Shown in pieces: positions 1-64,000 of a DNA stretch of 64,000 bases. Below the pieces are notes generated by a model. The model was given only the letters and a program-made list of their open reading frames with translations, was not told the origin of the DNA and did not search any database. How positions within the stretch are numbered: position 1 is the stretch's first letter; the number at the start of each line of letters is the position of its first letter. The position numbers and the translations under genes were made by a program. Source of the stretch: Acholoe squamosa (taxonomy: Eukaryota > Annelida > Polychaeta > Phyllodocida > Polynoidae); NCBI GenBank assembly GCA_949317995.1, contig OX439050.1, forward strand, positions 20,662,061 through 20,726,060, in the 5' to 3' direction.

Positions 1-2235
1 ATAAGTGTGTTTAGATACAGGTAATTCAAACAGGAAGAGAATTTCACATGGATACTACGACTCACAAAACCAGCCAGTAGAAATCAATAGTAGCATACTG
101 CGGGATTTACAATTGCTTAAATGTTGACCCAGTGCTTTTCATAAACAGGTTCCAAATGCTCACCACAGTTTACTTCAATTTTGATACTAATAGATTCATA
201 TACCACAACTACAAAAACGACTATAAAGGTAGAATCCCAGATAACGAAATATGCCTCAAATATATCTGTAACTTTGAATCTGTTGCGACTTTGTGGTCTA
301 CCTTAAATTCACAAGGGATATATAACTTAGTGAGGTGTATAGAACATTAGTACACTGTTATGTTTTCTCATGTACCCTATGGGATATTTTGCCGTTGTTA
401 AAGTTTATATCTCTGTGCATTTTATATTCTCTGGTCGAAAATTGGAAATGAGTGCCTGTGTTCTATACTCCCAGCTTTACTTACATCCCTTGCAAAAATG
501 TGGTAGACCGAAAACTTTCAACAGATCCAAAATCGCAGAGATATTTTAAGCATTTTTCACCATGTGGAATCAACCTTGAGATCTATTATAAAATCCTAAG
601 AGGGGCAAATCAGGCCAGAAATATCGGAGAATTCTATTGACACCTTTCAAAAAGGACAGCCCTTGTGAGCCTTGTTCCAAGCACAGAGATTGTGTATACC
701 TTAACCTATGTCAGAGTCGTGTAATAAAGTGAATACCAAGTTATTGCAGCAGTATAGCCAAAGTGAATCTTAACTGTGCTTTGGGTGGCATTGTTACTGT
801 TAGGAGCTCAGGGTGGGTGAGCCACATTTAGTTTTACCGCTGGTAGTATAGTTTGGTCCAATTACTCTGCTAAAAAAAAAGATTGCTTTGATTCTTTTTT
901 TGCAAATAGGTAAATCCATCATAGTATACTGCTGATCAAATCAGACAACATGTATACACTCTTTCTGTATGTGAACATACAGTATTGTGCCCCAACACCT
1001 ACCAGGCGTGTTACAAATAATGGGCTGACACAGCTGTTTCTAATTACCTCATGAATAGTTCTTGTTATAATGAAGAGGTAACTGAAGGAGGGGATTACTG
1101 CTGAATAAGTGTGTGGGATGGGAGCCTCACTGACTGGGTTCTTCATGTAGAAATGGTTGATTCTCACCAATGGGGCAATAATTTACACTTCACTCAATAA
1201 CATTTTGATAATACATTTCAGCACTACACTACACCATGCTACATACACCAAATAGTTGGTGGTTAAGATCTTTCTAGTGGACTGCGGGCTTTCCTAGCCT
1301 ACTTAAAAGGGTCTATCTCTCCTCTTTCTTATCCCCTCAGATATGTGTCATGCACATTATGAGCAGGCACTGACACATTCCTTTTAAAATTGTGTAATGT
1401 ACTTCTCATCATGAATATGACCTTAGCTGTCAAAATGGCATTAAACATCTATTACTTACTCTCGCATTCTAGTCGCCTCTATGATGGAGACAGGGAAAGA
1501 AGCTTTCAAACCATCTAAAAATGCTCATCTCATGACATTGATTCTTCTTTGTGATCCATATTCCAAATCACCTTAACTATTGTTTACAGGTTATTCAGAA
1601 TCTGAGGAACTGGATTGGATATGTTGGATGTGGGCATTCGGGGAACACTATTCCACATTTTGAGTATATACTCTCTGAAACTGTGATTCGGGACCTGGTC
1701 CCTGCCAGCAGCCTGTCGTCCCCACTGCAGGGTAAGAAATGAGAATTAGGCCTACAAATAAGAGGTAGTAGTGTAGAGCATTGTTCGCCCACAAAGGCCT
1801 GTGAATGGAACCAGTCATGCAATGCTACTTTGCTCTATATGGTCTGCCACACTATGAATAGAATCAATCAAGATGCACTTACAATATTCATGTTCAGGCT
1901 TTGGAAATGATAACACAACGCCAATGGTGGACTAGAGAAAAACGTTGGCCATATCTCCACTAATAAACCTGTATGTGGAGGAGCCTGGGCCACTGTTGGC
2001 CAACTCTCCACTGTTGGACACTGGGTGTTCTTATCTCCTGGTTGCCATAGTTATGCCTGATAAGAAATTAGTGTAGGTGTTGGACCATCCTCCAATAGTG
2101 GGAGTAATACAGCTGGGGAGGGAATATGGAGTCCACAGAAAATGCATAATTTGAAATCATTTTCATAAAGTAAATGCAGCATATCTTATCATATACAACT
2201 TTGTTTTGAATGTGCTCATACATATATTAAGCTAA
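1..2235. other. AT-rich sequence, no gene recognised
   Basis: I see no coding exon, RNA gene or complete repeat here. The short open frames are below 85 codons, show no family motif and have no splice context I could support. Confidence 0.5.
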
Positions 2236-2238
2236 TAG

Positions 2239-2347
2239 ATCATGGATGTTGGAGCCCTAGGGGAGTCTATGCTGGATATACCCGAGCCGCGGAGCGGCGA
2301 GGGTATATCCAGCATAGACTCCCCGTGGGCTCCAACATCCATGACCT
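2239..2347. repeat. Long hairpin with GC-rich tip (locus 1)
   Basis: Two arms of about 50 bp are inverted complements with only a few mismatches (left about 2239-2290, right about 2296-2347). The tip is built around GCCGC-GGA-GCGGC. The same architecture, with a similar tip but different arm sequence, occurs at 57,972-58,100. It heads the repeat body that follows at 2,348. A cruciform or an RNA hairpin would be possible; function unknown. Confidence 0.85.
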
Positions 2348-3145
2348 AATAGGTTTATACCACGATTTCCTCCATTTTGTATTAATTTCTTACCTGATAT
2401 CCAAAGATTATAGCCAGGAGAATACATTTTGTAAGTGCAAGCGACACGGCCCGTGTCCGCTCTGCGCGAAGCCATTGTTTTTGTTCCTTGCCGAGAGATG
2501 AACCGCCGTGTTCACACTCACTTTTCGTATGGAATCCAACCATGACAAGTCTTCAAATTAAAACATACATATCCTTAGATAGTCTAGATGATCCCTCCAT
2601 ACGTATTATGTCCAATATATTCCAAATAAAGGAGAATCCATTGATTTTTCCATCGTAAGCGAGTCGCGGTACGGCCATTCCCACCCGCCTCCTTGTCCGG
2701 CGAAAGTGTGTCAGTGGCCCGGATGTAGATATAGGTCATCTGCTCGCCGAACGAGGAAGACGGCGAAAATTTCGGACCGTGTTGGAAAATCAATGGATTC
2801 TTATTTATTTCGAATATATCGGACATATCAAGCATGGAGTACTCATCTAGAATGTCTAAGGATATGTATGTTTTAATTTGAAAACTTGTCATGGTTGGAT
2901 TCGATACGAAAAGTGACTGTATACACAGCGGTACCTCTCCGGTCAAGGAAGAAAAACAATGGCTTCGCACAGAGCGAACCGGGCCGCGACTCGCGTACGA
3001 TGGAAAAATCATTGGATTCTTATTTATATTGAAGAAAATGGAGACAATTAGCACGCATTCCTCGTCTATGGATCGAATACTTCTTGGAACTTTGATATTA
3101 TAACATGTCATGGTTGGATTCCATACGAAAAGTGAGTGTAAACAT
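2348..3145 (+). mobile_element. Body of hairpin-headed foldback repeat
   Basis: The start (CTCCATTTTGTATTAATTTC and the following 60 bp) matches 58,112-58,175. The block 2,515-2,660 returns inverted at 2,775-2,925 and again at 2,985-3,140, so the body is made of alternating modules of about 150 bp. Shared landmarks are GAATCCATTGATTTT with its reverse complement, and CATGGTTGGATTC. No coding capacity was recognised. The class is unknown; a foldback or composite MITE is the best description. Confidence 0.75.
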
Positions 3146-3203
3146 AGGACAAGGACCCCAGGTTAGAACTTATTTACTTTCGCATTGGATTTCATCACCG
3201 TTC

Positions 3204-3265
3204 AGTGTGGCGCTATGGCTAAGGCCTTCGCCTACCACCACTGCGGCCGGGGTTCAATCCTCATA
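3204..3265 (+). repeat. tRNA-derived SINE-like box pair (decayed)
   Basis: An A-box-like TGGCTAAGGCC lies at 3,216-3,226 and a B-box-like GGTTCAATCC at 3,251-3,260. Between them is GCCTACCACCACTGCGGCCG, which resembles the segment at 58,760-58,778. The T-arm pairing is only partly kept and the anticodon arm does not fold well, so this is a tRNA-derived repeat rather than a working tRNA. It sits about 60 bp after the foldback body, as does its relative near 58.7 kb. Confidence 0.6.
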
Positions 3266-3269
3266 AGTG

Positions 3270-3860
3270 TTGGGACGATTTTTCACATTGAAACAATGGC
3301 GAGGCTAAATTTCTATGTCCGCCAGCATTTCCCAAAATATTCTAAGTCCAACTTGACCTCGAAAAAGTATATACCAAAAATTCTAAAAACGCACAAGTGT
3401 GGTATATGCAGAGTATACCACGTATATATCGCATATAAAACCACCGGAAGTGCCAGAATAGTGGTATATACCTGGATAACTGGGTCTACCCCTATGTAGG
3501 TCAGCCTCTTTGCACAAATCATTATTGTATCGCACAAATTGATTTTTCTATCCCTAACCTGACAGTATATGATATTCAACCAGAAATATTGGAGGGTAGG
3601 CCAACGTTTTCCCTCCTCCTATGGAAGAGGCTTGTCAATGTTTCCAAAGCCTAATGTTTTAAAGACAATAGTTTGTTAAACAGACACAAATGTCTATTTT
3701 GCATCTTATCTTCACATGTCTTTCAATACGGATCAAAATCCAATGAAGGATCTACAATGCATATTTGGTAATGAATTAATCATACTAGAATGCCATGACA
3801 ATCTACCTTGATTTAGTCAAAGGTCATTCCCTCTTCTTTGTCATTATTATTCTGGCTTGT
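3270..3860. other. No gene recognised
   Basis: AT-rich spacer with several GTATAT-type short repeats around 3,365-3,480. Nothing identifiable as coding. Confidence 0.4.
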
Positions 3861-3861
3861 A

Positions 3862-3965
3862 TAGCTAGGGATCCACTGCCACGAGTTTGTTGCGAATTGT
3901 ACTTGTGGGCGTGTCCTCGCAGAGCACAAGTCGCAAGAAACTCGCGGCAGTGGATCCCTAGCTTA
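3862..3965. mobile_element. 104-bp palindromic MITE-like hairpin
   Basis: Arms begin TAGCTAGGGATCCACTGCC and end with the reverse complement GGCAGTGGATCCCTAGCTTA. They pair over about 40 bp with few mismatches around a loop near 3,908-3,925. There is no coding content. The size and near-perfect palindrome fit a very short foldback MITE. The target duplication is not resolved. Confidence 0.75.
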
Positions 3966-4529
3966 TGAGTTGTCTAAGCCCATCTATCTCACAAAATAAG
4001 AGTCACCATCTGGATCTAACTGAGGGGCCTACCCTGTACCTGTGGACCTCTATGGTTGTCAAATCTAGAATTTACATCACAGCTCAGCACCTAGTAATGC
4101 CCCCCTTTGCCCACTTATGACATTAACTTTAGACACAGAACAAATCCTTGATGTACAAAAAGAGACAAAAGGGTTACTCTCATATTTTCACCAAACTCAT
4201 GAGGATACAATGTCATAATGGCCATGAAGTCCCATGGAATATGAACTTCACTTGGAGCACCCTTAGAATGGCAAGGTCTGTATCAGAATTACTGTGAAAG
4301 GATCAAGTGTCAATTGTCTGGATGCCCTTTTTCATTAACACCTAGGTCTAAAAGTCAATGCATAATATTGCATAATATCTATACCCTATAAACTGTCTAT
4401 ATGATATATTGTATCTTGGCGACTGATTATAATAACTGCACATGTAGTGTTATCTTTAGCCAATAAACAGTGTTAAAACTTCAAACTTCATAGGATAATA
4501 GAGATAAGGAGAATTCCACAATGTGTAGC

Positions 4530-5265
4530 CTTAATGTATGGGTAGTAGTATAGGGAAAGTTATTCTTAGGAAAGACAATGTGTGGGTAGAAGTATACGGA
4601 AAGTTATCCTTAGGGAGGGCAATGTGTGGCTTGCTGTATGAGTAAAGTTGCTCTTAGGGAGGGTGATGTAGTAGTATAGGGAAAGGTATCCTTAAGAAAG
4701 ACAATGTGTGGTAGAAGCATAGGGAAAGTTGACCTTAGGGAGGGCAATGTGCAAGTAGTAGTACATTTGTATAGTGAAAGTTACACTTAGGGAGGGAAAC
4801 GTGTGGGTAGTAGCATAGGGAAAGTTGCACTTAGGAAGGGCAATGTGTGAGTAGTAGTATAGGAAAGGTGTCCTTAATAAAGACAATGTGTGGGTAGTAG
4901 TAAAGGGAAAGTTGACCTTAGGGAGGGCAATGTGTGGGTATTGGTATAGTGAAAGTTACACTTATGGAGGGCAGTGCGTAAGTGGTATTTTAGTGAAAGT
5001 TACACTTATGGAGGGCAATGTGTGGGTAGTAGTATGGTGAAAGTTACTCTTAGGGAGGGCAGTGTGTGAGTAGTAGAGGGAACATTGACTTTATGAAAGA
5101 CAATGTGTTGGTAGTAGTATAGGGAGAAATACACTTATAGAGGGCAATGTGGGGGTAGTAGAATAGGGAAAGTTGCACTTAGGGAGGGCAATGTGTGGGT
5201 AGATATTTATAGGGAAAGTTACACTAAGGGAGGGTAAGGTCTGGGTAGTAGTAAGCCATCTGCAC
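4530..5265 (+). repeat. Minisatellite, about 43-bp unit
   Basis: About 17 variable units of the type GTGTGGGTAGTAGTATAGGG followed by AAAGTTACACTTAGGGAGGG. The same units form a much shorter array, 4-5 units, at 24,490-24,680 in the paralogous copy C. The array therefore expanded or contracted after the copies separated. Open frames across it are repeat artefacts. Confidence 0.9.
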
Positions 5266-7588
5266 TTGAACTATGTTAAGCTTTCATGAGATATCATCCC
5301 CCATTTTCATTGGTTAGGTTGGAAATTGAACAACAGTCCAATAGATTAATTCAAAACAGTGCAACTAGTGATGATGGAGCCCATTCTTTTAATAAACAGA
5401 CACATGCTACCCATGCAATGTAAGCCTTGATAAGGGCATCCTACTGCTTTATGGGTTGTAATGACAATATAATGAAGTGCTGGCAGGTAAAAAATCCACC
5501 ACTGTAATGTGTGGACCATGACCACATAAGAACAAAAAGCTTGAAATATGGTGCGTCCCTTAACGTTTGTAACTTCACCAATTCACATCAGAGCTGAGGT
5601 CATATCACAGAATGCATGATTCAGAATCAGGGAATGACAAATATCAATACCATGAGATTAAACTCCCTGCCAAGAGAAATTACCCTCAATTCAGGACAAT
5701 TCCTAACAGATCAGACAGACAAGTGGTTGAAAGGGTTGGGATGGGAGTCAAGCCATGTGGATGCAGTCACAAGAGTGAAAGTTAGGACAGTGGTAGTTAT
5801 ATTAAACATGGTCTATATCTGATCATTCAGGCACCATGTAAAATTAAAGGTCAAGTAGAAGATCACTTCCCATGCTTTTAGTCTTTTCAGCTTTATAAAA
5901 TACAATTGGACAGAGTACTCTGAGAGTTATTGCCATCCTTTTTACTAATCTAATGAAAGCTTGAACTTGGATAGGGAGATTGAGAGAACTGACAATTATG
6001 ACATGGACATTCAACAGGCACTCAGCAGTTTTGAACAACATTAATTCCTTTATGTCAAGACGTATAACCCACTACCGAGTAGAGTAAGTCCATCTATATG
6101 GAATTAAAAGTATGAGATATGCACTGCAGGATTTATAAGTTCTGTGATCCTGAGCTGTTAGATATTCTTATCAAGTGCCGATGTCTTTGGATTCCCTTGT
6201 AGGGTAGACTGAAATCGAATCAACCACTTACTCCTCTTGGTAACCACAATATTTTAGAGGGATGAAAGGTTTTTGATTTTTGGGAATTGCCACTCGCAGT
6301 AGTGTATGGAAGGCCTAGGGTAGAAGGGGAGGAGGGAGAGACCTCTCCTCTTCTTGCCCTTCATGGCAAGAAGAGGAGTCAAATATATAAGATCAATATA
6401 GGAGAGAAGAAAGGGGAAGATTCTGTTAACTCTACTTTCTTTGGTAGGCATAATTATTATCTGGGGTATGTTAGCTCTGTCCTTGGAATGGTTCCCATTC
6501 TGGGGTGGATATTTGGTTGATACCTACAGAAGAGGGTTCCGTGAGTTGCCTTATCTGAGTGTGGGTGGGCCATTCGCCTACATTAGTGTGAGTGGGCTGA
6601 TGAGTTGACTAAAAGAGTCTTACAAACACCTTTTCCCCTTCACACTGCAGGAATGTCCATCCCAACATCACCCTACTCAACTAAAGGAAATACATATATA
6701 GGGTTAATATCATGTAATCTGGTCATCAGTGACTAGCATATATAGAACTTAACAACAGGGTTTCAATCTTGAAAACTTAAGTAACTAAGGTGGGTCTTCT
6801 AACTAATAAACCTTGAGCAGTAACAGCCGCCTCCCTCTACCCCACCCCTAAAAAGGGGGAAAAGGCCAAAGTTGGGGCTATGTTAGATCTGACATGTTCT
6901 AACAGTCTTCTTTATCAATTCTTTTGTTGGTTAGTGAGGAAACCTCAGAAGCTTTATTTCCAGTTTGTTTTTGATAACGACATTTGTTGATTTCATCTGG
7001 TTGTAACCCAACACAGAACATCCAACATAAATACACTCTCAGGCTCTGTCACTAAGGTAATATTGATGGTGGTCTAAGCACTCTAACAAGACCGTCTGAT
7101 GTCAATAATTGGCAATAAACATGTGATGGCAAGCTGACTCCGAGGGCTTGTGTATTTGCTGCATGCATGCTAGAAATGTGACTGTTTTTGAGATACAGGG
7201 ACCTCTATGAATAAGGCATGGCTTGCATATTAATAATCAGGTATGATTCATTGTAAGTTGTAATGTTTTATGTTCTTGCAGAAAAGGCAGACAGATTTTT
7301 CTTAAAAGGAACATTATTCTATTTTAAAGGGGTGCATGACTGTGATAACTTCTGAATTACATTAAAACCTTTTGATTTCTCAAATTTGAATAACCAATTA
7401 CCTTTCTGTAATTCATGAAGGCAGATGAGATAAAAACATGACAATGGCTTCATAATACTGTTAGTCAAGATGACTGTATGATCTGTTTGCCCTTGAAACA
7501 TTGTGACAAATATTAGCATAGCCATTTTCTGATTACCCAATTCTGTGTTGTGTAGCCCTTTGGTGACATCTGCTACTTTTCAGGGTGA

Positions 7589-8008
7589 AATACAGCCAAT
7601 CAGAGCTTGTCCTCACACTGACTGCTGACCTTAGGTAGCCCTTACCTTTGATATGTGCAAAATACCCATGGCAGTATGATGTCACTGTGCTGTCACATAG
7701 GGGTTGACCCAGGGGTTACCATGCCCAGCATAGATCAAGGAAGGAGGGAGGTGACTACCTCTGGCTGTCTATGTAATTACATACACCCATGGGTCCCACT
7801 TCTGAGACTTCCCCTCATATTTGTCACCACCAATGTACCATGTAGATTAGGTGGACAAGTTATATATGGATAGGATCAAATATGGCCACTCGGTTTATTG
7901 GAGCATCACCTACTAGCGTTGTGTTTTTTCGGTGGGTCAAAATTCCACGGGTGAGTACTATAATTCAAGGTTCAATAGCAACCTAGTAATAGCTTAGACT
8001 TTGGTAAT
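7589..8008. mobile_element. Insertion-like block specific to copy A
   Basis: Copy B runs directly from the equivalent of 7,588 (GGGTGAAA) to the equivalent of 8,009 (AAAGACATG), giving an empty-site comparison. The 420-bp block shows no clear terminal inverted repeats and no coding motif. A short AAA microhomology lies at the junctions. It could be an insertion in A or a deletion in B. Confidence 0.45.
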
Positions 8009-8402
8009 GACAAAAGACATGGTCCAGAGATGGGAATTTTTTCTCACACCAAAAGCTGGTACTACTCATGTCTTGCAAGACTAGTATTGATGAGAATTAT
8101 GTCACAGGGGGCAACGCGATTTAGCTTGATAGCTCACAAGCTGCCGCTGTTGCCATGTAATATGGTATGGGCTGGGGTAACAACATCATCTATGATTGTA
8201 TCTGTACACCACAATGGAACTTCTGGGAATTAGTAAGTATAGCTATACTTCAGGTGATAACTTGCTATGGAAATTTTGTCCTAGTTATATTAATGTCAGA
8301 TAAAAACTTTCCATCAGTGAAACTTCTGCTGTGGGAGCCTGCTACAACAATGCCGTGGTTGACTTTATGCTGTCTGACTATACTTATAGAAATCAGATCC
8401 GA

Positions 8403-9277
8403 AAAATCTGTAAAACGAAACTGAAATAAAGGACTTAAAAAAAGAAAAATTCTTAGAAAATCACTCAAGGCTCAAGTTTCAGTCTCCGTAGTTACTATTA
8501 ACTTTCTCTCTCATCAGTCCCCAAAGATTTCTAAACAGCATCATATACATATACCGGTTTCCCAAGGTAAAATAAATGTTGACCTTGATCATGCTCACCT
8601 GCAATGAAATAGAAATAGAAATGGATTACTTCACCATAAAGCATATTAATGTAGTACATTCGAAAATGGGATTTTGTAATTCTGCATAAATCTGTTCCAA
8701 ACATTGTATTAATTTCATACACAAAGGATAAGTTATGATAAAATGTGATCCATGGGCAGAAAAGAGTCAGGCTTGGGGAACCATAATATTCAGCCTCAGG
8801 CTTCCTCCAGTGCTTTTTTAATGGGTGCAACTTAATTCGTGTCCTCCGAAATGTGCATCTTAGGCTTAAATCTATCAATAACACTAAAATTCTAATAGAA
8901 TTGCTGAGAATAAGGATGATTAAAGTGTACAGTTGGGTAATACTAATCTATTTGAACATACTGTCATATTTTAGAGAAGATTTATTTTTGAGACCCAATC
9001 ATCGGATATACTAACTTTAAGTAATAGATAATAATGATTCATCACATATGAACTATGTGATGAAGAAAGCAGAACTTTTGCCATTATATTCTGTTTCTAT
9101 AACTTTCATCACTTTCCTGTCAAATATATAAGGAACATAAAACTATTAAGTGAAAATATCTGGTAAAACGAAACTGAAATAAAGGACAAAAAAAAAGAAA
9201 ATTCTTAGAAAATCACTCAAGGCTCAAGTTTCAGTCTCGGTAGTTAATATCAACTTTCTCTCTCATCAGTCCCCAAT
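8403..9277 (+). repeat. Direct repeats of about 120 bp flanking 635 bp
   Basis: The segment at 8,409-8,524 (GTAAAACGAAACTGAAATAA through CTCATCAGTCCCCAA) recurs at 9,163-9,277 in the same orientation with few differences. The intervening sequence is unique AT-rich DNA with no recognised gene. This could be a decayed element with terminal direct repeats, or a simple local duplication. Confidence 0.6.
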
Positions 9278-9343
9278 CATCCCTGTTCTGGACAGAGGGA
9301 TGCCCGGCAACCCAAGACAGCTGTCTAAGGGGGCAATTGACAG

Positions 9344-10225
9344 ATGTAGATGCTACGGAGCTCCTAATAGGACATCCCCCAAAAAAAAGAATTTCTGGAG
9401 AAAAAAATATTCTTGCAGGTACTCAACAGTTCTTGTCGATGCACAAAAATTCTTGCAGATGCACAAAACATTCTTGCAGATGCACAAAAAAATCTAGCGG
9501 ATACACAAAAAATTCTTGCGGATGCACAAAACATTCTTGTGGTACACAATATAATTCTTGTGGGTATACAAAATGATTCTTGTGGATGCACAAAACATTC
9601 TTGCAGGTACACAAAATAATTCTTGCAGGTGCACAAAATAATTCTTGTGGGTACACAAAATAATTCTTGCGGGTGCACCAAAAAAATCTTGCGGATGCAC
9701 AAAACATTCTTGTGGGTACACAAAATAATTCTTGCAGGTCCACAAAACATTCTTGCGGATGCACGGAGATTTGTTACAGATGCACAAACATTCATGTGGT
9801 TACACAAATCAATTTCCTTTAACTGCATGAATTACTTCTGCATCTGCAAGAGTACTTTGTGTAACCGCAAGAATTATTTGTGTACCCGCAAGAATTATTT
9901 GTGCACCCGCAAGAATGTATGTGCACCCGCAAGAATTATTTGTGCACCTGCAAGAATTATTTGTGCACCCGCAAGAATGTATGTGCACCCGCAAGAATTA
10001 TTTGTGCACCTGCAAGAATTATTTGTGCACCTGCAAGAATGTTTGTGGACTCCCATGAATTATTTGTGCACCCGCAAGAATGTTTGTGCACCCGACAGAA
10101 TTATTTGTGCACCTGCAAGAATGTTTGTGGACCCCCATGAATTATTTGTGCACCCGCAAGAATATCTTTTTGGGGAAAAAAATCATTTTTGGTATGTCCT
10201 ATTAGGGGCTCTGTAAGATGCTGCT
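9344..10225. mobile_element. Foldback element with mirror-image 21-bp minisatellite arms
   Basis: Outer inverted repeats include CTCCTAATAGGACAT on the left (9,361-9,375) and ATGTCCTATTAGGGG on the right (10,194-10,208). The left arm, 9,405-9,810, is a tandem array of 20-22 bp units (ATTCTTGCAGGTACACAAAA and variants). The right arm, about 9,840-10,165, is the same unit in reverse complement (CAAGAATTATTTGTGCACCC). The whole forms a near-900-bp hairpin. Because 21 is a multiple of three, long open frames appear on both strands in several phases; they are artefacts. No transposase is present. Confidence 0.85.
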
Positions 10226-10279
10226 ACAGTCTGGTGATGATTACTCCCACCTTCTTCCCTCTACTCTGTCACCAGTTTT

Positions 10280-10375
10280 TTATGAATGTAACATATGTGA
10301 CACGATCTGCAAAAAGGGGGCTTAGTGCAGGGGGCTTTAAGGCCCCTTCTCCTAGTACATGTCACATATGATGAT
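10280..10375 (+). repeat. Dispersed repeat pair with 29,500-29,580
   Basis: GATCTGCAAAAAGGGGGCTT and the following 40 bp (TTAGTGCAGGG, TTCTCCTAG) match GATCTGCGAAAAGGGCCCTT at 29,513 onward. The matched part is about 60-70 bp. Identity of the repeat is unknown. Confidence 0.5.
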
Positions 10376-10440
10376 TATGTGTGATGATTATGCTTACACT
10401 AGTGCCTCTACCAATACATAAAAGGCAGTAGTGCGTTTTT

Positions 10441-10492
10441 TAGCGCCTCCCACGCCGCATAGCGGCGGTACGGGAGTGCGCTATGATGATTG
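10441..10492. repeat. Short hairpin with GCCGC/GCGGC tip (locus 3)
   Basis: TAGCGCCTCCCACGCCGC pairs with GCGGCGGTACGGGAGTGCGC, leaving a tiny loop (AUA-type). The tip resembles those at 2,290 and 58,030. It lies at the left edge of copy B, after a T-run. Confidence 0.65.
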
Positions 10493-11185
10493 CATTTGCC
10501 CCATGTGATGAGGTCTCACAATACAAAATTACTGTTTTTTTTTATTTCAACTGTTCAGCATCAATAAATACAGAGGGACAGACTACTCTGAGGGTTATTG
10601 CCATCCTTTTTCTCATCTTATTAAAGCATGAATTTGGATCGGGAATTTTAAGGAACCTACATAAGGTTTGCGCAATGAAATAAATATCATATTGGTTTTT
10701 TATTAGCTCACCTTAAAGAAGACATCCCCTTTGTCCATTTTCAAAGTGGCAAGGCAATTACATGAAAGCTAGAGTCAGTCTTAAAACCATGGGCATTCCT
10801 CAGGCATCCAACAGTCTTAAACAGTATCAATTCCTTTATGTCAAGGTGTATAATCCACTGCCAAAGATAGTAAATCCATCTAGAATTAACAGTATGTGAT
10901 ATGCACTGTAGGATTTATAAGTTCTGTCATCCCAAACTCTTTTCTAATAGATTGTCTTATCAAGTACTGAGGTATCTGGATTCGAATCCAAGTCGCTATT
11001 AGTTCAAAGTCAAATGACAACTTTACCTTACCATGGCCATGTCCCTTGCCTGGGAACATAGAATGCTGCTGTCAGTCAGAACGTTATCTACACTACACAC
11101 ATCGGTGTCCAAATCCCACCAGCTTTTAAGTGACACAAACAAGTAGGCTCTCTCACACACTCTATGGACACACCTTGTAGGGTAG

Positions 11186-11847
11186 TGTAACAGTTTTTGG
11201 GCATTGGAGAATTATTGGGTAATTTAGATTATCCCTCGGAAACCTTAAGCGTTTCCGGAAACCTACGAGAGAGGTGGATTCGCGCATGCGCAGTCAGTTC
11301 AGGAAAACGCGGCAACAACAACAGTCAGTTCTTACAGTTCACCACTGTTTTAGCCTGTTGTATATTCCCTGAACCGCTAGGTTCCCTCGGTATAATCTTA
11401 ATTATACCTCAACTTACAGGTAAGTCTCGAATAATTTCAAAATTAAACTATAAGCCTAACTCCAGGGGGAGACTAAGGCTGGGGATGATTGAAGATGGCC
11501 AATTCTATAAAGTCTACATAATGGAAACAAGACAGACTCTTTCAACTATAATTAATACTTATATTGTCCACAAATGGTACAAAGCCTCAAATACAATATG
11601 ATAGTCACAAGTCAGCAGTAATAATGTAATAATCCTGACCCTGCACAAACCACCCACCAAAAATGGAGCTCTATGGCTTACCTTCCTGGCTGACTGGTCT
11701 CTGGTGCAAAAAGTGACCAGTGGTCAGTTACACAGTCCCCACCAGCCTGCCTGCCTAGGTCACATGACCTCCAGCCCTACAGGTGGAGCCACAAGAGGGT
11801 GATGTAATGTTACCCGGTGGTTCCCGCCCATAGGGGTTCCCGTTACA
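11186..11847 (+). mobile_element. Solo LTR of an LTR retrotransposon (fossil)
   Basis: Begins TGTAACAG and ends CCGTTACA, the TG...CA form usual for LTRs. The flanks are GTAG on the left (11,182-11,185) and GCAG on the right (11,848-11,851). Copies A and C show the uninterrupted site GGGTAGACTG, so the insertion is clean with a 4-bp target duplication (one difference). Length 662 bp. It contains the palindrome GCGCATGCGC and a donor-like CAG/GTAAGT near 11,417-11,425, both plausible for an LTR promoter and leader. No internal region is present. Gypsy-like is a guess. Moderately old. Confidence 0.8.
11282..11291. promoter_or_regulatory. NRF-1-type palindrome inside the solo LTR
   Basis: GCGCATGCGC is the core recognised by NRF-1-like factors in animals. 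It sits inside the LTR, upstream of the donor-like CAGGTAAGT. A role as LTR promoter is inferred, not shown. Confidence 0.35.
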
Positions 11848-13380
11848 GCAGACTGAAATATAATCAACGGTTAACCCCTCTTTATAACAACAATGCTTTA
11901 GAGAGATAAAAGGTTTTTGATTTATGCGAATCAACACTCGCAGAAGTGTATGGAAGGCCTAGGGTAGAAGGGGAGGAGGGAGAGGGGCCAGGGCAAGAAG
12001 AAGGGGCAAATATATAAGATCAGCTACAGAGAGAAGGAAGGGGAGGATTGTGTTAACCCAACTTTCTTTGGGAAGCATAATTATTAGGTGGAGTATCTTA
12101 GCTCTTTCTTCCAGTACAGACCTACATTAGTATGAGCGGGCTGATGGGTTGACTAGGAGGGGCTATGCAACCACTTTTTCCCCTTCACACTGCAGGAACT
12201 TCCATCCTGATATCACCTTATTCAATTGAAGGAAATACACAAATAAGATTAATAGGATGTAATCTGGGCATAACAGACTAGCATGTAAAATGTAACAAAC
12301 TGACCGTTTAACCCTTTAAGCTAAGAAGGTTTCAATCTTAACAACTTTAGTACCTCAGGTGGGTGTTCTAACTAATAAACCTTAAGCAGAGATAGCCACC
12401 ATTTCCCCCTCCCACCTCCTAACAAAGTGGGAAAAGGGCAATTTTAAGGCCATTAGCCGACATGTTAAATTTGTCAGGTTTTAATGCGTTTTGCACTGAT
12501 AAGTGGAAAAACTCTATTTTCAGTTAATTTTTGACTAAAGCATTATTTTACCTATCATTTCCTGCATCTTTTCCTTCAGAACAGTGCAACATGCCTCCAA
12601 GGCCTTAGCAACAGTATGCCGTCTAAACCCATACAGAAAGCAACATTAATATCCACCCAGAACTGTTCACTAAGATGACATTGAGCGTCTGATAATTTAG
12701 CAGTAAACATGTGATGGCAAGCTGACTCTGAGGGTTTGTGTATTTGCTGCATGCTAGAAATGTGACTGTTTTTGAGATACAGGGACCTCAGCAAATAGGA
12801 GACAATGTGTATATTGATAATCAAGCATGACTCACTGGGTGCTGTAATGTTTTTGTTATTGCAGAAAAGCAGACAGTCAAGATTTTTCTCAAAAAGAATT
12901 CTATTCCAAAGGGATGGATGACGTCAACAACTTCTGTATTGAAAAAAACGTTTTGATTTCTCAATTGCCTTTCAGTAGTCTGGTTATTCATGGAGACAGT
13001 TGAAATCAAAACATAACAATGACTTTGTATGGAAACGGTTGCATGATTGGCGAGCCCTTGAAACACTGTGACAAATTCTATGTTGTGTAGCCATATGTTG
13101 ACTTGTGCTTCTTTTCGGGGTGAAAAGACATGTTCTAGAGATAGGAATCACACTTCTTCTCACACCACAAGCTGGTACTACTCACTTCTCACAAGACTAG
13201 TATTGATGAAAATTATTAATGAAAATTACTCCTGTCCAATAGACCTTATCACCCTTTTTTAATCTATATAATGCCTTTTGTTGTATTAGATTAGCTGTAT
13301 CTTAGCTAAAGTTTCAATTTCCTGCTTTATTTCACCCCTTAGTTTCCCTATTACTACTCCCCGAAAGCATCCATCACTTT

Positions 13381-13485
13381 AGGTCGTCATCCTGACGAGG
13401 TAGTCAAAATGATGAATTTAGGTCGTCATCCTGACGATGATGACGACCTAAAGTCGTCATTTTGACTACCTAAAGTTGTAGTTTT
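13381..13485. repeat. Nested palindrome built on GGTCGTCATC
   Basis: The inner stem TTTAGGTCGTCATC / GATGACGACCTAAA (about 13,417-13,452) is enclosed by an outer stem GTAGTCAAAATGA / TCATTTTGACTAC (13,400-13,412 and 13,457-13,469). The unit TTTAGGTCGTCATCCTGACGA also occurs as a near direct repeat at 13,379. Likely a small foldback MITE. Confidence 0.7.
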
Positions 13486-13499
13486 AGGTATCGTCAACT

Positions 13500-16180
13500 T
13501 GAGGACCTAAAGTGGTCACCGCTGACTAGTTTTCAGTGTGCAAATGCAATCCCAGGGAACTTGCCTACAGTATAGATGACTGACACGTCATTTAACTTGT
13601 CATTCCAAAGACATTTAAAGACTGGTCTTTTTCACGAGTGGGGGAGGGGGTGGAGCCTTAAAGGGTTGGTGTATGCAGGTACAGCAGACTTTCTAACACA
13701 ACGTTTATTAGCCAATACCAATACAAGAAGTCCTTCTACTTCTAGTCTTATGTTTAAGACTAGTTCTCAATGATCAGAAGGGACCTAGGATCACAAAATT
13801 ACCGGAATGGATTGAAATAGTCGTAGGAAAAGTTATTTCATCAGTTGCAGTGTGACTTTCAACAATATCAGGGGGCATTTCCAGGCTTAAACCCAGCTGC
13901 CCGGCCTATTCAAATGCCTTTGTTCAAGCAAAAGATTCCATGAAACTGCCCCATTGGTTAGTACTTTCCATCCCACAATCTTGAGTATTTCACTGCATTT
14001 TGGCACCATATGATTCCATGACACTTATTGGAATAGCAACCCTGATTTTGACATGTGATCCTTGCATGGTTTACTGTTTTTTAATTCCCTATACCCTATT
14101 TGGAAAAGAGGGTCCTAGAATCTCTTTCTTTAATAAAGGTTAATGAATCTTCTATCAAAGCATGACCTGGTCCATCCAGCAAACATCATGATAGTTCCAA
14201 TGTGCCTGTAGTGCAAATGACTGTAAGCATTGCAAAGAGCCGAATTTAGGGATATAAGGCAATGGCCATGACGCATGCCAGTCCTCACATGAAAACCATC
14301 CAGCTTATGTCACCAACCATCCAGTGTCGTATCACTTGTTGCCAGTAGAGTCTCCCTATTCTACAGTCTACTCTTCTGTGGCCCCATCATTTACATCTAT
14401 ACCTGTTACTGTATCTTCAAGTAGGGATATTAATTCCTTATCAAAGCTACCTCCTTCTCTTGTGTTTTCTATTATTAATGCTGCCTCATTAATTCCTACC
14501 CGTGATTATGTAAGACTGAGAATGGCAAATTTAACGAAAGGAAAAAGAGGAGAAGAGGAAAAAATAAGATGAGGAAGAAGAAGTACAAGGAGAAGATGGA
14601 GAAAAAGAAAAGAACAAGAAAAGAACAAGAACACCAATAAATTTTTCAGGAATAAAATAGATAACAAAAATAGGTCAAGAGGCTGGGATTTGAAACGATT
14701 GGTTTGAATTATTGATAAACTCCTTATGCCCTTTTTAATAATTTACCACACCCATGGTAGGCTGAGCATTAATGTGGAAACGCCATAAAATAACACTCAA
14801 TTATTTAGTTTTCTTCAAAGCCATCAGTATATAAATATAATGGGATTGTTGCACGGAGCTCCAGGATAGGAACACTGTTGGATTGAAAGGTATACATGCG
14901 CATGATTGATAATTATTTAACCCATTACTTAGCAGAGATTTTCAGGATTCATTCTATTCAAATTTGACCATCAATTTGGTTCAAAATTCTCTAATAATTC
15001 TAATCCCACCCTACAGACACTCTGACCATGTACCATCCTTACCGAATATAAGATCAACCATTGGGAGTAGATCATCTTTAATACAAATAGACCATCATTG
15101 CCTTGAGCAGCCTGAAGATATAGGAATAATTCTGCCTGATTCCTTCCTAGACACATCAATCGACTCTTGATAGCCTCACAGGGCTGCACACACAGGGAGA
15201 AAGATTTTGATATAAAATGCTGGATTTCTCACAGCAAATTTAGCCTTCTTCAGCATTTCACTTCAAAGGGGATAGCAAAAGCAGAATTCACTTTACATTG
15301 GTGTTCCCACATCATGCTTCCTCATCTGTTTCATTGTAACAGTCATGTTTGTTGTCTATCACCACTCGACACTTTCATTTATGGTACAAACCCCGACACA
15401 CCTCCACTCACTCCCCTTCTGTGTTCATTCATCTCCCATTCATCATCTTCATTTTATCTATTTAGTACATACCTGGGTGCATATCTTTGTCTAGGTGTAC
15501 CCTTAATCCATTCTTTCATTATCTATGTAAATCTTATCCTGCCTATTATAAGTGCCTACAATCCCATATCTACCGATAGCTGTTTGTAGGCAGTGGGATC
15601 TTTTGAAATGGATGGACTAAGGTGTGTCAACTTATTTGGAGAAATGAATGGGAAAGTGGTGAAATGATTGGCTGTTGGAAAGGGGAAGTGGATCCTGTGA
15701 GACTCTGTATGAGTCAATAATGAAACAACTTCAGGTGTATGGCAGGAACTTTTTGTTCAATATGGAGACAGAAAGTGTTTCTTGTGTCACATTGGCAGTA
15801 TGGGAGAAACAAAATAGTCAAAGTACTAAATAGGTTGTAATGGTAATGACTCAAACCTTGGAACTTACATGGAAGACTGCATGTATACTGTATAGGAGTG
15901 TACAGAAGAATGTGCAGAGGAAATTAGCTTTGGTTAAGCACCTATTGTCCCTTGAGCTCGATATAGACTTCTGCATTCGATTAAGCTAAAATTTGAACTG
16001 AATATGCATGGGAAAATATTATAATATAACTATTGCATCAATAAATAGCAAACCATGCATCATGACCTCAAGTGTGATGTCTCCTCTGAATAAATTGTTT
16101 GGGTATAATTCCAATGGTCCAATACTAGTTATCTTGGTAGCATCACTTTCTGTAAAATCCCTGACATGACTACACAAGGT
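13500..16180. other. No gene recognised; polypurine tract inside
   Basis: Unique-looking AT-rich DNA. A polypurine stretch at about 14,535-14,632 (AGGAGAAGAGG/GAAAAAGAAAAG type) could adopt unusual structure. Open frames up to 140 codons around 15,167-15,589 show no family motif and are low complexity. Confidence 0.45.
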
Positions 16181-16183
16181 TAC

Positions 16184-16395
16184 ACTTTATGATAGAAATG
16201 ATTGAATCTACCAGGGATCCTCGTAAAACTGAACAGTGAACCGCCATAATCATATTGCATTGAGCCAGTGTAGTTTTTATAAGAAGCCCCAGGTGGCAGC
16301 TCATTGGTACAAGAAAACCTCTATGAAATTAATAACAGATCTCTGGCAACTTTTGGACAAGGATTTTGCCGATATTTGGATAAAATGTAGTCACA
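16184..16395 (+). mobile_element. CACTGTAAAA-type MITE, copy 1
   Basis: Shares the body TTGAATCTACCAGGGATCCT ... GTACAAGAAA ... TTGGACAAGGATTT with copies at 19,261-19,489, 36,020-36,220, 52,990-53,160 and 54,946-55,095. The ends are worn in this copy. No coding content. Confidence 0.65.
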
Positions 16396-16861
16396 GCTGT
16401 TTTGTGTATGAACAGCTGAAGAACAGAATAGATAGTAAATGAATTCTGCAAGGCAGGAGGTGTTGCTAGAAAAGTCTTATACTAATAAATTATTATCTCT
16501 GACATTTATAGGAACTGGTTTACCCTGTGCATACACAGGTCCAATATTGGTGAATAGCTTGTTTAGTGAAGGTTCCATTATAACAGCAGGAAATTAATGT
16601 GTACTCAACCTTAGCCCTGGGTGATTAATGTAGTATGTGGATATTAAACACAAACAGGTGGCAAGCCGTATCAATGGGTTAATAATGAGAAAGGAACACT
16701 CATTTGGTATCTTTGTTATATTTTGAATGGAACCTGTATTGTTAGGCTGGTGCAATGCTGGGCGAACATCGGAAATACCATAGTACCTTATGTATAAAGT
16801 ACATTGAGCATACTAGGGGAAGCAGTTATCAGGGTACAGAAGTGTACATCAACTTGATGTA

Positions 16862-17489
16862 TTAATCGGGCACCCTGTGGTAAATTTGAATTACATTTCT
16901 CTTAAAGATAATTATTGTTCTGCCCTTAAAGGGCTAAGGCTTTAAAGTACACATGGTACTGTATTGATAAAGCAGTCCACTGAAGTAGCTGTAGACAATA
17001 CAATGATAGTAATAATGTACATGCATGCTGGTATTATAGAAACTGATATACAATCACAGAGTGTAGGCGCTAATCCTTCATAATTACCCTAACCAGGTAG
17101 TGGACAGTGCAGAATGAGCTATGTAGGAGTGGTGATAAAGCTAGTGGGGTCGCTGGTAATACGAGTACTGCTGCCTACTATGGGAGGAAGCTGCCAAGGG
17201 TAATCTCGTCTGTTCTGAGTAGATATGTAGAAAACCTAATTGACCATTCTGATTATTTATTTTTCAGTTAGTAATGTGCAGTTTAAAGAATTGGAATAGA
17301 GGAACAGGGAAAGTCTAGGGTTAGGCCCGAACAACTCGTTTTCACTACTAATGATTCTCCAGGGACCAGGCTAAGAATTGCAGTATAGAACTTAGTGCGG
17401 TGTGTACTCAGAGTAGGCAAATGGTCTATTTTTTGAGCAATTCTCAGTATGGGTACAATGTAATCGGGACACTTTGTGCCCGATTAACA
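16862..17489. mobile_element. Candidate TIR element (TTAATCGGGCAC ends)
   Basis: TTAATCGGGCAC at 16,863 is matched by its exact reverse complement GTGCCCGATTAA at 17,478-17,489. The right end also forms its own small hairpin with the TAATCGGG at 17,461. Length about 628 bp, no reading frame of interest. The short TIR could be chance. Confidence 0.4.
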
Positions 17490-19260
17490 AGGTGCACGCC
17501 AAACTTGAGGGAATCCTATACACTGCACCAGGGGATTCATTTCCATCAATTAAGTGCTAATCTAATGTAAAATATTCTCACCTATAAGGTGCACACTCAA
17601 CTTTTATACTCTGAGGCATAGTATGAGGCACAGTATTGCATATATAAGCCACACCTTACACATGGAGTACTTGGGTAATTCAACTGAATTACAGATAGAA
17701 TTGTTGATACACTACTGTTACTGTCTAACGATCTCTTTAGAGGATTAACAATGGAAACTTGATGGTACAAGGGGTATGATGATCTCTTTCCTTAGCTTTT
17801 GGATAAACCCTGGTCCTTTTCTCTCATGAAGTCCTTATGAATGAGCATCGACAACTAAATAACTACTGATACTTTGTTCTTTCTAAGTCCTGGTAAATCA
17901 ATATGAGGGGAAATGTCAATGGAAGTATGATGAGGGCAGGGAGCATGAGACTGAGAATGTCCACTAAAGGCTTCATATAAGCTAGGGCTACGTCCTAAGT
18001 ATAATACAGGTACTAGGGAATGATAACTATTTCTAGATAGAAATCAAAATGTATTTGCTGGACTAAGTAGATGTAGAGGGATTCAACTGAAAAATCTAGT
18101 GTAAAATTATAATGGAATGACTCATACTTAGAATGATCATGGTACAGTATAGCTTTGATAGATAGCAAGTAGGTCCTGACAAATGAACTGCAAACTGCTA
18201 GTCTACGAAGAGGTGCTCAGAGTGTGTACAATGCCCACTATGATCTGATTTAGTGGTGTAACACATACACCAGTATCAAACATCACCAAACACAGAGAGT
18301 CATGTGACCAGCGCACAGGGTATTCACAGCACATACATAAACTCCAAGGGACGCTACGATAATATTTACTATGGAGCAATGTCTGATTGGGAATGGTGGG
18401 ACGAAGGGTTGTGGCCCTTTCATTCCATGTATACTCCCTCTTCTCAGTTCCTCAATGCCACAAAACAGCTTGGTTTGTGAGAGTCCATACCTGCTTGAAT
18501 GATTACTATTGTACTATAAGTGTTATAATATTTTAACTTACTTACCTCATGTCAACAGAAAGTAAGAAAATGCAATGTTTTCGCAAAATGACATCTCATG
18601 ACTTCTGAGTGAATAAGAATATAAAGGAGAAAGATACATAACTCTACACGGTAAAAGGCACGCCCATGAGGGGGATGCAGGCGTATCTTTTATCATGTTT
18701 TGTATGGACTAATTCATCAAAACCTATATTAATGAGAAACTGGGATAGAATGGAAATTCAAGCATAACCTTTAGCATTGCAAAAAGATTATGTTTGTCTG
18801 TGCTTTATTATTATAGATATGAATGTTTTAATGAAGCTGGCTTCAATAAAGAAGTACTATTTCCTCTTCAGGGAGTGACATTCTCATCAAAACAATCATA
18901 AAATGAGACACTTTTTCTGTATCGATCCGGGAATTTCCATCTGCCTACTCTCGGCTGATGCCTTTTTTTATTCCTTGTCATATGTCGATGAAGAAATGAA
19001 GTCAAATTGCCTGGTTCATTGGAACAAAAATATAAAGATTCTATCATTTAAAGATATAAAGATTCTATTATTTTAAGGGAAAAAAGGTGAATAACTTCAC
19101 ATGGCAGTAAACAACATACCTAACAAAGGAAAACCACCACATAGGACCAATGATTTTATTACATAATTGTCACAGCTGTCAAACTTGATATTAGTCTAAC
19201 TGCCAAAATATCAAAGTTGAACTTATCCACAATTTCCTATTTGTCTTACGCTATGGAATG
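17490..19260. other. No gene recognised
   Basis: AT-rich sequence without recognised repeats, RNA genes or coding motifs. Confidence 0.4.
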
Positions 19261-19489
19261 CACTGTAAAAAAAAGTGTTGAAATAATGGGGCATTCCTTG
19301 TCCTAAAGTTTCCAGAGGTCTGTCGTTATTTTCACAGAGATTCCTTGTACATTAATGTTGTTTACCACTGCACTGCCATCTGGGGCTTCTTGTAAAAACT
19401 GCACTGGTTCAGTGCTTTTTAATTATGGTGGTCCATTGTCTACTTTTACGAGGATCCCTGGTAAATTCAACAGTTATTTTTTAAAGTGT
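19261..19489 (-). mobile_element. CACTGTAAAA-type MITE, copy 2
   Basis: Reverse orientation. The left edge reads CACTGTAAAAAAAAGTGTTG and the right edge AACAGTTATTTTTTAAAGTG, with the family body (GAGATTCCTTGTAC, GGATCCCTGGTAAATTCAAC) between them. The open frame over its right part is not conserved in the other copies. Confidence 0.7.
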
Positions 19490-20036
19490 GGCTTCAGGTC
19501 TTATACTTCCATCCTGTCTGCTTTCCTCTATACCCATGCCATGTCACCCTATACCACCTAGTGGCAGTAGAATTAATTAGGTTGGACACACCTCTAACTG
19601 AGAGTGAAATGCCAGATCCATGTTCCTGGGCCTCAATTGACACACACTAAGTGGAGAACATGTATAACTGATGTCTATATCAGTGGGAACGCTACATTGC
19701 CATTAATCATGGGCTGAATGGGAAAGACATTCTGCAGATTCTTGTCTAGGTATTTGTATAAAATTTCATCAAATGTGTTAGCACTGACCCTAGATAGAGT
19801 GGGAAATCTGGATAGTTTGGACTGATACGGCTTAATGAAATAGGACCTCTCCTGGATATAAAAGGAAAGTTGCTTCATACAACTTAATCTTGGAATAAGT
19901 TATCACCGGATGGTATGGGCCAAGTAAATATTGACAATCTGCTGTTGACTTGTAGCTCTAGAGGGTTGATTATTTGCATATCTATCCTTGATAGGCATGA
20001 GTTATGAAAGTTCATGTTGCTGCCTTGTCTTCTTAT

Positions 20037-20337
20037 GGAGTGGTCATTATTTATCAACAGGGGATGGTGGGTTTTCGCATGGAAGCACAAAGATATTTTA
20101 CAACCCCGAAGCCGTTATATTTTGTGCCCCCAACGTCAGTTCAGAGAAGTTTCATGCCCCTCTTTGATCTATAGTAGTGCAGAGACTTCTTTGCTGAAAA
20201 TAGGGTAATTTTTTTACACCCTCCTCAAAAGGGTCAATGATTTTTGTGCCCCCCTCAGAAGGAGTCTGAATTTTTTTATGCCCCCTTCAAATCCATTACT
20301 CCCCCCCCCCACGTGTTGATAAATAATGACGACTCCC
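20037..20337. mobile_element. GGGAGTG-TIR MITE, copy 1
   Basis: Left end GGAGTGGTCATTATTTATCA pairs with right end TGATAAATAATGACGACTCC. The interior is rich in runs of C/G and T/A, as in the copy at 41,103-41,422. The family resembles PIF/Harbinger-type non-autonomous elements because the 41-kb copy has a TTA target duplication. Confidence 0.7.
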
Positions 20338-20999
20338 TTTCACACTACAGGCATAACTCTGATAACATATAAAGGCAATCAATTTTGACATACATATGTT
20401 AATGCCCCAGACAATTCATGCACAGTACAATTAAACAGGTGACAGTGCCAGAACTACTAATAGTCACAAATAATAGTTATTGTTTACATCAGTTCTGTAC
20501 ATGCCCTCTGCAATATGTATGAGGTAAGTCAAGGTAGCCCTAATCGTATACATAATTAAACCTATGTAAGCTGTATGTTGGATTAAAGGATGATTAAAGA
20601 AATCACAACTCATTTTAACCAGAACTGCCACTATGTTTGCTAGTATACAATTTGCTGCAATGTTTGCTTAAATTCTCGGGGGTAAAAAAAAAGTATGATC
20701 GGGGGGTCACAGGATCATAGTCATTTTACCAATAGAGGTACAAAAATTACAGACCATGTATTGGAAAGATATCTCTCTGCTGACCAATATGTCAGTGTTC
20801 ATACTACACTTTTTTCATTTATTTGAGTTATGGGCTAAAAAAAACTTAAAAAAAGCAAATCATCAACTCACCCAGTTTACCGATATCCTGTAGCAAATGA
20901 ATAAGACTAGTTAAAGAATAGGTAGGTGTAGGAGGGCCAAGAAGATCATAAAAGCATGCCTCGAGATTGAGTGTACACTTTGACGTTGTACATGGGGGG

Positions 21000-21306
21000 G
21001 GTCAAATCTAAATGTGAGAAATTCGAATACCCATTGTGATATGTCATTCCATGCGCATATCGGATTTTTCAGGGGATCATTTTGCAAAATCGGGGGAGGG
21101 GGGGGTTGAGGGGGGCTAAAAGAATTTTGACCCCTCTTGAGGGGAGGCTAAAAAAAATCTCTTTTTAGAAAAAAATCCCACTATAGATCAGAGAGAGGCA
21201 CGCTTCCAGCCCCTCTCTTTGAGTGCCGTCAAGGGGGGCATACACAAATTTTGCACAACCACACAAAAACCCACAACGCCCCTTTTGATAAATAATGACC
21301 ACTCCC
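21000..21306. mobile_element. GGGAGTG-TIR MITE, right-end copy 2
   Basis: The right end TTGATAAATAATGACCACTC at 21,285-21,304 matches the terminal repeat of the 20-kb element. The interior has the same GGGG/AAAA/CCCC composition and the phrase CAAAAACCCACAACGCCCC. I could not find the matching left TIR, so the copy is probably truncated or rearranged. Confidence 0.5.
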
Positions 21307-22480
21307 TTCATATATTGTGGGATAATTGTGTCCACATAACCTCTCAAATTCGCCTTGAAATTTCGTTTCTGTTGATCCAAACATGTCTATATTGGGCAGG
21401 TAGAAGACCCGTCCTAGGCAAAGGAAAAGACAGGAAAGCGCCCCCCCCCAAAAAAAAAAAAAAATAACTGACCTACCGACCCTAGCATTTCAGCTCATGT
21501 AGGAAACAGGTCTTTTTTTTGGCCCTGTCCCTGTTGAACTCTATAGTTGCCAAAAGACAAAAGACCTTTTCTCATAATTTCGCCAAAGGTATGAGTAGGT
21601 ATCCCAGCTTTGTTTCAGAAACCTAATGCAGGTAATTGAAACACTATTCATAAGAAAGCCTGATAAGTCTGAAATTCAATGGTATAAGTCCCGTTAAAAT
21701 CCATTAAGAACTGCTACAGGATGACAGTTTAGATGACTAACGGTTTGCCCTGAAATTGACACCTTTTGCTCATAGCCATTGGAGCATTTCCAGGATGTTC
21801 ATACATTTTCAGGCACATACAACCTGATGAATAATTATCTCAAAGGTAAAATATTTTATACCTGACATCTTCTATATATACATATGATAGTCTAACTTTA
21901 TTTGGTGCAAATTTTGTGCAGTGTTTGTTGAATTGGAGATGTTTCAAATCAACAAAATCATCAAAAATCATTAAATGATGGGCTTGTCCTAGAAGCCAGT
22001 TAGCTCTTGCCATAGAAGAGGCTGTAGAATTTAACTACGTCTTTGATTGCCTTGAAATTTGGAATGTAGAAAATTTTAAAACTAATGAAAGCTGGCTGTT
22101 TGCCATAATTACACATTCTACATGGATTGAAATGATAAGATAACACAAATTCATATCTTATTTAATCATTACATCTATATTTTATTTTATTCCTAGCTGT
22201 ATGTGCCCATAGAGACTTTTGATTAAGGCAACCTGACTACACCACTCTCTCATTCAAACATGGTTGTGCTCTCCCAGTTTCACCAACCATATAGAATGCT
22301 TAGTAATTTTGACACATGGTTTCTAGACCTACATGCCCGATTGTGAGGGATGGAATTTTTTTAATCATGTAAATATTCTTCAAAGATAAAGCAGGTTAGG
22401 TCTAAGACCTAAAAGACCCGAGTTCTTAATGCAATTTTCAATGCAATTTCCAATTCAATTTTCAATCTTCACTTAGATAT
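21307..22480. other. No gene recognised; one repeat pair
   Basis: The stretch at 21,466-21,535 (GACCTACCGACCCTAGC ... CATGTAGGAAAC ... TTTTTTTTGGCC) matches 57,118-57,195. The rest is unannotated AT-rich DNA. Confidence 0.45.
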
Positions 22481-22483
22481 TGA

Positions 22484-22830
22484 CAAATAGTGAGTAATTA
22501 TATATTAACAAACTGCTGACAAATAGTGCATATTATTGAGGTAGCCCTATGGTCATTAACAGCCATCTCATGGCCTGGATCCCTGTGTTTCCGAAAACCA
22601 AGATGGTCGACACACATGGAAAACAAAAGAATTGGGTAGTTGAGGTTTCCCAATGGTCACTAAGATCAATCTGATAACTTTTGAATATCAAAATTCACCA
22701 TATATGGCCTGGATCCCTGTGTTTCTGAAAAACAAGATGGCCAACACACATGGAAAACAATAGAATGGGTAGTTGAGTGACTGAATGACTGCAACATTTT
22801 CAATTAAACACCATAGAACAAAGAAGTGTA
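22484..22830 (+). repeat. Module shared with the 43-44 kb minisatellite locus
   Basis: Two units of about 135 bp (TGGCCTGGATCCCTGTGTTT ... AAGATGGCCAACACACATGG) follow remnants of the 42-bp minisatellite (GACAAATAGTGAGTAATTA). They are followed by ACATTTTCAATTAAACACCA, matched near 44,030. The same order is found at 43,600-44,080, so this is a dispersed composite repeat. Confidence 0.75.
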
Positions 22831-22989
22831 AAGCCATTGATAGATTTAGTCCTCAGTTATTTGGGTACAAGTGCTCTCTTATAGCTATCAGTGTAGCATG
22901 CTGGAAATCAGCTCAAGAAATGGCTGCACACATTCTACATCCTGCAATATCGGTATATAGAGGACCTATATGTACCCCCTCCCCCTCAC

Positions 22990-23165
22990 ACACGTTTATA
23001 CCAGCCCCAACAGCATTCCTATGTTGGCTATATGTACACGTAATCAAGGAGGCAATGGTCTGTGCTACTGACCGTGTTTATACGAGGCCCAACAGCGTCA
23101 ACACATAATCAAAGAGGCAATAGACCGTGCTACTGACCGCGTTTATACCAGCCCCAAACATTGGT
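22990..23165 (+). repeat. Short tandem repeat, about 65-80 bp period
   Basis: GTTTATACCAGCCCCAACAG at 22,994 recurs in variant form at about 23,076 and 23,141, with the linking phrase AATCAAAGAGGCAAT and GTGCTACTGACCG in between. About 2.3 units. Confidence 0.7.
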
Positions 23166-23574
23166 CTGTGACACTAAAGGACCTGAACATCCTATGGCCG
23201 GGCTAGGCGCCATGAGAGGTACAAGGGGTCATGTGTAGAGTGTAGTATCACCCTGTTACAACCAGCCTTATAGATAACAATATATCAAAAAAATTAAAAT
23301 GAAGCTTTGTAAATTTAGATTGTAACTATGTTTACATTAAGAATATAAAAGAGTTTTAATTTACCTTCATTTTTATACAAAAACGTTTGCAAAATTCACA
23401 ACAATTGGCAATGGTCGATTTATGATGCACATTACCCCTTTCCGCAAAAACCTTCGGCGAAAACGTGTACAGTAGAAGTAGACCCCAGGTCGAACCTCGG
23501 GTCTAATAAAGCCATAGACTGGTATCCTCTGTGTACATATATAAAGGGAAAGGGATACATCTTACATTGGCTCT

Positions 23575-23835
23575 TACATTTTAACCATTCAATAAAATGA
23601 ATAGGTGTTTTCATATGGATTCTACATTGTTAAAGCTTTGTTTTAGGGTGCTGGACTTTACCTTTCTATCTTGTATGTCCTTTAACCAGAGCAAAATACT
23701 GCCATACTATCAGTAATGTGACCGTGACACCCCTACTCTCGTGGGCTGTCACATTTTAACCATCAAATGGAATGCTTAGGTGTTTTGATGTGTGAATTCT
23801 AAACCCTTAAAGCTTCTTTGTAGGGTGTGGGACCT
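23575..23835 (+). repeat. Local direct duplication, about 85-bp units
   Basis: CATTTTAACCATTCAATAAAATG ... GGTGTTTTCATATGGATTCT and following bases at 23,575-23,662 recur with changes at 23,752-23,835, 177 bp downstream. No coding motif. Confidence 0.6.
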
Positions 23836-23839
23836 TCTT

Positions 23840-24289
23840 TTATTTTCAATGATATTCTGCTTTTAAAGTTTGTCAATTAAAGTAATTGCAGCTAAAATAG
23901 GAAGATTTTAATATCTTGGCTAGTCCTGCATGTCAAAATGTAGCTTGAAATATGTTTTGACATTGTCTATCTCCCATGGTGATTTCGCAAGAGCCTTCCA
24001 TAGCAAACCCCTTAAAATTATATTGAAAACAACAGGGGACAAACTTAAAAAGGTGCTAAAATTGACCATGTAAACACCCCCCATTTATCAGCTTTTATGG
24101 CCTCATAATTCCACAATACCATGTATTCATGATATTGGGTAGGAAGAGGGGAACTAGACCTTTTGGAAATGGGGTCTATCATTCCTGTATCTTTAGTAGT
24201 TTGGCCTAAAGAGCCTTGGACAGACAAGCTAGTTTTTGTAAAAGTGCCACGATTTTCACGGCAGTGTGACGTTCCTGCGGGCCACCTAG
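23840..24289. other. No gene recognised
   Basis: Unique sequence left of repeat copy C. An 88-codon open frame on the minus strand shows no family motif. Confidence 0.4.
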
Positions 24290-27015
24290 CATGAGGACAC
24301 ATATTAGCCATGAGAGTCCTATGTAATATGTGCCTTCAATTAGAGGGCCCTTATAATGGCAAGGTCTGTATCATAATTACTGTGAAAGGATCAAGTGTCC
24401 ATTATCTGGATCCTCTACTTCATTCCCTCCCAACTCTAAATGTCAATGCATAGGATAATAGAGATAAGGAGAATTAGACAATGTATATAGCCTAAATGTG
24501 TGGGTAGTGGAAGGTTACCCTTAGGAAAGACAATGTGTGGGTAGTAGTATAGGGAAAGTTGAACTTAGGGAGGGAAATGTGTGGTTAGTAGAATGTGGGA
24601 AAGCTACACCTTGGGAGGGCAAAGTGTGAAGTATTATAATGGAAATTACTCTCAGGGAGGGCAATGTCTGGGAAGCCATGTGCACCTGAACCATGAACCT
24701 TTCCAGAGATATCATTGAACATGACATAGACCAATAGGCATACTTTACAGATCAGTGATACACTACAATCTTTTTTCATTGATTAGGTTGTCTTGTAAGC
24801 AATGCATCAATTGAACAACATGTCAGTCCAATAGATTATTGCAAAACAGTGCAACCAGTGATGATGGACCCCATTCTTTTAATAAACAGACACATGCTTC
24901 CCATGTTCAGTATGGCCTTGATAAGGACATCCTACTGCTTTGTGGGTTGTTATGACACTGTTGTGCAGTGCTGGCAAGTAGAGTATCCAGCACTGTATTT
25001 TGTGGACCATGACCACATAATGCCTGAAATATGGTGTGTCCCTTAACATTTGTAACTTCACCAATTCACATCAGAGAAGAGGTTACATCACACAACGCAT
25101 GATTCAGCATCAGGGAATGACAAATATCAATACCATGAGATTAAACTCCCTGCCAAGAGAAATTTCCCTCAATTCAGGAAAATTTCTGTCAGATCAGAGA
25201 GACAAGTGTTTGATGGGGCTGGGATGGGAGTCACACCATGTGGGTGCAGTCACCAGAGTGGAAGTTAAGACAGTGGTAGTTATATTTTACATGGTCCATT
25301 CCCAATCATTTAAGCACCGTGTATGATCAAAGGTCAGCTAGAAGATAGTTACTTCCCATGCTTTTCTCTGAAAAGGCCTACCATTATCTGAGTTGTAGTT
25401 GTAAAAACAGTCATCAGTATCCACTTGGACAGGTTACAAGCAGAACATTACAAACAGACAGTTCTTGACAGCTTCAGCTTTATTCCAACAGCCAATAACC
25501 TGTGACACCATCATAAGTCATACAGTTGTTTTATTTTCTGTCAGTTCAGCATTATTTAATTAATAGGGACAAACTACTCTGAGGGTTATTGCCATCCTTT
25601 CTCCTGATCTTATGACCACTTGAATTTGGATCGGGAATTTGAGAGAACTGATGATAAGGTGTGTGCAAGGAAATGAAGTGATTTTTGATTAATTTAACTG
25701 AAAAATAGAAAGTTATCCATTTTCACTGTGGTGTCTCATTTATCTGAAGATTACAGTCAGTTGTAAACGATGGGCATTCAACAGGCACTCAACAGTCTTG
25801 AGCAACATTAATCATTTATGTCGAGAACCATAACACACTACCAAGGAGAGTAAATCCATCTAGAACTAACCATCTGAGATATGCAGTGCAGGATTTATAA
25901 ATTCTGTGATCCCAAGCTGTTTTCTGATAGATATTCTTATCAAGTGCTGATGTATCTGGATTCAAAATCCAAGTTGCCATCAGTTCAAAGTCAAATAACA
26001 ACTTTCTGTTACCATGGCCCTGTCCCTAGCTTACAAACATAGAAGGCTGCTGTCAGTCAGAACGTTATCTACACTACCCATGTCTGTGTTCAAATCCCCC
26101 AGCTTTTAGCACTGACACAAACAGCTAGTCTCTCTCACATACCCCATGGGCACACCTTGTAGGGTAGACTGGAATAGAATCGACAACTTACCCCTCATGG
26201 TAGCCACAATAATTAAGAGAGATCTTTTACTTTTGTGAATCACCACTCAAAGTAGTGTGTGGAGGGCCTAGGGTAGAAGAGGAGGAGGGAGATGGGCATG
26301 GCAAGAAGAAATATATTTATAAGATCAACTATAGGGAGAAGGAAGGTGAGAAGCGTGTTAACCCAACTATCTTTGGGAGGCATAGTTATTAGCTAGGGTA
26401 TGTTATCTCTGTCCTTGCAGTGGTTCTCATTGTTGGGTGGATATTTGGTTGATACATGCAGATGAGGGTTCTGTTAGTTGCCTTATCTGAGTGTGGGTCA
26501 TGGGCCTACATTAGTTTGAGTGGGCTGATGAGTTGACTAGAAGAGCTGTGCAAACACCCTTTCCGCTTCACACTGCAGGAACATTCATCCCAACATCACC
26601 CTATCTAACTAAAGGAAATACATAGGGTTAATATCATGTAATCTGGTCATAAATTACTAGCATATTAAACTTAACAAACTGACCGTTCACCCCTTTAGGC
26701 TAACAGGGTTTCAATCTTTAAAACTTGAGGATGGTCACTACTCTTTAGTGAAGATACATAGAATTTGTTCATTTTTGGTGTGTAAGTACCTGAAATCATG
26801 CAGAGTCGATATATGAAAAGAAAAATGGGGAGTCTCATGCTCCTTTTTGAAATACATTTCCATGTCATGGTGATCTGTGATATATTTGAAAAAATTTAAA
26901 AAAATGGGGGCTGGGGTACTTAGATTCCCAGCATGCTTTGTCCAAACCAACATGGCCTCCCTCATTATGGGTGAGTTTATTTTCATTTTTAATATTGTCA
27001 CTTGTGTCTCGAAGT

Positions 27016-27042
27016 GTTTCAGCCCTCACGGGGCCTCATCAG
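27016..27042 (-). ncRNA. Candidate hammerhead ribozyme core
   Basis: On the minus strand the order is CTGATGA, then a helix GCCC-CGTGA-GGGC closed by a G-T pair, then GAAAC. This reproduces the invariant CUGANGA and GAAA boxes with a helix II between them. After GAAA, CACTT can pair with AAGTG to give a helix III, but the junction at the cleavage position is not canonical and helix I is weak. It may be a decayed or dimer-dependent copy. Confidence 0.45.
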
Positions 27043-27269
27043 GTGTAATCTCAGGGAGCTATATTGAATTATTTCTATACCCCAATGGGAAATTTACATA
27101 ATTTCAATTTCCCACTGTGGTCTTACCTGTGTCACTGTTTTCAGTGTTTATTTTATAGACTTGTCCTTCTTGTCAGTGGCTAGGAGTGCTCATTGTTTTG
27201 ACAATGATTTTCAATTTTTAAACCATGTGCCATCAAAAGTCAATTTTAGGTTAGAGGGGCTGCAGTGTT

Positions 27270-27455
27270 ATTATTTTTTCTTTCCAACTCGATCTATTGT
27301 GGGCCCAAGTTTTTATATTTTTTTATATTTATATGTTTTCCCACACTCACTTGGGTAAAGAAACATTAATACGGGTACTGAAAGTGTCGAGTAGAAAATG
27401 TTTCAATATAAAAACCTTGGGCCCACAATGGATCGAGTTGGAAAGAAAAATTATA
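27270..27455. repeat. Inverted repeat with about 45-bp arms
   Basis: TTTCCAACTCGATCTATTGT followed by GGGCCCAAG (27,281-27,309) pairs with CTTGGGCCCACAATGGATCG followed by AGTTGGAAA (27,416-27,444), extended by A/T-rich ends. The loop is about 90 bp. It lies within the copy-C insertion. Confidence 0.75.
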
Positions 27456-28267
27456 AAAGTATAATATAAAGTGGTATGTAGCTATACCTTTGGATATTCT
27501 GAGCATCGTAATCACTTCCACGGTTTTGTTTAGAACATGTGAGCGTTATAAATATAGGCCACAATAAAAAGTTGGAAAAATTTTAATTGAATCTCGATGC
27601 AAATATCCACAAATTTCAAAGTGCATTAAAATACTTAATTCTTATCAAAATGACCTGAAAGTTCTTGTAGTAATTAACGGATATCATTAGAACAGGCCCA
27701 CCAAAAAGCAGTAACAGCCACCTCCCTCACCCAGCTCATCCCCCTCCCCTCCCAATATCATTGTTCAGGCCATGTTCCGGCATGTTAGATTTGACAAGTT
27801 TTACTTGTTTATCAATTTTTGTGCTGGTTACTGAGCAGACCAAAGGAAATTCAGTTTTCAGTATGCTGTTGATTAAAGCATTATTTTATGTATTACTTCT
27901 TGACTTTTTTTCCCTTCAGTACAGCACCACTTGCCACACAGCCTTTTGCCTCACTACCCTGTTGTAACCCAACACAGTACATCCAACATAGATACCCCCT
28001 CAGACCCGGTCACTAAGGTGATATTGATGATGATCTTTACAGCTCTAACAAGAGCATCTGATGTCAATATTTGGCAATAAACATGTGATGGCAAACTGAC
28101 TCTGAGGGCTTGTGTATTTGCTGCATGCTAGAAACGTGACAGTCTTTGAGATACAGGAACCTCTGCAAATAAAGGATGGTTTGCACATTAATAATCAGGC
28201 ATGATTCATCGTGTCTTGTAATGTTTTATATTTGTGCAGAAAAGGCAGACAGTCAAGCTTTCTCTTG

Positions 28268-28484
28268 GTTAAGGCCCGCTGATGCATTAATCCACCATGC
28301 TCATTGGTCATCATGATGCACCAATGAAGTGGAGCATCATGCCAACCATCCAGGAGTATAATTATGTATCAACCCTGTAGGGTCATTATGATGCTCCAAA
28401 GATGTGCTGGTGAGCAGTCTCACCAGCAATTTGTTGGTGCACAATGACGACCATGGCATGATGCACTCCTGCATCAGCGGCTTG
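28268..28484. mobile_element. CCGCTGATGCA-TIR MITE
   Basis: Left CCCGCTGATGCATTAATCCA and right CTCCTGCATCAGCGGCTTG are inverted. The interior is full of CATCATGATGC-type palindromes and GGTGCA/TGCACC pairs. The equivalent site in copy A lacks it. About 217 bp, non-coding. Confidence 0.65.
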
Positions 28485-28655
28485 TAAAGGGTTGAAAAGA
28501 AAACATTTTAATTTAAAGGGTTGCATGACCGTGTTGATCCACACATCTGTATTACCTTTAAGATCTTTTGATTTCTCAATTGCCTTTCAGTAGTCTGGTT
28601 ATTAATGGAGACTTGTGATCGAAACATAACAATGACTTCGTAGGGATACTGTTGG

Positions 28656-29998
28656 AATAAGTAGTGAATTGCTCTCTCTCTCCCTTTCTTTTCTTGGTAA
28701 AATAATTGAATTTGCATGCTATTTCTATGAGAACTGTACGATACGGGGAAGGGTTGTTTTAAATGGGGTGGACATTGGGCTTCTTGGTTAATCATATAGT
28801 ATGGGATGTTGTATTGAACATAAAATATACAAGGATGGCCTTATATCTATATCTAATACAGACCCGTCTCTCCTGTGTACTACTGCAGTGCATACAGGGT
28901 TTTTAGTGAAGTGTCGAGGCTATCTCGTGGTCAGTGTGAATCTAGTTAAACTCCAGGCAGGGGGCGCAGCCTGTAGTGCTAAGGGTGGGGGGGGGGGGTC
29001 TACCATAAGGATGTGACAAAAGCAGAGGGCTTGGACTGATAACAGAGGACCCTCCATCACCTCCTGACTACCTGAGGTCTACTACTCACCAGCCATTTCA
29101 CTTTTTCAGACAGACATAGTGTTCTTCTTCTTTTTTAAACAGCCCTCCAACCACTCCATCACCAGTTTGTTTTTATATGCAAGATCAATCAATTGATTTT
29201 AACCTCCTCTGATTCGCTACAATACAAGAATGATTGAAGAGAGCTGTTTTAGTCTTACATGACAATATAGCTCAGCATAGGTTAAATGTGTGTGTGTGTA
29301 TGGGGAGGGCGGAGTGAGGCTGATAATAAGATGTTCTCAAATTCAGCACTCTAAGCAGAACCAAATATCCCTTCCCTTAACCATCTTCCCTTCATTCCCA
29401 CTCCTTCCCTCCCTCCCTTCCTCAAATTTATCCTCGTGGTCACTTCTTTGGCTCTCATTGCTACCTTGTAGCTCCTGTCCTGAACCTTTGCCTCTCTGCA
29501 TCCATTGACAGGATCTGCGAAAAGGGCCCTTAGTGCAGGGTGCATGAAGGTCCCGATTCCTAGAAGTCTGATTTGTTATGCTTAATATGCTCACCCCCTA
29601 CCTTCTTCAACTTTCCCCCACCCCCGCTCTTTCATCTCCCTCCATTCTATAATCATACACACATCTGTCATCATTCCATCTATCGCTGTGTTCTGTTTGC
29701 CAAACATTTCCACCTCTCTGACTTGTCCCTGTAATCATCTAGCCTCTCAGCAATAACACAGCCCTTGACAGACATCTCTCCAACTACCCTAATGTGCACT
29801 CTTACCCACTCCCTCACATTATAACCTACCCTGATATCAGAAGTCAGTGCCTCCCTATAGTTTTAATGCACTGACAGAACTTGGATGTACAAAGACCTAT
29901 TATGCCACCATTGTGATATTTAGCCTCTATCATAATTGTTATACTCAAATATATTAGATATGTCTGGAAGGAAGATTATACTCCATATTTCCAACTCA

Positions 29999-30064
<66 letters not shown>

Positions 30065-30930
30065 TTTCTTTAGATTGCTAATTTTTCTTGCACCAAATAT
30101 GTCTCATATTGTATGGCATTCATAAAGTGTGAAAATATATTCTTAGAGTAGCTATAAGCATGGTGTGAGGGGATGGAATAGAAAGTTTCAACAGAATGGC
30201 ATGTAACATTTCTTTGACACAATGCCAAATGATTCCATGTACCTAAATTCTAGCAAAATATCCGATTCTGTCCATAACTGCTTATCATAGTAGAGGCAGC
30301 AAATACGGTTCGTGCTAGACAGAGCCCTGGTAATCAAGGATAAATGCCTCTATAGCAGAAATATAACTTTAGTGGTTGGGGCCAATATCTATATCAACTT
30401 ATAGAGTCTGATCTGCAACACTACCATGATATGGCAGTCCTCATCAGTGGCCCTTTGAACAGGCTTGCGTTTCATTCCAGTCTGGCGATTGTGTCTATTA
30501 TGGTGATGGCGGCTGGACCATGTAGTAATACAAAGGAAGAGAGGTTGAATAGTCAAAGGGGGGAGGGTGTATCAGAGTATTGCAAAGGTAGTGGGAGGGC
30601 TGCACATAATAATCACTTCTGTGTGATTTTGTGCCAATAAGTGGCATTCAATGTCTCTGTTTCTTGTATTCCTGGTACTTTCCTGCTACTTTCTATATCT
30701 TGTTTAGTGCATATATTTGTCTACCTTTCACTCTCCCTTTGTATTCCTATCTATAACCCTCTCTGTCTCTATACCTGTCTGTCTGTCTCTCTTTATGTCT
30801 CTCTCTCTCTGTCTCTGTCCGTCTCTGCCTCTCTCTCCATCCCATACACAACACAATCATTCTTCTGTCCTGCTTCTATCTCTCACCGTCTCCTACCACA
30901 GTTCTGTCCAACTCCCCTCAATTAGCCCAT
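28656..30930. other. No gene; simple repeats
   Basis: Contains a G-run near 28,986-28,998, the repeat related to 10,280 at about 29,513-29,580, pyrimidine-rich DNA at 29,360-29,480, and CT/GTCT-rich DNA at 30,725-30,840. The 94- and 91-codon frames here are low-complexity Ser/Leu artefacts of the CT tract. Confidence 0.5.
30001..30062. repeat. (AT)31 microsatellite
   Basis: An uninterrupted AT dinucleotide run of about 62 bp. Confidence 0.98.
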
Positions 30931-33114
30931 GCCTTCCCTACTGTACTTGTAAAGGTTCAGGTGGTGGTAATTTAGACCTAGATCAGTGGTGAATGCAGGA
31001 GTGTTTGAATCAATCCTGTTAGTCACTGAGGTGCACTTCTACACTACATCTACAGACCCTCCAGTTTAGAGCTCCTATGTCCTTTTCTTGCTGTCTTAGG
31101 ACATGGCTTGAGGCTCTTGAAAGGCAAAGTAGTGCTCTACTAAACTATGCTAATGTAGCCCTAGTGAATCTAATTTTTATCTCTACATCGTGCTGACTGC
31201 ATGGGTTTATGCAGCATTGCAGGCTAAGTCTCATGGGATCAGGACAATGCACTATATTGGTGCATAATGACAATAACTGAACACATACATGGTTATAGCC
31301 ATCAGGCAGCATTACAATATGTGTTTAGATCACATGGCAAATCCAGTAAATCAAGGCTGCACTTAAGCTCCCTTAATTGCTCAAAGAATAAGTGACTTTC
31401 ATCTCTCTCAAATTTCTTCAATATAACCTATGACCATGATACTTTCACGGCAAAGTAAGGATGGATGTAACATAATCAAAGAATTGGCAATGTGGATTTT
31501 TGATCTGGATTTCTGGAAAAGGGTGGGGCCTTAAATGTGATATGCTTGGAAAAACCTGCTCTAAAATTGACCTTTCCATTTCCCCATTGATACATCTAAG
31601 TTAACAAGTGTGTAAAGGAATCCCTATTGAAATGAAAAAAAGCAGAGGGCCTAGACACAAAAGCTCCTTAATGGGAAGCAGGATGTCCCTTTATCATAGC
31701 CAGTAGACAAAGCATCCCCAATCCCTTAACGTGTTTGTAGAATGACTGCTACTCCATACACCCTAATGAGTAAAATGGCGGTTTAGCACTTTAACATGAT
31801 GTATAGCCCAACACTGGGAGAAGGCCATGCTCATACTGGTAACTCTAAGTGCTGCAAATGGATTCAACCTTATCAGGGTTACTTTGGGTTGTTCTCTACA
31901 CTTAGATTGGAATGTGACAAGCTAAATGTATTGTTTTCCAGAACATGGTTGTGTATTTTGTGCTGGTGTCATTTGTCCTTATTGTAAGTAGATTTGACGA
32001 TGTAGTAGCGACAAGACTTGAAAAGCTTCTAAAAAGCAATAGCTTGATTTTGAATCCTCATTCTGTGCATTCTTTATTCTCCCTTACCTCTGCAACCATG
32101 ATCTCCAAGCCTCTCCCTTTATCTCCCTCTCTCTCTCTCCTATCTCTCTCTTTCTCTGAAGAAAAGGAAATAAAATGAAGAAAACCTTGGCTCAATTATG
32201 GCCACACTGCTGTGTTAGTCAACCTGTGATCACTTCATCATGTCCCTAAACAGCCAGTGCTTACTCCTCACCACCTTCCCAGCAGTTGCTCTGTATCCCC
32301 TCTCATGATTCTTCTCTGTTACACACCCAACTCCCATCCTCATCCCCTGCCTCTAATATGTCCTATCACTAACCCCTCTACTTTGTTTACATCCTAGCAG
32401 AACCTTTCCATGTAACGACTACAGACAAGGTTCGTTACATGTTCCTGGTTAGAGGCCCCCATAGGACACCCCTCAATGTAGGTATACATTAAGTATGCCT
32501 GACAATGCTCCCAGGGGTGGAGGTAAGCAAGATAGATACAACAATGTATGCTGGTTGGGGTGAATGGAGAGGGGGTGGAGGTAGTACAGGGGGTAGTATA
32601 AGGGACAGGGGGGTGGTTGGGGCTTTGGAAATCCAAATCAACCTGCATTTGAAAGTTACTGGAAGTGCAGATAGGTTATATACTTGAAGTGAACTATCAG
32701 ACATTGAAATTTGGTGCTCTTGTTATTGATATATTTCAGAGTTCCCTGGGCCTTCTAACCAAAACAAAAGTTTTTTTAAGATTAGGGTACTTTGAGTTCA
32801 GGTTCTGAGAGTATTTTTCCAAAGCCTTTGCCAACTATTATGTGCATTCTGGCAGCAATATATGTGCCCTAGGCAGCGAAAAGGTACCTTATAAATCCAT
32901 CCCTGGCCAAAACCTCAGAAAGTTGTTTCAAATTTGGTGGAGGGGAAAATGCTTTGAATCCAGCAAATAGACTTTGGTAATGCCTGAATCTCACTTCAAA
33001 GAGTGTCAAAAGGGTCTTTTGGTGCCAAAAGTAATATATGTATTATCCTGTTGCCCCATACAACAGTTAATAATGGCCCTAGGTCACATATAGCTTCGCT
33101 CATTATAGGTTATG

Positions 33115-35870
33115 GGTCATTCTCATGAACTGTTGGCAAATGGCCTGAGGGTGACCTGAAGAGGGCTAATTTTTAGATCTATGAGCAGATAAATATCCTT
33201 TTGTCTTGAAATACTATGGGACTTGGCCCACTCATATACCAAATTGGGAACATCAAATCAGAAAACTGTGGCTATGGCACCTGGCTAAAGATACTATATT
33301 AATTATTGTACGACTGCATGAGTCGTTGACTAACGCATTTACTATTTTAGGTACTACAAGGGTTTATTTTCTATAATCCAGGTATGTTATACCTTTGGAG
33401 TTAGTTACTCTAGGTAGGGGAGAGGCTATGCCTCATATACACAGAATTTTCCTTCATGTTATCATGTGCTGAGTTGTTCTCTTTATATATTCGTTATACA
33501 GGTGGATTTGTGCTATCTTTGTTTGGTTAAGATAATAAAGTAATAATTTTATTGTAATATCTTCCCAATAGGTACACAAAGTGAAATTCCACTAAAAGAT
33601 TTCTATTCTAACATGAATGTATAAAGAGACTATCCAATTTCCAATGGTGGGTGGGTCTTGGGCATTTTGTACTCTAAATACCTGTGAAGTAGCTATAAAG
33701 ATGGGGTTCATAAATGCGTTAGTCAACGCTTCATAGACTATACAAGAGCATAATTTACCTTATTTTCAGAAGTAGGTGAGCTATTCTTTTGCTTTTTATT
33801 CAATTTCTTTTTTCAATTCAGTATCTTTGTAATTATTTGAAAGTGCTGACTTCAGATTGTATGAGGGACTTAGTTTTCAGTTAGGAGTGCCGTTGATATG
33901 CCATCTATTTCAATGATGATTATCACTATTACAGTGGTGATATTTCAAATACATCGATATTTAGAAAAGAATGAAAGCATAGGACAAAAATGAAAGGACT
34001 GGTAGATTATAATTCCATTCCCACTCCTCAGCTACTATATGAGTACTAGTGACAACTGATCCTAGGGCAGTGGCCAAAAGTAATCTCCCACTTTTCAAAC
34101 CTGAGGTATTTTGAGCCACCAGGCAGTTGACTCATGAATATTCCATATTATCAATTGATATGGATTCCAAAATTGTATTTGGCCATAACTCTGGTTCTAT
34201 TTGGAATAATTTTAAAATTTCTTCACAATTTAAAAGAGCCTGTGCTTGGGATAGAGGCCCATATCATGTTTTATCAATGTAATGCTTTTGTTGATGCGAT
34301 AATCATGAGTCCAGAAATGATGATACATCAATTCTATTGGCATCAATGACACTCCTATTTTCAGTACCGGTATATACTCAATATTTTTGCTGAAAGGAAA
34401 GTAGGAAACAAGTATCTTGATTGCACTATTAATATGGATATCAAACACTCATAAGTAGTATAATTTAGCTGGTGGTTAACATCACCCACTGTACCATGAC
34501 CATTTTACTTAAAAAACTGTGTACAGCAGACTTATCATTTATTTGTTATTTTCTTGATGATGTGGCAATTCATTCATCAAATGATTACCATAACATTACA
34601 GCTGTAAGCTAATATCATGTTTACATGGACTATGACTTTGAAGGGAATACGTTGACCTACATAAACACAATTTAGATGTATTTTTTTCTCTATATAAGGT
34701 AATAATTGAAAAGCCTGACCTAAAGCCCAATTGTTAGCATGTGGTAAACAATTGACTTCAATGATAAATAGACAGCAAAATTTCCAAAAAGAAATTGTAT
34801 GTAGTTGAGGGTTTAAGGTAGATAGATATATACAGAGCACTGGAACTGTGTAGCTGTACATAACTTTGTTGCGTTAGTCAACGCTTCAGATTAAAGTGTC
34901 AGTCAACATTACACACCATGCTGCATGGATTTATGCCACCCATTATATAGAGGAACTCTCTTGTTTAAGTATTTTGTTCTATTCATTGAAAGAGATAAAT
35001 TATGTTCAAAATAATGATGTAAATGCAAAGCACATGGGTGCTGTGTAGACCTTTTTTCTTTTTTATGCGTTAGTCAACGCCTCAAGAATTTTGCTGTTAG
35101 TCAACATTACATGCAATGTACCTTGGATCTATTACCTTATGTATGTATAGCAAATCTCTATCATTTCAATATGTTGCTTACATTATTACAAAGAATATTT
35201 ATGTGTAAAATGAAAACTTAAATATGCTTAACATGGGGGATATAGAGATATATAATTTTGTTTCTGGGTTAGTCAACGCTTCGGGAATATTACACAAATA
35301 TACCATAAAAATGTTTGATTGGCTACAGAGGCAAGTGTTTTCCATATTTTCCCAATTTCTTTTTAATACATATGTGTATAGGTAGAAAGTGTTACATAGT
35401 AACATCTAGACAACATTTATTCTAATTTTGGCAGAAGCTATAGGGGTTCTTTTTTTTATCCATTTATGTGTTAGTCAGCGCTTCAAAAATCTACACAATC
35501 TCATTTTAATGCCCACTACCTGTATTTTAGGAACTAATGAGAGGTTTAAAGCACTCCAGCAATTCATGCATTGTTAATCTATATGAAAATAATGAAATTG
35601 GCTGCATTTTCTTTCCTGATTACATTTTTTTTGTGCCATACAGCATTCTCTTACTAAGGAAAAATACCTGAAAATATGCTATTTCCACCTGTTTTTTGTT
35701 TCTCAAGCAGTTAATATTGTCCATAGAGAAGCGAAACTATATACCCAAATGTAGCCAAACATGTTGTGGACCTGATAGAATCAGTGAAAATCAATTCAAA
35801 GCAATCCTCTCAGATTTATAACATAACAAGGCTAAAATGCTGATCTGCTAACAGTTCATGAGAATTGACC
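33115..35870. mobile_element. 2.76-kb TIR element with about 200-bp periodic motif
   Basis: Left end GGTCATTCTCATGAACTGTT pairs with right end AACAGTTCATGAGAATTGACC; the TIR is about 27 bp. TTATG flanks both sides (33,110-33,114 and 35,871-35,875), and the paralogous empty site near 63,110 has a single TTATG. Inside, TGCGTTAGTCAACGCTTCA or close variants lie at 33,715, 34,870, 35,066, 35,265 and 35,467, with one inverted partial copy at 33,325-33,337. The last four are 196-202 bp apart and the neighbouring bases are related, so this is a decayed tandem repeat. No transposase frame is seen. The superfamily is not identified; a 5-bp target duplication is shared by few DNA transposon groups. Confidence 0.85.
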
Positions 35871-36019
35871 TTATGTAAGGATATGTGATTTCATTCCATT
35901 AGGTCTTCTTTAAATAACATTTGCCAAAGTGAAGTTGGTGATGAAATCAGAGCTCAGTTTAAGAGATGCATTCCCCAATCCCACTGCACCCATGATGGGA
36001 ATCAGACACCACGAGTACA

Positions 36020-36220
36020 CACTGTAAAAGATATCTGTTGAATCTATCAGGTCTCCTTGGAAAACTAAACAGTGAAACACGAAAATTGTATTTCAGTGCA
36101 GTAGTGTAGTTTCCTGAAATGAAGACCCAGATCGCAGTACTCTTGTACAAGAAATCTCCGAGGAAATAATGACACCTCTGGCACCTTTGGGACAAGGATT
36201 TCACAGTTATTTTTACAGTG
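36020..36220 (+). mobile_element. CACTGTAAAA-type MITE, best-preserved copy
   Basis: Begins CACTGTAAAA and ends TTTTTACAGTG. The paralogous duplication at about 63,250 reads AAGTACATCTATAG where this copy reads GAGTACA-element-CATGTATAG. That gives an empty site and suggests a CA dinucleotide target duplication. Body as in the other copies. The TIR start resembles CACTA/Chapaev-like ends but the assignment is uncertain. Confidence 0.8.
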
Positions 36221-36890
36221 CATGTATAGACAGATATATACGTAGTGAAGGTCCCCAGTTCTGACAGAGACAGGATTCCATCACTAAAACCTAGATTTAG
36301 GCCTTATCCCACCTAAACCCCCCAGGCCATGCTCACCGAGACACCTGGTGGACACTGGGAATACTAAACACTAGAACGTGGATGTGCCTGGATGGCAGAC
36401 ATAAACAGTTTGGATGAACTACACAGGGGATCGAGTGTGAGGCACTGAAAAAAAAAGATTTCCAGTGTCTTCTTATAAGTATGATTAAGCACTAAGTCAC
36501 TTGTTAAATCGCATTAGATGTCCTTTGTACTTTTTTTATTATTCAAGTTTAGATAGCCGTTCAAGTTTTTCTATCATCCTGTGATCACAGCCCCCTCAAA
36601 CTGTCACTATGGGAACCCGTTGGGATGGATGAATAACCATTTACAAGTGCTTTTTTAGTTTATGGAGGCTAGGTAGAAGACACAGGCAACACTGTATTCT
36701 TTGAGTGAGGATGGAGTTTGGTGTTTGAGTTGGTGAGGGATAGCATTGTTAAGGTATTTGGACTATTCCACCCACTAGCTACTCTGTGGCATACTAAGCA
36801 TGTAGATCTGTACATATATTAGTTTTGTGAACACCTCAAGTATGTCAGGCAATTGTCACATCATGGACTTTCAGTTTCACAAAGTGCATG

Positions 36891-37886
36891 GGCTGTCACT
36901 ATACCAGAGTATTCCTTGGAATTCTTACTGCAGCTGGAAGTCCTCTGGGAGGCATGAGACAACAGTTAAATCTTTTAATGACTCTTTTCCTGGTGGAGCA
37001 TGAAGGTGACTTCTCAAACTATTTCAGCCCTTTTATCGATTCAGGGAGGTGGAAGTTTTGTCTGCCAGCTGACGGAAATGCTGTCAATTACTGTCCGAGT
37101 CACTTCACCCAACAGTCAGTCTTGATGTGAATTAGCCATGAAATAGTCTCCTTCTCATTACATTATACAGTATGGAGAGTTTTGTTTTACTTCCAGTCAT
37201 TCCTTCATTCCATCTGATTGAGATTTGAAAAAGGACTTCTCCTTGAGTTGCACATGTGGACAGTTTTGTTCATGTGCAAGTTGTTCTTTCTTCTATGAAT
37301 GAGATCTCTAATATCTCCATGTATCAATTCTTCCTATTTGCCTCAAGAATTGGAAAGAGGAAATCTATGATTTACAATAATGCATGTCTTTTCTTTTCTT
37401 TCTGCTCTTTTTTTATGAAAAGAAAGGAAATCCTCATTGCTGTATATGGGGGATGCAATACTAGAAGTGACTCTAAAAACACCCTTGGATCTAAGTATTA
37501 GTTAGAAAAGAATGTGCTATTTTTTCCTCATTAACAATTATTGGACAGAGGGCAGAAATGATAATCAATATAAATATTTTTTCAATCTAAGGATAATTTG
37601 TTTTGAAGTGTGTGAAGGATTTCTATTGTGTGTTTTTTTCTCTAACGGTGTTTTAGCCCAGCAAGTGGAAGGGCCTTTTGTAAATGTAATAATGAATGCA
37701 TTCATGTTGAAGTTTTAAATCAATCATACAGCAATGAAGGATGGCAGGGGTTAGAGTGCCTCCACCTCTCGGGTACTTTATTAATTTAAACAGGGTCTGC
37801 AAGGCTTCAAGGAGGCAGGGTGGTTTTAAACATGTGTAAGCTGCAGTGCAGTGTATGCAATGTGCACAACATCCTAAATTGATAAC
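36891..37886. other. No gene recognised
   Basis: Sequence beyond the part of the duplication visible in this window. Open frames of about 80 codons show no family motif. Confidence 0.4.
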
Positions 37887-38108
37887 CTGTAAATTCTCTC
37901 GCATAAGCCACAGCCTATACTAGAACCCAGATGCTTACTGAAACTTATAGTTTCTCCCAAAATATGGGTGTGGCTTATATGATGGTATTCCACACTATAA
38001 AACAATATAAGACTGCCAATTATCAAGCCCTCAGTGCAGCCCATAGCTTCTCCCAAAGTCAGGGGTGCGACTTATGCGAGGGTGCGACTAATATGAGAGA
38101 ATTTACAG
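37887..38108. mobile_element. 222-bp MITE with CTGTAAATTCTCTC ends
   Basis: Left CTGTAAATTCTCTCGCATAA and right end ATATGAGAGAATTTACAG are inverted. Internal copies of the CGCATAAGCC motif occur (GGCTTATATG, GACTTATGCGAG). Elements with CTCGYATAAGCC-type ends are widespread in animal genomes. The flanks do not give a clean target duplication (TA on the right only). Confidence 0.75.
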
Positions 38109-38576
38109 TATGTACGATAACAGTGCCAGTGTAAGTGTGTCCCAATACATGACAAAGCCAAAATGTCTACCAACCTTGACAGAAGTACAAACTGTGTGCA
38201 CATGCAACTAACCCTAATGAACATTCATAAGCATAGATTTCTCGTGCCATTACTCTAATTTATGCTATTGATTTATAGACCAAAAGATTTCAATATGTTG
38301 GGAGACACATGAATTAGTTAATGTGCAATAGAAGTAATGTTAAGTCAACTGAATCCATTATCAAATTAAGTTTATTTGGTGATACATTAAGAGTGCAGCA
38401 ATGCAGATTATGTTTATGGCAATGTCCCTTTACTCTAGCCCAACATCTAAGGTCCATATAGGGCCCAATTGGTTAATTGGAAATACTACTCTTTATATTG
38501 CGCTACTGTAAGATTCAATGCAGTTCTGCATGAACATGTAACTCATCCTGTGTGGAGCCTAGTTTGCAGGGTTCTG
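38109..38576. other. No gene recognised
   Basis: Short AT-rich interval between two MITEs. A 77-codon frame overlaps the left arm of the next element and is not a gene. Confidence 0.4.
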
Positions 38577-39069
38577 AACAGATATCACGTGCCTCTGACG
38601 AGCGCCACTGATCCACTGAGAGCCGTAACACTATGGGGAATTAGATCATTTGTAGTGCTATGGCAGTTGATCTTGGATCAGCCTGATGCTACAGGCAGCT
38701 GATCTGAGCGAGCCTCGTTTTGAGGCCCAACTAGGTCAAGAGGTTATGATGTCACATGCAGTGATGGCGGCCAACCGGCGGCCAGAGTCGGCCGCTGCTG
38801 TGCAGTGATAGTGGAATTACAAAGATTAGGGATTAATAGTGAACCAAATAATCATGCTCCAAGCTCTAATAGAACTAGGAACAATTAAAGGGCTAATGAT
38901 ACTGTCCCTATGCTATCCGTCAGTGACTGACGGCCGTCAGTTGGCCGTGAATCGAGGATTTGTTGTGTATCCAAAGAAAAGATCACCTGCCTATAGCAGT
39001 ACATAGTGATCTCATTCCCCATAGCATCATGGGATCAGTGGCGCTCGCCAGAGGCACGTGATATCTGTT
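38577..39069. mobile_element. 493-bp MITE with long TIRs (about 75 bp)
   Basis: Left AACAGATATCACGTGCCTCT and right AGAGGCACGTGATATCTGTT are exact complements. Pairing continues inward through GCGCCACTGATCC, CTATGGGGAAT and AGATCA with small gaps. The centre has GC-rich palindromes, including the 16-bp ACTGACGGCCGTCAGT at 38,926-38,941. Non-coding; target duplication not resolved. Confidence 0.8.
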
Positions 39070-40689
39070 GCCATGCTTTCGTTCCCCAGTGGTAAAACAA
39101 AGGCATGCCTCAGTTGAAGACTCTTCTATGTGACTCAATAAACAACTGATGTTTCTGACTTGATGGCTGCATTGCTAAAAACTGTTTCAGGTACAAAAAA
39201 CTACTAGTTTCAACTAGTTAAGATGCAATAGGGAAATACTTTTCAATTCCAGAAGTTATTTCCTTGTGTATTGACTTTCAGTTGTTTCTTATGTGGCATG
39301 AAGTAAGTTTAATTACTTTATGTTTAGGTAATTTCAAGAACTGAAGCAAGTTACATTTTGATGGAAAGAAGATTTCAGAAAAGATCAAAACCCTTACAGA
39401 TTCTGTTTTTTTTTTCTGTAAAAGAAAATGTTAGGCACGTGTATTATCTGATGAGAAAATTATGTTTCCAAAGGGAAATAACTTTAAGATGCTCATGAAA
39501 TGAATGAATGAAGCCCTCTAAGTTACATTATGGTGGTTTGGGCAAACAAAAGGGAAAAAACATTCTGACTGAAAGACTGCACTAATCAGTTTCACAAGTT
39601 TCAGCTATTTCATTATAATTTTATATGCTTTCCATCAAGAAGAGCCCAATTACCCACCATTTCCTTCCCTTCCCACCTGTCAAGCCTACTCCCTCTCCTA
39701 TGTAAACCCATACCAGTAAGGGTACTGCAGTGTGGTTTGTGAGGGTTTAACTCTATCTTGTACAAGTCACAACAAATAACCCACCATGAAAGTCTAAGTC
39801 AGAACAAATCATTGACAAACCCTCCATAATTTATATCCCTCTACAAGTAGAGCTTGATAATCACTGTCACTGGTATCTCTGCTGAGAACTGACTGATCTT
39901 TCTTTCTAGAAAAAAAAACTTAAAGAAACAGTTTTACTTTCCTTTACATGTCACAGCTACTCCCCCCCACAAACACATTAGTTAGCTCACATAAGGCAGG
40001 ACACTGCAATTGAATTATTATTATCAAGTTATCAAATCTAAGAGAAATGAATGTTCCAAACTTCTTCATCACCTGCTGTGAATGCCTTCTATTTTCCTTA
40101 AGCAAAGTAAGAATTCAGAGAAGGAGTGACAAAAAAAAGTGCTTTCATAAATTCAGTTTTGCATATATATATATAACAGCTGGAGAGAGCTGGGGGAATA
40201 ATGAAATACTTTATGATGGTGAAATGAGGCCCTGGTGTCTAGACTGGGTGAAATATAGGGTCTCCATATTGATGAACTGATGAGGATTATAAGCCCCTGT
40301 CGGCTAGCCACGCAGGCCATGGTTAGAGATATGGGGGAACCGGCCGGGGGATGCGAGGTGGGACCAGTCTCCTAGACTAGTCTTAATTTGAGTTGTTATG
40401 GTCTTTACTGGACATGACCAAACTAGTGAGGAGCTTCCTACTAGGTGGTAGACTTGGAACAGGGATTCTCGTTCCATCTTTTTCTTATATTCTTACAACG
40501 AGCTTGTTATCGATATATATGTGCCTCAAGCAAATAGTATTTATGCTAATCAACAAGAGAAACACACACAAAAACGAGCTGGAGATGAAATATCATTTTA
40601 TATCATTTTTCACCTTTTGTTACATAACCATATCATATGCAATAGTGATACGAATTAATACAATAACCATCCAGACCATCTAGGTTGGA
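39070..40689. other. No gene recognised
   Basis: AT-rich DNA with poly-T near 39,406 and a short (AT) run at 40,163-40,174. No conserved frame. Confidence 0.4.
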
Positions 40690-41102
40690 TTAATTACGTA
40701 GTAACTTTGCTACCATGGCAGGGACTGCAGTAAAAACCGTGTTCAGTAGATATGTATAAATAGCTGAGGATTTCCAGGTCCCGTGCAGTTGGATCTGTTC
40801 TTTTTTTTATATCCCATTGATGGCGCACAATTTTGCACCTGATCTTCGTAATGAATGTAGGGTAACCCTTTTTGCATTAGGGTGCCGCAATGCCAAGGCA
40901 GCGATCTGTATCAATCTATTGCACTCGGCAGTGGTGACAAGGCGGGAAGACACCGGATGTAGAAACAATGGTGATGACCTATCGCCAGGGGATATTTTAT
41001 TTGCAGCTTCATATGCTTCAACTGGGCAGTGTTTACTGAGGGGATTCTTTTTAATTGGCAGCGTCACCCCTTTGCCCTTGTGCACCGTTTTTGTTGACCT
41101 TA

Positions 41103-41422
41103 GGGAGTGATCATTTTTTAACAACAGGGGGGGGGCCGGTGGGTTTGAGGGGGGGTCAGAATTTTTTCAACCCCTTGACCGGGGGGGGTCAGAATTTTTT
41201 CAATACCTCTGATGGGGGGGGTCAAAATAATTTCACCTGTTTTCAGTGGAAAACCCCGCGCGTTACTATAGGCTAAAAGAGGACGTTCGCGTGCGATTTT
41301 TGTCCCTTATGGGGGGGGTCGAAAAGATTTTACTCCCTCGAGAGGGGGGGGTTGAAATTTTTTTCGCGCGTCCGCGCGCAAACCCACCAGCCCCCCCCTG
41401 TTGTTAAAAAATGATCACTCCC
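41103..41422. mobile_element. GGGAGTG-TIR MITE, best copy (PIF/Harbinger-like)
   Basis: Left GGGAGTGATCATTTTTTAAC and right GTTAAAAAATGATCACTCCC are exact complements. TTA flanks both sides (41,100-41,102 and 41,423-41,425), matching the TWA target duplication of PIF/Harbinger elements. The interior holds repeated GGGGGGGTCAGAATTTTTTC units. It lies inside the tyrosine-recombinase fossil. Confidence 0.85.
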
Positions 41423-41879
41423 TTACAGTAACCCATATATTGGATTCTGCTATATCTTTCTTTTTTATTATAATTATGTAGATAACAATCAGGGGTGTAT
41501 CCTATGTTAGATTGTCTTAGAAACGTTGCAAAGCAAAATAGAACCACACATGATACCACTACCCCAAACCTGGAAATTTTACACAATACGTTACGTTACA
41601 CATTCTCTTTATAAAACTTACTGACAGCGCTGGGGCCTGTCTCACCACGTGATTTGATAGCTTTGTTACGCCTCTCACCATATTCCTGACCAACGGGCTG
41701 CTAAAAGCTGTAGTATAACCACCAGCCTCAATGACATAGTTCGTTGCACCTGAGAGTGCATTTTCTACCGACTGTGGTGCTTTAAATGAATAGGACAAAC
41801 ATGCCTAAGGATAGGGCATTGCCCTAAAATGATCAATGGGCAACTGTGTTCTATGTGCTATGCTAAACTATGCTTTAAC

Positions 41880-43920
41880 GTATTGCTGACTAAAAGTGAG
41901 TAATTACTGACATATATTGAATAGTTACTCACAAATACTGCATTATTACCGATATAGGAGGAGGTACTAGCATATATTGACTGAATGCTGACGAAAAGTG
42001 AGTAAATACTGACATATATTGACTAATTGCTGACAAATTGTATGTAAATACTGACATGTGTTGACTAATTTCTGATATCTAGTGACTAAGTACTGACATA
42101 TGCTGAAAAATTGCTGACAAAGAGTGAGTAATTACTGACATATATTGACTATTTCTGATAAATAGTGAATAATTACCAACATATGTTGACTAATTGCTGA
42201 AAAAGAGTGAGTAATTACTGACATATGTTGACTAATCTCTGACAAATTGTGAGGAACAACTGACATATACTGACTAATTGCTGACAAAAAGTGAGTAATT
42301 ACTAATATATATTCAATGATTGCTGACAAATAGTGAGCAATTACTGACATATAGACTAATTGCTGACAAATAGTGAGCAATTACTAACATATTGAATAAA
42401 TGCTGATAAAATGTAAGTAACTACTACTATGTATTGACTAATTTCTGACAAATAGTGAATGATTACTAGCATAATTATATTAACTAATTGCTGAAAAATA
42501 GTCCATAGATACTGACATATTTTGAGACATACCAGTCAAGGCAGGATGCACAATTGAATCAATGGCTATTTCTCTGTTATATATTGAATAAATGCTGAGA
42601 GATTGTGAGTAAATACTGACATGTATTGACAATTGCTGACAAATAGTGAACAATTACTAGTGCTGACAAATAGTGAGTAAATACTGACATATATTGACTA
42701 AATGCTGACAAAGAGTGAGTAATTACTAATATAAATTATATTGAATAATTGCTGACAAATAGTGAGTAATTACTGACATTATTTTGATGAATTGCTGACA
42801 AATAGTGAACAATTACTAACATATATTAACTAATTGCTGACAAATAGTCCATAGATATTTTGACTAATATCTGACAAATTGTGAGTAAGGAAGGATGCAC
42901 AATTGAATTAATGGCTATTCCTTGTTCATATATTGACTAATTGCTGACAGATTGTGAGTAAATACTGACATGTATTGATAATTGCTGATATAAAGTGACT
43001 AAGTAATGACGTATATTGACTAATTGCTGACAAATTGTGAGTAAATACTGACATATTTAGACTAATTGCTAACAAATGGTGAGTAATTGCTAACATATAT
43101 TGACTAATTGCTGATAAATGGCGAGTAATTACTGACATATATTGACTAATATCTGATAAATTGTGAGTAATTACTGACATATGTGGACTAAGTGTTGTTA
43201 TATGATGACTAGCAACTGGCATATATTGACTGAGTGCTGACAAATAGTGAGTAAATACAATGGTAAAGGTGAACGATGATTAGTGTGAGCCAACCGTTTC
43301 TTCACGAGCGGGTCCGAGCCCGGACCATAAAGAGTTCATCTTTACATTTATGTCAAGGTGTTTGGGTTGATAATTAATTGAGATTTCATCAATATAATCC
43401 ATAATTAACTCTTATTCACACATCGTCATCGCGATATTCTGATTTACGATTCAAAAAGGCTGCGCATGCGCGGTGGACCTATGACGTCATCGTGCGGATT
43501 TCCCGCGGGTTATTTAACACAGGGGTACAATACGCGTCTCAGTGCATTGTCAATGGGGCATTGATATTCACCTTGACATAATGACAAATACTAAGTAATT
43601 ACTAATATATATTGAATAATTGGTCACTAACATCCATCTGATAACTTTTGAAGATCAAAATTCACCATATTATGGCCTGGATCCCTGTGTTTCCGAAAAC
43701 CAAGATGGCCTACACACATGGAAAACAATAGAAGTGGGTAGTTCAGGTGTCCCTATGATCATTAACATCTATCTCATAACTTTTGAACATCAAAATTCGC
43801 CATATATTGCCTGGATCCCTGTGTTACTTATAATGACTAAGTACTGACGTATATTGACTAATTGCTAACAAATGGTGATTAATTACTAAGATATATTGAT
43901 TAACCGCTGACAAATAGTGA
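41880..43920 (+). repeat. 42-bp minisatellite built from two 21-bp halves
   Basis: The unit is TGACATATATTGACTAATTGC followed by TGACAAATAGTGAGTAATTAC. The two 21-bp halves resemble each other, so this is a dimeric higher-order repeat. It runs with much variation for about 2 kb, interrupted at 43,266-43,574 and 43,617-43,830. A tract near 42,535-42,580 (GCAGGATGCACAATTGAAT) recurs at 42,890, showing a larger duplication inside the array. Minus-strand open frames are repeat artefacts. Confidence 0.9.
43266..43574. mobile_element. 309-bp insertion with AAGGTGAA ends and CRE/NRF-1 sites
   Basis: Left AAGGTGAACGATGATTA and right ATTGATATTCACCTT form a short inverted repeat, and minisatellite sequence continues on both sides. 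The interior is GC-richer than its surroundings, with TGCGCATGCGC (43,461-43,471) and TGACGTCA (43,482-43,489). A related phrase, TGCGCGG...CTATGACGTCAT, occurs at about 52,461-52,482. It may be a MITE carrying promoter-like motifs. Confidence 0.6.
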
Positions 43921-44090
43921 GGAATTACTATCATACCATAGCACTAATACTAACCTGTTATAGCCTTAAACTCAATACATGTACCGTAAAAACACAGATT
44001 AAAACACAAATTAAAACACAGTATGGCGTCAACATTTTCAATCAAACACCAGAGAATGGAGAAATGGAAAGACATCCATTCAGCAATGAC
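43617..44090 (+). repeat. Module shared with 22.5-22.8 kb
   Basis: Two units of about 135 bp with TGGCCTGGATCCCTGTGTTT and AAGATGGCC..ACACACATGG, then more minisatellite, then ACATTTTCAATCAAACACCA near 44,033. The order matches 22,484-22,830. Confidence 0.75.
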
Positions 44091-45275
44091 ACACATCTAT
44101 ATATATATGGAAAAGTACCAAGATACTGGATAATTATGCTAATTATGCAAATAATATGCACGGATATGGAATGTTTGGTATCAATCTGGGGTGTTTCGTC
44201 CCCCTAAAGAACATGCCCACCTAAAAAATTTGTTTCAGAAAAGAATAAGCGAAATAATCTTTTTAACTAGCGGCCCTTTCGGCCTGAGCGGGTCCACCTG
44301 CGCCCTACCTCCAGCCAAAACCTATCTGTTTTAAGTGTCACCGGCGAAAAAGGGTAGGTTTGAAATATAGGCTTTTTTTGGGACGCGGGGGCAGACGCCA
44401 CTCCAGGCACTGGCAGAGAGGTCCAAGAACTGGCAATTTTACCAAATAAATCTTATCTCCCTTAATAATAGTTTCCCATAGTGTGACCTTTAGATAAAGG
44501 GTAGCTCGAGCTGGCGAACGTCATGGCGGTCTTTATTTTTAAATCTGCACAATGGGAACAAAGTTATCGATACTTTTAGTCTATTTAGTCTTTTAGGCTA
44601 TTAGAACTTTGCCGATACATACTATACTACTCGAATGAGCCAAAAACTCATTACCACAGTAATGCTTTGCCGATACACACTATACTCACCGAGATAGTTA
44701 CGGCACGTATTTCTGTAGTATAGTACAGTTACTGACACATTTAGTGATCTTTTAAAGACAAATAATTTATTTCATGGCGAAATACAATGTTGTAGGAGTG
44801 TATCAAACTTATGTTTAGTGTACTTTGCCCTTTAGTCATTATGATGCATGAATGCAGCCCTGATGAGTAACCAGAGTAGCCAGCGGATTTTGCCTGGCTA
44901 CAGGTAATATACACTTTCAATACACATTCAATTTTGAGGTGTCCCAATGGTCACTCACATCCAGGCTGGTGGCCATAGGGAAGTATGTGCGGCCCCTGGA
45001 CAGCCTGCTAATCCTGTAAGGATCACAGTGTGAATCAATGCATCATAAACCCTATGCACTGCCCTATGTATACCCCTATAGAAACAGACACCAGTGCATT
45101 AAAGGGTTAAAATGGGTTTTCACAGCTATATCCAGGGTGAGTAGACTTTCTTTGTCCAAGTACTAACAGCCAATATTAAAAGGATAGGTTGGTCCCTGTG
45201 CAACCCTGTGTAATCCTATGAGTAAAAAAGGGCAATATGTGGCTAGGCTATAGATTTGACCTAGCAAGTCTACAC
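44091..45275. other. No gene recognised; small duplications
   Basis: TTTGCCGATACATACTATACT near 44,611 recurs at about 44,667. GTCCCAATGGTCACTCACATCC at 44,941 is a remnant of the 135-bp module. The rest is unassigned. Confidence 0.45.
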
Positions 45276-45279
45276 TAGA

Positions 45280-48200
45280 GGTGTCACAGTAGTATTCCGC
45301 CCCAGTAAACCTAGGACAGCTAAATAGTCCCAACTAAAAACATTGTTTTGCTTGGTATAATCAGTGCCAGGGGACCTTATTTTTATCGCAGATTAATAAT
45401 TTTGGTACCAGAAGAAAGGTAACGATTTGGGGGGAAAAAGTTGCAAAAATTTTTTGGTCACCATGGAAACCTATTGTGTCAGAGAGGGGTCCAAGGTCAC
45501 ATTTGTGACTTGTCAGGGGTGCCTGTATCATGTAATTTATTCAACATGGTGGTTTCCATGGCAACTGGTGCAAAAACGGATCTGACTCCGTTATGGTTGA
45601 CCATGCTAAAAAAATCAAGAATGACTTCAGCTTTAATTTAAGCCTTTATTTGTGAACGCCATCAAATTAGAACCCGATTGACGCCAGTTTTATGGTGGAA
45701 GATGGGGGGAAAATCAGAACGTCCTTGGCCCTATTAGTACCGTGACACCTTAACTGGGTGGCTGGGTGGGGTGATTTTGGCCACATTTTGGGCTCTTGTA
45801 AGGACTCAATCCAAACTGGATGATTTTTTTGTATTAAAATACCTAAATTAAGTGTAGGAGAAGCTATTATGGTCATTTTTTCTTTGAATTTGTCTGGGAT
45901 TTGCGTATAATTGACCTTTTTTCGCTCCAGATGGGGCAGTTGGGGCTACTTGGCACAGAAAGTGATTCCAGGGCTCCTCCATAAAAATTACCTTGAAAGC
46001 CTCTAGAAATGCTAATAAATAGCACAAATTATGCTTCTTCTATTCAAAACATATGGAATATTCCTTTGAAAATAGGATTTTAGTCAAACCTCAGAATTTT
46101 TAATTGTGTAGTCAAGCGTTGCTAGGGAAAATAAACAGCCATCATCCAAAAAATACCACATTTTGCACCAAATCATGCAGATTTTGGCCTAGTTTTGGGG
46201 ACATTGCCCTTGTTTTGATTACTCTGATGCTTTTAGGTATTAGATGGGATCTTAGCCAGTTAAACATTATTGTTGTCAATGTGTTAAGGCATCATATGAG
46301 GGTAGTTTGCCATAACAAAGTCAGATCCAATTTTTCAGTAGAGCAAGCCAAAGAAAGGTCCCTGTTTTTAACCCCTAAAATACAAAAAATTGACCCCTGA
46401 GGGACCCCTCACCCATATTTCAATAGGCTCCATGGTCATAAATATACAAATTTTCCATGTAAAAAGTTGAGATTCATGTCAGGGAGGTAAATATCTTTAT
46501 TTCTGGGCAAACTATATATTGTCGGAAAAAATGACCCCAGCTGTTAAGGTGTCACAGTAGTATTCCGCCCCAGTAAACCTAGGACAGCTAAATAGTCCCA
46601 ACTAAAAACAGTGTTTTGCTTGGTATAATCAGTGCCAGGGGACCTTATTTTTATCGCAGATTAATAATTTTGGTACCAGAAGAAAGGTAATGATTTGGGG
46701 GGAAAAAGTTGCAAAAATTCTTTGGTCACCATGGAAACCTATTGTGTCAGAGAGGGGTCCAAGGTCACATTTGTGACTTGTCAGGGGTGCCTGTATCATG
46801 TAATTTATTCAACATGGTGGTTTCCATGGCAACTGGTGCAAAAACGGATCTGACTCCGTTATGGTTGACCATGCTAAAAAAATCAAGAATGACTTCAGCT
46901 TTAATTTAAGCCTTTATTTGTGAACGCCATCAAATTAGAACCCGATTGACGCCAGTTTTATGGTGGAAGATGGGGGGAAAATCAGAACGTCCTTGGCCCT
47001 ATTAGTACCGTGACACCTTAACTGGGTGGCTGGGTGGGGTGATTTTGGCCACATTTTGGGCTCTTGTAAGGACTCAATCCAAACTGGATGATTTTTTTTG
47101 TATTAAAATAGCTAAATTAAGTGTAGGAGAAGCTATTATGGTCATTTTTTCTTTGAATTTGTCTGGGATTTGCGTATAATTGACCTTTTTTCGCTCCAGA
47201 TGGAGCAGTTGGGGCTACTTGGCACAGAAAGTGATTCCAGGGCTCCTCCATAAAAATTACCTTGAAAGCCTCTAGAAATGCTAATAAATAGCACAAATTA
47301 TGCTTCTTCTATTCAAAACATATGGAATATTCCTTTGAAAATAGGATTTTAGTCAAACCTCAGAATTTCTAATTGTGTAGTTAAGCGTTGCTAGGGAAAA
47401 TAAACAGCCATCATCCAAAAAATACCACATTTTGCACCAAATCATGCAGATTTTGGCCTAGTTTTGGGGACATTGCCCTTGTTTTGATTACTCTGATGCT
47501 TTTAGGTATTAGATGGGATCTTAGCCAGTTAAACATTATTGTTGTCAATGTGTTAAGGCATCATATGAGGGTAGTTTGCCATAACAAAGTCAGATCCAAT
47601 TTTTCGGTAGAGCAAGCCAAAGAAAGGTCCCTGTTTTTAACCCCTAAAATACAAAAAATTGACCCCTGAGGGACCCCTCACCCATATTTCAATAGGCTCC
47701 ATGGTCATAAATATACAAATTTTCCATGTAAAAAGTTGAGATTCATGTCAGGGAGGTAAATATCTTTATTTCTGGGCAAACTATATATTGTCGGAAAAAA
47801 TGACCCCAGCTGTTAAGGTGTCACAGTAGTATTTCGCCCCAGTAAACCTAGGACAGCTAAATAGTCCCAACTAAAAACAGTGTTTTGCTTGGTATAATCA
47901 GTGCCAGGGGACCTTATTTTTATCGCAGATTAATAATTTTGGTACCAGAAGAAAGGTAACGATTTGGGGGGAAAAAGTTGCAAAGATTTTTTGGTCACCA
48001 TGGAAACCTATTGTGTCAGAGAGGGGTCCAAGGTCACATTTGTGACTTGTCAGGGGTGCTTGTATCATGTAATTTATTCAACATGGTGGTTTCCATGGCA
48101 ACTGGTGCAAAAACGGATCTGACTCCGTTATGGTTGACCATGCTAAAAAAATCAAGAATGACTTCAGCTTTAATTTAAGCCTTTATTTGTGAACGCCATC

Positions 48201-48286
48201 AAATTAGAACCCGATTGACGCCAGTTTTATGGTGGAAGATGGGGGGAAAATCAGAACGTCCTTGGCCCTATTAGTACCGTGACACC
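45280..48286. mobile_element. Young tandem array E-S-E-S-E (LTR-like or tandem TIR element)
   Basis: Unit E is 470 bp: 45,280-45,749, 46,548-47,017 and 47,817-48,286. Spacer S is 798-799 bp: 45,750-46,547 and 47,018-47,816. E begins GGTGTCAC and ends GTGACACC, with the inverted match continuing for about 16 bp. Each S begins and ends with TTAA. The whole array is flanked by TAGA on both sides (45,276-45,279 and 48,287-48,290). Units differ at only about ten positions per 1.27 kb by eye, so the array is recent. No protein domain is recognised; the repeated 66-, 93- and 98-codon frames are carried along by DNA identity. Terminal direct repeats with short inverted ends suggest a tandem non-autonomous LTR element; a tandem TIR-element array is the alternative. 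Confidence 0.8.
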
Positions 48287-49987
48287 TAGAAGGGCGATTC
48301 AACATCGGTGAACATGGTTCTTGTAACTATTCTTTGGGCAGTCTATGCCCAAAGAATAATAACTGTACATACATTAAGACGTCCATGGGGTCTGGTGCTG
48401 TGTAGTCTAAGTCATAAGCTACCATGAATGATAAGTACAGCCGCGCCTGTGTTCATTTGTTCTTCAAAGTCTTACTGGAGAATGCTGCTTTGTAGGTACT
48501 GCACGCGTGCTTAAACAGGGATGACCGTTTAATGTCCTCAAATATAAATTACCAATTATGTTTTAACTCGCAGAATACATCAACTGGTTCAATTTCAGTC
48601 AGTCCTCTCTTTTTCATCTCCCTCTCTACAATGTCTTTGTAAGAGTCATACACGTCATACCGGGAAAGTGCGTCTGCAAGCTCGGGGCTTTCACCTGAAA
48701 CATGTTTGACATGTATCTTTCACTGCTGCAGCGAGATGTACATTGCTAACTCTCTGGCACATGCCGCCATGAACAGATCGTGTGTTTTTCCATCCATAAG
48801 TATGGCTGCAGATGCAGAGTTGTCTGTTTTGACCATTACGCATTACGTTTGTTTGACTAGGGGGAAGCAGCGTTTTCACACCTATTACTACATTCAGGCC
48901 CTCCAGGCGGGAGATGTGATGCTCCTGCTGGTATAGTTTGGCATAGTTCACCTGGTAGTAGTGTTTTTCTGAAGAAAAAAAAAACACCTCCCAATTTCAA
49001 TGTTGAGTGCACTTCAATGAATTCCTTGTGGGAATTTCACATCCAACAGTACTACCCCATTAAACTGTTTTGTGAATTTAAGGAACCATTTTACATCTTT
49101 TTTGGCCTCGGCACCTATGGCTACCATAACACTTTTGTTGCTAGCCCTCAGTGCAGCCAGCACTCGAGTGCGGTATGCACTGGGAAATATGTGCTAATTT
49201 GCCAGTTAAACTCTGCACTTCTTGTTTGGTACTGACTGATTTTTCAAGCCATTTTTCACATTAACCCATGATTTCCTCTATCTTTCCCACTGGGATGCTA
49301 ATGCACATGGTCTCTGTGTCGAGATTTTCCCTCTGCCAAATTCATGCCTAACTCCCCTGTGAGTTGCTCAAATCACTCAGTACCATATAGAGCTTCCTCA
49401 TTTGTAGGGGCTACGCCTGCGAAACCGTCCGCATAGATTTTATGATTTTCTCTTGCCATTAAATCGCAGAGCGCATTGGATACTCTCTGCTATGCCCCCC
49501 ATAAACTTTACAGCCGAACGCTGGGGATACATCAATGTAGTATTTGCCACCATGCATTATTCACAGAAGGGGGTAGGATAGGGGACAGATCTGCAGTTGC
49601 CTAAATGCATGAGCCAGGTCGTGCTTATAGACGTGCGATCCCCTTCCCATCCTTTTTATCTGTGCCCGAGTGTGAGTACTGTGGGGATTGTGTATTTGTA
49701 ATACTCCCCTTTGTAATAATTAACACGTATGCCATCATTTACTGATACTCCATTTGGATATGACAAGTCTATAATCACCCTTCTGCGTCCCCCGTCTTTT
49801 TTAGGGCGAGTTACCTGAGACCAGGGAGCAAATGGTGGGTCGGTGAATGGTCCCAGCATTGCCCCCAGGCTGACCTCATTTTCAATGAAAGCACTTATGT
49901 CGTCATCATATATGTTTGTTTTCGCATGGTTGCCGTATGTAGGGGTGGGGGCCTGTCTGCCATGTAGCATGTCGGCCACCCATACCT

Positions 49988-51461
49988 TCTTTACTTTACT
50001 TTACTTTGTGCATGTGTCCTGGATCACCAGGCCACCTCACATTTTGTGGGCTATGCTTTTTCCCATTCGTTTATTATTTCTTTAATGTTCTGTAGTTTGC
50101 AAGCTGTTTCTCTTAGGCCGTTTATATTGTTGTTGGAGAGCGCGATGTTGGGGATTTTGGTATTAGTGTTAGGGTCATTATCGATTGATGTGCATTATTT
50201 GAGTACATGGGATTGGGTTTCTTCAGTTAGGCCACAACCCCTATGTTCTGTGGTGCGATGTTTGTTCTTGTAGTTGTTCTCGGTTTTAATCATTCTGGTT
50301 CTAGCCATAAATATCCTTGTTTGCTCTTTTGTGAATTTGTCGAGGTAGGCTGGTCTTTTTCGGTGCTCCTCCATCTTGTGGGTTTTTAGGAACCTGAAGT
50401 TACTTTTTGATTATCCTTGTTGGGCCATGGTAGAGGTTTGTTCCCTGTGGATTGCATTCTTTATAGTTGTTGTTCTTGGGGTATGTTGCATTTCTAATAG
50501 GTTGGCAATGGGTGTTTATGTGGTTTGCTCTGGCTGTGATGGTGTCAATCCAGTCTTTTGGTTTGGCTTCTGTTTTTGCTATCGTAAGTTCCTGGCTGTT
50601 GGCCTCTGTTATTTTGGTGAGGTAGTGGATTTGCTTTTCGAGTATCCTGTGCTCTATATCTAGTATTTGAAGTTCATCATAGATGCATTCTCTTGGGGTT
50701 GCTTGGGGGAGTCTAAGCATCCTCTTTATTTGATTGTCAAGGATCTGATTAATTTGTTTCATGTTTTTTTTTGCTCGTTGTCCAGGTCTCAGCTCCATAT
50801 GTAATGATTGGTATCAGACATGTTTCTATTAACTTCCAAATGGTTTCCATTTCAATACCCTTAAAGTTTTTGTCGCCGGCAGTGTAGAGTATCGTCTGGA
50901 GGGCCCCCTTAGATTTCTGTATTAAATTTTCTATGTGGTTCTCTGAGTTGTTTTTGGTGTTGATTATCTCACCAAGGTATTTGTAGTGGGTTGTTTTGTG
51001 GATTTCCATGTCATTGATTTGGGGTAGTTTGAAGTTGGAGTCTTTGCCTACTACCAAGATTTTGGATTTTTCTTGTCCGAAGACTTTTCGGAGGCTGTTT
51101 GCTATTGTTTCAGTTCCTCCTCCCAATCTATTGGGTCTTGGTTTGTGATACCATGTATATCCTTCTATGTTTGGGGTTTTGTGTGCTGTCGTTTCTGCTA
51201 CTATCGCAATGTCTGTGTCTGTGGTTTTTAGTATCGCCTTTAGGCTGGTTATCTTTGTATTTATGCCGTTGGCATTTGTGCATAAGATTTTGATAGGTTT
51301 TGGGGACTGTTCTCTGTGATCTCTCTGATGTTCTTACCCTTATGGCCTATGACGTGTCCTGCGAATTTGTTTGGGATTGATTCTATATCTCTGTATTCCT
51401 CGCCTCTTCTTGTCTTTTTATGATGTTTAGTTTGTGCGGGTGGGAAAGATAGATGAGGTGT
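49988..51461 (-). pseudogene. Internally deleted LINE with KH-like ORF1 end
   Basis: Read on the minus strand. A frame ending at a stop at 51,261-51,263 has IPNKFAGHVIGHKGKNIREI, which matches the KH RNA-binding signature around its GHKG loop (51,336-51,347). An overlapping frame then shows an endonuclease start, ILCTNANGINTKI...ET...GY...RLGGG (about 51,295-51,115). This passes directly into reverse-transcriptase C-terminal sequence (EKSKILVVGK, YKYLGEIIN, LIPIITYGAETW). Most of the endonuclease and the RT core are therefore missing, probably by an internal deletion. A frame change lies at the T-run near 50,763-50,772, after which the thumb region continues (NQIKRMLRLPQATP). The 3' tail is an (AAAGT)n repeat, 49,988-50,007. 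The clade is not resolved. Confidence 0.75.
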
Positions 51462-52310
51462 TTATGGTCGATAGGCACCACTTGTCGTCATTTGAACTGG
51501 ATGGACCCCAAAAATAAATATGATAGCATATGCAAAAGATTTTATGGGTGGATACTACAGTGATGGGACGAAAATAACCATATATGGGGGTAGGTTAAAT
51601 ATGAAAACGGAAGGTACAGCACAGCAGCAAAGATTGACTGTAAAAAGGGGGGGGGGAAATCGTCTCATGCCCTACCCACGTGCACAATGGCACCCCTATA
51701 CATTATGCAATATTAAATGTACTTTCAATTTTGTGAATTGTAAATAAAATGGACATGTTACCCTACGATATGAGCCATAGGACACCTACATTAGCTAATA
51801 ATTCCTTAATTTTCTAGCCTGAGAGAAAATGGTATGATTTTGTGCAGTATTGCTAGGGCGTGAGACGAATCTCCTGGGCGTGAGACAAATCTCCCTATTT
51901 ATCTGGCCAAGGTGATAGGAGGAAAAAGCCATTCACATGTGTTATTCCTTTCATATATATGTACTTAGGGATCATAAGAAGGATAGTTAAATATAAAAAG
52001 CCTAACAGTTAAATGTGCATATATATATATACAGGTAGGACGTGACACGAATCTCCCTCCAAACCTACCCCAGCCTTTTCTGGCGCACTTTATTTTTGGT
52101 GCGCTTCTTTTTTCTTTTTTTGCTTAATCGGGACTGGCCACCATTCTGCTTATCTACGTCTACCACTTCTACATCTGGATTATCATCTGTAGGCTTCTCA
52201 GCCTTTGTTGCGTCTTGGATGTGTTTCAGCATGTTGTGTATTTGCTCCATTTGTTGGCGCATATCCACAATGTCTTTGGCACATTCTGCCACCATTTTCT
52301 TTGGCATTTT

Positions 52311-52989
52311 AGCATCTCATGTGTGACACCTTACACCTAGTTGTAGGTTCCAGGACTTAAATTGCCTGAAACATGCAGTATATCATGGATGTCTCTAGAT
52401 TCTGTCTTGCCACAAAAATCCATCCATACACCTGACAGGTAAATCATACAATGGCGCGAAATGCGCGGGTCTATGACGTCATACTCAATTTTCATATTAT
52501 ACATTTTCATATTATTTCCACAAATTACCTGTAATGGGACATTACACATAATGTTCAAAAATATTAAATTAATCAAAGTAGATCCTTCCCCCATCCTACA
52601 CTGTAAACAAAATGTCGTTGAAAAAAATAATTGGCAAAATCCTTTTTTTTTTGAATTTTTTTTTTGTTCCAGCTTCACCACATCATTTTCATGATTTTAC
52701 ATGGCTGCTGAACCTTTTTGTCCTCAATAAAATCTTGGCACAGTATATTCCTGGAGTTTACATTCAATATATAATTTTGTCATGCAGATAGAATTCAAAT
52801 AATATAGAATAGTAGGAGAAGGAGGTTGGTAGGATAAAGATAAAAGTGTGCACTGCTGATGCCATCCAGACAGTGAGATAGGAGATATTTGGATGAGTTA
52901 AGGTGAAGTGGAGGTGTGATGATAATGGTAGTTATTTTCCCAGTGGTGTGGGCTTTTTCTACATCTATGGGGCATTTGTAGCTCTCTTT
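52311..52989. other. No gene recognised
   Basis: Contains ATGCGCGG...TGACGTCA (52,461-52,481), similar to the insertion at 43,266-43,574, and poly-T/A tracts near 52,618-52,665. The overlapping 114- and 77-codon frames are low-complexity and have no family motif. Confidence 0.4.
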
Positions 52990-53160
52990 AGAGAGCTACA
53001 AAGGTTGCCAGAAATCCATATTTATATTCATGGAGATTCTTTGTACCACCATACTGCCATTTTTATTGTAGAAAATACACTGCTTCAGTGCAATACAGTT
53101 GTGGTTTACTCTTCAGTTTCATGTGGAACCCTGGTAGATTCAACAGTTATTTTTAGACAT
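52990..53160 (-). mobile_element. CACTGTAAAA-type MITE, copy 4 (partial)
   Basis: GGAGATTCTTTGTACCACCA, then GGAACCCTGGTAGATTCAAC and AGTTATTTTTAGAC, match the reverse complement of the family body. The outer left part is missing or changed. Confidence 0.6.
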
Positions 53161-54945
53161 ATTTCATACATATACTCGTGCCTTGCAGCTGTTTTCAACT
53201 TCTTATTCAAAAGGTTCTGGAAAATAAATTGAAGGCCTCTGGCTCCAGAGGACACCTGTCCAAACAACACAAGTGAAAAAATAGTCAAAACATGGGTAGA
53301 AACAAGCATTTTCACTAAAATTAATTTTCTGGGTTAAGCCAACTGCACTGTAGCTACCAAAAGTTTGGATAGCGTTTGCAACTGGGCAGGCCATTACGGC
53401 GATGAGACTCAATTTAGCCAGATTATCCATCAAAACTTGTGTCTTCACTTCGCTAAGTACTAGAGTCTTTATGTGATAGGATGTAAATGGCTGTGAGCAC
53501 ATCAGCTCAATATGAAAGAAACATCAGGCAGCAGAGCGATGTGACAGTATAATCTACAGGCAGGCCTTGGGTGCAGCAGCAAGAGAAGGGCTGGGAGGGA
53601 AGGTGATAAAGAGATAGGACCAAGATGGGGGCCTCTTGTCGTCTAGGAGGAGTCCAGAGGGGAAGCTTTGGGGCTGTTGGAGGGCAGAGGCACAGGAGCT
53701 GACTGATAAAATAGGTTTGAAGTAGAAGGCCGGTGGTGCTCATGGGTGGAGAGTTGTGCCATCTACATTCATGATTGTCCCACGGGTCAGCCATGTTGGA
53801 TTACCAGCATCCTTCAGCACAGGATGGCCTATAGTGCACTGCGGGTTCTGAGTAAGAGTGGTTGGTTGGGGACTGGAGTAGGGTTGGTTTAGGACAAAGT
53901 AGGGGGAATAAAATTGTAAAAGCCAGGAGGGGAAATGAGCTGAGTCCTCAACGATCCTCTCGTGGGTGAAAGGCAGTTCTTTTCTTGAACCTGTGGTACT
54001 GTTACTCAGGTTTGTGTACAGACAGGTCCAAAAGACCATGCATTACATATATTTGCAGATAATCTTTCGTTTATCCCTAGACATAAAGTTGAAAGGGTGT
54101 GCCTTGTTCTCAAATTAGCCATCAAAATTTTTTCAGTGGCATGAATAATCACATTAGATGATCAGTAGGGAGTTGTTTTATATAAATATATATGACACCA
54201 ACATTCTGTCAGATTGGAACTGAAATCTACTCAACTTATATTGCAGGTACAGAAGTTTGTCTTCATCAAATGTCACTTGATCTGTTATGTCTCAGAGATC
54301 CTATCATATTACTCTGATTTAAAATTCCATTTCAACTTAATTAAACCTTTATGGGTTAGAGCTGTTGAAACAGACAGTCTGCAATATTAACAATTTACTA
54401 CAGATAATATTCAGACATATACTTCAAGAGAGGTTGCTTTTCATAAGTGGATGTCAAATGAACTATAGAATATAACAGCAGGAGGTTTGGGTAATATTCT
54501 GAGATTTCTATGAGGCACAATTATGCCCATAAAAATAGGCAAAAAATGGACATCAAAGGCTGTTTCAGGAAAGTGGTCTCAGCTGTTTATGACGGTTTTG
54601 AGGTGTAAAGGGTTAATGGGAATTTGTTATACTTAATATGTACGTAGAAATATGGTTAAAGAGAGCTGATACTTGATATTGCGTCAGTTATGATCAATTA
54701 TGGTGTTCTCAATACATGGTTTATCTATAATATCACCTTGAATAATTCAACTTTAAAAAAATAATTTCTGTCATCAACATTAATGTCAATAGAATACATA
54801 ATACATGTCCTTCTGTGTGCTTCCTGCAAGTATTGTTACCCCCCCCCCCACACACACACACACACAAAGATAGTATTCTAAAAAAAGTGTGACTAGGGTT
54901 TGGGTGCTGACTCATCAATGAGCAACTGTTTGATAATGCATCACA
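53161..54945. other. No gene recognised
   Basis: Minus-strand open frames of 95-99 codons at 53,203-54,039 show no family motif and are not supported by splice signals I can defend. A C/CA run at 54,840-54,867 is simple repeat. Confidence 0.4.
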
Positions 54946-55095
54946 GTGACAGTGACTCTACTGTTGAAAATGATAAAAGTTTCTGCACTGAAGCCTGAGA
55001 TGACTATGCGGTGGTACAAGGAATCTCCATGAAAATAATGGGACAACTTTGGGACAATGATTTCGGCATTATTTCAACAACATTTTCTTACAGTG
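54946..55095 (+). mobile_element. CACTGTAAAA-type MITE, copy 5
   Basis: GGTGGTACAAGGAATCTCCA, GGGACAACTTTGGGACAATG and the right end TTCTTACAGTG match the family. The left half is diverged. Confidence 0.6.
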
Positions 55096-57965
55096 TAGAC
55101 AGGTACAAGTCCTTCCATAAAGTAAAATGTTTATTGAACATGTGATAACAGTTATCAGTGTTTCATTGTCTAATATAGGCTTATTCTTCCTTTCTATATT
55201 AGCCTAAGTATAACGTCATTATGAATAGAGTATGGGAAAAATTGTATCTGTTACTGCTGGCCTCTGCTCCAGCAAGAAATCATGTACAAGTGCCAGTAGA
55301 TACCTGGATACCTTTTGAGATTAGCTGACTTAATTCCAAGATGATTGTCATACCTCCCCTATAGGCTAGGCATTGACAGCGCATCATAGCACCATCTGCT
55401 GAGGTATTTGTTTGTACTTGTCTTGAAGACTTTAAGATCTATTCATATAGCCTTCGGACAATAGCTATTGACTTCTTCAGACATCATATTTAATGCAGAC
55501 CCCTCCATATCAGACATCTCTACTTCACAATCAATACAGCCCTCAACACCAAACTAAGAAAAAAATGAAAGGTAGCTAGGATCTTCTGAGTGAGTAGCAT
55601 GAAGTAATCAAAATAAACTTCTCAAACCAGCCTGATTTAGGTTATTCACACTGAGAATGTTATCACTCAAACATAATTAGCTGGTATACCCACTAGCTAT
55701 TTTTAATAAAAGTCATCAATAAAAAGATCCTGCATGACCAGGTTCAGGACTAGCCTGTTTCTTAGTACGCCCTAAGAATGAATTATAGTCCCTGGGTCAA
55801 GGGTTGTACTAAGAAATTAGTACACTTGTTTATCATCAAATTTTTCTAATTTCTGCATCAAAATACATAATTCTTAAGTCACCATAAGTAGAAGGGGTCA
55901 ATATTTTATATATGCACATTTTTGCAGAACTAAAATCGGAATTTTCTTTTTGAAATCCATTTGCTTTTTTCTTGTTCAATTTGAGCATATGTACCCACAA
56001 AAATAAAAGATAGATAAATACATATAAAATGACGTTTTCATTGTAGCTATGTAAGGTTTAATAAGGGAGTAAATGTATCATTTAATGCAAATATATGTAC
56101 CAAATGGTGAAGTGGTTTCACCATTCCCCCTTCGACCCCAACAATGTATGCACAGGTAGGTGTCATAGTGCAAATACCAGGGCTCTGATTGGCCCATACA
56201 CCTGTGGAGGTGAGTGTCATGATGCAGTGCACACACAAGGGTACTAAGATCCCAGTACATCCTAAGACTGCTTGGTACCAGAAGCTTAGTACATACTAAA
56301 ACCAGACTGTTGTACTATGATCCTGGTGTGTCCCAACGAGATATCCCTGTCCCCAACCTGATGAGTAAGTTTGTTAAATTTAAACTGGGAAACACTGATT
56401 ACCATTACCCTACATATTTTTGTGCAAACCCCACCCAACCTCTCATAAGTACCCCACTCCTCATGCCCCACCATATGAGCATTGATCTGATTGTGGACAA
56501 TTCTAGTAGATAATATCCCAGTAAGACACCCCTTTATCACATCTACGTCAGTCAGCCAACGGTTATAATCCAAGAATCAGACTGGCCACCTTCTAACTAG
56601 CTCCTCTGATCTGTAAGATTACATTTCACATCGCCACTGCCTTCTTGTTAAGCCTATTAGGCCTGGACCTATAGTCAGGGATGTAGCTTTAATGTGAAGC
56701 CAACAGAACATGCTGTTAGATAGGGCCTAACAATGTATATCAGGATGATTCCCACATGCACCAAGTGACCAAGGAATATATAGGTTGAGACTTGTTGAGG
56801 CCTTAAAAAAAGGTTTGTTACCAGTTACCCGACCAGCCCTATTAAATCAGGGCCAAACATTTTTTCTTTTTTTTTTATTTTGAGAAATTTTAAGAATTTC
56901 TCGTTAATTTCCATCTGTTTTTGATGATTTCCTTCCCATTTTTCAAAATTGTCTATCTCTTTTCCTATGGGTTTTTGAGTTAACAATATTATAAGGCATG
57001 TCTTCTCCATATTTTCACGTTTCTCTTAAACGTTTCATATTTCTACAGTAAAATAAAAGAACCTGGCATATTCGACCATAAATTAGTAAACAAACTCGAA
57101 AAAGAAATCTAAAAAAAAAAGAAATCAGACCTACTGACCTTAGCCCTTTGAGCCATGTAACTGGAAACACACCTTTTATTTTTTCTTTGGCCTGACCAAA
57201 ATCGTGAACTTTTTGTTCCTTTTATGATTTATTGGACAATCAAATATTTGGAAATTATAAATAGGGCCTTTCAAATATTACGTAACACAAATTTGGCCAC
57301 TTTTCGACCCCCTACCCCTTGTAATACTTTGTAACTAAATAACCAAAACCCCCTCCCTAATTAAGTAACGGTCAGACCCCCCCCCCATGCATCAATGAAA
57401 ATCCATATCTGTGAGTGAGTGAGTAATAGATATTTAACGCCATTTCAACAGCTAAGGTCATATTCTTGGCGAGAACTACATTACACAATTTCACAGAGGA
57501 GTGTGTCAGTGCCCACGCATATGTGCACCACACACATCTGAGGGGATAGGAAAGAGGAGAAATAGACCCTTTTAAGTGGGCTAGGGAAGCCTGTCCATAT
57601 CTGTGACTCGACAAAGGAGAACACCCCATCCACAGGGGATCTTTAATTCCCCATTTGGCCTCAAGGGCATTGGAGGGCAAAATGCTCAATGGTCCAAAAT
57701 CTAAACTATCTAGCTATATGTGAAAGCCATCTAAATGGTGGTATACCCAGTAGCCAGGTGAAACTGCCAGACAGGGAGGTGATTCCACACAAGTAGGGAA
57801 TTGGCGACCCATCTGCATGCTTAATATGTGCTCAAAACTATGTGAAAGAACAGTCCACAAACAACTTATGGACCAGATGATCCAGAAAAACATGTTGTGT
57901 GAACAGCAGCACGGTATCACGCCTGGGAAGTCAACCAGTACTACAGTGTTCAATGTACCTAATGC
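55096..57965. other. No gene recognised; repeat remnants
   Basis: 57,118-57,195 matches 21,466-21,535 (GACCTACTGACCTTAGCCC, TTTTTTCTTTGGCC). 57,262-57,390 has ATTACGTAACACAAATTTGG and ACCCCCTACCCCTTGTAA, composition typical of a worn TTACGTAA-type repeat. Open frames are short and without motifs. Confidence 0.45.
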
Positions 57966-57971
57966 CCTATT

Positions 57972-58100
57972 TAGCGTTTAATCAACGTTATGATAGAGCA
58001 GGCGTTGGCCTATGGTTCAATATTCCACGACCGCGAAGCAGGAGTGGAATATTGAACCATAGACCCACAAGTGCTCTATCATAACTTGATTAAAGCGTTT
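57972..58100. repeat. Long hairpin with GC-rich tip (locus 2)
   Basis: Arms of about 57 bp (left about 57,972-58,027, right about 58,042-58,100) share TATGATAGAGCA and CTATGGTTCAATATTCCAC in inverted form, with a tip GACCGCGAAGCAGGA. The tip aligns with that of locus 1 (GAGCCGCGGAGCGGCGA), while the arms are largely different. The next 60 bp (CTCCATTTTGTATTAATTTC) match locus 1 again. Confidence 0.85.
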
Positions 58101-58640
58101 ATCGAACATATTTCTCCATTTTGTATTAATTTCTTACCTTATAACCCAAGAATTAATCCAGGAGAAGACATTTTGTAAGTACATCCTATCCGCACGGTTT
58201 GCCAAGCCAGCCTAGCCATTGTTTTTACTCCACCCGTCAAACCCTCGTATTTCCAACGAATTTTCGGGTATAATCCAAGGATGTCAAGCCCTGTTATTCT
58301 ACCACTGCCAAATATACAATCTCTAGTTGGTGTTCACCTTCATTTTGCATCCATTTTCTTCGAAATAAATAAGAATCCATTGATTTTCCATACCGATCCA
58401 ACGCACACGGCCCGGTACACGGCCATTGCTTCTTGTTGACAGAGCGGGTAGGTGCCCGGATGTAAGAACTAGGTCAGCCACGCATTGAACAAGGAATGGC
58501 CGTACGAGGCGGGTGCCGACACGTATCGCTATGGAAAATCAATGGATTCTTATTTATTTCGAAGAAAATGGAGGAATTTAGCATGGCATGTTCATCTAGG
58601 ATATCTAAGGATGGTTCTCTGTTAATAACTCCACCAGGCT
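58101..58640 (+). mobile_element. Body of hairpin-headed repeat, second copy
   Basis: Homologous to 2,348-3,145: ACATTTTGTAAGT, GAATCCATTGATTTTCCAT (58,373) and its inverted partner GGAAAATCAATGGATTCTTA (58,533), then GAAGAAAATGGAG. Shorter than the first copy, with one fewer inverted module. Confidence 0.75.
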
Positions 58641-58730
58641 CCATATATTCTAGGCTAACGAGGTGTGTAAACTTTAGGTATGTCGGAAAACTTTTTCAAA
58701 TCCTCCATGTGCAGTGGTTTCTAGCACCGG

Positions 58731-58797
58731 TCGGCTTGGTATAGTGGACAGCGAGCTCGCCTCCTGCCCCAGCGGCCGGGGATCGATTCCCCGTTGA
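58731..58797 (+). repeat. tRNA-derived SINE-like box pair
   Basis: A box TGGTATAGTGG at 58,737-58,747 and B box GGATCGATTCC at 58,780-58,790. The T arm is intact (CGGGG-ATCGATT-CCCCG, 58,777-58,793). The anticodon arm does not pair as a cloverleaf, so a working tRNA is unlikely. Same family as 3,204-3,265 and in the same position relative to the hairpin-headed repeat. Confidence 0.7.
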
Positions 58798-58879
58798 AAC
58801 TAAACGGTTTTAACAGGAAATGTATGGAGGAGTTGACTTTGTATATTCCCCCAATTTATTAACATGTCTGGATTGAAAC

Positions 58880-60110
58880 CAGCAGCTTCTTGAAGACAAA
58901 GAAAAGGTTTCAGAGTGCGTTATGGCTGGATAAGGAACTGGGGTTATGAGCAAAAAAGCACAGTTGAGGCCCAGATAGTTAGATAAACAGCTTTGAATGG
59001 AGACCAATATGTGGGTATGGTCTTCGTGGACCTACAGAAAGCATTTAACTCAGTTGGCTCACAGCTGTTATTAGAGAAATTAAGAAAGAACTATGTGACC
59101 GAAAACACCAGTGCCTGGTTGGAGAGCTGACAGGCCGTAAAGAGAGGACCACAGTAAATGACATAGAGTCTGACTCGGCAGTGGTGGCATACAGTGTACC
59201 GGCTGGTTCGATACTTGGGCCATTACTATTCCTTAGCTTTATCAATGACATAGGAGATGTCATAATGTATTCAAAGTATATGGTATACGCTGACGACCTA
59301 GTCATCATCAACACGGCCACTGACCCAGAGAGAGTAAGGCTACTACACCAAGAGGACCTAAATGGACTGGAAACATGGTGCCAAGTCAATAAACTAACAA
59401 TAAACGCCAAGACAACTGAGGTCATGTGGTGCCATTCAACCCGCCGTAACTTAGATGACTTCAATGTAGACCTACGGCTATGTGGCAGGGTATTTAGACA
59501 GGTGACAATTTCTAACTATCTTGGAGTCACTCTGGACAGGTATATGACCATGGTTCCACATGCAAGGAAAATCATTGCACTGGCTGAGCGCCGACTTAGT
59601 CAACTTAGAAATGTACGACAAAACACTGACCCAAACACTACTATATATAAGAGTCTATACAGTGATGCTGCATCCCATCATGAAGTACTGTAGCTATGTA
59701 TTTGATAGTGCTCCTCCTTGGGTAGCGGGGAAACTACAAGTAATACAGAACGATGCACTGCATATAGCAAAAAGCTTCAGAGACCCCAGGGATGCGCATG
59801 TGCACGACCTACGTGAAGCTCACCAGCTAGAGAAACTAGACACGAGAAGAAGACGACAGTGGCTGTCAATGATATATCTACATGCACTAAATGAGGATAA
59901 TCTAATACAGCCTGTCAGAGCACTGAGGATCAATGCAAAGAAACAACCGAAACTACCAAGATCCAACAGGGAGATAATTATACGACAAAAGTCCGATCCT
60001 GAGGGGAAAGCAACTGTGGGACCAACTAGAGTCTAAAGTACAACATGCTCCAAGCAAAGAGGAATTTCTGTCACTAAATTCCTATTCCTGGTTACTATGG
60101 CAACCATATT
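58880..60110 (+). pseudogene. 5'-truncated LINE reverse transcriptase
   Basis: RT motif A, VFVDLQKAFNSVG, lies near 59,020-59,060. After a frame change come VPAGSILGPLLF (motif B, about 59,196) and YADDLVI (motif C, catalytic, about 59,287), then TINAKTTEVMW and YLGVTLD. A second frame change near 59,560-59,690 leads into the thumb and C-terminal region (MLHPIMKYCSYVFDSAP, LEKLDTRRRRQWLSMIYL). A third near 60,000 precedes QLWDQLESKVQ. The endonuclease and ORF1 are absent. The motifs fit the Jockey/CR1/Rex-like part of LINE diversity; the exact clade is open. Dead copy. Confidence 0.85.
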
Positions 60111-60477
60111 ATTATGTATCTTTTTTATGAAAAAGGCTGATTTATTGTGTTTTCAGACATTGTTATTGTTTATAATGTATTTAGAGCTTAATCATTGATT
60201 TCAAAGAGGGGTTCTGACATAACCATAGGAATATCTAACGATGGCTCATTTTAAAGATCTTGAAATGAACTTTGATAATGAATTTCCTTGCAGAGCGGTG
60301 TTTTTACTAGCCTGGTCACATTTCTTTGCGCTACAATCGACAAATATGGGCTTTTCTGATAGATAGGCTTACTAGTAAATTTTTCTGACCCCCTACCCCT
60401 TCATTTGTCAGTGGACACGTGAAGATGCCCCAAATGCTTGTAAATAGTCAACTCTTGTCATGCCCAGACCTCCCTTC
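60111..60477. other. No gene recognised
   Basis: LINE 3' flank and unique AT-rich sequence up to the start of the duplication. Confidence 0.4.
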
Positions 60478-63400
60478 CTGTACTTGTAAAGGTTCAGGTG
60501 GTGTTAATTTAGACCTGGATCAGTGGTGAATGCAGGAGTGTTTAAATCAATCCTGCTAGTCACTGAGGTGCACCCCTACACTAAATCTACAGACCTAGAC
60601 CCTCCAGTTTACTGCTGTCTGAGGGCATGGCTTGAGGCCCTTTAAAGGCAAAATGGTGGTCTGCTGAACTATGCTGATTGTTATCATGTTAGTTGAATGT
60701 AGCCCATCATTATGCATAATGATGATAAATGATCATTATGTGGTTGTAGATATCATTAACAGTTTGCCCTACCTAGAATGCAAATTATTAAGAATAAATG
60801 TGTCATAATGAAAGTTGGCAATGGATTTCTGGAAAATGATGGGGCCTTTAATGTGGTGTGCTTGGAAAAACCTGCTCTAAGAATGACCTTCTCATTTCCC
60901 CATTTACCATTGATATATCTAGGTTAACAAGTGTGTCGATAAAACCATGTTCACATGGAAAAATCATTGTCACAAAAGCTTCTTAATAAAACATAGGATG
61001 GCCCTCGATCATAGCCAGTACCCAAGGCATCACCCACCCCTTAACATGTTAGTAGGATGACTGCTACTTAATTCACCTTAATGAGTAAAATGGCCGTTTA
61101 GCACTTTAACATGATGTATAGCCCAACACTGGACAAAGGCCATGCTCATAATGGTAACTTGTGCCGCAAATGGATTCAACCTTATCAGGGTTACTTTGGG
61201 TTGTTCTCTACACTTAGATTGGAATGTGACATGTTCAAATGATATATTGCTATCCAGAACATGGTTGTGTACTTTGTGTTAGTGTGAAGTGTCCTTATTG
61301 TAAGTAGATTAGATGATGTAGTAGCAACAAGACTTGAAATGCTTCTGAAGGGTGATAGCATCACTTTAATCCTCATCCTGCAAGTTCTTTACTCTTCCTT
61401 TCTTCTGCGACCATGATCTGCAAACCTGTCTCTCATTCTCTTTCTCTACCTCCTTCTCTGTCTCTGTCTCTATTTGCAAAGAAAAAGGAATAAAACTAAG
61501 AGATTGTGCCCACACCTCTCTGCCTCTGTCAACTTGTGGTCAAATTCATAAATCCCTCAGTAGACATTGCTTGCCCCCAACCAATTCCCCAACAGTTATG
61601 TATCCCCCTCATATGATTCATGCACCCAGGTAACAAGAAACGTTAATTGAACGTTAATCAACGTTCACTGATGGTTAGTTGGACTAACATTTGTTGGAAA
61701 ATGTTGTTTCAATGTTGATTTTCAGTCTTTGAGAAAATGTTTTTTTCATAGATGTTGGTTTAACATTTAAAGAAAGTTCAGCAGACAACATTTTTCCAGA
61801 TAACCCTTAATCAACGTTGATTAACGTTCAGAATGTGAACTCAAAACAACATTGATTTAACTGGTTTAAAAAACATTGATTAAATGTTATAAATTCTATA
61901 GTTCCAAAATGACTCACTAGAAGTCAGGAAATGTTATGGTAGGACTGGGCTGGATGCTGCACACTGGGATATTTCTGATATGTATCAGAGTGATAATTAT
62001 GATAGTTAGATCAACCTTATCATCAAGATCCTATGTCCAGATACATATTGTTGGAAAAATATCCATGAATGAAGGAAAACTGTCCCTTCATTATGCTCCA
62101 TGGTATGGTAGACACCTTTATTACAACATTTAGAATTTGTATAAGCCATTCCTGTTCTGTCTTCCCTTATGAATCAATTTGCTGCTCCTCTAACACATAA
62201 GGGCACATGATCCTTTTGCAAAAAGAGAATTGATGTACCATTGGAGCATCAGGAAATGAGGGTGAATGAATCCTATTCTATGAAATGTATAAGAATAGTA
62301 AAAAGAAAGTAAATATCCTTTGTTGATATGTAGGCATCATAGAGAGCAAGATGAGGTTTGTTCAAGGTTAGTCCAAAGTCATTTCAATGCATATTTTCAT
62401 GAGAATTCTTGTGTTAAGTCAACGTTTTTTCAATATTGTTTTCAGTCCACGAAATGGAGTTAACCTGAACCACCTTTGAACGTTTTTTTTCTCCTTGGAA
62501 ATGACGTTTATTTAGTGTTAAAATTACATCATGTTGTTACCTGGGTGTCTTCCACACACCCAACTCCCACCCTCATCCCCATCCCCTAATATCTTTTATA
62601 ACTCACCCCTCTCCAAGCCTTGTTTACATCCTAGTAAAACCTATCCATGTAACAACCACAGACAAGGTTCGTTACGTGTCCCTAGTTAGAGGCCCCCAGT
62701 GGACACCCCTCAATGTGGGTATACATTAAGTATGCCTGACAACGCTCCCAGGGGTGGAGGTAAGCAAGATGGATACAACACTGTTCACTGGGTGGGGGGA
62801 AGGGGGAGGGGGTGGAGGCAGTATAGGGGGTGGTATATTGGACAGGGCTTGCCGGGGCTTGGGGTACAAATCAGCCTGCATGTGAAATTTACTGTAAGTG
62901 CAGATAGGTTAAATATACCTGAAGTGAACTATTAGCACTAAAATCCAACACTCTTGGTATCGATACATTTCAGAGTTCCCTGGGCCCACCAAATTTTTAT
63001 TTTAAGACTAGGGCCCTTGGAAGTTGGAGTCTAGTTTCTAAGAGTTCCTTGTCTTTTCCAATGGCAGATATGTGCATCCTGGCACAAAACTATATTATTG
63101 CTCATTATATCTTATGTAAGTATACATGATTTTATTTCTCTCAATGACATTGGCCAAATTGAACCTGGTGATGAAGAGATCGTTGTACAGAGGACCCACC
63201 TTCATGAGGCCAACAGCACTGCCACGTCCCAATGGGAATCAGTCACCACAAGTACATCTATAGATAGATATATAACTTAATCGGGAGAAGAGAGATCCCA
63301 AGCCTACATGGATGCTGACATCAGCGCCACATGTGTTTCTGGCAAGTCATGCACTTTGGATGTGTGGTACCCTTCTGAATATCATGAGATATTCCAAGGT

Positions 63401-64000
63401 TAGAACTGTCATGGCAGCACACACAGATAATCAAGAATCCTTGTTATACAGAGTGAAGGCCTCATGCTTTGACAGAGACGGGATTCAGTCACTAAAACCT
63501 AGATTTAGGCCTTATCCTACCTAAAGCTCCCTAGGCCATGCTCATGGAGACACCTGCTGGACACTGGGAATACTAAACACTAGAATGTGGATGTGCCAGA
63601 AAGGCAGATGCATAAAGTTTGTATGAACCCCACAGGGGATGGAGTGTGAGGCAATGAAAAAAAAATATAGGATCATTGTCGCCTTCTTAGTGTTCAGCAT
63701 TAAGTTTCTAACTTAAATCTGATTTGATGTCTCCAATGCCTCTTTGTTAGAGGATGCAGGCACCACTGCACCCTTCGAGTGAGAAGGGAGATTTGATGTT
63801 TGAAGACAAACACACAAATTGTTCACAGAAAGGAGAACCTGAAATAATGTTTTTGATTCGAAACCATAGTGTTAACGGGTGTGGGTGTATAGCTCTGAAG
63901 TTCATTCTACTTTAGAAATACTCATATTTGTTTTGAAAATAATCCTGTCAAGTATTTCAGGCAATTTTTACATCATGAACCTTCAGTTTCACAAAGTACA
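60478..64000 (+). repeat. Old segmental duplication, copy 2 (runs off the window)
   Basis: Direct, collinear relative of 30,935-36,890. The last bases of the window (CTTCAGTTTCACAAAGT) still match 36,868-36,884, so the duplication continues outside. This copy lacks the 2.76-kb element and the 36,020 MITE, and carries its own 925-bp insertion at 61,623-62,547. About 230 bp of copy 1 (near 32,860-33,090) are also missing here. Confidence 0.85.
61623..62547. mobile_element. 925-bp TIR element rich in AACGTT/AACATT
   Basis: Left CACCCAGGTAACAA (61,623-61,636) and right TTGTTACCTGGGTG (62,534-62,547) are exact complements. Copy 1 of the duplication (near 32,310-32,325) lacks the block. The interior repeats motifs such as TTAATCAACGTT and AACATTGATTTAAC, mostly near the ends. 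No transposase frame. Target duplication not resolved. Confidence 0.75.

Follow-up and report, generated by a model that had tools for sequence, protein, structure and literature searches.

Positions 9354-10215 of the stretch analysed here (64 kb, hereafter the window) form a single 862-bp inverted repeat, which we interpret as a non-autonomous foldback DNA transposon, whatever its superfamily, with a probability of about 0.85. The minus-strand self-BLAST of the window returns this segment as a match to itself (75.6%, E 3e-146), along with shifted versions of the same match, and this self-complementary match means that long inverted repeats make up the bulk of the element, a hallmark of foldback transposons. 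The initial annotation had described a mirror-image hairpin at 9344-10225; the hairpin is real as judged from TRF, self-BLAST and the unit pattern, but its limits have moved to 9354-10215 plus a 6-bp duplication on either side. The two arrays facing each other as reverse complements, also proposed there, were borne out by TRF and by the minus-strand self-BLAST. The parts of the element are as follows.

9348-9353, no strand: target site duplication AGATGC, left copy, an exact flush 6-bp direct repeat
9354-9408, plus strand: left terminal inverted repeat or flanking domain, starting TACGGAGCTCCTAATAGGACATCCCC, from local alignment to the right end
9409-9810, minus strand: left arm array, 19 units of 20-22 bp, from TRF and the unit scan
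9770-9855, no strand: palindrome centre with degenerate innermost units from both arms, from the arm alignment and the unit list
9812-10163, plus strand: right arm array, 17 units of 20-21 bp, from TRF and the unit scan
10164-10215, minus strand: right terminal inverted repeat or flanking domain, starting TACAGAGCCCCTAATAGGACATACC on the minus strand, from the end alignments and the boundary-pair listing
10216-10221, no strand: target site duplication AGATGC, right copy, from the boundary-pair listing

The element's ends read TACGGAGCTCCTAATAGGACAT (plus strand) and TACAGAGCCCCTAATAGGACAT (minus strand). Each is abutted directly by a copy of AGATGC, a 6-bp direct repeat, giving the target duplication that is a further hallmark. 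Boundary pairs were compared between 9325-9379 and 10195-10244 for direct repeats, exact and flush, with a length of 2-12 bp, and the best 25 were listed. The best-ranked pair has AGATGC outside TACGGAGCTCCTAATA and TACAGAGCCCCTAATA, which are alike at 14 of 16 bases, and its coordinates are those of the BLAST palindrome; this coincidence between the palindrome ends and the best solution for terminal repeat and duplication supports a bounded transposon. Among the matches listed (2-12 bp), 6 bp is the longest exact duplication carried by any pair with at least 10 of 16 matching end bases, and a 7-bp repeat found one base off has ends that match at 3 of 16. The chance of such a 6-bp repeat at a random site pair is 0.0003 for one register and 0.005 for 13 registers. 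Since AGATGC is not self-complementary, the duplication is not merely a further piece of inverted repeat. The best local alignment of the two ends joins the first 32 bases of the left with 30 of the right, and a terminal repeat of ~30 bp that does not belong to the arrays is present at both sides. Its exact core common to both ends is the 13-mer CCTAATAGGACAT; the shared outer cap CTCCTAATAGGACAT given in the initial annotation is exact at the left, whereas the right end reads CCCCTAATAGGACAT (minus strand). No inverted homology was found in the flanks beyond the duplication (score 10; 1813 of 2000 shuffles as high or higher). Matching ends, a flush 6-bp duplication and the stop of homology together thus constitute the footprint of a cut-and-paste DNA-transposon insertion. 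At seven other self-complementary stretches of the window the longest flush direct repeats measure 2-7 bp; GGATCC and AACGTT, the flush repeats at at least two of them, are self-complementary and therefore uninformative.

The termini also bear on an origin with no transposon at all, in which an ordinary minisatellite was duplicated locally in inverted form through foldback repair or template switching. The window does yield 35 TRF tandem-array rows, overlapping rows included, and foldback inversions via single-stranded hairpins are known in yeast, as described in PMC7467729. Such an event would nevertheless leave unexplained the flush, non-palindromic 6-bp direct repeat located exactly where inverted homology stops, as well as the terminal repeat of ~30 bp that lies outside the arrays at either side, and we regard it as improbable.

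Within the foldback element, TRF reports arrays at 9430-9764 (21 bp x 15.7) and 9825-10163 (21 bp x 16.4), with additional periods of 41 and 62 bp in the right arm. The unit TTGTGCACCCGCAAGAA, searched with up to three mismatches, has 29 matches in the 64-kb window, every one of them inside the element, where 0.12 would be expected. The 15 minus-strand matches reach as far as 9766, and the 14 plus-strand ones start at 9857. A unit scan gave 20 left and 17 right anchors. After the left anchor at 9388 (10/18, terminal region) was left out, 19 and 17 units remained, so that tandem repeats within the inverted repeats, again a foldback hallmark, are present in both arms. The innermost right unit is weak (11/18 to the consensus), and right-arm units end in AAATA in many cases and in AAAC or ATAC in others. 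Neither the arm alignment nor the unit list revealed a separate spacer domain at the palindrome centre (9770-9855).

The two arms have diverged from each other. Their global alignment has 332 identical columns among 398 ungapped ones and 66 gap columns, and the longest perfect complementary stretch between them is 24 bp. Seven unit characters, picked by eye, were tested for arm specificity, and the p values are uncorrected for the number of characters. An A-run of at least four occurs in 14/19 left but 0/17 right units (Fisher p 3e-6), GAT in place of GGT in 9/19 versus 1/17 (p 0.008), a unit length of at least 22 in 7/19 versus 0/17 (p 0.008) and TTGTGG in 5/19 versus 0/17 (p 0.05); the remaining three characters revealed no difference between the arms. 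By overall unit distance the arms are set apart weakly (a difference at least as large arises in 328 of 5000 label permutations), and mirrored units, taken as 17 pairs from the centre, are not clearly closer than random pairs (675 of 5000 permutations), with the innermost three and four mirrored pairs lying under the cross-arm average. No original unit-to-unit register was detectable between the 19 left and 17 right units compared. Since neither global test is clear, the case for separate turnover is carried by a few arm-specific characters and by the unit counts (19 versus 17). The arm-specific variants and the missing register are most simply explained by turnover that ran separately in the two arms, and Galileo F copies are described in PMC3573991 as having unequal repeat numbers and the same independence of the two ends.

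Chimeric foldback artefacts create inverted repeats, but an assembly or amplification artefact from a chimeric foldback read would give near-identical arms. The alignment figures, the arm-specific variants and the unequal unit counts are at odds with this, and we rejected an assembly foldback on the divergence of the arms; an artefact is scarcely credible here.

The same arrays are open in several reading frames, and the initial annotation had drawn attention to the 21-bp unit as open seven-codon repeats. Open frames do occur on both strands (198 aa on the plus strand and 155 aa on the minus strand), but there is no coding signal in them: both lie inside the 5-95% ranges obtained when unit order was shuffled 1000 times (110-236 aa on the plus strand, 109-237 aa on the minus strand), and 16 of 36 unit lengths are not divisible by three, the innermost unit of each arm being set to 21 by default. 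Protein-coding repeats were rejected, the frame lengths being typical of shuffled unit order.

The predicted folding energy of the element's RNA is -441 kcal/mol. Twenty dinucleotide shuffles average -206 kcal/mol (z -41), and a control whose arms share one orientation reaches -195 kcal/mol. In the model of the element 80% of the bases are paired, and 315 of the 346 pairs connect one arm with the other, the arm-to-arm pairing lying ~20 bases off perfect mirror register on average. The predicted hairpin follows from the facing-array anatomy and is no sign of an actual hairpin RNA. A locus selected for hairpin RNA, giving rise to siRNA or piRNA, would be in line with a predicted fold so far under the shuffles and so largely arm to arm; any diverged foldback element, however, would fold likewise, perfect complementarity is at most 24 bp, and no Rfam family matched at the gathering threshold in the window, which makes such a locus very unlikely. 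ARAGORN found no tRNA in the window either.

The foldback transposon therefore has to be placed among known elements. The suggestion in the initial annotation that subterminal repeats of a foldback transposon had expanded in both arms agrees with the terminal inverted repeats, the flush duplication and the facing arrays. Its statement that no standard element class has this form does not hold, since foldback elements whose long inverted repeats contain tandem repeats, Galileo and Tetris among them, are a described group (PMC4079207, PMC3573991), of which the 862-bp element looks like a further member. Tetris of Drosophila virilis, as characterised in PMC4079207, is likewise non-autonomous, has a flanking domain followed by tandem repeats, lacks a conserved ORF and generates target duplications; it differs in its ~220-bp repeats, its 8-10-bp duplications and its inner and middle domains, whereas the present element has 20-22-bp repeats, a 6-bp duplication and no recognised inner or middle domain. 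Galileo, of the P superfamily, shares the internally repetitive inverted repeats and, in its F group, the unequal repeat number of the two ends, but the F-group repeats are ~210 bp long and its assignment to the P superfamily comes from transposase-coding sequence, according to PMC3573991. Binding sites for the Galileo THAP domain are reported in PMC3688188 to recur in the tandem repeats within its long inverted repeats. Drosophila FB and sea urchin TU have terminal sequences different from those of the element and are likened to it by description. Their long inverted repeats contain short tandem repeats (~10-31 bp in FB, 15 bp in TU), and their target duplications of 8-9 bp differ from the 6 bp found here. 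Both figure in PMC4079207 as foldback elements, of D. melanogaster and of a sea urchin.

As to the superfamily, PMC10045372 describes the termini of complete IS3EU families as TA..TA without exception and their duplications as 6 bp in most cases; GingerRoot families have 6-bp duplications, and their termini are mostly TA..TA. Rust-fungus IS3EU families have ends of the form TAYGG..CCRTA (PMC12730594). The element has TA..TA termini and a 6-bp target duplication. Its plus-strand termini are TACGG...CTGTA, with TACGG at the left and TACAG at the right (minus strand); the right end deviates from TAYGG, a consensus drawn from fungal families. On just these two terminal features, the TA..TA ends and the 6-bp duplication, we call the element IS3EU-like, and the transposase acting in trans would, on the same two features, most likely belong to the IS3EU/GingerRoot superfamily. 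No transposase was found in the window, where Pfam (E up to 0.001) detected just RVT_1, in 2 of 140 ORFs; the window has 149 ORFs of at least 71 aa, and the search covered all but seven in the element and two in an array at 42-43 kb. In contrast to IS3EU/GingerRoot elements, the present one could be matched to neither a transposase nor a named family.

The same foldback transposon could instead belong to another superfamily, chiefly a Mutator-like one but alternatively hAT6 or a P-like one, with 6 bp as an atypical or shortened duplication; we see this as possible but rather doubtful. The target duplication of Mutator (MULE) elements is ~9 bp, and the exact flush duplication of the element, exact duplications being those scored, is below this at 6 bp, with no longer one in any end-matching register among the matches listed (2-12 bp). 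Six base pairs do fall within the 4-10 bp given for MuDR and IS256 together (PMC10045372), and hAT families with 6-bp duplications exist (PMC12730594), but TA..TA ends are the stated mark of IS3EU/GingerRoot (PMC10045372). Dada elements, described in PMC3706591 as having 6-7-bp duplications, no terminal inverted repeats and definable copies inside small RNA genes, were ruled out: the element has terminal inverted repeats, and neither an Rfam family at the gathering threshold nor a tRNA was detected in the window.

Other copies were also searched for. No second copy of the element was detected within the window by BLAST (E 1e-4), and neither an empty site nor a second copy was found in these 64 kb. 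Exact unit and terminal patterns gave 0 matches in viral contigs. The terminal pattern had seven matches in the genome-contig collection, with the best inverted partner within 3 kb reaching 9-11/13; each is single and lies in a bacterial or archaeal record, and we take them for chance.

A possible history of the foldback transposon can be outlined, in part by analogy with Galileo. The element would have been inserted by a transposase of IS3EU type supplied in trans, and the ~21-bp unit may have started as a subterminal motif bound by the transposase. Its repetition would make sense if a number of weak sites rendered end capture more efficient, an idea put forward for Galileo. Slippage or unequal exchange could then have altered unit number and variants arm by arm, and the resulting divergence would prevent the element from behaving as a perfect palindrome. 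We infer from this divergence that the element is not young. It would also ease the puzzle, raised in the initial annotation, of how an array that is both tandem and inverted is kept stable, although PMC10164571 points both ways: distance and divergence reduce the ability of inverted repeats to cause rearrangements, but in long single-stranded regions divergent repeats are, in the words of its title, a potent source of them.

We tentatively suggest, at somewhat less than even odds, that this is the first described IS3EU-type foldback, in which a superfamily with integrase-related transposases would independently have evolved minisatellite-filled ends as transposase-binding arrays like those of Galileo, maybe seeding satellite DNA. 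Among the matches listed in open-licence PMC papers there was no IS3EU-type foldback element, and the two terms came up together only in an oyster satellite study, with 'foldback' in a cited title. If the assignment is true, a further transposase lineage has repeat-filled inverted ends, favouring the convergence of multiple transposase sites proposed in PMC3573991, and the element is a clean case of a minisatellite within a bounded transposon; if it is false, there is one foldback element more. Links between IS3EU and satellites are already published, for Tribolium TCAST10 (PMC5844308) and for oyster CgiSat35 and CgiSat47 (PMC8268682). TCAST10 has a longer repeat than the element and sometimes forms inverted dimers, and the two oyster satellites have units of 690 and 129 bp, compared with 20-22 bp here; in the accounts given in these sources, none of the three is described as facing arrays within one bounded element.

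The surrounding window is itself rich in repeats, which together with its retroelement fragments suggests a eukaryotic genome. A 123-bp direct repeat (8402-8524 and 9154-9276, 93.5%) stops 77 bp before the element and is separate from it. Three same-orientation paralogous segments lie at 4214-8100, 10533-13216 and 24300-28654, with pieces ~69-89% identical; the middle copy is partial and begins ~320 bp past the end of the foldback element. A 44-bp unit array common to these segments has 16.4 copies at 4533-5253 and ~2 at 24449-24715. A second collinear paralogous set (30925-36888 and 60462-64000), with its members 27-30 kb apart, suggests a large tandem segmental duplication. At 45279-48287 a ~1268-bp unit is repeated in tandem (~2.4 copies, 99.2% identity), which makes it either a satellite or a tandem duplication of very recent date, and 41895-43930 is a long array of diverged 21/42-bp units with no inverted match inside at E 1e-4. 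A reverse-transcriptase fragment (RVT_1, Pfam) occupies 59049-59690. A pair of ORFs at 50400-51333 on the minus strand also looks retroelement-like when its translation is inspected by eye. Two diverged copies of another sequence (2225-2986 and 57977-58612; 65% over 2367-2863 versus 58111-58612) each hold a longer foldback. A short self-complementary stretch stands before either copy (86% and 82%), the sequences of the two stretches being unlike. A self-complementary stretch of 107 bp at 2239-2345, with the 7-bp direct repeat CTAATAG flush at both sides, is perhaps a small MITE.
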